Source: Nitrospira lenta (GTDB lineage: Bacteria; Nitrospirota; Nitrospiria; Nitrospirales; Nitrospiraceae). From it: a stretch of DNA of 44,404 nucleotides. Positions 1 to 44,404 of this stretch are shown piece by piece (the first letter of the stretch is position 1; each line of letters begins with the position of its first letter). The stretch covers positions 1-44,404 of the forward strand of contig CAMDPZ010000011.1 in assembly GCA_945905765.1 (NCBI GenBank), read 5' to 3'. The notes under the pieces were generated by a model. The model searched no databases, was not told the DNA's origin, and worked only from the letters and a program-made list of their open reading frames with translations. Both the position numbers and the translations under genes were made by a program.

Positions 1-1433
1 TGCCGCGACAAACACCAATCGGGGCGATTCTGAATCATCCCGTTGATCCGATCACGGCCGTAGGAGGGAATCCACCGGACTCGTTCGATCTCCGCCAGCG
101 TTTCTTTCCTGAGATCGTTCGTCTCCATCGACACGAACCATTGTTCGGTGGCGCGGAAGATGACGGGATTCTTGCAGCGCCAGCAATGGGGATAAGAATG
201 TTTCAGCGAGCCATGGCCCAGCAACCGCCCGTTAGCCTGGAGGAAATCCACGATCTTCGGATTGGCCTTCAACACATGCTGGCCGGCAAATTCCTTGACG
301 ATCTCGGTAAAGCGCCCGCCATTGTCCACCGGCGCCAGAATCTCCAATTTTTCTCCCGCTGTCGCCTTGGCATTGTGCTCCAAAATGAGGATGTAGTCCT
401 CCATGCCATGGCCCGGCGCAATATGGACACAGCCGGTTCCCTGCTCAAGCGTCACGAAATCACCGAGCAGAATCGGCGAGAGGCCGGTGCTCATGGGCCG
501 TTGGGTCTCGATTCCTTCGAACCCTTCTTTCCCCTTCTTCACCCCGAGCACTCGCGCCCCTTCAAGCTTACAGGCCTTCGCCATGCTCTCGACCAGCTTC
601 TCCGCCACGATGAGCACCTCGTCGCCGACGTGGACGAAGGCATAGTCGATATCGGCATGGAGACAGACCGCTTGATTAGCCGGGAGGGTCCAGGGGGTGG
701 TTGTCCAGATCACGACGGAAACCAGCTTGATGTCGGCGGGGAACGAAATGCCGGGGAAGGTCTTGCTCAGCACCGTGGGCGACGTGACCAACGGGAACTT
801 CACATAAACCGAGGGAGAGGTATGGTCTTCATATTCGACTTCCGCCTCGGCCAAAGCTGTCTGGTCCGCCGTGCACCAGAGCACCGGCTTGAGTCCCTTA
901 TAGACGCCTCCCCGCTCCACTAACTTGCCGAACTCACGAATGATCGTAGCCTCATAGCCAGGACTTATCGTGAGATAGGGACGCTGCCAATCGCCCAGGA
1001 TACCGAGCCGCTGAAACTCTTCCCGCTGAATCGCATAGAACTTTTCCGCATATTCTCGGCAGAGTTTCCGAATGGCCGAAGTATCGAGCGTCTTTTTCTT
1101 GTCTCCGAGCTCTTTGAGCACTTGATGTTCAATCGGCAGACCATGGCAATCCCAGCCAGGCACATAGGGCACCTGGAAGCCGGCCATCGTCTTCGATTTG
1201 ATGATGATGTCTTTGAGGATCTTGTTCAGCGCGTGACCGATATGGATGCGGCCATTGGCATAGGGAGGCCCATCATGCAAGACATACAGGGGTCGGCCCT
1301 TCCCCGCTTCCTGAATCTGTTCGTAGAGCCGTTCCTGTTCCCACGAAGCCAGGAGCTCAGGCTCCCGCTGCGGCAGGTTCGCCTTCATGGGGAAATCGGT
1401 CTTGGGAAGATTGAGCGTTGCCTTGTAATCCAT
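1..1433 (-). CDS. ileS: Isoleucyl-tRNA synthetase, N-terminal part (runs off the window)
   Basis: Charges tRNA-Ile with isoleucine in the cytoplasm. The minus-strand frame opens with an ATG at 1433 and stays open to base 1, giving about 477 residues of a class I synthetase normally near 900-950 aa. Visible are the HIGH signature (residues 64-67, inside GHIHIGHA), the [11 protein letters not shown] block that follows it in Ile[20 protein letters not shown] in the region leading to editing, and the CP1 editing domain ([12 protein letters not shown]). The KMSKS loop and zinc-binding C-terminus lie outside the window. The start is supported by homology-like N-terminal sequence ([17 protein letters not shown]); upstream there is only a weak GAGAGA ribosome site. 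It follows nadA in the same direction, separated by about 220 bp that include a palindromic repeat, so cotranscription is doubtful. Confidence 0.97.
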
Positions 1434-1531
1434 GGGCTATCTGGTCTCTCTAGAGAATCTGCGCACGTGATGGGAATCAGAGGTAGGAATATACCGGAAT
1501 GGCAGCCAGGGCACCAGCCCATAGCCTTGGT

Positions 1532-1655
1532 GCGGGATCGTCAAAAACGTCGTCCAGCAAGGCCGCAGCGAGCGAAGGGCCGAGGCGTATCTGGGGGCGT
1601 GTTGAGGGTCTGAGCGATGCGAATATGACGCTGGAAACGTTTTTCACGATCCCGC
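1532..1655. repeat. Type I palindromic intergenic repeat, diverged copy E
   Basis: An approximately 124-bp imperfect palindrome. The ends GCGGGATCGT (1532 onward) and ACGATCCCGC (to 1655) pair perfectly, followed by further paired blocks (AAAAACGT / ACGTTTTT). It shares the GTCCAGCAAGGCCGCA and GACGCTGG blocks with the copies at 5046, 9263 and 13241, but its centre has diverged. It lies downstream of nadA, whose TAG stop begins at its last bases. The rest of 1434-1654 shows no gene, only the ileS leader. Confidence 0.75.
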
Positions 1656-2758
1656 TAACTGACCGCCATCATGCGGTCCAGCGCAATCTTCGCCCAGCGC
1701 TTGTCATCGTCCGGAACGACGATATGGTTCACGACGTGGCCTTCGACAAGGTTCTCCAGAGCCCAGCAGAGATGGGCTCCATCGATTCGGAACATCGTCG
1801 CACATTGGCAGACCGTGGAGGAGAGGAAGAAAATCTTCTTGTCGGTGAGATCGCGTTTTAATCGATTAACCAGGTTCAGTTCCGTTCCCACCGCCCAGAC
1901 TGACCCGGCTGGCGACGCCGTGACAGTCTTGATGATGAACTCGGTTGAGCCTGAGAGGTCTGCCTTGTTGACGACATCCTCGTGGCATTCCGGGTGGACG
2001 ATGACCTTCCCCTCCGAATACTGTTTGCGGAAATTGTCGATGTGCACGGACTGAAACATCTGGTGCACACTACAATGGCCTTTCCAGAGAATGAGTTTCG
2101 CCCGCTTGATCGCCTCGCGGCTATTCCCCCCGTTGGGTTGATAGGGGTCCCACACGATCATCTCTTCTCGCGGCAGGCCCATCTTGTTGCCCGTATTGCG
2201 GCCCAGATGCTCGTCCGGGAAAAAAAGGATCTTCTCCCGCCTGGCCCAGCACCATTCCATCACAGCCCGCGCATTAGAAGAAGTGCAAGTAATCCCGCCA
2301 TGTTCCCCGCAAAAGGCCTTGAGTACCGCGGCAGAATTCACATAGACCGCCGGCATGACCGTTTTTTCTACGGGGATGATTCGTCCCAGCTCCTCCCAAC
2401 ATTGATCGACCTGCTCAATGGCCGCCATGTCCGCCATGGAACAGCCTGCCGCCATGTCTCGAAGGATGACCGTTTGTTTGGAACGGCTCAGGATATCGGC
2501 GGTCTCGGCCATGAAATGTACGCCGCAAAACACGATGTAGGGTCGCTCTGACCGTTCGGCTGCCAGCTTCGACAAGAGAAGCGAATCCCCGCGGAAATCC
2601 GCATGTTCAATCACTTCATCCCGTTGATAATTATGGCCCAGGATCATAACCCGGTCGCCGAGCACACGTTTCGCCTCAACCGCCCGGCGGAAAAGCTCCT
2701 CCGCAGATAGTTGCTGATAGTCCGTGATCGGCTTCGGAAGTGTCGAGATAATTTGCAT
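1655..2758 (-). CDS. nadA: Quinolinate synthase
   Basis: Condenses iminoaspartate with dihydroxyacetone phosphate to quinolinate in NAD synthesis, using an oxygen-sensitive [4Fe-4S] cluster. The 367-aa product matches the longer, Bacillus-like NadA length. Conserved blocks visible are GHNYQRDEV (41-49), FCGVHFMAET (77-86), AGCSMAD with Cys106, CTSSNARAV (158-166), WKGHCSVH with Cys229, VHPECHEDV (254-262) and TVCQCATMFRI with Cys317/319. Cys106, Cys229 and one of Cys317/319 correspond by spacing to the three cluster ligands known for B. subtilis NadA. An AGGGA ribosome site precedes the ATG. No nadB or nadC is present in the window, so the gene is apparently unlinked from the rest of its pathway. 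Confidence 0.97.
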   Translation of the reverse strand: MQIISTLPKPITDYQQLSAEELFRRAVEAKRVLGDRVMILGHNYQRDEVIEHADFRGDSLLLSKLAAERSERPYIVFCGVHFMAETADILSRSKQTVILRDMAAGCSMADMAAIEQVDQCWEELGRIIPVEKTVMPAVYVNSAAVLKAFCGEHGGITCTSSNARAVMEWCWARREKILFFPDEHLGRNTGNKMGLPREEMIVWDPYQPNGGNSREAIKRAKLILWKGHCSVHQMFQSVHIDNFRKQYSEGKVIVHPECHEDVVNKADLSGSTEFIIKTVTASPAGSVWAVGTELNLVNRLKRDLTDKKIFFLSSTVCQCATMFRIDGAHLCWALENLVEGHVVNHIVVPDDDKRWAKIALDRMMAVS

Positions 2759-2891
2759 AGCGTCCCTAGTGAAATGACATCCGGCACCATTCTACGTTAG
2801 GGCTCCCCTACAATCAATCAACCGGCCCTGCAAGGAAGTCCTACGCGGGCGATGGCCCACTCGGTTCGCCCTCGATAGGCCTAATACCCCG

Positions 2892-2920
2892 TTGACAACG
2901 GAGGGGGCCAGCGATACGAT
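2892..2920 (+). promoter_or_regulatory. Sigma-70-type promoter of the thiC operon
   Basis: TTGACA at 2892-2897, a 17-bp spacer, then TACGAT at 2915-2920. Transcription would start near 2927, just where the TPP aptamer begins, which is the expected geometry for a riboswitch leader. The remaining 2759-2890 shows no gene and would hold the nadA promoter on the other strand. Confidence 0.7.
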
Positions 2921-2922
2921 TG

Positions 2923-3018
2923 CCCCTCGAAGCTAGGGGAGCCATGTGGCTGAGAGTCCGCCCGAACGGACGACCCTCAGAACCTGACCTGGGTAATACC
3001 AGCGTAGGGAAGCGAGAA
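2923..3018 (+). promoter_or_regulatory. TPP (thi-box) riboswitch aptamer
   Basis: Shows the conserved thi-box elements in order: an AGGGGAGCC block (2935-2943), GGCTGAGA (2948-2955), ACCCTCAGAACCTGACCTGG (about 2973-2992) and TAATACCAGCGTAGGGA (2994-3010). AGCT and AGCG at the ends can form most of stem P1. The variable P3 arm is short (GTCCGCCCGAACGGAC, a clean hairpin). Known members bind thiamine pyrophosphate. The terminator-like hairpin at 3043-3074 downstream suggests control by transcription attenuation of thiC. Confidence 0.96.
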
Positions 3019-3042
3019 CAACCACACACTGTTGGTCTCTCT

Positions 3043-3074
3043 GCCGCACCCCCTTCTCTCGGTGCGGTTTTTTT
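3043..3074 (+). terminator. Rho-independent terminator of the TPP riboswitch
   Basis: Stem CCGCACC (3044-3050) pairs with GGTGCGG (3061-3067) around a 10-nt loop and is followed at once by seven T (3068-3074). It lies between the aptamer and the thiC start, 48 bp before the ATG, so it is the likely expression platform: ligand-bound RNA would terminate here. Confidence 0.88.
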
Positions 3075-3089
3075 ATTTCTGCTTACTAA

Positions 3090-5036
<1,947 letters not shown>

Positions 5037-5045
5037 AACAAGAGA

Positions 5046-5166
5046 GGATGCTCAAAACGGTCATCCAACGAGGCCCGAGGTGAATCGAAACCGGAGGCGT
5101 ACCCTCAGGGGTACGTTGAGGATTTCGATGAGCCGAGAACGAAGTTGGTGATCGTTTCCAGCATCC
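5046..5166. repeat. Type I palindromic intergenic repeat, copy A
   Basis: About 121 bp with ends GGATGC (5046) and GCATCC (to 5166). The centre carries GGAGGCGTACCCTCAGGGG, whose GTACCC/GGGTAC arms form a small hairpin, then TTGAGGATTTCGATGAG and CCGAGAACGA, all nearly identical to copies B and C. It separates thiC from thi4. Whether it folds within the operon mRNA or attenuates it is unknown. Confidence 0.85.
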
Positions 5167-5185
5167 GTTGAACGGAGAAGAGACA

Positions 5186-5989
5186 ATGCCAAAGCCACCG
5201 ACCCCAGCTCCATTACGAGAAAAAGATATTACCCGGCACATCGCGCGGGAATACTACAAAGAGTTCGACCAGCTCATCGAAAGCGATGTGATCATCGTCG
5301 GGGCCGGGCCGTCCGGTTTGATCTGCGCCCACGATCTGGCTGCGATGGGATTCAAAACCGTCATCGTCGAACAGAGCCTCGCCCTGGGCGGCGGCTTCTG
5401 GTCTGGCGGCTACCTCATGAACAAGGCCACGATCTGCGAACCGGCTAATGAGATCCTCGAAGAAATCGGCGTGCCCTGCAAAAAGATTACGGAGTGCGCA
5501 GGCATGTACATGGTCGATCCTCCTCATGCCACCGGCGCCTTGATCGCCGCGGCCTACAGGGGCGGGGCCAAGATCATGAACCTCACCAGAGTGGTCGACC
5601 TGATCATCCGACGCGACGGCATCCTCGAGGGAGTGGTGGTCAACAGCACGACGGCGGAAATGGCAGGCCACGACATCATCCATGTGGACCCGATCGCCCT
5701 CGAAAGCAAAATCGTAGTGGATGCGACAGGCCACGATGCCATCGTCGTGGAGCTCTTGCATAAGCGGAACCTCCACAAGGCCGTGCCAGGCAACGGAGCC
5801 ATGTGGGTCGCGCAATCGGAACAGGAAATCATGGACAGGACCGGCGAAGTCTACCCCAACTGTTTCGTGATCGGGTTGGCCGTGGCGGCAGTCTATGGAA
5901 CGCCCCGCATGGGTCCGGCCTTCGGATCGATGTTACTCTCAGGACGCTACGGAGCAGAATTGATCAAGAAGAAACTAAAACAGGAGTAA
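5186..5989 (+). CDS. thi4: Thiamine thiazole synthase, Thi4 family, sulfide-dependent (His) type
   Basis: Makes the ADP-thiazole precursor of thiamine from NAD and glycine. The 267-aa product has the FAD/NAD-binding GAGPSG (39-44), the GGGFWSGGYL block (68-76), a Thi4-typical DPPHATGALIAA stretch and a C-terminal GTPRMGPAFGSMLLSG. In eukaryotic Thi4 a cysteine in the sequence before Met-Asp-Pro donates the sulfur in a suicide reaction; here the equivalent position is His166 in HVDP, the residue found in archaeal enzymes that use free sulfide catalytically. The start at 5186 is chosen because GGAG at 5174-5177 is correctly spaced; an upstream TTG at 5168 would place that site inside the gene. 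No thiG, thiS, thiO or thiF is seen nearby, consistent with Thi4 replacing them. Confidence 0.95.
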   Translation: MPKPPTPAPLREKDITRHIAREYYKEFDQLIESDVIIVGAGPSGLICAHDLAAMGFKTVIVEQSLALGGGFWSGGYLMNKATICEPANEILEEIGVPCKKITECAGMYMVDPPHATGALIAAAYRGGAKIMNLTRVVDLIIRRDGILEGVVVNSTTAEMAGHDIIHVDPIALESKIVVDATGHDAIVVELLHKRNLHKAVPGNGAMWVAQSEQEIMDRTGEVYPNCFVIGLAVAAVYGTPRMGPAFGSMLLSGRYGAELIKKKLKQE

Positions 5990-6000
5990 CGTCACCCGCC

Positions 6001-6058
6001 ATTCGTCACGCGTCAATCGGGAGCTCATGGAGGCCCGATTCCGATGCAAATGACGAAT
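6001..6058. repeat. Stem-loop between thi4 and the TPR gene
   Basis: Nested inverted repeats: outer arms ATTCGTCA (6001-6008) and TGACGAAT (6051-6058), inner arms AATCGGG (6015-6021) and CCCGATT (6034-6040). It is followed by short direct repeats of the type TGACGA/TTGACGA up to the TPR start. There is no T-run, so a processing or stability element is as likely as a terminator. Confidence 0.6.
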
Positions 6059-6079
6059 GACCAATGACGATTGACGATC

Positions 6080-6595
6080 ATGGATGTTCAGGACTTTCTC
6101 GTACAAGGCGGCGGCCGCGAAGAAGACAAGCGTGAAGCTTGGCAGCTATTCCAGCAGGCCTATGAACGGCAGATGAAAGGCGAGCTGGAAGCAGCCGTCT
6201 CTCTCTACAAGCAATCGCTTGAGACTCATCCGACCGCCGAGGCCCATACCTTTCTCGGCTGGACCTACAGCTTCATGGGACGGCTCGATGATGCGATCGA
6301 GGAATGTCACAAGGCCATCTCGCAGGACCCGGACTTCGGCAACCCCTACAACGATATCGGGGCCTATCTGATCGAAAAGGGCGAACTGAACGAAGCGATT
6401 GTCTGGTTCGAGAAGGCCCTGCAGGCGAAACGGTATGAGAGCCCGGCCTTCCCCCATCTCAATCTAGGTCGCGTCTACGAGCGTAAGGGCCGCTGGACCG
6501 AAGCGATCGATTCCTACAAGAAAGCCCTGGCCCTCAATCCCAATTACTCTTTGGCGAAGAAGGCTCTGGGCCGATTGATCAGTTCTCTCAACTGA
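6080..6595 (+). CDS. Tetratricopeptide-repeat protein
   Basis: A 171-aa protein made almost entirely of TPR helices and probably a protein-protein interaction scaffold; the partner is unknown. About four repeat units are visible: one around KGELEAAVSLYKQSLETHP, one around TFLGWTYSFMGRLDDAIEE, one at YNDIGAYLIEKGELNEAIV and one at LNLGRVYERKGRWTEAIDS, each ending in the usual A-L/I-x-x-(N/D)-P. There is no signal peptide or membrane segment. ATG at 6080 is preferred; a TTG three codons earlier is also open, and neither has a clear ribosome site. It sits between thiamine and ygfZ genes on the same strand, but nothing shows that it belongs to thiamine synthesis. Confidence 0.9.
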   Translation: MDVQDFLVQGGGREEDKREAWQLFQQAYERQMKGELEAAVSLYKQSLETHPTAEAHTFLGWTYSFMGRLDDAIEECHKAISQDPDFGNPYNDIGAYLIEKGELNEAIVWFEKALQAKRYESPAFPHLNLGRVYERKGRWTEAIDSYKKALALNPNYSLAKKALGRLISSLN

Positions 6596-6685
6596 CCGGT
6601 CTATCTGGCCTGTCAGGTCTATCTCGTCTGTCTGTTCAGTCATGAAGAAGATCCATCAACTCTGATCCGAAAGCAGCCCCCCACA

Positions 6686-7093
6686 ATGACCACACATTCT
6701 CACCAGACAGACAAGACAGACCAGAAAACCATCCTTGTCGGCGTCACAGACATTTTCTTTTACACCAAAGTCCGCGACGCCCTGATAGCGAAGGGCTACA
6801 AGTTCGAACGGGCTCGCACACAGCAGGACATCGCCGAGAAGGCATCCGCCAACAACCCTGTCGCCTTCATTTTGAACATGAACGACGAGACCCTGAACGC
6901 CTTTCAAGCCTTGGAAACGTTCGCAGCCGACGCGCAGCTCAAAACTATTCCCATCCTGGCCTTCGCCAATCACGAAGAAGTCGATACCTTTAACCGGGCC
7001 AGAGCGCTGGGCGTGGCCAAAATCGTCTCGCGCAATGAGTTCTCCGCTCGATTGAAAGACCTGGTCGAAGAAGTCGCAGGGAGTCACGCATGA
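6686..7093 (+). CDS. Degenerate response-regulator receiver-like protein
   Basis: A 135-aa single-domain protein with the alternating strand/helix pattern of a CheY-like fold (ILVGVTD, AFILNMND, IPILAFANH, AKIVSRNEF strands). The catalytic set is missing: the strand-3 phosphoacceptor region reads FILNMND with Asn64 where Asp is expected, the strand-4 Ser/Thr is replaced by Ala, and the strand-5 Lys region reads VSRNEF. If it is a receiver it cannot be phosphorylated normally and may act as a binding module. Its ATG lacks a clear ribosome site. The first codons after the start are made of CAGACAGACAAGACAGACC-type repeat. The last four bases overlap the ygfZ start, so the two are probably translationally coupled. 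Confidence 0.75.
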   Translation: MTTHSHQTDKTDQKTILVGVTDIFFYTKVRDALIAKGYKFERARTQQDIAEKASANNPVAFILNMNDETLNAFQALETFAADAQLKTIPILAFANHEEVDTFNRARALGVAKIVSRNEFSARLKDLVEEVAGSHA

Positions 7094-8181
7094 AACAGTC
7101 ACGCCTCCACGATCACCATACGAAGCTCGGCGCCACCTTTGAAGAGGCCGCAGGCTGGGACATGCCCGCTCACTATGGCAAATGGGTCGAGGAATATCAG
7201 GCGGTGCGCCAGGCAGTCGGCCTCTCCGACCTCTCGCACCGGGGCAAGATCCGCGTCACCGGCGACGACCGTGTGAAGTGGCTGCAGGGCCTCATCAGCA
7301 ACGACATTCTCCCGCTCCAGCCAGGCCAAGGCCGCTATTCGAGCTTTCTCACCCATAAGGGCAAGATGCTCGGCTATTTCCGGGTCTATGTCCTGGCAGA
7401 CAGTCTGTGGGTGGAAGATGTCGGCGAGGTCGGCGAGGCCACCATCCAAGCGCTCAAAAAGTTCCTGCTCTACGGGATCAAAGCGAAGATGGAAAACTGC
7501 GCAGAATCCTGGGGGCTCTTGCTCATCAGCGGGCCCAAGGCCTGCGCCACCGTCAGCGCCGCCTTCGGTGTGGAGATGCGCGACCTCAAGCCGGTGAGCG
7601 CCGTCGCAGCCCAGATCGGCGGGCATGCCTCGTTCGTCCTGCGCACAGAAGAGACAGGAGAGACTGACGTCGAAGTATTACTGCCAGCCGAGGCCCTTAG
7701 CACGGCCTGGGAGCGACTCATGGAAGCAGGCGCGGCCCACGGCATCAAAGCCGTCGGGAGTCTCGCTCGCGAAGCCCTCCGCATCGAAGCAGGTCTACCC
7801 AAAGCAGGACCGGACCTCAATGAAGAGATCGTCCCGCCGGAAGCGAATCTAGAAGGGAAAGCCTTTAGCTTGAGTAAGGGCTGCTATCCGGGGCAAGAAG
7901 TCGTGGCGAGGATGGATACCTATGGCAACGTGCGGCGGCACTTAGTCGGGCTGGTCATGAAGGGATCGGTCATCCCACCGAAAGGCGCCAAGCTCTTCAG
8001 CGGAGACCGCGAACTCGGCTGGGTCAGCAGTGCGACCCAGTCACCTCAGATGAAGGCCCCCATCGCCCTGGCATTCCCGCTTCGGGACTTCTCAGCCCCC
8101 GGCACAATCCTCACCGTTGAAGTCGATGGCGCTCGTCATGACGCGACGGTGCAGGCGCTCCCCTTCTACCGTCGCGCCTGA
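7090..8181 (+). CDS. ygfZ: YgfZ/GcvT-family folate-binding protein
   Basis: Folate-dependent protein that in other bacteria helps assemble or repair a subset of Fe-S enzymes. The 363-aa product has the GcvT-like start (LGATFEEAAGWDMPAHYG, SDLSHRGKIRVTG) and, at about residues 259-266, the YgfZ signature KGCYPGQE, which distinguishes it from the glycine-cleavage aminomethyltransferase. It overlaps the preceding receiver-like gene by ATGA. Its position downstream of thiC is suggestive because ThiC is an Fe-S enzyme, but that link is inference. I considered gcvT itself and rejected it because no glycine-cleavage genes are nearby and the signature is YgfZ's. Confidence 0.9.
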   Translation: MKQSRLHDHHTKLGATFEEAAGWDMPAHYGKWVEEYQAVRQAVGLSDLSHRGKIRVTGDDRVKWLQGLISNDILPLQPGQGRYSSFLTHKGKMLGYFRVYVLADSLWVEDVGEVGEATIQALKKFLLYGIKAKMENCAESWGLLLISGPKACATVSAAFGVEMRDLKPVSAVAAQIGGHASFVLRTEETGETDVEVLLPAEALSTAWERLMEAGAAHGIKAVGSLAREALRIEAGLPKAGPDLNEEIVPPEANLEGKAFSLSKGCYPGQEVVARMDTYGNVRRHLVGLVMKGSVIPPKGAKLFSGDRELGWVSSATQSPQMKAPIALAFPLRDFSAPGTILTVEVDGARHDATVQALPFYRRA

Positions 8182-8215
8182 TCCCGCAAAACCGTTACAG
8201 GGGAAGGCGAGACCC

Positions 8216-8276
8216 CGAGTTCGAAGTTCTTGGTTCGAAGTTCTAACAACCTCGGACTTCGAACCTCGAACCCTCG
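8216..8276. repeat. TTCGAAG-rich inverted repeat between convergent genes
   Basis: Left arm CGAGTTCGAAGTTC, repeated as GGTTCGAAGTTC, pairs with GGACTTCGAACC and TCGAACCCTCG on the right. It lies between the ends of ygfZ (plus) and the 8296 gene (minus), where a bidirectional terminator would be useful, but lacks T-runs. Confidence 0.6.
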
Positions 8277-8295
8277 CTCGGCGTCCTTAGAATCG

Positions 8296-8778
8296 CTACT
8301 TTTCGGGGTTCCTGACAGATGAAACCGCGCTGGCAAAAGCCAACAGGCTCGTCCGCTCTTCATCTTCCAACGCCAACAAGAGGTGGGCCTCTTCGGCATG
8401 CATCAGGCGGAGGCTCAGGAACGGCTCTTCCTTACGCTTTTCCTTGTTGTCCCACATGGCATCGATCACCTGGACTTTATCCAGCTGACTGACCGAGACC
8501 ACATCGTAACGGAAATAGGAATCGCCGATAACCATATCGAACACCACGTTCCCGGCGGTCAGCAACACCAGATTGAACCGCCCCTGGTCTTCATAACCCT
8601 CGGGCAAAAATTTATTGATGTGGCAACGTGCCACTTTGCGATCACCCAAGGCAGCGCGGATCTTCTCCTTCAACGCCGGGTAATCGATCTGCATGGCCTT
8701 TTCATCAGCATTCGTGGCCGCCGCTGCGGCATTCTGCGCCTTTTCAAAAATCTCATCCGCCGACATCAAACCCGCCAT
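8296..8778 (-). CDS. Hypothetical cytoplasmic protein
   Basis: A 160-aa soluble protein that I do not recognise. It begins MAGLMSADEIFEKAQNAAAAATNADEKAM, a charged helical N-terminus, and continues into a mixed alpha/beta part (NLVLLTAGNVVFDMVIGDSYFRYDVVSV) and a Glu/Lys-rich helix (LRLMHAEEAHLLLALEDEERTSLLAFA). There is one Cys and no membrane segment or signal peptide. ATG at 8778 is chosen because AGGA lies eight bases upstream; the ATG at 8784 is too close to it. It is in the same direction as, and just downstream of, the small membrane-protein gene at 8806-9054. Confidence 0.7.
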   Translation of the reverse strand: MAGLMSADEIFEKAQNAAAAATNADEKAMQIDYPALKEKIRAALGDRKVARCHINKFLPEGYEDQGRFNLVLLTAGNVVFDMVIGDSYFRYDVVSVSQLDKVQVIDAMWDNKEKRKEEPFLSLRLMHAEEAHLLLALEDEERTSLLAFASAVSSVRNPEK

Positions 8779-8805
8779 GTGCATATTCCTTTCATCCGAA
8801 CCCTG

Positions 8806-9054
8806 TTAACTCGCGGTACGCCTGGCCTTTACAGCCCGGGCTACGCCGACCAATCCCAGGCCGGCCCACGCAAACTCCAAAAAAATAAATCCCACCCGCT
8901 GATCCGCAATCGCGACAATCCCCAGCAACAACGACCCGACGATATTCAGTGCAAGGTAACCCGCATCCAATTCACGCCAGACCCCGCCCTGAATCAAGCC
9001 ATACGCCGACAGGACCATCAGAGCGCCCAGCACGGAAATTACCTGCAAGAGCAT
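8806..9054 (-). CDS. CBU_0592-like small membrane protein
   Basis: An 82-aa protein with three likely membrane helices (LLQVISVLGALMVLSAYGL, LALNIVGSLLLGIVAI, GFIFLEFAWAGLGLVGVA). The pattern of a leading glycine-rich helix, a central NIVGSLLL and a final FLE-WA helix resembles the CBU_0592 family of small membrane proteins of unknown function. The start at 9054 is preferred to 9084 because GCGAGG lies six bases upstream of it and the longer form adds a charged stretch without a ribosome site. It is 27 bp upstream of the hypothetical gene at 8778 and probably transcribed with it. Confidence 0.7.
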   Translation of the reverse strand: MLLQVISVLGALMVLSAYGLIQGGVWRELDAGYLALNIVGSLLLGIVAIADQRVGFIFLEFAWAGLGLVGVARAVKARRTAS

Positions 9055-9262
9055 CACGAACCTCGCCTGGGCCCATTCACGCATAGAGAGGACCGTGTAC
9101 CGTAACTGGCCGCCAGCCCATATTTCAAGAGGATTTTCCAGAGGACCAGGACTACGAGTTCAACAGAAACCGGAACGCCGAATAAGATCAACCGATTCGA
9201 GTCAGCAAGCGACCAGGTTGATAATCAGCCCGTCCGTCCTGCATACTATGCACTCTCAAGCT

Positions 9263-9388
9263 CAGGCTGCTCAAAAAGTCCGTCCAGCAAGGCCGCAGGC
9301 GAGTCGAAACCGGAGGCGTACCCTCAGGGGTACGTTGAGGATTTCGATGAGCCGAGAACGACGCTGGCGGATTTTTTCAGCAGCCTGC
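9263..9388. repeat. Type I palindromic intergenic repeat, copy B
   Basis: Ends CAGGCTGCT (9263) and AGCAGCCTG (to about 9388), with AAAAAGTCCG and CGGATTTTTT inside them. The core GGAGGCGTACCCTCAGGGG and TTGAGGATTTCGATGAG match copy A exactly. It lies directly upstream of the ribosome site (GGAGG, 9395-9399) of the 9405 gene, so here it is at a 5' end rather than a 3' end. Confidence 0.88.
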
Positions 9389-9404
9389 TGAACCGGAGGA
9401 TAGA

Positions 9405-9644
9405 ATGCACGACCTGACCTGCATGATCAAAGGCTGCCAAACAAGAGTCTATGCCCCAGCTGGCACGCATAGCATCTGCCGTGAGCACTTCCTCGCCTAT
9501 CTCACCTGGCGCCGCCGCAAAGGCCCGCAAATGTTCATGAAGTATGCCGGGATGACGATGGAAGAACGGGATCCCCTCGTCGCGGAGTGGGCCAGCACCA
9601 TCCGAGTCGAAGAAGCCCCCACCGCCCCAGCACCAAAGTCCTAA
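9405..9644 (+). CDS. Small Cys/His-containing protein, function unknown
   Basis: A 79-aa protein I cannot assign. The N-terminus carries four possible zinc ligands: Cys6, Cys11, then Cys29 and His32 in ICREHF, an arrangement like a small zinc-finger (C-x4-C...C-x2-H). The rest is basic (TWRRRKG) and then acidic, with an Ala/Pro-rich tail. A GGAGG site six bases before the ATG supports translation. It stands alone on the plus strand between two repeat-filled gaps. Nucleic-acid binding is possible but unproven. Confidence 0.65.
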   Translation: MHDLTCMIKGCQTRVYAPAGTHSICREHFLAYLTWRRRKGPQMFMKYAGMTMEERDPLVAEWASTIRVEEAPTAPAPKS

Positions 9645-9753
9645 CGGCTTCACACCAGCACACAGCCAACGATTTCTACGATTTGCTTCTGCGCGTAACT
9701 CACTCCGCCCGTCGAACGTGCACCGCTTCTCTTTTCTTATTTCTCCACAACCA

Positions 9754-9838
9754 GGGCTTGGGAGCGGGGCGTCTCCGAATGCGCGCGTCCAACGAGGGCC
9801 TTCTGAGGCCGCGCGTTGCGCGAGCCCCCACCCCTTAC
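9754..9838. repeat. Type II palindromic repeat, copy 1 (incomplete outer arm)
   Basis: Contains TGCGCGCGTCCAACGAG, a short loop near TTCTGA, and GCGCGTTGCGCGAGC. The same block arrangement recurs at 9847-9962 and 10490-10579. Its outer arms (GGGCTTGGGAG on the left) pair poorly on the right, so it looks partly eroded. The gene-free stretch 9645-9957 holds only this element and the next one. Confidence 0.65.
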
Positions 9839-9846
9839 ACAACGAG

Positions 9847-9962
9847 GTAGGGCTTGGGTGTGTTTCGATTGCGCGCATTGAGGGAGCACCGCCCATAATT
9901 TTCTCATTCAATCATTCTTGCGTGCGCACTCAGCGAGCACGGAAACACTCCCAGGCCCTACC
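9847..9962. repeat. Type II palindromic repeat, copy 2
   Basis: Outer arms GTAGGGCTTGGGTGTGTTTC (9847 on) and GGAAACACTCCCAGGCCCTA (to 9960) pair over about 20 bp with few mismatches. Inside are GCGCGCATTGAGGGAGCAC and GTGCGCACTCAGCGAGCAC, then a loop near TAATTTTCTCATTC. The TAG stop of the SnoaL-like gene is formed by the terminal CTA at 9958-9960. Confidence 0.8.
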
Positions 9963-10350
9963 CCATCACCGCCGACCCATGATGATGTATCAGCAACCAC
10001 TCGTCTCCGATCCTCTCGAAAAGATTCGTGGCTAATACCTGCGCCTCCTGCGGCTCCTCGGATTGATGGGAGGTGATGTGCTCCACGCAGACGACCCAGG
10101 CCATATCGCCTGCCACCTGCACCATCACGTCACTGAGCTCGAACGTCATCGAAAAGGTGTTATTGAAGATCAAGACCCAGGAGTCGCGGACCGCAGGCCA
10201 GTCCGACCGCAACGACCAGCCGGGATGGATGCAGGTCACGTATTCCTGATGCGCCCAGACCTTATCCATCTCGTTAATATCGAGGTTGCCAAACGCGGTA
10301 TAAAATGCGTGGTTCGCTTTGTTCACTTCTTCGATGCGTTTTTCCAGCAT
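9958..10350 (-). CDS. SnoaL-like / DUF4440 (NTF2-fold) protein
   Basis: A 130-aa single-domain protein of the NTF2-like cone fold. It has the typical helix-rich start (EVNKANHAFYTAFGNLDINEMDKVWAH), a YVTCIHPGW segment lining the pocket, WPAVRDSWVLIFNN, and paired strands FELSDVMVQVAGDMAWVVCVE and ATNLFERIGDEWLLIHHHGS. Members of the family act as ketosteroid-isomerase-like enzymes, as ligand binders or as domains with no known role; nothing here identifies the substrate. The ATG follows a CAAGGAGT-type ribosome site. The end of the gene runs into a type II palindrome that supplies its stop codon. Confidence 0.88.
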   Translation of the reverse strand: MLEKRIEEVNKANHAFYTAFGNLDINEMDKVWAHQEYVTCIHPGWSLRSDWPAVRDSWVLIFNNTFSMTFELSDVMVQVAGDMAWVVCVEHITSHQSEEPQEAQVLATNLFERIGDEWLLIHHHGSAVMG

Positions 10351-10435
10351 GAGGACTCCTTGCCTAAGAAAAGTGCCGTATCATACTGCAATCACCGAAA
10401 AAATGGCGAGAGACGAGAGGACGGACTGTAACCTT

Positions 10436-10604
10436 GCAGGCTGCTCAAAAAGCCTGTCAGCAAGGCCGCCGAGGCTTCTCTCTCTAAGAGGGTAGCTTGG
10501 TCGATCCTCGATTGCGCGCGTCGAACGAGCACCTTCCGAGCGTGCGCGTTCCGCGAGCAGGAGGACGACCAGGCTACCCTTTCCTTCCTTTTTCAGCCGC
10601 CTGC
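10436..10604. repeat. Type I palindromic repeat, copy D, interrupted by a type II element
   Basis: The ends GCAGGCTGCTCAAAAAG (10436) and CTTTTTCAGCCGCCTGC (to 10604) match the type I termini, as does CAGCAAGGCCGCCGAGG. The usual core with GGCGTACCC is absent; in its place sits the type II palindrome at 10490-10579. The last codons and the TGA stop (10593-10595) of the EamA gene lie inside the right terminus. Confidence 0.8.
10490..10579. repeat. Type II palindromic repeat, copy 3, nested in a type I copy
   Basis: Outer arms GGGTAGCTTGGTCGATCCTC (10490 on) and GAGGACGACCAGGCTACCC (to 10579) pair almost perfectly. The centre TGCGCGCGTCGAACGAGCAC and GCGTGCGCGTTCCGCGAGC matches copies 1 and 2. 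Confidence 0.82.
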
Positions 10605-11498
10605 CCGCGTGGAGGTTTGCCGATCGACCACCCAGACCCCTGCCAGAATCAGCGCGATGCCGAGGATTTCGTTCGTGCCCACCGGTTCTTTCAGGAGCAC
10701 AGCGGACAGGACGATGGCTGCGACAGGAGTCAGGTTGCCCAGGACCGACGCGCGCGACGGCCCAATGCCCTTCACGCCGAACAGCCAAGCCTGTTGCGCG
10801 ATGGCCGTGGCAAAGAGAACCAGATAGCCCAGCGCCATCCAATCTGCCTGCGTCACGGACCCGAGCCCCGCATCCAGCATCTTACGATCCGTCCACAAGA
10901 GAGGAATTTGCAACACGGTAGCGACGAGCAGGGTCGTCCAATTGACGGTAAGGGCCGAATGGCGCTCCATAAGCTGTCTGCTGCCGATACTATAGAGAGC
11001 CCAGCTCGCCACGCCGAGAAAGACCAGCAGGCTGCCGAGCAGCGGCTGATCGCCCGCTGCTTGAAATCCCGCCACTGACACCAACGCCACCCCCGCAAAT
11101 GAGAGGAGGCCGCCGGCCCAAACGGCACGTAAGGGAACATCTTGAATCAAGAGAGCCGAGAGCAGCGCTGTCACCACAGGACTCGCTCCGATGATCACCC
11201 CGCCCACGGCCCCGCTCACATATTTGAGGCCCATGAGAATGAGGAGGTGGTTGCCCAAGACGCCAAGCCCGAGCAGTCCCAGTAAACGCAGATCCGCCCT
11301 GGTCAGCTTGGCCAAGGTGCCCTCCTGCCACCACCAGGTCGTCACGAGAATTGCCAACCCGCCGATGTCCCGCAGGACCGATGCCTCGACGGCAGAGAAG
11401 GACCCGAGGGCCATTTTCTGCGCCACAATCGAACCGCCCCAGAGGGCCGCAGCGAGCAGGACCGATCCGTAGGCCAGGCTGTTGGAGGAAGTGGTCAT
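10593..11498 (-). CDS. EamA/DMT-family transporter
   Basis: A 301-aa inner-membrane protein with ten predicted helices in two EamA repeats (about 8-140 and 150-290). It has the usual family marks: a small-residue first helix (LAYGSVLLAAALWGGSIVAQ), SVLRDIGGLAILVTTWWW, and in the second half ASVLGNLTPVAAIVLSAVLLKEP and GIALILAGVWVVDRQ. Such proteins export or exchange small metabolites; the substrate cannot be read from sequence. A possible promoter TTGACG-N17-TATCCC lies just upstream on the minus strand. The C-terminus (TRAGG) is encoded within the terminal inverted repeat of a palindromic element, suggesting the original end was altered. It is divergent from the M32 carboxypeptidase. Confidence 0.9.
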   Translation of the reverse strand: MTTSSNSLAYGSVLLAAALWGGSIVAQKMALGSFSAVEASVLRDIGGLAILVTTWWWQEGTLAKLTRADLRLLGLLGLGVLGNHLLILMGLKYVSGAVGGVIIGASPVVTALLSALLIQDVPLRAVWAGGLLSFAGVALVSVAGFQAAGDQPLLGSLLVFLGVASWALYSIGSRQLMERHSALTVNWTTLLVATVLQIPLLWTDRKMLDAGLGSVTQADWMALGYLVLFATAIAQQAWLFGVKGIGPSRASVLGNLTPVAAIVLSAVLLKEPVGTNEILGIALILAGVWVVDRQTSTRAGG

Positions 11499-11650
11499 GT
11501 CCTATGGGGATACAATCGTTTCTGTCTGCCGTCAAGGAGTTATTGTCTGTGCGGCCAGTTTGAAAACGAGGTAGTCCGTTGCGTAGACTACAGAGCCGGA
11601 TAGAACGAGACACGATCATAGCCTGACGATTTCTGGAGGAACCCCCTACC

Positions 11651-13183
11651 GTGAAGACCCTCAAGACCGTAGAAGATTTGACGACCAGACTCTTGGAGAT
11701 CCAGCGCATTAACAGCGCCGCCTCTCTCCTCTCGTGGGATCAGGAAACTTACATGCCGGCTGGTGGAGGCGAAGCCCGCGCCGAACAGATTTCAACGCTC
11801 CAAGGGATCGCCCACCAGAAACTTGTCTCCCCGGAGATTGAAGGGCTGCTCGCCACCTGGATCGATCCCCAGACCGGCGCCATCCAGGATAGCCCTGGGG
11901 ATGCCTGGGATGAGCCCTCGCGATCCCTGCTCCGCGAAGTATGGCGGGACTATAGCCGCGCCAAAAAGCTGCCCTCCGATTTCGTCATCACACTCAGCCG
12001 GGAATGTTCGCTGGCGCAGCAAGTCTGGGCCGAGGCGAAGAAGGCGAGCAACTTTGCCCTGTTCCTGCCGAACCTGCGCACGATCCTGTCGCTCAAAAAG
12101 CAGGAAGCCCAATATCTCGGCTACAAGGACTCGCCCTACGATGCGTTACTGGATGTCTACGAGCCAGGCTCGACGATCGCCGAGCTCCGTCCCCTCTTCG
12201 CCCAGGTGAAGGCGCGGCTCGTTCCATTGCTGCAAAAGATTCAGAACAGTCAGACTCAGGTCGACGACTCGGTGCTCTTTCGCAGCTACGATACAACTCG
12301 GCAAATGGAATTCGGCCGGTTGGTCTTGATCGCCATGGGCTATGACTTCGAACGGGGCCGCCTGGACCTGTCCGCGCACCCCTTCACAACTTCCTTCCAC
12401 CCGACAGACGTGCGCGTCACCACGCGCGTCTTCGAGCACGACCTGCAATCCTGCCTCTTCAGCTGTATCCATGAAGGAGGCCATGGCCTCTACGACCAGG
12501 GTCTCGATACTCGTTATTTCGGAACGCCGCTGGGCGAATCGGTCTCGCTCGGGATTCATGAAAGCCAGTCGCGCATGTGGGAAAACTGCGTGGGCCGCTC
12601 GCGATCCTTTTGGCGCTTCTTTTATCCCCTGCTGCAACAGACCTTTCCGCAGCAATTGGGCGCGCTCGACGGTGAGCAATTCTATGCCGCGATCAATCGC
12701 GTGAAGCCCTCGCTGATTCGTGTCGAAGCCGATGAGCTCACCTACAACCTCCACATCATGCTGCGGTTCGAAATCGAACAGGATCTCATCGAAGGCAGGA
12801 CCAAGCCGGAAGACTTGCCGGGGATCTGGAACCAGAAGATGCAGGACTACCTGGGCATCCGCCCCTCGAACGACGCGGAGGGCGTGTTGCAAGACGTCCA
12901 TTGGTCCTTGGGAGCTTTCGGCTACTTCCCGACCTACACGCTGGGCAACCTCTACTCTGTCCAATTCTACGAACAGGCCAAGCTGGAGATTCCACGGCTG
13001 GAAGAGAATATATCGGCAGGACAACTATTGGAGTTGCGGCGCTGGCTCGAACAGAAGATTCACCGCTGGGGCCGGATGTTCACGCCGGATCACCTAGCCC
13101 AACGAGTCACGGGCAAGAGCCTCGACCCGGAACCCTTCTTGTCCTATGTAGAGAAAAAATACGGCGAGATCTACAAACTCTAG
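11651..13183 (+). CDS. Carboxypeptidase Taq-type, M32 family metallopeptidase
   Basis: Cytoplasmic zinc carboxypeptidase that removes C-terminal residues (not proline) from peptides. The 510-aa length is typical of M32. The active site is HEGGH (His274-His278), followed by HESQSRMWEN with Glu304 as the third metal ligand; HPFTTSF, the substrate-pocket block upstream, and YNLHIMLRFEIEQDLIEG and GYFPTYTLGN downstream are also family blocks. GTG at 11651 is the start, with GGAGGA 10 bases upstream. A possible promoter TTGCGT-N16-TAGAAC lies at 11579-11606, overlapping a GTAGTC...GACTAC inverted repeat (11571-11591). The gene stands alone and is followed by a type I palindrome. Confidence 0.97.
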   Translation: MKTLKTVEDLTTRLLEIQRINSAASLLSWDQETYMPAGGGEARAEQISTLQGIAHQKLVSPEIEGLLATWIDPQTGAIQDSPGDAWDEPSRSLLREVWRDYSRAKKLPSDFVITLSRECSLAQQVWAEAKKASNFALFLPNLRTILSLKKQEAQYLGYKDSPYDALLDVYEPGSTIAELRPLFAQVKARLVPLLQKIQNSQTQVDDSVLFRSYDTTRQMEFGRLVLIAMGYDFERGRLDLSAHPFTTSFHPTDVRVTTRVFEHDLQSCLFSCIHEGGHGLYDQGLDTRYFGTPLGESVSLGIHESQSRMWENCVGRSRSFWRFFYPLLQQTFPQQLGALDGEQFYAAINRVKPSLIRVEADELTYNLHIMLRFEIEQDLIEGRTKPEDLPGIWNQKMQDYLGIRPSNDAEGVLQDVHWSLGAFGYFPTYTLGNLYSVQFYEQAKLEIPRLEENISAGQLLELRRWLEQKIHRWGRMFTPDHLAQRVTGKSLDPEPFLSYVEKKYGEIYKL

Positions 13184-13240
13184 ACAAGTGGCAAGAACCC
13201 GCCGAAACTGGGAGCGAATCCCCCCATTGCCTCTGACCTA

Positions 13241-13367
13241 GCAGGCTGATCAAAAAGATCGTCCAGCAAGGCCGCAGGCGAGTCGAAACCGAAGGCGTAC
13301 CCTCAGGGGCACGTTGAGGATTTCGATGAGCCGAGAACGATGCTGGCGGTCTTTTTCAGCAGCCTGC
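13241..13367. repeat. Type I palindromic intergenic repeat, copy C
   Basis: Ends GCAGGCTGATCAAAAAG (13241) and CTTTTTCAGCAGCCTGC (to 13367). The core differs from copies A and B at only a few positions (GAAGGCGTACCCTCAGGGGC). It lies between the convergent M32 gene and the 13379 gene, where the long stem with T- or A-runs at both ends could terminate transcription from either side. Confidence 0.88.
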
Positions 13368-13378
13368 TCGGCCAGAGA

Positions 13379-13942
13379 CTAATAACCCATCGCGACATTC
13401 AGCTTAGCCAGCACAGGAGGAGGCAGCGTGAACTCCGCCTGCACCTCGATCCGGGACGGCACCAGGAGCGTCGTATGGAAAACGATATCGCGGATCGGGA
13501 TTTTGAATTCAGGATCCTGAGGCGTACTCAATTCGACTGACTCGACCGACTGGGTGATCTGACCGCTATCCTGCGGCCCATAGACCGTCACGACCGCCTT
13601 CAAAATCTCCACGATCTTCTCGTTCGTTTCGACCCCTTCGACATGTTTCTCCAGCCAGGGAATGACCTCTTCCCTGGCCTGATCTGAAAGAGTGAAGTTT
13701 TCCACCCGCTCCTTCCGGCGCAGTGAAGTCAGGTCGTTATCCAGATCCTTGCTGAAGGCCCCATAGGCGAACCGGAAGAATTCGAAGTGAAAGCCCTTGA
13801 AGCCCTTGCCGAACATTTGCAGTTCGCACAAAAAGCAGAGCTGCTGCAGCTTCACGTCGCTAAGCAAGCCGTGAGGCTCCGTCAGATGCAACACATAAAG
13901 GAGAAGAGCCCGGTCGACCGTAATCTGATTGGGTTTCCGCAT
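13379..13942 (-). CDS. Panacea/YwgA-like protein (tentative)
   Basis: A 187-aa soluble protein. The first 80 residues have the look of the Panacea (SocA/DUF4065) and YwgA fold: a helix ALLLYVLHLTEPHG, the LQQLCFLCELQMFGKG segment, then FHFEFFRFAYGAFSKDL, matching the hallmark F-x-x-(Y/R)-x-YGPFS pattern with Ala for Pro, and a following LTSLRRKERVENF. Panacea domains neutralise diverse toxins; YwgA-type proteins are of unknown role. No partner toxin is adjacent, and the C-terminal half (beta-rich, EVQAEFTLPPPVLAKLNV) is not typical. The assignment rests on pattern only. Confidence 0.6.
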   Translation of the reverse strand: MRKPNQITVDRALLLYVLHLTEPHGLLSDVKLQQLCFLCELQMFGKGFKGFHFEFFRFAYGAFSKDLDNDLTSLRRKERVENFTLSDQAREEVIPWLEKHVEGVETNEKIVEILKAVVTVYGPQDSGQITQSVESVELSTPQDPEFKIPIRDIVFHTTLLVPSRIEVQAEFTLPPPVLAKLNVAMGY

Positions 13943-14101
13943 GCGCTAGTGCCTCGCTCGTTCCGTGTTTGGGCCTGCGCACTATAAACAGCGCGGAAGA
14001 TCTCCGTCAATTCCGCGTCTCCGTCTCCGCTCCGGTTCAACGCCCCCTTGACCGGTTGGACCAGTTTCGTCTTTAATGGGCTCCGTTCGGAGGCTAGCGG
14101 T

Positions 14102-14536
14102 ATGGCGAATACGCATGTGAAAGAAATGAAGGCGCTCAAGGAGCACCTGGGCAAGCATCAGCTCAAACTCACCCGCCAGCGGGAATTGATCCTGAGCGCG
14201 TTCCTTCGCCAAGAACATATTACGGCAGAAGCCATGTATCACCAGCTGGCCAAGTCCGATCCTCACTTGGGGCTCGCCACCATCTACCGGACGCTCAACC
14301 TGTTTTGCGATGCGGGCCTGGCGCAGGCCCGCCACTTCGGCTCCCAGACGCAATATGACAATATCGCGCACAAGGGCCACCACGATCACCTCATCTGCAC
14401 CGGCTGCCAGAAAATCGTGGAATTTGAGAACGAAGAGATCGAGCGGCTCCAAGAAGAAATGGCCAGCAAGAACGGATTCACCATCACCACTCACCGGCTT
14501 GAGCTCTACGGTCTCTGCTCCCGCTGCCGCCATTGA
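14102..14536 (+). CDS. fur: Ferric uptake regulator family protein
   Basis: Metal-sensing winged-helix repressor. The 144-aa product has the DNA-binding half (LTRQRELILSAFL, HITAEAMYHQLAK, GLATIYRTLNLFCDAGL with the recognition helix at about 57-67) and the dimerisation half with HHDHLICTGCQKIVEF. His93, His94, His96, Cys99, Cys102 and the C-terminal pair Cys139/Cys142 make up regulatory and structural metal sites as in Fur and PerR. ATG at 14102 is chosen because CGGAGG (14088-14093) is correctly spaced; an upstream in-frame start lacks a site. It is immediately upstream of the Fe(III) transporter, which favours Fur over PerR or Zur, though sequence alone does not prove the metal. Confidence 0.93.
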   Translation: MANTHVKEMKALKEHLGKHQLKLTRQRELILSAFLRQEHITAEAMYHQLAKSDPHLGLATIYRTLNLFCDAGLAQARHFGSQTQYDNIAHKGHHDHLICTGCQKIVEFENEEIERLQEEMASKNGFTITTHRLELYGLCSRCRH

Positions 14537-14554
14537 CGAACCGGCTTTTTTTTA

Positions 14555-14579
14555 GTATCATCTTGATACGGCTTATCAA
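14555..14579 (+). promoter_or_regulatory. Candidate Fur operator upstream of the Fe(III) transporter
   Basis: Two overlapping dyads: GTATCA-TCT-TGATAC (14555-14569) and TTGATA-CGGCT-TATCAA (14563-14579). They recall the overlapping 7-1-7 hexamer architecture of Fur boxes and precede the binding-protein gene by about 25 bp. A run of eight T just before (14546-14553) may end fur transcription, though no strong stem is visible. Confidence 0.45.
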
Positions 14580-14604
14580 TTTCAATTACATGAGGACTCC
14601 TCTT

Positions 14605-15645
14605 ATGTTATTCACCTGCTCCCTGCCAACATTACGCCGGACGATCCTCGCTGGTCTCATGTTCTTCGTTGTCGCCGGGCTCCTGGCGCCCTACGCCCAA
14701 GCAGCCGACAAACTCACGATCTACTCCGGCCGGGGGGAACGGCTCATCAAACCGGTCCTCGATGCCTTTACGGCAAGCACCGGCATTCAAATCGAACTCC
14801 TCTCCTCCGGCACGACGGAATTGGTCAATCGGCTGAAGGCGGAAGGCGATCGCACCTCGGCAGACCTCCTGATCACCAACGACGCAGGCAGCTTGGAGCT
14901 GGCCCGGACCGCTGGCCTCCTTCGCCCCTTGAACATGCGGGAAGTCGAACGGGCCATCCCGGCGCAATTCCGCGCCCCGGACAATGCCTGGGTCGGGCTC
15001 TCCGGACGGTTCTGGATCGTCGTCTACAATACCTCGCTAGTGAAGCCGGATCAGGTGAAGTCGCTCCTCGACCTCGCCGACCCGAAATGGAAAGATAAGA
15101 TTGCCATTCCGAATTCCGGCAGTGAATATCTGCAGGCCGGCGTGTCGGTCATTCGCGCCACCCATGGAGACGAAAAGACCAGACAGTTCCTGCAGGGCCT
15201 CAAGGCCAACGCTGACGGCCAGGTCTATCAGAAGAGCTCGCAGATCGTGGATGCCGTCGCCAAGGGGCAGGTCGCGCTGGGGATCGTGAATCACTACTAC
15301 ATCTACCGTCACCTCGCCACACAGCCCAATGCACCGATCGCCGCCTTGATGCCGGATCAATTTGAGGGCGGCATGGGGGCCATCATGAACGTCGCCGGCA
15401 TCGGCATCGTCAAGTCGACCAAACATTTGGATAGCGCCAAGCTCCTCGTCGAATTCCTGGTCGCCCAAGCAGGACAGAAATTATTCGCGGACCTCGACAA
15501 GGAATATCCCCTTCACCCGGATGTGAAAGCGGACCAGGCCCTCGTGGAGCGGAAGAGCTTCCGTGCCGCCTTGGTTCCCCTCACCAAGCTGGCGGAATTG
15601 CGCGAGCCGACCCTCACACTGATCGAACAAGTGGGTCTCCGGTAA
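14605..15645 (+). CDS. fbpA: Fe(III) ABC transporter, periplasmic substrate-binding protein
   Basis: Binds ferric iron in the periplasm and delivers it to the permease. The 346-aa product starts with a cleavable signal peptide (TILAGLMFFVVAGLLAPYAQA, cut before ADKLTIYSG). The mature part follows the FbpA/FutA transferrin-like fold: LTIYSGRGERLIKPV, SADLLITNDAGSLELA, GRFWIVVYNTS, and LGIVNHYYIYRHL, which includes the adjacent tyrosines that usually ligate iron. ATG at 14605 is preferred over 14590 because GAGGA (14592-14596) is spaced correctly for it. It is the first gene of fbpABC and lies just behind fur. Confidence 0.95.
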   Translation: MLFTCSLPTLRRTILAGLMFFVVAGLLAPYAQAADKLTIYSGRGERLIKPVLDAFTASTGIQIELLSSGTTELVNRLKAEGDRTSADLLITNDAGSLELARTAGLLRPLNMREVERAIPAQFRAPDNAWVGLSGRFWIVVYNTSLVKPDQVKSLLDLADPKWKDKIAIPNSGSEYLQAGVSVIRATHGDEKTRQFLQGLKANADGQVYQKSSQIVDAVAKGQVALGIVNHYYIYRHLATQPNAPIAALMPDQFEGGMGAIMNVAGIGIVKSTKHLDSAKLLVEFLVAQAGQKLFADLDKEYPLHPDVKADQALVERKSFRAALVPLTKLAELREPTLTLIEQVGLR

Positions 15646-15663
15646 CTCTCGAAGGAACCCACC

Positions 15664-17247
15664 GTGAGCACGATTCGCCAACAGCTTGCCTCACCGCTGC
15701 AACTCCTTGCCCTCGCCACTGCGGGCCTCATCCTGCTGCCGCTTGGCTATGTCACGGCACAGGCCCTCTCGGCCGATCCGGCAGTCTGGAGCCGTTTATG
15801 GAGCACCCGCATTCCCGAACTGCTATTCAACACCGTCTCTCTAGCCGCCAGCGTAGCAGTCATCACGCTCTTCCTGGGCGTCTCAACCGCCTGGCTGGTC
15901 ACGCGCACGGAATTCCCCGGCCGCAGACTGTGGGAGGGCGCCTTGGTCCTTCCGTTGGCCATGCCGACTTACGTCCTGGCCTATGTCTATTCCTATCTTT
16001 TAGGATTCGGCGGTCCGGTCGAACATCTCTGGCAACTGCTGGCAGGCCCTCAAGCCAGGATCTTCTCTCCCCATAGCTATTGGGGCGCGACGCTCGTCAT
16101 GGCCTTAGATACCTTTCCCTTCGTCTATCTCCTCAGCCGGAGCGCCCTCCTCAGCATGAACGTCTCATTCGAAGAGGTGGCGCGGGCCAGCGGCGCCTCC
16201 CGCCTCTCGACCCTTTGGCGCGTGACCCTGCCCTTGATGCGCCCCTCGATTGCCGCCGGGGTCGCCCTCGTCATCTTGTATGTCGTGTCGGACTTTGGCG
16301 CAGTCTCTTTGCTTCGCTACCAGACCCTCACCTATGCCGTGTTTCAGCAGATGACCGGACGGTCCGACAATACGGCCGCGAGCATCTTGAGCCTCTTGCT
16401 GGTTGCCCTTGCGCTGATTTTCCTGATCACTGAACGGTGGTTCCGGCAACGGAGCCGGTTCTACCAAACGACCGGCCGCTACAGAGCTCCGCAACGGCAT
16501 CAGTATGGCTGGCTCGGCACGATCGCCATCACCAGCTATCTCGGGCTGATCGTCGGTGCGGCTTTCGCGCTTCCAGCCTCGCTCTTAATTCAATGGAGCC
16601 TGTCTCCCGAAGCGCAAGCGACGCTCGATAGCCGGTTTTTTGGATTTGTCTGGAACAGCGGCCTCCTGGCCGCCAGCGCCGCTACCGGCGGGGTCTTGAT
16701 CGGCTTGCCGCTCGCCTACCTGGCGAGCCGCCGCCCAACCCTGCTGAACGTGGGTTGCCTGCAGGCAGCCTATGCAGGCTATGTGCTGCCGGGCCCGGTG
16801 GCGGCATTGGCCGTCCTCGTCCTCTTTACCAAACTGGCTCCCGTGTTCTACGGCTCGGTCCTGATCCTCATCGTGGCCTACGTGATCCACTTTCTCCCGG
16901 CCGGCCTTCAATCGCTGGAGCCGGCGCTTCAGCAAATTACCCCGAACCTGGAAGAAGTCTCTCGCACGCTGGGCTTTGGCATGCGGGCGACCTGGCGGCG
17001 AGTGACGCTGCCCCTGGTCCGCAATGGATTTGTCGTTGCCTGGGTCTTGATGTTTCTGCAAACGATGAAGGAATTGCCTGCGACCCTCTTATTGCGACCG
17101 GTGGGGTTCGACACCCTGGCCATTCGCGTCTGGATGGAAGCGAGCGAAGAATACTTTCAGCTCGCCGCCCCCGCCGCGCTCCTCATTGTGTTACTAAGTC
17201 TCCCGGCATTGGCCTTGTTAGTCTCAAAAGATTGGCGCGCCGCCTAA
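15664..17247 (+). CDS. fbpB: Fe(III) ABC transporter, fused permease
   Basis: Inner-membrane channel of the ferric-iron transporter. The 527-aa protein is a tandem of two binding-protein-dependent permease domains with about twelve helices, as in FbpB/FutB/SfuB. Each half has an EAA-type coupling loop: EVARASGASRLSTLWRVTLPL in the first and EEVSRTLGFGMRATWRRVTLP in the second (given as overlapping short blocks). GTG at 15664 has GAAGGA eight bases upstream. The gene begins 18 bp after fbpA and ends 33 bp before fbpC, consistent with one operon. Confidence 0.95.
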   Translation: MSTIRQQLASPLQLLALATAGLILLPLGYVTAQALSADPAVWSRLWSTRIPELLFNTVSLAASVAVITLFLGVSTAWLVTRTEFPGRRLWEGALVLPLAMPTYVLAYVYSYLLGFGGPVEHLWQLLAGPQARIFSPHSYWGATLVMALDTFPFVYLLSRSALLSMNVSFEEVARASGASRLSTLWRVTLPLMRPSIAAGVALVILYVVSDFGAVSLLRYQTLTYAVFQQMTGRSDNTAASILSLLLVALALIFLITERWFRQRSRFYQTTGRYRAPQRHQYGWLGTIAITSYLGLIVGAAFALPASLLIQWSLSPEAQATLDSRFFGFVWNSGLLAASAATGGVLIGLPLAYLASRRPTLLNVGCLQAAYAGYVLPGPVAALAVLVLFTKLAPVFYGSVLILIVAYVIHFLPAGLQSLEPALQQITPNLEEVSRTLGFGMRATWRRVTLPLVRNGFVVAWVLMFLQTMKELPATLLLRPVGFDTLAIRVWMEASEEYFQLAAPAALLIVLLSLPALALLVSKDWRAA

Positions 17248-17280
17248 TAAATAGGATGCCAAAGGAAGGATTGTGACTCT

Positions 17281-18357
17281 GTGACCTCAGACCATTCCAC
17301 AACCGTTTCCTCGGTCTTGGAACTGCGCCAAGTTTCCTGTTCCTATGAAACAGGACGGCCCGCGGTCCAGGACATTTCGTTTGCGGCCAAGGAAGGGGAG
17401 ATCCTCTGCCTGCTCGGCCCCTCCGGCTGCGGGAAAACGACGATTCTTCGGGCGATCGCGGGATTTGAACCGGTTCGCGCAGGGCAAATTTTCCTATCGG
17501 GCCAACTCGTGTCGTCGCAGGCGGTGATGACCCCGACGGAGAACCGGCGCATCGGGATGGTCTTTCAAGAATATGCGCTCTTCCCCCACTTGCGCGTGCA
17601 GGACAACATCGCCTTCGGACTCAGCCAACTCACGCGAAGCCTGCGCGCCGCGCGGGTCCAGGAGATGCTGCGGCTCACAGGGCTGGAGGGATTCGAGCGG
17701 CGGTATCCGCACGAATTGTCGGGCGGCCAGCAACAGAGAGTCGCGCTGGCCCGCGCCCTCGTCCAGAATCCCGTCGTCCTGTTGCTCGACGAGCCCTTCA
17801 GTAATTTGGACCCGGATATGGCCGGACGCATGCGCCAAGAATTACACGACCTCTTGCGCCGGACGAAGACGACGACTGTGCTCGTGACACATGACCATGA
17901 CGAAGCCTTTGCCATGGCCGATCGCATTGCCGTCCTCAACCAGGGCCGCCTGGAGCAATTCGATACGCCGGAAATGATGTACCACCTGCCGGCCACACCC
18001 TTCGTGGCAGACTTTGTCGGTCAGGCGGACTTCATTCCTGGAACCGTCTCGCACGGCATGGTCCAGACCGAACTGGGCGAATTTCCCGATACCCTCGAAT
18101 GTCAGGACGGTACAACCGTGGTCGTCATGATCAGACCGGACGACATTCACCTCGTCCCGACGGAAGGCGCCAGATCCCGCGTCATTTCCCGCCAATTCCG
18201 CGGCTCGGAAAATCTCTACACCGTCAGCCTTCCCTCCGGTCAAATCGTCCATAGCAGCCAAGGCTCCACGAGTGTTTATCAGGCAGGCACGACGGTGGAG
18301 CTCCGTGTCCTGGCGACCCACACAGTACTCTTCCGGCAAACAAAATCGGCCAGCTAA
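17281..18357 (+). CDS. fbpC: Fe(III) ABC transporter, ATP-binding protein
   Basis: Cytoplasmic ATPase driving ferric-iron import. The 358-aa product has Walker A GPSGCGKTT, the Q-loop (MVFQEYALFPHL), the ABC signature LSGGQQQRVALARAL, Walker B VVLLLDEPFSNLD and the switch VTHDHDEA. A C-terminal TOBE-like regulatory domain occupies about residues 240-350 (MIRPDDIHLVPTEG). This fits the CysA/MalK/FbpC subfamily, and the adjacent FbpA and FbpB fix the substrate. GTG at 17281 follows AGGAAGGA by ten bases. No T-rich terminator is visible after it. Confidence 0.95.
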   Translation: MTSDHSTTVSSVLELRQVSCSYETGRPAVQDISFAAKEGEILCLLGPSGCGKTTILRAIAGFEPVRAGQIFLSGQLVSSQAVMTPTENRRIGMVFQEYALFPHLRVQDNIAFGLSQLTRSLRAARVQEMLRLTGLEGFERRYPHELSGGQQQRVALARALVQNPVVLLLDEPFSNLDPDMAGRMRQELHDLLRRTKTTTVLVTHDHDEAFAMADRIAVLNQGRLEQFDTPEMMYHLPATPFVADFVGQADFIPGTVSHGMVQTELGEFPDTLECQDGTTVVVMIRPDDIHLVPTEGARSRVISRQFRGSENLYTVSLPSGQIVHSSQGSTSVYQAGTTVELRVLATHTVLFRQTKSAS

Positions 18358-18489
18358 GCGTCGCACCTGAAACTGCCGATCGCACGAAAACATTGACAGG
18401 CTTTTTCAGGATCTGGCATTGATAGAGACGTACGACGGGTCCCTGCCCCACCGATCCGTGAAGCATGCAACGAAAGTGAGACCTCCTCT

Positions 18490-18921
18490 ATGAACGCGCT
18501 GCAAAACGTCGTCGATTACGGCATCATCGGACTCCTCTTGGCGCTCAGCCTCTGGACTGTGGCCGTGGCGGTCGAGCGGTGGCTCTTTTATCGCCGCGTC
18601 AATCTTGCCCAGTACCCCAGCAGCCTGGGATTGGAAATGGCTCTGACCAAACGATTGGTCATCATCGGCACGGTCGCCGCAAACGCCCCCTATATCGGCC
18701 TGCTGGGCACCGTGCTGGGCATCATGCTCACCTTCCATACGATGGGCACCTCCGGCACCATGGCCGTCAATGCCATCATGATCGGGCTCAGCCTGGCGCT
18801 GAAAGCGACGGCGGTCGGATTGCTGGTCGCGATTCCCTGCGTCGTCATGAACAACGTGCTCCGGCGAAAAGTCACCGAGCTCCTCGCTCTACACAAGGAA
18901 CAGCATGCAGCGCGACATTGA
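18490..18921 (+). CDS. exbB: ExbB/TolQ-type proton channel subunit (short form)
   Basis: Inner-membrane subunit of the motor that uses proton flow to energise TonB. The product is only 143 aa, the compact form lacking much of the cytoplasmic region of E. coli ExbB. Three helices are visible: GIIGLLLALSLWTVAVAVE, NAPYIGLLGTVLGIMLTF (with the conserved GLLGTVLGI block) and MIGLSLALKATAVGLLVAIPCVV. It overlaps exbD by 17 bp. The 132-bp gap before it has a TTGACA at 18393 but no good -10 hexamer, so it may be expressed from the iron operon. Confidence 0.93.
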   Translation: MNALQNVVDYGIIGLLLALSLWTVAVAVERWLFYRRVNLAQYPSSLGLEMALTKRLVIIGTVAANAPYIGLLGTVLGIMLTFHTMGTSGTMAVNAIMIGLSLALKATAVGLLVAIPCVVMNNVLRRKVTELLALHKEQHAARH

Positions 18922-19279
18922 TCAGATCAACGTCATCCCCCTCGTGGATGTCATGCTGGTCCTCCTGGTCATCGTCCTGACCACCGCCACCTTTATCAGC
19001 AGCGGCCAGATTCCGGTCAATTTGGCCAAAGCGAAAGAGGTCGGCGACCGTAAGGATGCCCCCGTCGTGATCACCCTGACTGCCGAGGGCGCGCTCTTCC
19101 TCAACGACCATGCCATTCCTGAAGGAGGGCTCTCTGGCGCCCTGGCGTCGGAGCCTCGAGAATCGGCGGTCGTCGTGCGGGCGGACAAAGTCATCCAGCT
19201 CGAACGGTTCGTGTCGGTGGTGGATGAAGTGCGAGGGCTGGGATTTCAACAAGTCAGCCTGGAGGTCGTTCGGCTGTGA
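18905..19279 (+). CDS. exbD: ExbD/TolR-type proton channel subunit
   Basis: Partner of ExbB. The 124-aa protein has a short cytoplasmic N-terminus (MQRDIDQINVIPLVD), one membrane helix with the conserved, proton-carrying Asp15 in LVDVMLVLLVIVLTTATF, and a periplasmic domain (VVITLTAEGALFLNDHAIPEG, AVVVRADKVIQLERFVSVVD). An AAGGA site lies before the ATG inside the end of exbB, and the last bases overlap the tonB GTG, so all three are translationally coupled. Confidence 0.94.
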   Translation: MQRDIDQINVIPLVDVMLVLLVIVLTTATFISSGQIPVNLAKAKEVGDRKDAPVVITLTAEGALFLNDHAIPEGGLSGALASEPRESAVVVRADKVIQLERFVSVVDEVRGLGFQQVSLEVVRL

Positions 19280-20160
19280 CCGCTGCCGGACCACAGCACT
19301 CCGGAAGCCGGAAGAGTTCTCACGTACAAGGCTGGGTTGTCTCTCTCCTCCTGCATGGAACAGTGGTGCTCGGCGCAATCCTGCTCGTAAAGCAGATCCA
19401 ACTCGCGCCGCAAGAAAAGCCGTTCAAGTGGGACGTCTCGCTCGTCTCGCCAACAAAGCCAGTGACGCCGGAATCGTCACCCCCGAGCCAGGCTCAGGCC
19501 CAGCCTCCCCCCGCTCCCGTTCGGCAGCAGACGGCACCGGCACCGCAAACCCAGCCGCCACAGCCCCCCGCGCCACAGACCACTCCATCGCTTACTGAGC
19601 GGACCATCACTCCAATGACCCCAAAAACTCCTGTATCGCCACCGCCACAACCGGCTGAGCCAATCAAACATGAAACTGTGACGCCGATGGTCACAGAGGC
19701 CCCAGCCGTCGAAAAGCCAAGCGAAGCGCCGGTGGCCGCTCCTGCGAAACCTGCGGCACAGATGCCTCCGCCCGCGCCGCCCGCAATCCTGGAACAGACA
19801 GCCAAACCTGACTCAGTGCCAGCGCAGACTGCCGCGATCGCCCCTGCGCCGACAAACGAACCGGCGAAGCGAGACTATGGATGGCTCTCTGAAGCGATTG
19901 TACGGCGTGTGGAAGAATTAAAACGCTACCCAGCTGCAGCGCGAATCGAGCGAGCCGAGGGAAGGGTCGTGGTCAAAGCGGTGATCAACGAGGATGGCAG
20001 CGTCGGCGAGATCGAGATCGTTCAGAGCTCAGGATTCCCCATCCTCGACAAGGCTGCAGTGGAAACCATCAAACAGGCAGCTCCTTTCCATCTACCTCAT
20101 CCGCTGGGCCGGCCACGATTGACGATCAAAATTCCCATCAGTTATCGATTGGACCGATGA
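19276..20160 (+). CDS. tonB: TonB energy-transducing protein
   Basis: Transfers motor energy to outer-membrane receptors. The 294-aa protein has a single N-terminal helix (SLLLHGTVVLGAILLVKQI), a long Pro-rich periplasmic spacer (about 50-195, many PP, AP and KP pairs) and a C-terminal TonB domain (YPAAARIERAEGRVVVKAV, GEIEIVQSSGFPILDKAAV, TIKIPISYRL). GTG at 19276 overlaps the exbD stop; GGAGG lies ten bases upstream. No TonB-dependent receptor gene is found in the window, so the receptors served are elsewhere. Confidence 0.95.
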   Translation: MTAAGPQHSGSRKSSHVQGWVVSLLLHGTVVLGAILLVKQIQLAPQEKPFKWDVSLVSPTKPVTPESSPPSQAQAQPPPAPVRQQTAPAPQTQPPQPPAPQTTPSLTERTITPMTPKTPVSPPPQPAEPIKHETVTPMVTEAPAVEKPSEAPVAAPAKPAAQMPPPAPPAILEQTAKPDSVPAQTAAIAPAPTNEPAKRDYGWLSEAIVRRVEELKRYPAAARIERAEGRVVVKAVINEDGSVGEIEIVQSSGFPILDKAAVETIKQAAPFHLPHPLGRPRLTIKIPISYRLDR

Positions 20161-20186
20161 TGCAAGTGGCAGCCGCCCATCGACGA

Positions 20187-20498
20187 TTACCCCTGGCACT
20201 CCAGCTGCTTCCAGTCTCGCAGAATACCCTGTCGATCAAATGTCAGCACGTAGGCGCGGCAAAAGGCTGAGCGAGCCGTGCCAGCGTAGATTGAGGTGGC
20301 GCTCCCCCGCTCAAAGTACGTCCAGACCGTTTGATGGCCCTCACGCTGCTCAACCTTATGGGGCTGGCCATAGCGCTTGGCCACTCGCTCGGCCGTGGCT
20401 TCATCCACACGATCTTTGAAGTACTGAGTATCGAACTCCGAACAGGCACAGACTGCCCCTAGGGCGTAGATAAGTACAAGTTGCTGAAAAGTCCGCAT
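20187..20498 (-). CDS. BamE/SmpA-like small lipoprotein
   Basis: A 103-aa exported protein. The N-terminus LVLIYALGAVCAC is a short lipoprotein-type signal with Cys19 as the probable lipidated residue (Cys17 is an alternative). The body RVAKRYGQPHKVEQREG, VWTYFERG and YVLTFDRQGILRDWKQLEC resembles the BamE/SmpA/OmlA fold: a helix pair, then a GxP turn and strands ending in a W-x-Y and a closing F-D-x-x-G. The ATG overlaps the apbE stop by one base (TAATG), so it is coupled to the flavin transferase. Its role is unknown; a chaperone or anchor for a flavinylated partner is only a guess. Confidence 0.7.
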   Translation of the reverse strand: MRTFQQLVLIYALGAVCACSEFDTQYFKDRVDEATAERVAKRYGQPHKVEQREGHQTVWTYFERGSATSIYAGTARSAFCRAYVLTFDRQGILRDWKQLECQG

Positions 20499-21562
20499 TA
20501 TTGATCGTGGCCTTTGGCATCGGAATTGGACGGAAACCGAACGCGGGCCTTTAATCCGGATGAGACAAACACGCGGCCGTCGTGCCCGACAATAATGGCC
20601 TCAACATCCGGCAGCTGCTCGACGAGTTCCATGCCCCGTTCCGGTCCCATCACAAAGATCCCCGTGTCCAACCCGTCGGCCCAGACCCCCTCTTTCGCAA
20701 TCACCGTCACACTCTGACAAGCGCGCGCCGGTTGAAGCGTAAGCGGATCGAGAATGTGATGATACCGGACCCCGTCCCGCTCAAAGAACCGTTCGTAATC
20801 CCCGGCGGTTGAAATGGCTTCGTCCTGTAAATCGATCCAGGCCAGTACCGCACCCTCCTGTCGCGGGTGCTGGATGCCGAAGGGAAACAGCTTTCCGCCC
20901 GGCAGCCGGCCGAATGTTTTGATATCCCCTGAAAGCGCGACAACTCCGGCAATAGCCCCGGCTTTCTGCATGGCCATCGCCGCTTGATCGGCTGCGTAGC
21001 CCTTGCCAATCCCTCCCACATCGATCCTCATCCCTGCTTTCTCAAGATAGATCGTCCGGCCCCGCGCGTCGACATGGACAGATTGCAAATCCACCAAGGG
21101 ACGGAGGGCCTCCAACTCGGATGCCATCGGTATCCGTTGCGCCTCGGTCACGCGCCAGGCATCGACCGCCGGCCCGATGGCAATATTGAAACCGCCTCCC
21201 GTCATCTCCGCTGCCTCCATCGCGCGCCGTACAACCGTCAACGTGTCGAAACTCACAGGGACCGGCATGCCTCCCGCCGCAGCATTGACGCGGGACAGTT
21301 CGCTCGTGGGAATCCAGGTGCTCAGGAGCTCTTCTAGGCGCCGGATCTCGGCAAACCCCGCAGCAGCCGCAGCCTGCGCAGCAGACTCACTCCGCCCCAC
21401 CGCCGTAATCTTAACCAGCGTGCCCATCTGCATCTGAGCTCTGATAACCACGACAGGCTTCTGGCTAGATGGAACTCCAGCACAGCCGAAAAAGGCGCCA
21501 GCCAGCAATGTCAAACAGCAGATCTGGGAAGAAAACAACTTTTCGAGCGGCTTGAAATACAT
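20498..21562 (-). CDS. apbE: FAD:protein FMN transferase
   Basis: Attaches FMN from FAD to a Thr or Ser in extracytoplasmic target proteins through a phosphoester bond. The 354-aa product has an export signal ending at Cys27 (lipoprotein-like, atypical FFGC). ApbE blocks are present: MGTLVKITA (46-54), ELLSTWIPTSELSRVN (78-93), RIDVGGIGKGYAADQA (179-194), ALSGDIKTFG (209-218), AISTAGDYERFF (249-260), HHILDP (268-273) and the Mg-binding DGLDT (296-300). The ATG has AGGGGG upstream and TATAAT at 21593-21588. It is divergent from an operon that encodes an FMN-binding protein with an SGAT acceptor motif, its likely substrate. Confidence 0.96.
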   Translation of the reverse strand: MYFKPLEKLFSSQICCLTLLAGAFFGCAGVPSSQKPVVVIRAQMQMGTLVKITAVGRSESAAQAAAAAGFAEIRRLEELLSTWIPTSELSRVNAAAGGMPVPVSFDTLTVVRRAMEAAEMTGGGFNIAIGPAVDAWRVTEAQRIPMASELEALRPLVDLQSVHVDARGRTIYLEKAGMRIDVGGIGKGYAADQAAMAMQKAGAIAGVVALSGDIKTFGRLPGGKLFPFGIQHPRQEGAVLAWIDLQDEAISTAGDYERFFERDGVRYHHILDPLTLQPARACQSVTVIAKEGVWADGLDTGIFVMGPERGMELVEQLPDVEAIIVGHDGRVFVSSGLKARVRFPSNSDAKGHDQ

Positions 21563-21587
21563 GAATCCCCCTCATAAACAACAACGA

Positions 21588-21593
21588 ATTATA
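21588..21593 (-). promoter_or_regulatory. -10 hexamer of the apbE promoter
   Basis: A perfect TATAAT on the minus strand about 25 bases before the apbE ATG, giving a leader near 20 nt that contains the AGGGGG ribosome site. No good -35 hexamer is seen at 16-18 bp, so an activator or an extended element may be needed. Confidence 0.5.
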
Positions 21594-21627
21594 GGGCATG
21601 ATAGGGACGAATGCACTGCTTTCTCCT

Positions 21628-21645
21628 TGCAAATAGGCATTTGCA
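21628..21645. promoter_or_regulatory. Operator-like palindrome TGCAAAT-N4-ATTTGCA
   Basis: A perfect 7-bp inverted repeat with a 4-bp spacer (AGGC), placed seven bases upstream of the TTGACA -35 box of the rightward operon and about 35 bases upstream of the apbE -10. The position suits a regulator acting on both divergent promoters. Its identity is unknown. Confidence 0.5.
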
Positions 21646-21651
21646 TCGCAC

Positions 21652-21680
21652 TTGACACAGAAGCCATTTGTAAGATATTA
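21652..21680 (+). promoter_or_regulatory. Promoter of the com-like/porin operon
   Basis: TTGACA at 21652-21657 with ATATTA at 21675-21680 (17-bp spacer). TAAGAT at 21671 is an alternative but the spacing would be only 13. Transcription would begin near 21687, inside the candidate Fur box. Confidence 0.6.
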
Positions 21681-21702
21681 ATAATCGTTCTCAATTTCAT
21701 TT
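21679..21702 (+). promoter_or_regulatory. Candidate Fur box over the transcription start
   Basis: AATAATCGTTCTCAATTTCA resembles iron-box sequences in front of iron-repressed genes (a GATAAT-like half followed by a TTCTCATT-like half). It covers the predicted start of transcription, which suits repression under iron sufficiency. A fur gene lies 7 kb to the left. Confidence 0.6.
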
Positions 21703-21722
21703 AGACAGGGAAGCGACCAGTC

Positions 21723-21902
21723 ATGGCCAGCGCAACGCCCCGGATAAACCACCCGACAGATTGCGGAGAGACCCGCTGCGAATGCGGACAATTGATCGCT
21801 AAAGTCTGCGGGCAAGGGCTGGAGCTCAAGTGCAAGCGCTGCAAGCGCATTGTCGTGATCCCCTTCTCTGCCATTCAAGGATGGAGCACGGCCACATCAT
21901 GA
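21723..21902 (+). CDS. Com-like zinc-ribbon small protein
   Basis: A 59-aa ORF from ATG 21723 to TGA 21902. The centre reads RCECGQLIAKVCGQGLELKC followed by KRCKRIVVI: a two-knuckle zinc ribbon with Cys19/Cys21 and Cys37/Cys40 as likely ligands. It resembles the Com protein of phage Mu, an RNA-binding translational activator of mom, and small Com-family proteins found in many genomes. It differs in having CxC in place of CxxC in the first knuckle. It is the first gene behind a Fur-box promoter, with AGGGA about ten bases before the ATG, and precedes the porin gene by 89 bp. By analogy it could bind the operon mRNA; no mom-like gene is present. Confidence 0.7.
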   Translation: MASATPRINHPTDCGETRCECGQLIAKVCGQGLELKCKRCKRIVVIPFSAIQGWSTATS

Positions 21903-21991
21903 TCGACCGATCCCTGTCTAGCCAAACAAGACCAGAGACCAGCGAGTCCCGCGTCAAACCATCACCCCTATTGTTCTCATGGAGGTTTGCA

Positions 21992-23473
21992 ATGAGGATG
22001 CGCTCAATCCTCGGGGCTCTCGTACTCGCCAGCTTGCCGGTCATGCCGGCCATGGCAGAAAACATGACCCCGGAAGACATCAAGAAATTAGTCGATGAAG
22101 CAGTCAACAAGCGGATGCAGGCTTACGAGCGCCGCGACGGTGCCATGGAACGGACCATGGAAAAGAAAGAGGGGCAACCCGGTGCGGCTCAATACCCTGC
22201 CCCAACCGGAGCCATGACCGATATTAAGGTCGAACGAAAGGGCGAGGAAAACATCCCTCTAGGATTCGGGTCAACCGGGTCAGGCAAGCTAATCTATGCC
22301 AAACCATTTTTGAGCGCCCCAAAAGCCACGATCGGTGGCTACGCGGATGTCATGTATAATAATCTTTCACGGCAGAACCTGGACAATCCCAGCCGCCATA
22401 GCTTCGGCCAACAGCGGATGGTGCCCTTCATCTATGCGGACATCACAGATCATGTGAAATTTGCGACAGAAATTGAAATTGAACGTGGCGGACCCGGCGC
22501 ACCGGCTAGCACCACTAGTGGCGGAGGGCCTGACGGTTCCATACAGATTGAGTTCGCCCAAATGGACTACCTGGTCAACGAGGCCATCAACATCCGCGCC
22601 GGCATCCTCCTCATGCCGGTGGGCAAGTTCAATTTACTGCATGATTCACCGTTGAACGATCTGGTCGATCGGCCCATGGTCTCCAGAATCATCATCCCCA
22701 GTACCTGGTTCGAGGCAGGCGCCGGAATCTACGGAACGTTCTACCCCACCTCCCTCTCGAAGCTGGACTATGAAATATATGCAGTCAACGGCATGAGCCA
22801 AACCGCCGGCGCAATCACCGACACCGGAGTGCGAGGCGCGCGAGGCAGCGTCTCGCGCGATCGCGACGACAACAAGGCGATTGTCGGGCGCCTTGCGTTC
22901 AGCCCGAGACTAGGCATTGAAGTCGCAGGCTCCGGCTTCCATGGTCAGTACAAGCCGTCAAACGGGACCACTGGAGCCGGATATATCGACATATTTGCGC
23001 TGGACTGGACACTCCAGCGAGGCCCCTTTGAAGTGATCGGAGAGTCCGCCTGGTCCAGAATCAGCAATAACAATGCGACTGGGCAGACCGGGAATGGCAT
23101 CGGGCCGGCCGGCATGCAGGGTTATTACATTCAGGGCAACTATCACTTCATGCCGGATGCCCTGAAGAAGTGGGCGCCAAGCCACTTCTCGGATGCCTCA
23201 ACCTTCACCGCCGTCATGCGCTGGGAGCATGTGGATACCGACACCGACGACCGCACTCGGAGGACGCCCAACACTCTTGGGAATAGACGGGAGATGGAAC
23301 GACTGACGCTCGGCTTGAACTTCAGGCCGATCGAAGATACGGTGTTCAAGTTCGACTGGCAGTTCAATACTCAGAAAAATGCCCTGGGCCTTACTGACGC
23401 TGGAGACCTTGGCGCAACAAGCAGCCCAATGAACGGGAACGGATTCCTGATTCAGGCCGCAACATACTTCTAG
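21992..23473 (+). CDS. Outer-membrane porin-like protein
   Basis: A 493-aa exported protein. The signal peptide is MRMRSILGALVLASLPVMPAMA. A short charged helical region follows (EDIKKLVDEAVNKRMQAYERR, in pieces), then a beta-barrel of alternating strands (ATIGGYADVMYNN, VPFIYADITDHVKFATEIEIE, NIRAGILLMPVGKFNLLHD, GYYIQGNYHFMP). It ends in Phe (AATYF), the outer-membrane insertion signal. The N-terminal helix plus barrel layout recalls phosphate- or anion-selective OprP/OprO-type porins, but the substrate is not readable. ATG at 21992 follows GGAGG by six bases; the upstream part of the frame overlaps the com-like gene and is not coding. It belongs to the Fur-box operon. Confidence 0.88.
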   Translation: MRMRSILGALVLASLPVMPAMAENMTPEDIKKLVDEAVNKRMQAYERRDGAMERTMEKKEGQPGAAQYPAPTGAMTDIKVERKGEENIPLGFGSTGSGKLIYAKPFLSAPKATIGGYADVMYNNLSRQNLDNPSRHSFGQQRMVPFIYADITDHVKFATEIEIERGGPGAPASTTSGGGPDGSIQIEFAQMDYLVNEAINIRAGILLMPVGKFNLLHDSPLNDLVDRPMVSRIIIPSTWFEAGAGIYGTFYPTSLSKLDYEIYAVNGMSQTAGAITDTGVRGARGSVSRDRDDNKAIVGRLAFSPRLGIEVAGSGFHGQYKPSNGTTGAGYIDIFALDWTLQRGPFEVIGESAWSRISNNNATGQTGNGIGPAGMQGYYIQGNYHFMPDALKKWAPSHFSDASTFTAVMRWEHVDTDTDDRTRRTPNTLGNRREMERLTLGLNFRPIEDTVFKFDWQFNTQKNALGLTDAGDLGATSSPMNGNGFLIQAATYF

Positions 23474-23481
23474 CCATATAG

Positions 23482-23516
23482 CTGACGCGCCCCACCATCA
23501 CGGTGGGGCGCGTCAG
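23482..23516 (+). terminator. Perfect 15-bp hairpin after the porin gene
   Basis: CTGACGCGCCCCACC (23482-23496) pairs without mismatch with GGTGGGGCGCGTCAG (23502-23516) around the loop ATCAC. The bases that follow are A-rich, not T-rich, so it may partly terminate or protect the 3' end of the porin mRNA rather than act as a classical terminator. It would lower expression of the genes downstream relative to the porin. Confidence 0.6.
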
Positions 23517-23538
23517 AGAAAAACAAAACAGGTTACGC

Positions 23539-23994
23539 ATGGTTCATCGATTACTCACATTGCTTCTAGTGCCCGCCATCCTGACCGCCTGCGCCGCTAC
23601 CAACGGAATGCAGGAACGCTATGCGGTCTGCCGCTACGACCAAGCCTGGGAAGCAACGCTTGACGCGGTGAAAGACCGCGCGATTGCCCGGCAGGATAAG
23701 GATGGAGGGCTGATCGAAACCGCGTGGTTCGAAATCCCCATGCCGAAGCGAGCATTTGGCGCGCTTCAACGCGAGGTAGCGGATAGCAAAGATCGATCGC
23801 GTCTTATCTTCACGGTGAAACGACTCGACGATGTGAGTAGAGTGAGCTTCCTGGAGGAGCGGCAGCGATGGACATTCCGCGGCGGGTCTCGCCTCTTCGG
23901 TTGGGCCGCGACAGGCCCCTCCGAGGAAATGATGCGCGATGTTCAAACCCGCCTGGATACCAAACTGAAGGAGCACGGATGTTCGCCCTCGTAA
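23539..23994 (+). CDS. Lipoprotein of unknown function
   Basis: A 151-aa exported lipoprotein: MVHRLLTLLLVPAILTAC with lipobox LTAC (Cys18). The body (YDQAWEATLDAVKDRAIARQDK, GLIETAWFEIPMPKRAFGAL, SRLIFTVKRLDDVSRVSFLEE, RQRWTFRGGSRLFGW) has the helix plus two-layer strand pattern seen in small periplasmic lipoproteins with a DUF-type fold that I cannot name. ATG at 23539 is chosen because the earlier in-frame start lies in the hairpin arm. It overlaps the FMN-binding gene by 16 bp, so the pair is coupled. Confidence 0.8.
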   Translation: MVHRLLTLLLVPAILTACAATNGMQERYAVCRYDQAWEATLDAVKDRAIARQDKDGGLIETAWFEIPMPKRAFGALQREVADSKDRSRLIFTVKRLDDVSRVSFLEERQRWTFRGGSRLFGWAATGPSEEMMRDVQTRLDTKLKEHGCSPS

Positions 23995-24662
23995 AAGTCA
24001 GCTCTCTCCTCATCTTCATCGGATTGCTATCGGCGATCGATCTGTTTGCCGCCGAGCGTGTCTGGGATAGCGAACTCAAACGTTATCTCACCGAAGAAGA
24101 AATGAACCATGCAGAAGTCTTCATGACCGAGGATGATGCGGTAAAAATCATGCTCCCCAAGTCGCAACGCGTCCGCAAGGAAGTCCTCCGCCTGAGCCAG
24201 GACAAGAAAGACGTGATCGAGCAGCGTATCGGCTGGAAATTCCCGGAGGAAACCTTTGAGGTCTACATCGGTGAAACCGGCGACAAAATCGACGGCTACG
24301 CGATGGTCCATAACACCATAGGCAAACATAAGCACATGACTTACATGGTTGGCGTGGATGCCAAGGGAGTCTGCTCCGACGTTGAACTGCTCGTCTTTCG
24401 CGAAGCCAAAGGCAGCGAAGTCGGCAGAAAGCGGTTCAACGTCCAATATGAAGGGAAAACGGTCCTCGATCCGATCCGCATCAACAAAGACATCATCAAT
24501 ATCAGCGGGGCCACGATGTCGGTCCGGTCGATCAGCGCCGGCGTCAAACGCGTCCTCGTCCTGGTCGACGAATTCTATTTGAAACCGGCGGGGCTGGGCA
24601 GCGATACTGTCGCTGCCAAGAAATCGGAGAAGGGGATCTTCGGGTCCATCTTCGGGAATTAA
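23979..24662 (+). CDS. FMN-binding-domain protein, predicted ApbE substrate
   Basis: A 227-aa exported protein with a signal peptide (ALVKVSSLLIFIGLLSAIDLFA) and an FMN_bind domain. The strand-rich part (EETFEVYIGETGDKIDGYAMV, HMTYMVGVDAKGVCSDVELL) leads to DIINISGATMSVRS, in which Ser176-Gly-Ala-Thr179 is the (S/T)GAT motif flavinylated by ApbE in Na+-NQR, RNF and related electron-transfer proteins; Thr179 is the predicted FMN acceptor. Cys132 is the only cysteine. No heme motif is present. ATG at 23979 has AAGGAG upstream within the preceding gene. Gene order lipoprotein - FMN protein - four-helix membrane protein, with apbE divergent, suggests a flavin-based electron-transfer unit in the periplasm. 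Confidence 0.9.
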   Translation: MFALVKVSSLLIFIGLLSAIDLFAAERVWDSELKRYLTEEEMNHAEVFMTEDDAVKIMLPKSQRVRKEVLRLSQDKKDVIEQRIGWKFPEETFEVYIGETGDKIDGYAMVHNTIGKHKHMTYMVGVDAKGVCSDVELLVFREAKGSEVGRKRFNVQYEGKTVLDPIRINKDIINISGATMSVRSISAGVKRVLVLVDEFYLKPAGLGSDTVAAKKSEKGIFGSIFGN

Positions 24663-24686
24663 TAGGAGCAGGCGACCGTCTCAACC

Positions 24687-25205
24687 ATGCGCAACTTCAA
24701 CACCCGCTTCCGTCTCCGCGACTCAGACCGGCATATCCGGCTGGTCTATACCTTCTTCCTCTTCTTGATGCTGGTCGGCTTTACCTTTTCCTTTTTCTGG
24801 GCCCACAGCATGACGGGGCTATCGCCGGAAGGGATCGCCAATCACTATCGAGGCTCGGATATTACGTTCGGCGAACCAATGTCGTTCAGAGAGCTGGCGG
24901 AAATTACCCACTTCCACCTCTTCACGATGCCGGTCGTGTTCATGATCCTGGTCCATGTGCTCTATCTCACCAACGCCAGCAGCAGGCTGAAAGTCGTCAC
25001 GACCTGGATCTCCTTCGGCGGCGTGACGCTGGACCTCTTGTCCCCCTGGCTCATCAGCTATATCTCACCGGTGTTCGTGATCACGATGCTGACGGGCGAC
25101 ACCCTCATGACCGTGGGATTCCTCATCATGATGGTGATTCCCCTCTACGAGATGTGGGTCTTAAAACAACCGTTGATGGCGGGCAAGCACGGAGGGCATG
25201 AATAG
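24687..25205 (+). CDS. Four-helix membrane protein with conserved-looking histidines
   Basis: A 172-aa inner-membrane protein with four predicted helices: about 20-41 (YTFFLFLMLVGFTFSFFWAH), 75-96 (FHLFTMPVVFMILVHVLYLT), 104-126 and 129-157. Histidines at 40, 53, 75, 77 and 90 fall in or at the ends of helices 1 and 2, a pattern compatible with b-type heme ligation but not proof of it. It lies 24 bp after the FMN-binding gene and would be the natural membrane partner handing electrons to the flavin. I do not recognise a named family. The ribosome site (AGGAGCAGG) is rather far from the ATG. Confidence 0.75.
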   Translation: MRNFNTRFRLRDSDRHIRLVYTFFLFLMLVGFTFSFFWAHSMTGLSPEGIANHYRGSDITFGEPMSFRELAEITHFHLFTMPVVFMILVHVLYLTNASSRLKVVTTWISFGGVTLDLLSPWLISYISPVFVITMLTGDTLMTVGFLIMMVIPLYEMWVLKQPLMAGKHGGHE

Positions 25206-25276
25206 ACTGGCAGACGTTTTTCAGGCCGGCACTCGAATTCGACCGACTCACTCCACAACTCATCTTCCTCGAAATA

Positions 25277-27634
25277 TTACCCCGCCTCGCGATAGCCGCA
25301 TTCTTCCTTGTGGCATTGCACGCTGCGGCCAACCTGCTTGCTGACTTTCTCGATGAGGAACGGGGCGCTGCAGGTCGGACAGGCCTTGTTGATCGGGCGA
25401 TCCCACATGGCATATTCGCAGGCTGGATACTTGCTGCAGGCGAAAAAGGCCCGAGCCCCTTTCTTCGTGCGTTTCTGGACGAGATCGCCTCCGCAACCAG
25501 GCTGCGGACATTTCACGCCCAGCGAAAGCGCTTTGGTCGTTTTACACTCAGGATAGGCGGAGCAGGCGATGAACTTGCCAAACCGCCCGGTCTTTACCAC
25601 CATCGGACTGCTGCACTTCTCGCACTTCTCATCCGTCGTCATCTCGATCTTCGGGACAATCTTAATGGTGCCGTCTTCGAGCTTCTCGAAGTTCTGCGTG
25701 TTCTTGCAAGGCGGCTTGTCCTTATAAGCCGGACAGGCGAGGAACTTGCCATTGCGGCCCCATTTAATCTCCATCATCTTGCCGCACTTCTCGCAGGGGA
25801 TATCCGTCGGAGGCTCCACGATATCCTTAGGCCCAGGAATCGTCTTCGCCTTCTCCAGGTCCGCCGTGAAGGGCCCGTAAAATTCGCGCACCGCCGTCAC
25901 CCAGGGCTTGCTGCCTTCTTCCACTGCGTCCAACTCCTCCTCCATATGCGAGGTGAAGTCGACGTTAATCAGGTCAGGGAATCCCTTCATCAGGAAGTCG
26001 TTCACCGTCCGCCCTGTTTCGGTGGGACCGAACCGCCCATCCACCTTCTCGGCATATTTGCGATCCTGAATCGTCGAAATGATGCTCGCATAGGTAGACG
26101 GCCGGCCAATGCCCTTTTCTTCCAATTCCTTGATCAGCAAGGCTTCGTTATACCGGGGCGGAGGCTGAGTGAAATGTTGCTTCGAGAGCACGCCGGGAAC
26201 CGTCTGGCCATCCAAAGAGACGAGCTGCAGCTTCTCTCCCTCGTTGAGCAAGGGCAACTGGCGCTCCGCCTCGTCTTCGACTTCCTGTTCGCCTTTTTGC
26301 TTTTGGGCGAAGAGCTCCTTGTCGCTCCCCTCCATATAGACGATCGTATGGCCGGGAAACTTCACCACAGTGCCGGTCGAGCGGAACAGATATTTTCCCA
26401 TCGTCTTGACGGGGCTCGAGGCCACGCGCGTCACATCGAAAATGGCCGGCACCATCTGCGACGCAATAAACCGGTTCCAGATCAGCTGATACAACTTATA
26501 GATATCCGGCTCGAGATACTGTTGGATTGACTCAGGGTCGCGAGAGGCTGCTGTGGGACGAATCGCTTCGTGGGCCTCTTGCGCCGCCTTTTGCGTCTTG
26601 TACACGTTCGGCGTGGCCGGCAAGTATTCTGCGCCAAAGCGCGCCTGAATGACCTGGCGCGCTTCTTCCATCGCTTCGTTCGAAATGCGCGGCGAGTCGG
26701 TTCTCATATAGGTAATGAGACCGGTCTGACCCTCCGCCCCGATCTCGATGCCTTCGTACAGCTTCTGCGCCAACGTCATCGTCTTCTTCGAGGAGAAATG
26801 CAGCTTCCGCGCCGCTTCCTGCTGAAGCCGGCTGGTAATGAAGGGCGCGACGGGATTCCGTTTCTTTTCTTTCCGTTCAATCGAGTCGACGACAAACTCT
26901 TTCCCCTGAATCGCATCGACGATGCGCTGCGCCTCGGTCTCTGTCGCAATCGAGGCCTCCTCGCCATTGATACTATGCAGCTTGGCTTCGAATGGAGGAG
27001 GATTGGCCCCGGACAACGTCACCGCAATGGACCAGTATTCCTCGGCGCAGAAGGCTTCCCGTTCCTGTTCCCGTTCGCAAATCAACCGCATCGCCACGGA
27101 CTGGACCCGGCCCATGCTGAGGCCGCGCCGCACCTTGGTCCAGAGCAATTGACTGCCCTGGTATCCGACGATCCGGTCAAGCACCCGGCGGGCCTGCTGC
27201 GCATTCACCAGCTTCATATCGACCTGCCCGGGCGACTGCAACGCGCGCTTAATGGCCGCTTCCGTAATTTCGTTGAAGCGCACACGGAAGATCTTACTGC
27301 TCTCGGTCTTTTTCTTGGACTTGGATTTGGGCTTCCCGAGCAATTCCTGTTCGAGATGCCAGGCGATGGCTTCGCCTTCTCTATCAGGGTCCGGCGCCAG
27401 GAACACTTTGTCGCAGGCTTCCGCCTTGGCCTTAATCTCCGAAAGGATCTTCGCTTTGCCCTTGATCGTCACATATTGCGGTTCGAAATCGTGTTCCACG
27501 TCGACGCCCAGCTTGCTGGTGGGCAGATCCTTAATATGCCCGACCGACGCCATGACGGTATAACCACGCCCCAAATACTTGCCGATGGTGCGGGCTTTCG
27601 TCGGAGACTCAACAATGATCAATGCCTTGGCCAT
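25277..27634 (-). CDS. topA: DNA topoisomerase I
   Basis: Type IA enzyme that relaxes negative supercoils. The 785-aa product has the TOPRIM domain (IVESPTKARTIGKYLG; acidic triad around Asp82 and Asp84 in DPDREGEA), the catalytic Tyr309 in GLITYMRTDSPRIS, and the Gly-rich GRVQSVAMRL. The C-terminus carries four zinc-ribbon modules beginning near CEKCGKMM, CEKCSSPM, CPQPGCGG and CPTCSAPF, the last with CHKEECGYREAG at the end. ATG at 27634 follows CCGGAG. It is 75 bp downstream of dprA on the same strand, the common smf-topA order. Confidence 0.98.
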   Translation of the reverse strand: MAKALIIVESPTKARTIGKYLGRGYTVMASVGHIKDLPTSKLGVDVEHDFEPQYVTIKGKAKILSEIKAKAEACDKVFLAPDPDREGEAIAWHLEQELLGKPKSKSKKKTESSKIFRVRFNEITEAAIKRALQSPGQVDMKLVNAQQARRVLDRIVGYQGSQLLWTKVRRGLSMGRVQSVAMRLICEREQEREAFCAEEYWSIAVTLSGANPPPFEAKLHSINGEEASIATETEAQRIVDAIQGKEFVVDSIERKEKKRNPVAPFITSRLQQEAARKLHFSSKKTMTLAQKLYEGIEIGAEGQTGLITYMRTDSPRISNEAMEEARQVIQARFGAEYLPATPNVYKTQKAAQEAHEAIRPTAASRDPESIQQYLEPDIYKLYQLIWNRFIASQMVPAIFDVTRVASSPVKTMGKYLFRSTGTVVKFPGHTIVYMEGSDKELFAQKQKGEQEVEDEAERQLPLLNEGEKLQLVSLDGQTVPGVLSKQHFTQPPPRYNEALLIKELEEKGIGRPSTYASIISTIQDRKYAEKVDGRFGPTETGRTVNDFLMKGFPDLINVDFTSHMEEELDAVEEGSKPWVTAVREFYGPFTADLEKAKTIPGPKDIVEPPTDIPCEKCGKMMEIKWGRNGKFLACPAYKDKPPCKNTQNFEKLEDGTIKIVPKIEMTTDEKCEKCSSPMVVKTGRFGKFIACSAYPECKTTKALSLGVKCPQPGCGGDLVQKRTKKGARAFFACSKYPACEYAMWDRPINKACPTCSAPFLIEKVSKQVGRSVQCHKEECGYREAG

Positions 27635-27709
27635 GAAAACTCCGGTTCGCTGTGGGGCTATCCCTCACATCCGTATCAAATAATACCCATCTGTGCAACT
27701 GTTCAGCGA

Positions 27710-28891
27710 TTACACTCGAAGATACCGTTGCCCCGGCAGCTGTCTCACTCGCTGTCGAAGCTCCAAAGACAGGAGCGAGGCCATCACCGCAGATACTGAC
27801 AGGCCTGTGGCGACAATCACCTCGTCCACTGTGAGAGGCTCATGAGACAGGGCATCATACACCAGCCGTTCCTCTTTACCCAACTGATCGCCAGGTTCAT
27901 CCTTTGATCGAGATGGTTGCAGGCGCAGCCGTAGCACCGGATCCAATTGCGGCAGGACCGCGTCGATCACATCCTGCGCCCGCTCGATCAACGCCGCCCC
28001 GTCTTTGAGCAGGGCATTCGTGCCGCGGCTGGTGGCTTCCTTCACAAATCCAGGAACGGCAAAGACCTCTCGACCCTGCTCCGCTGCCAGCTTCGCCGTG
28101 ATCAGCGAGCCGCTGCTGATCGCCGCTTCGGTCACCACCACGCCCAAGGACAAGCCGCTGATGATGCGATTCCGCCTGGGAAAGTGATGGCTGTGGGGCG
28201 GCGCACCCACAGGCACCTCAGAGAGGACCGCTCCCCGTTCCTCGATCTGCCTGCGCAACCGTTCATGTTCCGGCGGATAGGTCCGGTCGATCCCGCAGCC
28301 CAACACGGCAATCGTGCGCCCCTGCGCAGCAAGCGCACCCCGGTGGGCCGCTGCGTCCACTCCTCGCGCGAGCCCGCTCACCACCGTCATACCTGCCGCC
28401 GCCAAATCATGGCTCAATTCTTCAGTCAGAACACGCCCGGCAGCCGTCGCACGCCTGGCCCCCACAATCGCCACAGCCAACTCATCCTGCTCCGTCAATG
28501 TGCCGGTGATGTACAAGAGTGAAGGAGGGTCCGCAATCATCTTCAGTCGCGCGGGGTAGGTAGGATCAAAGAAGTTCAAAACCTCAATCTGCTCACGCTC
28601 GATGGTTTTGAGTTCCCGCTCGATGTTCCGGCAGGACGGACTATCAGGTCCGCGCCTGATCGCGTCCGCCAATTGCGGACTGCATCCCTGCTGGATCAAG
28701 TCATCACGGGAAGCGTGCAGGACTGCTGCGGGAGAGTGCCAATGGCGAACCAACTGCAGAGCCGTCAGATCCCCCACTCCCTCGATCGCTTGCAGGCGGA
28801 GCCAGGGCTCTAGCTGCGCCAAGCTCATACGACGACCCGAAGGCCCTGCGGCCTCAAGGGAGGGAGCACCATCTACAGATTGACTATCCAT
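27710..28891 (-). CDS. dprA: DNA-processing protein DprA/Smf
   Basis: Loads RecA on incoming single-stranded DNA in transformation and is present even in bacteria not known to be competent. The 393-aa product has an N-terminal SAM-like region (AIEGVGDLTALQLVRHW), the Rossmann-like core (LAVAIVGARRATAAGR, GMTVVSGLARGVDAAAH, TIAVLGCGIDRTYPPEH, FPRRNRIISGLSLGVVV, SGSLITAKLAAEQGREVFAVPG) and a C-terminal winged-helix part (DEVIVATGLSVSAVMASL). An internal ATG (MSLAQLEPW) is a possible alternative start. It sits 27 bp after rng and 75 bp before topA. Confidence 0.97.
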   Translation of the reverse strand: MDSQSVDGAPSLEAAGPSGRRMSLAQLEPWLRLQAIEGVGDLTALQLVRHWHSPAAVLHASRDDLIQQGCSPQLADAIRRGPDSPSCRNIERELKTIEREQIEVLNFFDPTYPARLKMIADPPSLLYITGTLTEQDELAVAIVGARRATAAGRVLTEELSHDLAAAGMTVVSGLARGVDAAAHRGALAAQGRTIAVLGCGIDRTYPPEHERLRRQIEERGAVLSEVPVGAPPHSHHFPRRNRIISGLSLGVVVTEAAISSGSLITAKLAAEQGREVFAVPGFVKEATSRGTNALLKDGAALIERAQDVIDAVLPQLDPVLRLRLQPSRSKDEPGDQLGKEERLVYDALSHEPLTVDEVIVATGLSVSAVMASLLSLELRQRVRQLPGQRYLRV

Positions 28892-28918
28892 AGATCCCGC
28901 CGCACAAAAGCTACAACC

Positions 28919-30439
28919 CTACAGCACCGCCAAGTCGTACTGTTCCAAGTGCAAATGCTCATCCGGCATGACGATGATCTTCGCGGAACATTCCCGTTCC
29001 ACCGCCTCAAGCCCTTGCCGCTCTTCGTCTTGCAGCAGCCCGACAACCGAGGGATGGGCGCCGACGACGATCTTCTGCGGCTCGGGACTGCTGCCGATCC
29101 GACGGACATCGCGGAAGATTTCATAGACCACTGTGGTCGGCGATTTCGTGTAACCCCGTCCTTCGCAATAGTGACAGGGCTCGGAGAGCGAGCGCAGGAG
29201 ATCTTCGCGCACCCGCTCACGGGAAATCTCGATCAACCCCAGATCGGAAATTCTGGACACTCTGGTGCGGGCCTTGTCGGTAGACATGGCATCAAGCAAC
29301 GCGTGATACACTTTATCGCGATTCTTCTCCCGCTCCATGTCAATGAAGTCCACGATGATGATCCCGCCGATCCCGCGCAACTTCATCTGATAGGCCACTT
29401 CTTTCGCGGCCTCCAGATTGTTCCGGAGAATGGTCTCTTCCTGATCGCGCTTCCCGACGAACCGTCCGGTATTAACGTCAATGACGGTCATCGCTTCCGT
29501 ATGGTCGATCACGAGATGTCCGCCGGACTTGAGCCAGACCTTGCGGCTGAGAGCCCGCGCCATCTCCTGCTCCACGCCCAGATGGTCGAAGAGGCTTTCG
29601 TCCTTGTCGTAGAAATGAATACGGGAGGTCTGCTCCGGAGAAAACCGCTGCACGAAATCCCGAACCGCCTGATATTCCTCGCGCGAGTCGATCCAGAGCC
29701 GATCGACTTTCTTTCCGAAGAGATCGCGCACGACGCGGAAACTCAGGCTCAAATCGGCATGGAGCAAGGCCGGCGCCCCCTTCTGCTCGCGCTTCGCCAG
29801 GATGTCCTGCCAGAGCACATGCAGAAAATCGACGTCGGATCGCAACTCGTCTTCCTTGACCCCCTCGCTGACCGTGCGGACGATGTAACCGCAGCCTGGA
29901 TGCCGCACCCGCTTCATGATGTCCTTGAGCCTGGCCCGCTCCTCGTCACGGGCGATGCGGCGGGACACGCCGATGTGCTCCACGTTGGGCATGAACACGA
30001 GATACCGGCCAGGGAGCGACACATAGGTCGTGACCCGCGAGCCCTTCGTCCCGATCGGCCCCTTGGAAATCTGGACCATCAGCTCCTGCCCTTCGGTCAG
30101 CAGCTGTTCGATCGGCTTGGAGCTTTGGCGCCTGGGCCCCACCATGTCCCCGTCTTTATCGGCATCCTTGTCATCCTCATCCACATCGACGAGGGTGTCG
30201 CCAGGCTCGGCGTCCAGCGACAAATCCGAGACGTGCATGAAGGCCGCTTTCTCGAGGCCGATATCCACAAAGGCCGCCTGCATGCCAGGCAACACCTTCG
30301 CCACTTTCCCCTTATAAATATTCCCGACGAAGTCTTTGTGCTTCGCCCGATCCCCGAAGAGATCCGTCACGACTCCGCCGTCCAAGACCGCGACGCGAGT
30401 TTCCTCGCGTGCGACTGTAATGGCAATTTCTACTCCCAT
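28919..30439 (-). CDS. rng: Ribonuclease G/E family endoribonuclease
   Basis: Cleaves rRNA precursors and mRNA. The 506-aa length fits RNase G rather than full RNase E. The S1 domain is at about 36-120 (FVGNIYKGKVAKVLPGMQAAFVDIG, in pieces), the catalytic metal site includes IIIVDFIDMEREKNRD, and the Zn-link motif is CHYCEGRGY near residue 447. FVGKRDQEETILRNNLEAA is the DNase I-like block. ATG at 30439 follows GGAAGGAG. Placed after rodA with a 168-bp gap, it parallels the rng location behind mreBCD in proteobacteria. Confidence 0.97.
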   Translation of the reverse strand: MGVEIAITVAREETRVAVLDGGVVTDLFGDRAKHKDFVGNIYKGKVAKVLPGMQAAFVDIGLEKAAFMHVSDLSLDAEPGDTLVDVDEDDKDADKDGDMVGPRRQSSKPIEQLLTEGQELMVQISKGPIGTKGSRVTTYVSLPGRYLVFMPNVEHIGVSRRIARDEERARLKDIMKRVRHPGCGYIVRTVSEGVKEDELRSDVDFLHVLWQDILAKREQKGAPALLHADLSLSFRVVRDLFGKKVDRLWIDSREEYQAVRDFVQRFSPEQTSRIHFYDKDESLFDHLGVEQEMARALSRKVWLKSGGHLVIDHTEAMTVIDVNTGRFVGKRDQEETILRNNLEAAKEVAYQMKLRGIGGIIIVDFIDMEREKNRDKVYHALLDAMSTDKARTRVSRISDLGLIEISRERVREDLLRSLSEPCHYCEGRGYTKSPTTVVYEIFRDVRRIGSSPEPQKIVVGAHPSVVGLLQDEERQGLEAVERECSAKIIVMPDEHLHLEQYDLAVL

Positions 30440-30607
30440 ACCGACTCCTTCCGTTCAGGAGAACCGTCGAACCGATGGGGAGGACGAACGCGGGGAATTC
30501 CCAGGTTCCGGCCTCCACTCAACACCTCGTCGACCGACGGTTTCCACCATACATAGACCCCTGTACCTCGATCCCGATTCATTCGAAACCGCGCAATCAC
30601 CTATTCA

Positions 30608-31723
30608 CTAAAGAAAGCTCAATCGACGACGTTTGACATTCAAGAGCAGACCGAGCGACGCCAGCGTCATCACCGTCGCGCTCCCTCCGTAACTCATGAG
30701 CGGAAGAGGAATCCCTACGATGGGAAACATGCCCGCCGTCATCCCGATATTGACCACGATGCAAAAACTCAACATGCAGGTAATGCCGACCGCCAGCAGC
30801 GCCCCGAGCCGGTCCTTCGCGCGCGACACAATTTCCAACGACAGCCAGATCAAGGCCACAAACAACAACAACAGCGCCAATACTCCCAGAAATCCCCACT
30901 CCTCGGCAAAGACCGAAAAAACAAAGTCTGTGTGCCCTTCGGGCAAAAACTTCAATTGGCTCTGGGTCCCTCCGTAGAGTCCCTTCCCCGTCAGTTCTCC
31001 CGCGCCGATGGCAATCCTGGATTGAAGCGCATGGTATCCCTTACCGCCCGTATCATACGTTGGATCGACAAAGGCCATAATGCGCTGCCGCTGATAATCA
31101 TGCAATGACCCCCACATCGCCTCCCAGGCGAAGGGGAACAACATCAGCGAAAACAAGAGGATCACGCCCAGGGCCTTCGACCGCATCCCCACCATTAGCA
31201 ACATCGCCGCATAGACCGCCAAAAAGCTCAGCCCGCTCCCGAGATCCGGCTGTTTCAGGATCAGGAGCAGCCCGGGAAAGACCAAAAGCCCCGGCAACAC
31301 CACCCGCTGGAGCCATCCGACCCTTGGCGCCTTTGAATAGTAATGCGCCAAAGTCAGGATAAGGACTAACTTGGCAAACTCCGATGGCTGAAACGCAAAG
31401 GGTCCCATGGGAATCCACCGTTGCGCCCCCCGGCTGCTCTTGCCTTCAAACAGCACAACCGCCAAAAGGACAAGGATAATGGCATAGGCAGGATACGCTA
31501 ACCGGGCGATTCGATGATAGTCCGAGAGCCACATGACCAGGAACGCGACCGCGCCGAGCAGAATCCAGACAACCTGTTTGGCATAAAAGGGGAACGCTGT
31601 ATCCTGGTCATGCGTCACGCTATAAATCGACAACACGCCGATCCCCAGGATAGCCACGATCAGTCCGATAAAGCGGAGATCGAAACTATCGAAGCCTCGG
31701 CTATTGATTACCCGGTCGATCAT
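30608..31723 (-). CDS. rodA: Rod-shape SEDS glycosyltransferase RodA
   Basis: Peptidoglycan polymerase of the elongasome. The 371-aa protein has about ten helices and the SEDS marks: GVLSIYSVTHDQ at the first loop, GWLQRVVLPGLLVFPGLLLI, LKQPDLGSGLSFLAVYAAML with the catalytic-region Asp, and at the end GIPLPLMSYGGSATVM. It overlaps mrdA by ATGA, so the polymerase and its transpeptidase partner are translationally coupled. Confidence 0.97.
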   Translation of the reverse strand: MIDRVINSRGFDSFDLRFIGLIVAILGIGVLSIYSVTHDQDTAFPFYAKQVVWILLGAVAFLVMWLSDYHRIARLAYPAYAIILVLLAVVLFEGKSSRGAQRWIPMGPFAFQPSEFAKLVLILTLAHYYSKAPRVGWLQRVVLPGLLVFPGLLLILKQPDLGSGLSFLAVYAAMLLMVGMRSKALGVILLFSLMLFPFAWEAMWGSLHDYQRQRIMAFVDPTYDTGGKGYHALQSRIAIGAGELTGKGLYGGTQSQLKFLPEGHTDFVFSVFAEEWGFLGVLALLLLFVALIWLSLEIVSRAKDRLGALLAVGITCMLSFCIVVNIGMTAGMFPIVGIPLPLMSYGGSATVMTLASLGLLLNVKRRRLSFL

Positions 31724-33600
31724 CGTGGGCCCTGGCCTCCGGCATCACCGTCCCGCGCAACCATGCCATTCGTAGCGCTGGCAGAAAGGGGCGGCATCAG
31801 CTTCACATAGGTCTCGATCAATTCTTTCGCGAGAGGCGCCGCGGCGGACCCTCCATGGCCCATATGTTCCCCCAGCACCGCGACGGCAATGGTCGGCGCG
31901 TCGACCGGCGCGAAGGCCACAAACCAGGCATGGTCACGAAACTTCTTCGGAATATCCTTCTCGGCCTTTTTGTCTTTCCCCAGGGCCGTCGTCTGAGCCG
32001 TACCGGTCTTCCCGGCAATCGTGATCAACGCCGACTTCGCCCGCGTGGCAGTCCCCTCTTTCACCACCCCGGCCAGCGCCTCTTTAATCAACGGCAAGAT
32101 CTCAGGCCTCAGCTTCAACGTGCGCTTCGGAACTGTCGGCCGCGCCTGCAGCTCTCCGGTCGCTCGGTCCATCACCGCCTGGACCAACCGCGGACGGAAG
32201 GTTACACCGTCATTGGCCACTGTGCCGATCAGACTCGCCATCTGCAGCGGAGTCACATTCACATAACCCTGTCCGATCGAAGCCGAAATCGTTTCACCTG
32301 GCAACCAGGGTTCATTCTTGGCCTTCAGTTTCCAGGCTGCGGAAGGGATGATCCCGATCCGTTCAGACGGCAGCTCGATCTCCGTTTCCTCCCCCAACCC
32401 GAACTGATGGGCAAAGGAGGCCATCGTCTCGATGCCCATCCGCTGCCCGACCGTATAAAAATATACGTCACAGGATTGCACCAGCGCGCGCCGGAGATCC
32501 ACCGATCCATGCCCGCCGGCCTTCCAGTCATGGTACAGGCGGCGACCGAATTGATAGCCTCCATTGCAGTGGATGGTGGTCGCAGGCGTCACCGTATTGG
32601 TCTCCAGCGCGGCAGCGGCCATCATCACTTTGAAGACCGAACCGGGCGGATACTGGCCTTGCGAGGCGCGATTGTTCAACGGACGTCCCTCGTTTTGGAC
32701 GATCTCGGCCCATTGCTTCGGGGTAAGTTCCCGCGAAAGGATGTTCGGATCAAAGCCTGGCCGGCTCGCCATAGCCAGCACGTCGCCCGTCCTGGGGTCC
32801 AGCGCAACGATCGCGCCCGATTCATCCCCCAACAGGTTTTCTGCCACCTTTTGCAACCGCACGTCGATCGTCAGATATAAATTATCTCCGGCATGAGGCT
32901 GCTCCACGACCACCGTGCGTTTCTCGTGGCCCACCGCGTCGACTTCAATACTTTTCTGCCCTGCCTGCCCCCGCACGAACCGGTCAAAGAACTTCTCCAC
33001 GCCATATTGGCCGACAATGCTGCCTTGATGCAGGTCTGAAAACTCCGGTCGCTCCAACTGCTCCGGCGAGACTTCCCCGACGTAGCCCAACAGATGCGAC
33101 GCCGTCACACCACCGGGATAATTCCTCTGGGATTCGACTTGCACCATGACCCCGGGCATATCTAAACGATGGGATTCAATTAACGTCGCTTCACGGAGGC
33201 TTAAACGATCCTTCACCTTGCGCGGCAGCTGCTTGCTGCCCTTCGCCATGATCTTCTTCCGGACAAATACAGGATCCAGCCCCAATAGGTTGGTCAGCTG
33301 CTCGATGAGCACATTGCGATCCTTGACGTCCTCGAGCGACACATAGAGCGTAAAGCTGGGAACATTGTTTGCCAGCAACACCCCGTTGCGGTCATAGATC
33401 AGCCCTCGCGCCGGCTCCATGATGACTGAGCGGGTGCGATTGTTCTCGGAGAGATCGCGGTAGTAGGGCCCCTCACGAATCTGCAAGTGCCAGAGTCGCA
33501 ACCCCAAGAGGGCCACGACGAGCAACAGCCCCACGCGCAGAATGACCAGCCTGCGTTGGAGCTCACCGAGTTCAGAATCGTGTAGACCAGCTGTTGCCAT
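31720..33600 (-). CDS. mrdA: Penicillin-binding protein 2
   Basis: Monofunctional transpeptidase of the elongasome in the inner membrane facing the periplasm. The 626-aa product has one N-terminal helix (LVILRVGLLLVVALLGLRL), the dimerisation domain, and the three active-site motifs: Ser321-Val-Phe-Lys324 in YPPGSVFKVM, Ser376-Cys-Asp in VQSCDVYFY, and KTG at 531-533 in AGKTGTAQT. It lies between mreD (44-bp gap) and rodA (ATGA overlap). Confidence 0.97.
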   Translation of the reverse strand: MATAGLHDSELGELQRRLVILRVGLLLVVALLGLRLWHLQIREGPYYRDLSENNRTRSVIMEPARGLIYDRNGVLLANNVPSFTLYVSLEDVKDRNVLIEQLTNLLGLDPVFVRKKIMAKGSKQLPRKVKDRLSLREATLIESHRLDMPGVMVQVESQRNYPGGVTASHLLGYVGEVSPEQLERPEFSDLHQGSIVGQYGVEKFFDRFVRGQAGQKSIEVDAVGHEKRTVVVEQPHAGDNLYLTIDVRLQKVAENLLGDESGAIVALDPRTGDVLAMASRPGFDPNILSRELTPKQWAEIVQNEGRPLNNRASQGQYPPGSVFKVMMAAAALETNTVTPATTIHCNGGYQFGRRLYHDWKAGGHGSVDLRRALVQSCDVYFYTVGQRMGIETMASFAHQFGLGEETEIELPSERIGIIPSAAWKLKAKNEPWLPGETISASIGQGYVNVTPLQMASLIGTVANDGVTFRPRLVQAVMDRATGELQARPTVPKRTLKLRPEILPLIKEALAGVVKEGTATRAKSALITIAGKTGTAQTTALGKDKKAEKDIPKKFRDHAWFVAFAPVDAPTIAVAVLGEHMGHGGSAAAPLAKELIETYVKLMPPLSASATNGMVARDGDAGGQGPR

Positions 33601-33644
33601 GACTCACAGTCACTATTATTCCACCGAGCCCATCACCGAGACCG

Positions 33645-34136
33645 TTATTCGGTCCTCAGGCGGGCCACCTGAAACCGTTGCGAGAGCAGCCAATAAAACC
33701 CTGCTCCGACCAGCCCGTCAAAACAGGCTTGCGGCAGGACGATCGCCCCCACCATCTGCCAGACCTGCGCGAGATCAATATTCTTGGAGGTTGCCGCGGC
33801 GAGCAATCCGCTCGCCAGGGACGCCGCCAGCAATCCCACACCCACTGAGATCGATGTCACTTGCGATACCTGCCGTCCCAAGAATCCCGCCAAGAGCCCC
33901 ACGCCGCCGTTCGTCAGGAGACTAAGCCCCAGTTCGCCGGCAGAGAACAGATTCAACACCCAGCCGATCGCAAGCCCCACGAGCAGGCCTTCCATTTCAC
34001 CGGCAAACAGCCCGACAAACGCGGCAGCCACCAGCCCTAAATCCGGCTTAATATTCCAGACGCTTAGATGTGGCAACAGCGTCGCCTGAACAGGGACGAG
34101 CAGCAGCACAAGAATCAGACAGAGGAGAAGTTTCAT
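33645..34136 (-). CDS. mreD: Rod-shape-determining membrane protein MreD
   Basis: Inner-membrane elongasome component. The 163-aa protein has about five helices (KLLLCLILVLLLVPVQATLL, LGLVAAAFVGLFAGEMEGLL, GGVGLLAGFLGRQV, SVGVGLLAASLASGLLAA, CFDGLVGAGFYWLLSQRF). Sequence conservation in MreD is low; the call rests on size, helix pattern and its place two bases after mreC. Confidence 0.92.
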   Translation of the reverse strand: MKLLLCLILVLLLVPVQATLLPHLSVWNIKPDLGLVAAAFVGLFAGEMEGLLVGLAIGWVLNLFSAGELGLSLLTNGGVGLLAGFLGRQVSQVTSISVGVGLLAASLASGLLAAATSKNIDLAQVWQMVGAIVLPQACFDGLVGAGFYWLLSQRFQVARLRTE

Positions 34137-34138
34137 AA

Positions 34139-35014
34139 TTACGGCTTCCCAGGCAGATCCACTCCTCCCGCAGCCTTCGTGGACTGTCCGTACGACGCCT
34201 GAATCACCAATACTTCTTCCACGCGACCGACATCGACTTCCGGCATCAGCTCGGCAGACTGGAACAGGGCGCCTTCTTGCTTATCGATATGCGTAATCGT
34301 GCCGATCGCGAGCCCCCGTGGGAAGTCGCCGATGAGGCCCGACGTCACAACCCGATCGCCGTCTCGAAGCGTCGACAGCAACGGAAGATATTTCAGCTGG
34401 GCCTGCCCCTGCTGGGTGCCCTCCACAATCCCTTCGTCTCTCGTCCGCTGAATGAGACCGGCGATCGCGTTATTCGGGTCCGTCACCAAGAGCACCACTG
34501 AGGAGGCCCCGGTCGTTTTCACGATGCGCCCGACGACACCGGCAGGCGTAATCACGCCCATGTCCGGCTTGATCCCGTCGCTCTCGCCCTTATTGAGGAT
34601 GAGGGCTTGATACCGGTTAGTCGTGTCGCGTCCGATGACCCGGGCGGCAACCATCGTGGGGAGCGCCTGTTCCTTAAATTGCAGCAAGGCCGTCAGTCGC
34701 TCAGTCGCGGCAGCCAGCTCACGCAACTGGCTGTTTTGTCCGCGCAACCATTCGATGTCTTTCCGGAGTTGCTGGTTCTCTTCCCAGACGCCTTGCAAAA
34801 CCACGTACTGCTGCCAGCGATTGGCAATCCCCGTATCGATGGACGCAATCACTTCGAGCGGAATACTCGCGACGCGCCCGACTGGCCCGCCGAGATACTG
34901 CAAGAGTCCTTGGATTTGACCGGGGAACAGGAAAAGAGCCGCCAGCAGAAGTGCGAAGCAGGCGAACGCCAGCCGTCTGGCACCGGAAGAAGAACGAGAG
35001 TTAGCCATCCACAT
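34139..35014 (-). CDS. mreC: Rod-shape-determining protein MreC
   Basis: Periplasmic scaffold linking MreB to PBP2. The 291-aa product has an N-terminal helix (RLAFACFALLLAALFLFPG), a coiled coil (EENQQLRKDIEWLRGQNSQLRELAAA, in pieces) and the MreC beta domain (VIGRDTTNRYQALILNKGESDGIKPDMGVI, VVGRIVKTTGASSVVLLVTDPNNAI, LVTSGLIGDFPRG-like, all read in short blocks). The start is uncertain between ATG 35014 and ATG 35008. It lies between mreB and mreD. Confidence 0.95.
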   Translation of the reverse strand: MWMANSRSSSGARRLAFACFALLLAALFLFPGQIQGLLQYLGGPVGRVASIPLEVIASIDTGIANRWQQYVVLQGVWEENQQLRKDIEWLRGQNSQLRELAAATERLTALLQFKEQALPTMVAARVIGRDTTNRYQALILNKGESDGIKPDMGVITPAGVVGRIVKTTGASSVVLLVTDPNNAIAGLIQRTRDEGIVEGTQQGQAQLKYLPLLSTLRDGDRVVTSGLIGDFPRGLAIGTITHIDKQEGALFQSAELMPEVDVGRVEEVLVIQASYGQSTKAAGGVDLPGKP

Positions 35015-35035
35015 AAGGAAGTTAGGGATGGAACC

Positions 35036-36103
<1,068 letters not shown>

Positions 36104-36122
36104 TCAGACTCCGACGACGCGC

Positions 36123-36581
36123 TCAGTCGGGCAACGCCAATCGCCCCACATCCAACACTTGAGTGCCAGCCACCTCGTCACCAAGACGCCGCCCCTGTTC
36201 ATTCCCAAGAATCAAGATCGCTTCGAACGCAATAATTGCCACCGACAGAATCCATCCCACATAGGGGACGGCGAAGGCTAACTGCGCGACAGCAAAAGGC
36301 ATATTGCGAATGATGGATTCCCGAAACCCTGCGGCCTCATGCCGGTCCGGAAGCACCGTCTGGAGGCCGATCAATCGCTTACCGATACTCCGCCCCCCGG
36401 CAAACCCATCAGCAATCAGTATATACGCTAATCCTGCGAGGAAACCTACCGGCACGATCACTTGACCGGCTGCCGCCACAATGAACAGATCGATCAACTT
36501 GGCGATACCGCGGTTCAAGACCTGCGCCTTGGGATAGATCCCGGCACCAATTGAATGAACCCCTCTAACCTCCTCCGCCAA
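36123..36581 (-). CDS. RDD-family membrane protein
   Basis: A 152-aa protein with the RDD domain: NRGIAKLIDLFIVAAAGQVI (first helix with Arg and Asp), GFLAGLAYILIADGFAGGRSIGKRLIGLQ and FAVPYVGWILSVAIIAFEAIL, ending with LGNEQGRRLGDEVAGTQVL. Some members act as Na+/H+ antiporters; most are unassigned. TTG at 36581 is preferred because GAGGAG (36587-36592) lies five bases upstream; an earlier TTG at 36596 would be only a few bases after the predicted transcript start. It leads the mreBCD operon. Confidence 0.88.
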   Translation of the reverse strand: MAEEVRGVHSIGAGIYPKAQVLNRGIAKLIDLFIVAAAGQVIVPVGFLAGLAYILIADGFAGGRSIGKRLIGLQTVLPDRHEAAGFRESIIRNMPFAVAQLAFAVPYVGWILSVAIIAFEAILILGNEQGRRLGDEVAGTQVLDVGRLALPD

Positions 36582-36606
36582 GCGCGCTCCTCGCAATCAA
36601 TAACAA

Positions 36607-36635
36607 ACTATAACAAATCAAACTATCCAGCACAA
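36607..36635 (-). promoter_or_regulatory. Promoter of the RDD-mreBCD operon
   Basis: On the minus strand TTGTGC (36635-36630), a 17-bp spacer and TATAGT (36612-36607). Transcription would start near 36600, about 19 bases before the preferred TTG start. The remaining gap to 36799 has no gene. Confidence 0.6.
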
Positions 36636-36799
36636 ACAAAGACCATTCTTCAGCAAAGCGACAAGGCGGCGCGATTTCACACCTACTAGAACAGGCCCGC
36701 AACCGGATCCCGAACACAGTATGACGAAACGGTCGTCTCTTGCCTTTGCACAAGATCCCTGAGTACAATCCGCCTCTACGAATTTTCTGAGGAGTGGTC

Positions 36800-37498
36800 A
36801 TGATCAAATTGATGCGCGACGCGTCCCATAACTATCCCTGGCTCCTCAAGTCCATCATGGGGCTCATCGCCCTCGCCTTCGTCATCACCATGGGCTGGTG
36901 GGGATTCGGCGAGCAGACCGGCACCGTCGTCGCTTCCGTCGGCGATCTCACCGTATCCCACGATGAGTTTCGGCGCGCCTACGAAAATACCTATCGCTTC
37001 TACAAAGACAAAGTCCCCGGAGATTTCAAAGACGAAACGATCAAGCAATTTGTGGTCGAGCAGCTGATCGACAATCGAACCTGGCTGATCGCAGCAAAAA
37101 ACATGGGCCTCACCGTGGCAGACGACGACCTGCGCGACGTCATCATGCAGATCCCGGACTTCCAAAAGAACGGCACCTTCGATCCGGAAGTCTACCAGCG
37201 GCTCCTAGCCGCGAACCATTTGACGCCGGCGCTGTTCGAAGCGATGGAAGCGAAAGAAGTGCTCAGCAATAAGGCCCGGATGATCATCCGGGACGCCGTG
37301 GCTCTCACCCCTGCCGAAATTGCCGAGGCCCAGACCCTTACCCTGCGGCAGACGGAATCGGATCCGGCCAAGACCGCCGCAGCCAAGGACCGCGCCATCC
37401 AGGACGTCCTCTTCCAAAAGCAGCAACGAGCGCTGCAGGCCTATACGGAATCTCTCAAGACCTCGCTCCCGATCACGATTCACCGCGAACTGCTCTAA
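36800..37498 (+). CDS. SurA/PpiD N-terminal-domain membrane-anchored protein
   Basis: A 232-aa protein with one N-terminal helix (SIMGLIALAFVITMGWWGFG) and a periplasmic SurA_N-type chaperone domain: VVASVGDLTVSHDEFRRAYEN, FKDETIKQFVVEQLIDNRTWLIAAK, DLRDVIMQIPDFQKNGTFDPEVYQRLLAANHLTPALFEA. This is the layout of PpiD, but it ends after the chaperone region and has no parvulin isomerase domain, so it is probably a chaperone rather than a prolyl isomerase. ATG at 36800 follows GGAG by five bases; GTG 36794 is the alternative. It is divergent from the mreB operon and convergent with queA. Confidence 0.88.
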   Translation: MIKLMRDASHNYPWLLKSIMGLIALAFVITMGWWGFGEQTGTVVASVGDLTVSHDEFRRAYENTYRFYKDKVPGDFKDETIKQFVVEQLIDNRTWLIAAKNMGLTVADDDLRDVIMQIPDFQKNGTFDPEVYQRLLAANHLTPALFEAMEAKEVLSNKARMIIRDAVALTPAEIAEAQTLTLRQTESDPAKTAAAKDRAIQDVLFQKQQRALQAYTESLKTSLPITIHRELL

Positions 37499-37525
37499 GC
37501 CCTCGTCAGAAGCCAGCGAGTCATA

Positions 37526-37591
37526 ACGTCATCAAGTCCTAAAGTCTCAGACGATCACTCCTGACTTTCTGACTTGAAGACCTGACGACGT
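37526..37591. repeat. Imperfect inverted repeat between convergent genes
   Basis: ACGTCATCAAGTCCTAAAGTC (from 37526) and GACTTGAAGACCTGACGACGT (to 37591) pair over about 20 positions with several mismatches. It lies between the SurA-like gene and queA, as a bidirectional terminator would, but with no T-run. Confidence 0.5.
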
Positions 37592-37604
37592 TCCGACTGT
37601 TGCC

Positions 37605-38624
37605 TCAGAGAATCAACATCGCATCGCCATAACTGTAAAAACGGTACCGCTCGCGAACCGCCTCTGCATAGGCTTCTCGCAGAAACTCCGTCCCGGCTAA
37701 TGCGGAAACCAGCATCAGCAACGTCGTCCTGGGCAAGTGAAAGTTCGTGAGCAGGGCGTCGATCGCCCGAAACGAAAATCCCGGCGTCATGAAGATATCC
37801 GTCTCTCCCTGGTAAGGCCTGATCCGGCCCTCCGCACGAGCCGCCGTTTCAAGCGCACGGACGACCGTCGTTCCGACCGCAACGACTCTGCCCCCCGCTG
37901 CGCGCGCCTGCTCCATGGCACGCACCGCCTCTGCTCCGACCTCGATCCATTCAGCACCCATCCGATGGTCTTCGATCTGCTCGGACGTCACCTGTTTGAA
38001 GGTCCCGATCCCCACATGGAGCGTGACGGTCGTGAGACCGATCCCTCGCTGTTGCAGCCGCGCCAACAAATCCGGCGTGAAATGGAGTCCGGCGGTCGGC
38101 GCCGCAATCGCCCCTTCATGTTGCGCAAAAAGAGTTTGATACCACTCGCGATCTTGATCGGTCGGCGCCCGTTTCAAGTAGGGAGGCAGTGGCATCCGGC
38201 CATGTTGCCGCAACCATTCAGACCAAGGAATCGGACTCTCCACCCGAACCTTCGTTCCGTCCGCGCCACGCTCGACCACTACCGCGGAAGCATCCGGCCC
38301 GATCTCAATCACCTGGCCAGGGCGGAACGTGCCCTTGAGCAACACTTCCCAGACTGCCTCGCCCAGATCCTTCACAAAAAGGATCTCGACCTCCGCGCCG
38401 GACGGACGTTTTCGCCCTGCCACGCGCGCAGCCACCACCTTGGTATTGTTGACCACGAGAAGATCGCCTGGCTCCAACAGATCCGGCAGCGCGTCGATCC
38501 GGCGATGGGCCAGCGAACGGTCGAGAGGCTGCAGCACCAGCAGCCTGGCCTGGTCACGCGGAATGCTCGGCTGCGCAGCGATCAGCGAGGCATCGAATGG
38601 AAAGTCGAATTCGGAGAGCTGCAT
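37605..38624 (-). CDS. queA: S-adenosylmethionine:tRNA ribosyltransferase-isomerase
   Basis: Adds the cyclopentenediol precursor from SAM to preQ1 in tRNA (epoxyqueuosine formation). The 339-aa product has QueA blocks: MQLSEFDFPFDASLIAAQP, LLVVNNTKVVAARVAGRK, HGRMPLPPYLKR, the long HEGAIAAPTAGLHFTPDLL, LHVGIGTFKQV, GTTVVRALE and LLTNFHLPRTTLLMLVSA. The frame is open further upstream, but the family N-terminus begins at ATG 38624, which overlaps the spoIID stop by one base. Confidence 0.97.
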   Translation of the reverse strand: MQLSEFDFPFDASLIAAQPSIPRDQARLLVLQPLDRSLAHRRIDALPDLLEPGDLLVVNNTKVVAARVAGRKRPSGAEVEILFVKDLGEAVWEVLLKGTFRPGQVIEIGPDASAVVVERGADGTKVRVESPIPWSEWLRQHGRMPLPPYLKRAPTDQDREWYQTLFAQHEGAIAAPTAGLHFTPDLLARLQQRGIGLTTVTLHVGIGTFKQVTSEQIEDHRMGAEWIEVGAEAVRAMEQARAAGGRVVAVGTTVVRALETAARAEGRIRPYQGETDIFMTPGFSFRAIDALLTNFHLPRTTLLMLVSALAGTEFLREAYAEAVRERYRFYSYGDAMLIL

Positions 38625-39841
38625 CAGGAAGAAGGGGGAATCGGAAGTTTGACCAGCGTCATATTTTGCACTTCGGTGCCGGGATAATAATACTGAAGGA
38701 TCGTCGAGAAGTGATAGCCCAGCTCGGCCAGTTCCTTGGCGCCCCACTGGCACATCCCGACGGCATGCCCCGCCCCATAGCCGGACAGCACCACGTCGCG
38801 GCCCATGGATTCAATGGCAAACTGCGTGCTGGGGATGATGGTATACCCGACCGCTTTCCGCAGTTCTTCTCCGCGAAGGATCAATTCGCCACCGGAATGG
38901 AGAATGCGCAGCTTCGCGACTCGCCCCCCACGGCTGAACGAGATGGGCGCCATCGTGGTGATCCTCCCCACAGAGAAGCCCTGCTGCCGCAAATTCAGTT
39001 CAAGGGTATCGACTCTGAACGAGGACTTCCATTGGTAATTGGGCGACGCAAGATCGAAGGGGCACTCCACCCCCTTAAGATAGGGATATTCCTTCGACCA
39101 CACATTCATGGCATCCTCCGTCAACCCCGCGGCGGTCGAGGAGAAGGCGGCATAGATCGGCGCATCCTGATAGGTCACGACCAGGCCCCTGGTCTCTTCA
39201 ACCGCGCGCAGGATCCCGGCATCGATCCCCTGCTTCCCGCGATAGACTTGGTCCTGCACCGTAGCTGCCACATCGTACTCGCGCTTCCCGCTCAGCATCT
39301 GCTGATAGAGCGCATAGGTCCTGGCTGCAACCGCCTGCGTTTTCAACATCTCCGGGTGCCACGTCGAGCTGACCTCGGCGGGAACTACCCCCTTGATGTA
39401 CTCTTCAAAATCCACCCGATTGATGACGAGAAACCCCTTCCCCTTTCGCACAAGAGATACGAGGCCGCTCACCGAAATCTCCGTGCCGAAGTCGCCCGAT
39501 AGCACCGCCGCCCCATTGGGCTTCTTGGCAGGCCGTGGGAAGGTCAGCGTAAGACCGCTCTCTCCGCCGCCCAACGTCAGCCGATCCGTCGGCATGAAGA
39601 CGCCATTCAGCACAAACCCCGTTCCCTCCGCTGACACATGAACCGATGCGCGTAACGTCTGCCCACGGCCCTTTGCATCCGTCACCCAGAGGGAACGGTC
39701 GGCGCGGACATTGAGCTGTGCCACATCGGCCGAGAGCATGACCCGGATCGACTGCGCCGCCTCGGCTCCGGAAACCACGCTGAGCAGACAGGCCCCTGCC
39801 ATAATCATGGCGCGGCATAGTCCTGTCCCCCGTTGTGTCAT
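38624..39841 (-). CDS. spoIID: SpoIID/LytB-domain protein
   Basis: Peptidoglycan-acting protein of the SpoIID family (lytic transglycosylase or amidase enhancer). The 405-aa product has a signal peptide (AMIMAGACLLSVVSGAEA), a strand-rich region, and the SpoIID core: VDFEEYIKGVVPAEVSSTWHPEMLKTQAVAARTYALY (in blocks), AAFSSTAAGLTEDAMNVW, and GYGAGHAVGMCQWGAKELAELGYHFSTIL. ATG at 39841 overlaps the DUF2905 stop by ATGA; the upstream start at 39865 would overlap it much more. In a non-sporulating bacterium it is probably a wall-remodelling enzyme. Confidence 0.92.
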   Translation of the reverse strand: MTQRGTGLCRAMIMAGACLLSVVSGAEAAQSIRVMLSADVAQLNVRADRSLWVTDAKGRGQTLRASVHVSAEGTGFVLNGVFMPTDRLTLGGGESGLTLTFPRPAKKPNGAAVLSGDFGTEISVSGLVSLVRKGKGFLVINRVDFEEYIKGVVPAEVSSTWHPEMLKTQAVAARTYALYQQMLSGKREYDVAATVQDQVYRGKQGIDAGILRAVEETRGLVVTYQDAPIYAAFSSTAAGLTEDAMNVWSKEYPYLKGVECPFDLASPNYQWKSSFRVDTLELNLRQQGFSVGRITTMAPISFSRGGRVAKLRILHSGGELILRGEELRKAVGYTIIPSTQFAIESMGRDVVLSGYGAGHAVGMCQWGAKELAELGYHFSTILQYYYPGTEVQNMTLVKLPIPPSS

Positions 39842-40092
39842 CGGCGAAAGATCCATGTGATGCAATAGAATACCAGACTGAAGATGATACTGAGGAGCAG
39901 GCTGGTGGCAAGGGGAAATGAGAAACTGAAGTTGTCCCGCCGAATGGAGATGTCGCCTGGCAGCTTACCGAGCCAGCCCAGGAGATGCCCCACTCCGGGA
40001 ACGCGATCTGCCATCAGCAACAACAGACCGACCAGGGCTATGCAGAGCCCGATGCCGATGAAAACTTTGCCGAGACTCCCCCACTCAGCCAT
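39838..40092 (-). CDS. DUF2905-family small membrane protein
   Basis: An 84-aa protein with two membrane helices (VFIGIGLCIALVGLLLLMAD and FPLATSLLLSIIFSLVFYCITW) joined by a loop RVPGVGHLLGWLGKLPGDISIRRDNFSFSF, the diagnostic P-G-D-I-x-I/Y-R stretch of DUF2905. Function unknown. It overlaps asd by one base upstream and spoIID by four downstream. Confidence 0.9.
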   Translation of the reverse strand: MAEWGSLGKVFIGIGLCIALVGLLLLMADRVPGVGHLLGWLGKLPGDISIRRDNFSFSFPLATSLLLSIIFSLVFYCITWIFRR

Positions 40093-41108
40093 CAGCCTTT
40101 GATCAAATGTTCTGCGATTTGCACCGCATTGAGCGCGGCCCCTTTGCGTAAATTATCCGCCACCACCCAGAGATTGAGGCCGTTCGAAATCGACTCGTCT
40201 TCACGAATACGGCCGACGTAGACCTCGTCCTTCCCCGCAACCTCCAGCGGCATCGGATAGATCTTATGTGCCGGATCGTCATAGAGCAGCACGCCTGGCG
40301 CGGTCGAGAGAATCGCGCGGGCCTCGTTGACCGTGAGCTTCCGCTCCGTCTCGATATTGATGGCTTCCGAATGGCCGACATAGACCGGGACCCGCACCGT
40401 CGTCGCCGTCACATGGATCGACTGGTCGCCCATGATCTTTCTGGTCTCATCGACCATCTTCATCTCTTCCTTCGTATAACCGGACGGAAGAAAATCATCG
40501 ATCTGCGGCAAACAGTTGAAAGCGATTTGATAGGGATAGACCTTGGGATCTGGCTGCTTGAAGCTGAGCAAGTCCTGGCACTGCGCCATCAACTCATCCA
40601 TGGCGTCTTTCCCCGTGCCGGACACGGACTGAAAGGTCGTGACGACAACCCGCTTGATCCTCGCCTTATCATGCAGCGGTTTCAGCGCCACGACCATTTG
40701 AATCGTGGAGCAGTTCGGGTTGGCGATGATGCCCTTATGCCGTTGGATGTCGTGCGCATTCACTTCCGGCACCACGAGCGGCACTTCCGGGGTCATCCGC
40801 CAGGCGGCGCTATTATCGATCACCACAGCCCCGGCCTTCACTGCGATCGGCGAAAACTCCCGACTGAGATCCGCCCCGGCGGAAAAGAGCGCGATATCCA
40901 CGCCGGCAAACGAGTCCTTCGTCAAGACCTCGATCGGCACCTCGTTTCCGTCGAAGGTCACCATCCCGCCGGCGGAACGGCTGGAGGCGAGGGGGACCAG
41001 ACGTGACACGGGGAACTTTCGTTCCTCAAGCACTTCGATCATTTCAGTCCCGACTGCCCCGGTCGCACCGACGATCGCCACGACATAGCCTGTTTTCTTT
41101 TTCAACAT
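40092..41108 (-). CDS. asd: Aspartate-semialdehyde dehydrogenase
   Basis: Reduces aspartyl phosphate to aspartate semialdehyde for lysine, methionine and threonine synthesis and cell-wall diaminopimelate. The 338-aa product has the NADP fold (VAIVGATGAVGTEMIEVLEER), SAGADLSREF, the catalytic Cys133 in NPNCSTIQ, and SVSGTGKDAMDEL. This is the Gram-positive-like/LeuB-linked subtype by the NPNC block. It lies between the NHL gene and DUF2905, with leuB and leuA upstream on the same strand. Confidence 0.97.
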   Translation of the reverse strand: MLKKKTGYVVAIVGATGAVGTEMIEVLEERKFPVSRLVPLASSRSAGGMVTFDGNEVPIEVLTKDSFAGVDIALFSAGADLSREFSPIAVKAGAVVIDNSAAWRMTPEVPLVVPEVNAHDIQRHKGIIANPNCSTIQMVVALKPLHDKARIKRVVVTTFQSVSGTGKDAMDELMAQCQDLLSFKQPDPKVYPYQIAFNCLPQIDDFLPSGYTKEEMKMVDETRKIMGDQSIHVTATTVRVPVYVGHSEAINIETERKLTVNEARAILSTAPGVLLYDDPAHKIYPMPLEVAGKDEVYVGRIREDESISNGLNLWVVADNLRKGAALNAVQIAEHLIKG

Positions 41109-41123
41109 AAGCCTTGATCCTAC

Positions 41124-42329
41124 CTACAGCGAGATCTCGCGAATTCGATGATTGAAGGTATCGGCCACGAGCAGATGCCCGGATCGATCCATCACGATTC
41201 CAAATGGATAACTCAAACTGGCGTCGCGGGCCGCTCCCCCGTCGCCCCCGTAACTGGCCGCACCGACACCGGCGATACGCTCAATCAGCTTGGTGGTCCG
41301 ATCCCATCGCCGCACCAAATGATTATCCGAGTCGGTGAAAAAGATATTCCCCTCCCCATCCAACGTGATGCCAGATGGCCTGGAGAGACTGTTGCCGGGC
41401 GGTTCATCCGGCCCTTGATACCGATATTCACCGCCGCCGCCCACCACCGTCCTGATGAAACCCGTGACGGAATCGACAGCCCGAATCCTCCCGCTAAAGC
41501 TATCGGCGATGAACAGGGTGCCGTCTAACGCGAGAGCCAATCCGCCGGGACCGGCCAAGCCGGTTTCCGTCGCAGCCATGCCATCTCCATTATACGCAGC
41601 CGTGCCTGTTCCTGCGACCGTGCGAATCATCCCGGTGGCCAAATCCACCGCCCGCACGCGGTTGTTGCTCTGGTCGGCAATATAGAGGACGCCTCCGTCA
41701 CTCACCACCAGGGCAGCTGGCTCATTCAACCCAGCCTCGACCGCCAAGCCTCCGTCACCGGAATAGCGAGGCAACCCCAGGCCTGCGACGGTCGTGATCA
41801 CCCCTGTCTTCGCATCCACCCGCCTCACCCGATGGTTCAACGTGTCCGCAATGTAAAGATGCCCGGCCCGGTCGACCGCCACCGCAGTCGGAAAATTCAA
41901 CAATGCGTGATCGGCAGGGCCGCCATCGCCGCTAAACCGTTTAGCCGGCGCGGTCCCTGCCACCACATATCGAACGGTCCCGCTCAAGTCAGTCTGTTGC
42001 GTGAAGGCATGTGATGCGACCGAGTCGCTTTCCGCAAATGGGTCGTCCTCCACTCCATCCGTCACGGGGGTTGGCGCAACTGGCGCTGCGACTGGCTCAG
42101 CCCCCTGAATGAAGCCCGCGACCGTGCTGATGCAGTTGGTCTTCCGGTCGATTTTCCGAACGACGTGGTTCTCCGAGTCGGCGATGAACAGGTTACCCTC
42201 TGCATCGAGAGTGAGGCTCTTCGGCTCGTTCAGGCAGGCAGCCAAAGCCGCCCCTCCGTCACCAGACCAGCCTGGATCTCCGGTGCCAGCCAGGGTCTTG
42301 ATCTCAACTGCTGTGAGGTTCGTACTCAT
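41124..42329 (-). CDS. NHL-repeat beta-propeller protein
   Basis: A 401-aa protein of six NHL blades. Each has the pattern AGxGxxxYSGDGGxAxxAxLxxPxxLxxDxxGxLYIADxxNxRVRxVD: FIADSENHVVRKID, LYIADTLNHRVRRVD, LYIADQSNNRVRAVD, LFIADSFSGRIRAVD, FFTDSDNHLVRRWD and LLVADTFNHRIREIS. An insertion (about residues 75-120, Ala/Pro and acidic) splits blades 1 and 2. There is no signal peptide, which is unusual since many bacterial NHL proteins are exported. ATG at 42329 is taken; a TTG one codon before is open. It is 18 bp from leuB and 15 bp from asd, so operonic, but its role in amino-acid synthesis is unclear. Confidence 0.88.
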   Translation of the reverse strand: MSTNLTAVEIKTLAGTGDPGWSGDGGAALAACLNEPKSLTLDAEGNLFIADSENHVVRKIDRKTNCISTVAGFIQGAEPVAAPVAPTPVTDGVEDDPFAESDSVASHAFTQQTDLSGTVRYVVAGTAPAKRFSGDGGPADHALLNFPTAVAVDRAGHLYIADTLNHRVRRVDAKTGVITTVAGLGLPRYSGDGGLAVEAGLNEPAALVVSDGGVLYIADQSNNRVRAVDLATGMIRTVAGTGTAAYNGDGMAATETGLAGPGGLALALDGTLFIADSFSGRIRAVDSVTGFIRTVVGGGGEYRYQGPDEPPGNSLSRPSGITLDGEGNIFFTDSDNHLVRRWDRTTKLIERIAGVGAASYGGDGGAARDASLSYPFGIVMDRSGHLLVADTFNHRIREISL

Positions 42330-42347
42330 CAACGTCGACAGGCCTAG

Positions 42348-43421
42348 CTAGTTCAGATTTCTCAGAATGGCCTCGCCCATTTCCGTCGTACCGACGAGGC
42401 GAGTCCCTGGGCTATGAATATCTTTCGTGCGATAACCGAGCTCGAGGGTCTTCACGATCGCCTGCTCGATGGCTTCCGCTTCCTTATCCAACTTGAACGC
42501 ATAGGACAACAGCATGGCGGCCGAAGCGATCGTCGCAATGGGGTTCGCCACATTCTTCCCGGCAATGTCCGGCGCGCTGCCGTGAATCGGCTCGAACAGT
42601 CCGACCTGCGACCCGATGCTGGCAGACGGCAACATGCCGATGGAGCCGGTCAACATCGCCGCTTCATCGCTCAGAATGTCGCCGAAGATATTATTGCACA
42701 GCATCACATCGAACTGCTTCGGATTGCGCACGAGCTGCATCGCCGCATTGTCGACATAGATATGGCTCAATTCCACATCCTGATAATCTTTATGGGTCTC
42801 GATAACCACACGGCGCCAGAGCTCGGATGATTCCAGCACGTTCGCCTTGTCGACGGACATCACCTTCTTCCGGCGCTTTCTGGCCGCTTCGAACGCCACT
42901 TTCGCAATCCGTTGGATTTCTTCCGTGGTATAGACCTCGGTATTGAACCCTCGCTCGCTCCCGTTCGGCAGCTTCTCGATCCCTTTGGGTTTCCCGAAAT
43001 AGATACCGCCGGTCAATTCACGAATAACGAGGATGTCGATCCCTTCGATCACTTCGCGCTTCAACGTGGAGGCATCAGCCAACATCGGGTATAACTTTGC
43101 CGGGCGTAAATTCGCGTAGAGGCCCAGATGCTCGCGCAATCCCAACAAGGCTCGCTCCGGACGCAAGCTATATTCCAACCCCTCCCACTTGGGACCGCCG
43201 ACCGCGCCGAGCAGCACGGCATCGCTCTGCTTGGCTAGGGTCAAGGTCTCCTGAGGAAGCGGCACCCCCACTTTGTCGAGGGCCTGGCCTCCGACATCGC
43301 CGGAGACGAACTCGAACTGGTGCTGGAACTTCTCGGCGACAGCCTTCAATACTTTCACCGCTTCAGGCACGATCTCCCGACCCACTCCATCACCAGCTAG
43401 TACGGCAATCTTCGCCTTCAC
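42348..43421 (-). CDS. leuB: 3-Isopropylmalate dehydrogenase
   Basis: Oxidatively decarboxylates 3-isopropylmalate in leucine synthesis. The 357-aa product has [14 protein letters not shown], the GAVGGPKWE block, [24 protein letters not shown], the cofactor-binding [23 protein letters not shown] (short blocks) and [21 protein letters not shown] at 43421 follows GGAGAG. It lies downstream of leuA and the cupin gene. Confidence 0.98.
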
Positions 43422-43462
43422 AGACCACTCTCCCTCGTTGTAAGTGATGACCGCAGGGACCT

Positions 43463-43825
43463 CTACTCCAGGACTTCCTCATCCTCCAGCCGCCAAGCTG
43501 GATCGACCAAACAAAGGAACTCGATGGCAGTGGATCCGCTATTTTCCAGAGACTGCTTGCCTCCGGGAGGCACATAGACGACGGAGCCAGGTCCCACCGA
43601 GACAACCGAGTCATCCACAATCAATCGTCCAGATCCGGCAATAATGTAATAGACCTCTGAAGATGTCAGCCTATGCCATTTCGAGCGGGCGCCGGGGGCC
43701 AAGGTCCCCTGCGCCAGACTATAGCCGAGCGCGAGCGGTTGTTTGGCCGGATGCAGCAGCTCTCGCAGGACTGTATGGTCTCCGGCCAGAAACTCCGGCC
43801 GATCTGCCAGGGTGACATGCACCAC
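43463..43825 (-). CDS. Cupin-domain protein with a reduced metal site
   Basis: A 120-aa single cupin. Motif 1 reads [27 protein letters not shown]; the first His and the Glu are kept but the second His is replaced by Leu. Motif 2 reads [15 protein letters not shown], with Gln where the third metal His usually stands. A standard three-His/one-Glu site is therefore absent, and a binding rather than catalytic role is likely. GTG at 43825 is taken because GGGAGG lies six bases upstream; an earlier TTG (43846) has no site. It lies between leuA and leuB, 72 and 41 bp away. Confidence 0.8.
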
Positions 43826-43897
43826 AGAGCGCCTCCCAGCCAACAAGATGTTCCCGCCCCAAGGCTGGAGCCGGTGACTCTACCGTGGCCACTTTCG

Positions 43898-44404
43898 CTA
43901 AATCAAGTTCACCTTCTGCTCGCCCTGCGCCTGCTTTCCCGCCAAATAGGAGAGCTTATTCAGTGCATTCAGATAGGCCCGCGCCGAAGCCATAATGATA
44001 TCCGTATCCGCCCCATGGCCTGACACGGTGCGGCCCTCTTCCTGCACCCGGACCGAGACTTCGCCTTGCGCATCAGTCCCTCCCGTGATCGCCTTGACGG
44101 CATACATGAGGAGCGTGCTCTTCGTCTGCGTGATGGCGGCAATCGTCCGATAAATGGCATCCACCGGCCCGTCGCCGGTTCCAGTCTGCGTGACGGTCCG
44201 TCCGTCGAACTCGAGTTCGACCGTGGCGGTCGGCACCTGATCCGTCCCGCTGGCCACATGGAACGACTTCAAGGTGATCCGATCGGCCATTTTGGCCAGT
44301 TCTTCGGAGACAATGACTTCGAGGTCCTCTTCGTAGATCTCTTTCTTCTGATCGGCCAGCTTCTTGAACCGCTCGAACGCGCGATTGACCTCCTCGTCCG
44401 AGAG
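43898..44404 (-). CDS. leuA: 2-Isopropylmalate synthase, C-terminal part (runs off the window)
   Basis: First committed enzyme of leucine synthesis. Only the last 169 residues are present. They form the end of the linker (LSDEEVNRAFERFKKLADQKKEIYEEDL, in part) and the LeuA regulatory dimer domain with VELEFDGRTVTQTGTGDGPVDAIYRTI and SVRVQEEGRTVSGHGADTDIIMASARAYLNALNKL (short blocks), which binds leucine for feedback inhibition. The catalytic TIM barrel lies outside. The frame is continuous to base 44404. Confidence 0.95.
   Translation of the reverse strand, partial: LSDEEVNRAFERFKKLADQKKEIYEEDLEVIVSEELAKMADRITLKSFHVASGTDQVPTATVELEFDGRTVTQTGTGDGPVDAIYRTIAAITQTKSTLLMYAVKAITGGTDAQGEVSVRVQEEGRTVSGHGADTDIIMASARAYLNALNKLSYLAGKQAQGEQKVNLI

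Follow-up and report, generated by a model that had tools for sequence, protein, structure and literature searches.

The window, meaning the whole 44,404-nucleotide stretch of DNA analysed, comes from a Nitrospira-type MAG and contains a divergent pair of transcription units, with apbE read leftward and genes for a zinc-ribbon protein, a porin, a lipoprotein, an FMN_bind protein and a four-helix membrane protein (here tm4) read rightward. This module adjoins fur, the genes of an FbpA-type iron ABC transporter and exbBD-tonB. All seven genes that the original prediction placed at 20187–25205 lie where it had drawn them, and the iron-related neighbours it named are there as well. The features are as follows.

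14048..14536 (start approximate), + strand: fur, Fur-family regulator (NCBIfam ferric uptake regulator, 1.2e-31)
14533..15645, + strand: iron ABC transporter substrate-binding protein, FbpA/FutA type (PDB 7li0, 2pt1)
15664..17247, + strand: iron ABC transporter permease (ABC permease families below cut-offs; module-linked in relatives)
17281..18357, + strand: iron ABC transporter ATPase (sequence read by eye; linkage in relatives)
18490..18921, + strand: exbB (PF01618, 1.8e-25)
18905..19279, + strand: exbD (PF02472, 4e-22)
19276..20160, + strand: tonB (PF03544, 2.8e-19)
20187..20498, - strand: small lipoprotein, patchy (19 of 57 loci)
20498..21562, - strand: apbE, FAD:protein FMN transferase (PF02424, 2.2e-80; lipoprotein-type signal by eye)
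21651..21657, + strand: CTTGACA, -35 element for rightward transcription (conserved spacing to the box)
21674..21692, + strand: Fur-box-like site GATATTAATAATCGTTCTC over the presumed -10 (15 of 19 consensus matches)
21723..21902, + strand: zinc-ribbon-like (com-like) protein, 59 aa (CxC...CxxC conserved)
21992..23473, + strand: outer-membrane porin, Porin_O_P-like (two homologues above the PF07396 cut-off)
23539..23994, + strand: lipoprotein of no family (DUF3576 below cut-off)
23979..24662, + strand: exported FMN_bind protein, SGAT at 176-179 (PF04205 above cut-off)
24687..25205, + strand: tm4, four-helix membrane protein (HxH at 75 and 77, and H90, on helix 2)

The best NCBIfam match of the fur product scored 109.3 bits, short of the 146 that the model sets as its equivalog cut-off. 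The FbpA/FutA-type protein, with the query taken from position 14593, matched PDB 7li0 ('Fe(3+) ABC transporter substrate-binding protein') at 3.2e-52 and 2pt1 at 3.7e-46. The FMN_bind gene, starting at 23979, overlaps the lipoprotein gene, which ends at 23994. Scanning the window for Rfam families and tRNAs revealed nothing at the module locus, and three module proteins had no match in PADLOC.

The identity proposed for apbE was confirmed: its product scores 270.5 bits against PF02424 (cut-off 25.6), carries the motifs ADGLDT and HILDP, and matches FMN transferases in the PDB, down to 1.2e-50. The SGAT-bearing protein likewise proved to have an FMN_bind domain (PF04205, 30.8 bits, cut-off 22) together with an [ST]GA[ST] site, whose threonine is Thr179, and [ST]GAT occurs in all 102 FMN_bind homologues longer than 200 aa (SGAT in 88 and TGAT in 14, some genomes being counted twice). 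Its nearest PDB chain is RnfG (9eri_G, 5.3e-7), and it shares with RnfG/NqrC the FMN_bind domain and the [ST]GA[ST] site; however, it falls far below the scores of the RnfG models (22.4 against 102 bits and 24.6 against 205), and no Rnf or Nqr genes were recognised at the locus, so we rejected its identification as an RnfG/NqrC subunit. FMN_bind was found in 37 of the 41 genomes searched, in a single copy in 34 of those 37, and in the genome of the window and five single-contig genomes the sole FMN_bind and the sole ApbE are the module's own. Among 14 genomes without tm4, eight lack both ApbE and FMN_bind, four have ApbE and a different FMN_bind (with a Na+-NQR operon in the one inspected), and two have ApbE close to contig ends.

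The tm4 protein has four hydrophobic segments, at about residues 19–37, 76–94, 108–126 and 129–147, as expected of the four-helix, histidine-containing membrane protein proposed earlier, and its H75, H77 and H90 do not vary across 15 sequences that reach down to 23% identity. It matched neither a Pfam nor an NCBIfam family at E up to 0.1, nor any PDB entry, and one distant homologue matched none at E up to 1. Assignment to the membrane types described for flavinylation systems (NapH-, MsrQ- or PepSY-like, DsbD, NQR/RNF-like) was rejected, as no defining Pfam domain is present. Membership in DUF4405 was rejected too, with an hhalign probability of 1.2% in a profile comparison with four members; the short DUF4405 profile is unspecific, because it matches 83 of 100 Nitrospirota genomes. 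Since tm4 has only three invariant histidines, all on helix 2, it could hold two bis-His haems only as a dimer. A search of plasmid records yielded no match for tm4, for a distantly related tm4 or for a haem-c paralogue.

The shared control region contains the Fur box that had been put forward as a candidate, preceded by the CTTGACA element. A Fur-box-like site is present in all 61 intergenic regions, with 13–15 of 19 matches to the Fur consensus (15 in the window), and it is identical in 50 of them; the footprint CTTGAC(A/T)-N16-box recurs in 60 of the 61 (the exception is L081). The promoter carries a conserved Fur-type site, the mark of a Fur-regulated iron operon, and the set apparently is under iron control. 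The core AATAATCGTTCTCA, with at most one mismatch, occurs once in G000, once in G061 and twice in G073, and therefore maps no regulon on its own.

The co-occurrence check suggested with the original prediction shows linkage of the module genes far beyond chance. In related Nitrospira, not counting loci broken by contig ends, fmn adjoins tm4 in 77 of 77 loci, and the porin (68/69), lipoprotein (73/76), zinc ribbon (66/68), divergent apbE (57/60), exbD (49/53), exbB (47/52) and tonB (48/55) are present nearly as regularly. Twelve loci from other genera or families of the order, or from deep branches, all have fmn, porin and lipoprotein, with com in 11, apbE in 10 and the iron ABC ATPase in eight. 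The tm4 match is missing from 19 of the 109 good genomes of the family, and the totals of genomes with tm4 include part-length matches (G142 in the family; G154, G156, G164, G184, G274; G367, G372, G375, G379). In one lineage (L048, L025), apbE and tm4 are kept while the porin, the lipoprotein and most of fmn are lost.

The linkage is kept, with other gene orders, in other families of the class. Their 16 loci (tm4 identity 28–36%; L147 and L205 are one locus, counted once) have FMN_bind in 16 and ApbE in 15, a porin in 13, a Fur homologue near the module in 13 and an iron ABC transporter in 10, where presence means anywhere in the fetched stretch, some loci ending at contig ends; presence in distant loci was recounted in six frames, as a simple gene caller had hidden some genes. 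One of the class loci, L186, has neither porin nor Fur within its 9 kb, and one relative carries, in a single strand run, fur, a cupredoxin, FTR1 (6.1e-46), a zinc ribbon, a porin, ApbE-FMN_bind and tm4. In other classes, porin, FMN_bind and tm4 occur together in three of four loci; the fourth (L152), absent from the six-frame recount and counted from an earlier gene listing, has FMN_bind and no porin match, and no ApbE was seen within the fetched stretch of any of the four. In all 15 class loci having ApbE, it is fused to FMN_bind, which suggests FMN transfer to the fusion partner. A Tat-like motif lies between the two halves in 15 of 15 fusions. An ApbE joined to its likely client, with a candidate export motif between them, offers a testable case.

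The window porin has no Pfam match; two Nitrospira homologues exceed the Porin_O_P cut-off (PF07396, 20.9 bits; L032 31.4, L072 30.2), and two (L151, L141) fall below it. The labels given earlier to two small proteins did not stand. The zinc-ribbon-like protein, with CxC...CxxC conserved in 66 sequences, was called com-like; it has no match itself, and a distant homologue (L141) reaches only 14.5 bits against the 22.9 of the Mu Com zinc ribbon (PF10122; E 0.025), so that identity was rejected. The small lipoprotein at 20187..20498, once labelled BamE-like, matches no Pfam family, and four homologues lack a BamE/SmpA match, one of them having a chance-level match of another kind. The porin-lipoprotein pair has repeatedly been swapped between types, with 10 switches among the 62 of 80 named loci that have tm4, com and, at full length, the porin, lipoprotein and FMN protein; omitting or retyping L060, which holds both porin types, lowers these to 9, and the p value of a one-clade test, run on porin types already seen, is descriptive only.

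Porin identity covaries, given tm4, with that of the lipoprotein (partial r 0.87) and the FMN protein (0.71), and not with com (0.06) or apbE (0.00), across 55 loci. Such covariation, together with the porin's place in the smallest conserved core, the three other-class loci named above, would suit a flavin-based conduit, in which porin, lipoprotein and FMN protein form a complex carrying electrons from tm4 as far as the outer membrane or past it, to an acceptor there, in the manner of porin-cytochrome conduits, which use haems. In two genomes of the window's family, a paralogous set points the same way, as it pairs a CxxCH-bearing tm4-like protein with a cytochrome c and a protein of about 400 residues, barrel-like by eye, with an N-terminal CxxCH. 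Yet a porin that goes with an uptake system is often just a channel, the barrel shows no visible chain of redox centres running through it, and the covariation may reflect recombination that carried along the first part of fmn, since in pairs of different type the FMN protein differs most in residues 1-80; the 400-residue proteins, moreover, have no Pfam match, and the trio was found in only two of eight loci inspected. We regard such a conduit as unlikely. Doubtful, too, is the joint proposal that tm4 marks a further class of porin-linked conduits with interchangeable flavin and haem and that the fusions are self-flavinylating and Tat-exported. If it were true, tm4 with the FMN_bind protein and a plain porin would be the haem-c-free version made under iron shortage, its haem counterpart being the haem-c tm4-like protein, cytochrome c and barrel with a haem motif; in the fusions, the ApbE half would load FMN in the cytoplasm before Tat exported the loaded FMN_bind half.

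The CxxCH motif is absent from the module proteins examined (tm4 0/110, fmn 0/105, lipoprotein 0/102, porin 0/69, com 0/68, apbE 0/58), and a haem-c version of tm4 occurs in some of the same genomes. With the Fur-type control site, this could indicate iron sparing, a flavin carrier replacing haem carriers in a periplasmic path when iron is short, as flavodoxin replaces ferredoxin, with no task in iron reduction. However, linkage to iron transport in varied gene orders, and FTR1 with a cupredoxin in one relative, point to iron uptake itself, and a second, partial match to the tm4 profile was found in a few genomes only, though the profile may miss some. Iron sparing seems to us improbable.

Nitrospira are major nitrite oxidisers, some of them capable of complete ammonia oxidation, and have enzymes with a high demand for iron. 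Ferrous importers were sought in three families, FeoB, FTR1 and Nramp: FeoB and FTR1 were found in none of 41 Nitrospirales genomes and Nramp above cut-off in none of 24 (one match below cut-off, in G042), whereas 14 control genomes gave matches for FeoB (7), FTR1 (4) and Nramp (7). Ferrous uptake by these three routes was rejected for the Nitrospirales searched. The same absence makes the module a strong candidate for Nitrospira iron acquisition from chelates. The iron-linked electron-transfer reading of the original prediction keeps the conserved ApbE-FMN_bind module, the Fur-type site and the linkage to iron transport in its favour; its suggestion that Fe(III) is reduced before uptake as Fe(II) needs changing, because those importers were not found in the Nitrospirales searched. 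Reduction would rather release chelated iron to the adjacent FbpA-type ABC transporter, by analogy with FpvG, FpvC and FpvDE in Pseudomonas, for which reduction releasing iron to an ABC transporter has been proposed (PMC6954188). An iron ABC transporter, AfuABC, has been named in a Nitrospira (PMC12542776), a report in whose available text neither FMN nor TonB nor siderophore occurs as a whole word.

On balance, we lean towards a module that is repressed by Fur and serves iron acquisition through extracytosolic electron transfer, acting as a periplasmic ferric-chelate reductase that feeds the ABC transporter. Its observed basis is gene content, linkage, the Fur-type site, the flavinylation motif, the ApbE-FMN_bind fusions and joint absence, from which we infer Fur binding, FMN attachment, haem, electron direction and chelate reduction. 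Under iron shortage, Fur would come off its site over the -10, allowing the operon to be expressed; ApbE would link FMN to Thr179 in the exported FMN_bind protein; electrons would then pass from tm4 to the FMN, probably coming from quinol and probably through haem b on the helix-2 histidines, perhaps in a dimer; the FMN protein, near the outer-membrane porin and lipoprotein, would reduce periplasmic ferric chelates, and the iron set free would be taken up by the FbpA-type ABC transporter next door. Against this stand the losses in L048 and L025, the gaps in L186 and L152, the other-class loci without ApbE, the family genomes without tm4 and the small number of invariant histidines in tm4; in addition, with none of the three importer families found, the ABC transporter would be the one known way in for free Fe(II), and its binding protein looks like those that bind Fe(III). 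That resemblance, the lack of FeoB, FTR1 and Nramp matches and the cupredoxins above cut-off in two distant loci (L141, L145) would also fit a reverse flow, in which Fe(II) entering by the porin is oxidised, Fe(III) is passed to the FbpA-type protein and the electrons reach the quinone pool. We consider this very improbable, also because Fe(II) oxidises spontaneously in oxic water. Characterised flavinylated systems, moreover, are described as taking electrons from a donor in the cytosol and handing them to an acceptor outside it, although the opposite direction is possible in principle (PMC8238504).

A search by titles and the beginnings of abstracts, its coverage lying mostly outside subscription journals, found no published description of this gene set. 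The job proposed for the module resembles that of FoxB/HiuB and FpvG, in which periplasmic reduction frees iron (PMC13001220, PMC6954188); FpvG likewise has a binding protein and an ABC transporter as partners (PMC6954188), and hiuABC, like the module, is Fur-controlled (PMC13001220). HiuB and FoxB, in contrast, are PepSY-type proteins, and the available text of the HiuABC paper does not contain 'ApbE' (PMC13001220). DUF4405 cytochromes, often encoded beside apbE, and FezC resemble tm4 in being small helical proteins of the membrane that keep conserved histidines (Huang et al. 2024, PMC10979944), but tm4 has no match to DUF4405 in the profile comparison, and it has four hydrophobic segments, with HxH and a further H on one helix. 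Similar in composition are the flavinylation clusters tied to iron uptake described by Meheust et al. 2021 (PepSY-like, MsrQ-like and P19-FTR1; PMC8238504), which likewise bring together ApbE, an exported protein as its substrate, a membrane protein for electron transfer and genes of iron transport, and of which the PepSY-type ones share Fur control, being Fur-repressed. Neither 'porin' nor 'Nitrospir' occurs in the main text of that paper (PMC8238504). In contrast to those clusters, the module has a porin and a lipoprotein in its core, and tm4, with no Pfam match to the five membrane types described there, extends the short list of membrane proteins known to accompany flavinylated proteins by an uncatalogued one.

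The module centred on the four-helix membrane protein tm4 is real and conserved, and it is tied to iron. In the window, which is one entire contig (C11) of a 2.33 Mb genome in 115 contigs estimated to be about 90% complete, fur is followed rightward by a three-gene iron ABC transporter, with a binding protein that is clearly FbpA/FutA-like, and then by exbB, exbD and tonB. After tonB, a small lipoprotein gene and apbE run leftward, and the following features are read rightward:

21651-21657, forward strand: CTTGACA, the -35 element of the rightward promoter
21674-21692: the Fur-box-like site (the box)
21723-21902, forward strand: gene for a zinc-ribbon-like protein of 59 amino acids (com)
21992-23994, forward strand: the outer-membrane parts, porin and lipoprotein
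23979-24662, forward strand: gene for the FMN_bind protein (fmn)
24687-25205, forward strand: tm4

The zinc-ribbon-like protein heads the operon and has strongly conserved CxC and CxxC motifs; it may bind RNA, as Mu Com does. The FMN_bind protein has one N-terminal hydrophobic segment and an SGAT site with Thr179, and its closest solved structure is RnfG. Relatives listed under a name for this genome are Nitrospira-type MAGs; by tm4, Nitrospirae bacterium isolate Baikal-G1 is closest (97%). Elsewhere in the window, a TPP riboswitch (2925-3027, 71.4 bits) precedes a gene at 3123 that we take to be thiC-like.

The original prediction called for a genome search for conserved co-occurrence of tm4, fmn, the lipoprotein and the porin, and such linkage is seen in 80 loci fetched from named genomes, each counted only where enough contig was available: fmn adjoins tm4 in 77/77, the lipoprotein is present in 73/76, the porin in 68/69, the zinc ribbon in 66/68 and divergent apbE in 57/60. 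Further neighbours are exbD (49/53), exbB (47/52), tonB (48/55) and topA (36/54), with the BamE-like gene in only 19/57. In L048, one of the 77 loci, only a remnant of fmn survives, in an 82-codon frame, and both porin and lipoprotein are lost. The lineage of L048 and L025 retains apbE, tm4 and the first part of the zinc-ribbon gene, with porin, lipoprotein and most of fmn absent; the genome of L025 (G115) contains no FMN_bind match. Within the family, tm4 was detected in 114 of 147 genomes (one by a partial match only) and in 90 of the 109 good genomes.

The linkage extends to deeper branches. Twelve loci belong to other genera of the family or to further families of the order; all 12 contain fmn, porin and lipoprotein and 11 contain com, followed by apbE (10), the iron ABC ATPase (8), Fur (4), exbB (3) and tonB (3). 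A profile search with tm4 matched 100 of 295 Nitrospirota genomes (five only in part) and, among the 58 relatives of one distant genome, which include Nitrospirales, 43 (four of these in part). Seven other families of the class are represented by 16 distinct loci. All of these carry FMN_bind, 15 have ApbE, 13 each have porin and Fur, 11 have com near the module and 10 have iron ABC genes, with exbB and tonB found at none; L186 lacks both porin and Fur within its 9 kb. The tm4 proteins of six aligned class loci are 28-36% identical to that of the window. Four loci represent other classes; all contain FMN_bind, three contain a porin and two of the three recounted contain Fur, with no ApbE in any of the four stretches. 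At the fourth locus (L152), tm4, FMN_bind and a haem-c paralogue are consecutive genes. Since FMN_bind is present at all class and other-class loci and porin at most, the lasting core of the module is FMN_bind plus tm4, nearly always with a porin. One class locus, L141, carries on a single strand fur, a cupredoxin (4.4e-31), FTR1 (6.1e-46), the zinc ribbon, porin, ApbE-FMN_bind and tm4, its genes overlapping or lying 11 bases apart save for about 190 bases ahead of the porin. A cupredoxin also lies downstream in L145 (4e-15), and cupredoxin-like genes were judged by eye in L144, L186 and L187, the one in L144 giving no significant match.

All 61 control regions that separate apbE from the zinc-ribbon gene (60 loci and the window) have a site matching 13 to 15 of the 19 positions of the Fur consensus, 38 to 137 and mostly about 50 bases ahead of the zinc-ribbon gene; when each region was resampled 100 times, 0 to 8% of the resamplings attained the observed score. 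In 50 of the 61 the box is identical in every letter to that of the window, and CTTGAC(A/T) stands 16 bases upstream of it in 60, the exception being L081. Beyond the box, the consensus reads CAATTTCAtt in an alignment of the 58 regions that are long enough. The box overlaps the presumed -10 element, the usual position for a repressor. The Fur-box candidate of the original prediction thus stands as a strong phylogenetic footprint, and we infer that Fur would bind it. Twenty of the 61 regions measure at least 700 bases, and eight of the ten long regions inspected (L031, L049, L062, L069, L076, L090, L097 and L107) have an extra leftward frame of 200-249 codons between box and apbE, lipoprotein-like by eye.

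The tm4, ApbE and FMN_bind genes also show joint absence. The window's genome and five single-contig genomes each have exactly one FMN_bind and one ApbE, both belonging to the module, and FMN_bind occurs in 37 of 41 relatives, as a single copy in 34 of those. Fourteen genomes have no tm4: eight have neither ApbE nor FMN_bind, four have ApbE together with another kind of FMN_bind, 277 codons long, and in two ApbE lies close to the end of a contig. In G070, the only one of the four that was opened, ApbE and FMN_bind lie within an Na+-NQR operon, named by eye from the sequences. As for the last two, the contig of G052 breaks right after the box and the zinc-ribbon gene, and the ApbE gene of G060 begins at base 3; because ApbE is at contig ends, the absence of tm4 there probably reflects assembly cuts. 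ApbE in these genomes thus seems to serve either the module or a different FMN_bind protein, for instance the one of NQR, although the L048/L025 lineage, with tm4 and apbE and no FMN_bind domain, speaks against strict coupling. In a family genome without the module (L208, 4921-9308), ApbE ends an apparent Na+-NQR operon with its own FMN_bind subunit.

At 15 loci (L141-L146, L148 and L186-L193) ApbE and FMN_bind are fused, always with the ApbE domain first. All 15 have a Tat-like RR-x-(F/V)-(L/M) motif between the two domains, RRRFL in ten, and a hydrophobic stretch over the threshold directly follows it in 13, being under the threshold in L144 and L191. An N-terminal stretch over the threshold was found in none of the 14 whole fusions, L189 being left out since its ApbE part is split over two frames. 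The flavinylation site is SGAT in 14 and SGAS in L145; a sixteenth fusion, cut by a contig end, also has RRRFL. Our reading is that a cytoplasmic ApbE half would be joined to a Tat-exported FMN_bind half, so FMN attachment could precede export. The ApbE review (PMC12052999) mentions cytosolic ApbEs and a trypanosomatid ApbE-fumarate reductase fusion; the words Tat and twin-arginine do not occur in it.

The outer-membrane parts behave differently from the flanking genes. At 60% identity the porins of 62 loci separate into two types, with 39 and 23 members, and in 60 of the 62 the lipoprotein is of the corresponding type. Given tm4, porin identity across 55 loci with apbE covaries with the lipoprotein (0.87) and the FMN protein (0.71), values reached by 0 of 999 permutations each, as against com (0.06; 145) and apbE (0.00; 483). 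Between pairs with tm4 at least 93% alike, mean values for those of the same (n=67) versus different (n=22) type were 0.89 versus 0.49 for the porin, 0.77 versus 0.37 for the lipoprotein, 0.87 versus 0.71 for the FMN protein, 0.84 versus 0.82 for com and 0.80 versus 0.76 for apbE. On the tm4-com tree the type switches 9 or 10 times, at least six switches being forced by well supported branches under the original typing, and L060 holds both porin-lipoprotein pairs in tandem (2253-4195 and 5301-7292). Porin and lipoprotein are therefore exchanged as a cassette (L031-L110) between flanks that stay in place. Along the FMN protein, same- and different-type pairs diverge most at residues 1-80 (0.83 versus 0.46 at 41-60, for instance) and little at 161-228; residues 1-80 may be a docking part, or may simply be carried along.

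The tm4 protein has four hydrophobic segments. By the positive-inside rule, the spread of Lys and Arg suggests that both ends would be cytoplasmic and the long loop after helix 1 periplasmic. Helix 2 follows this loop; H75 and H77 sit at the outer end of the helix and H90 lies closer to the inner end. M1, Y54, G56, P64, E72, H75, H77, H90, F110 and W121 are invariant in 15 sequences down to 23% identity. No match was found in Pfam or NCBIfam, nor with the tm4 profile in the PDB; DUF4405, considered as a candidate, gave no profile match. Related proteins of 236-271 residues from the same phylum (hhalign 98.9%, 2.1e-17) share helices 2 to 4 and the HxH motif, bear CxxCH in the loop and have Leu in place of H90. 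Such CxxCH-bearing paralogues occur at L152 and L154-L159, and in two genomes of the window's family (L156, L158) are followed by a cytochrome c and a protein of about 400 residues with an N-terminal CxxCH, which looks barrel-like by eye and has no Pfam match. In other systems, flavinylated and cytochrome parts have likewise been reported to replace one another (PMC8238504).

The genes, the site, their linkage, the fusion and the joint absence are seen directly; upon them we hypothesize a specific chemistry, all redox steps of which we infer. Electrons would likely pass from quinol to tm4, to the FMN on Thr179 and to a periplasmic ferric chelate, and the iron released would enter the ABC transporter. 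FeoB and FTR1 were found in none of 41 genomes, and Nramp over the cut-off in none of 24, while control genomes matched, so the ABC transporter should be the route for the reduced iron. The FpvG reductase of Pseudomonas aeruginosa has been described as acting together with FpvC and FpvDE, in a system that includes a binding protein and ABC transporter (PMC6954188), and Caulobacter HiuBC is Fur-controlled and thought to be reductive (PMC13001220). The module is a variant of the already described flavinylation-linked iron clusters, from which it is set apart by a membrane protein that belongs to no catalogued family, by the porin within its core and by its unusual fused form.
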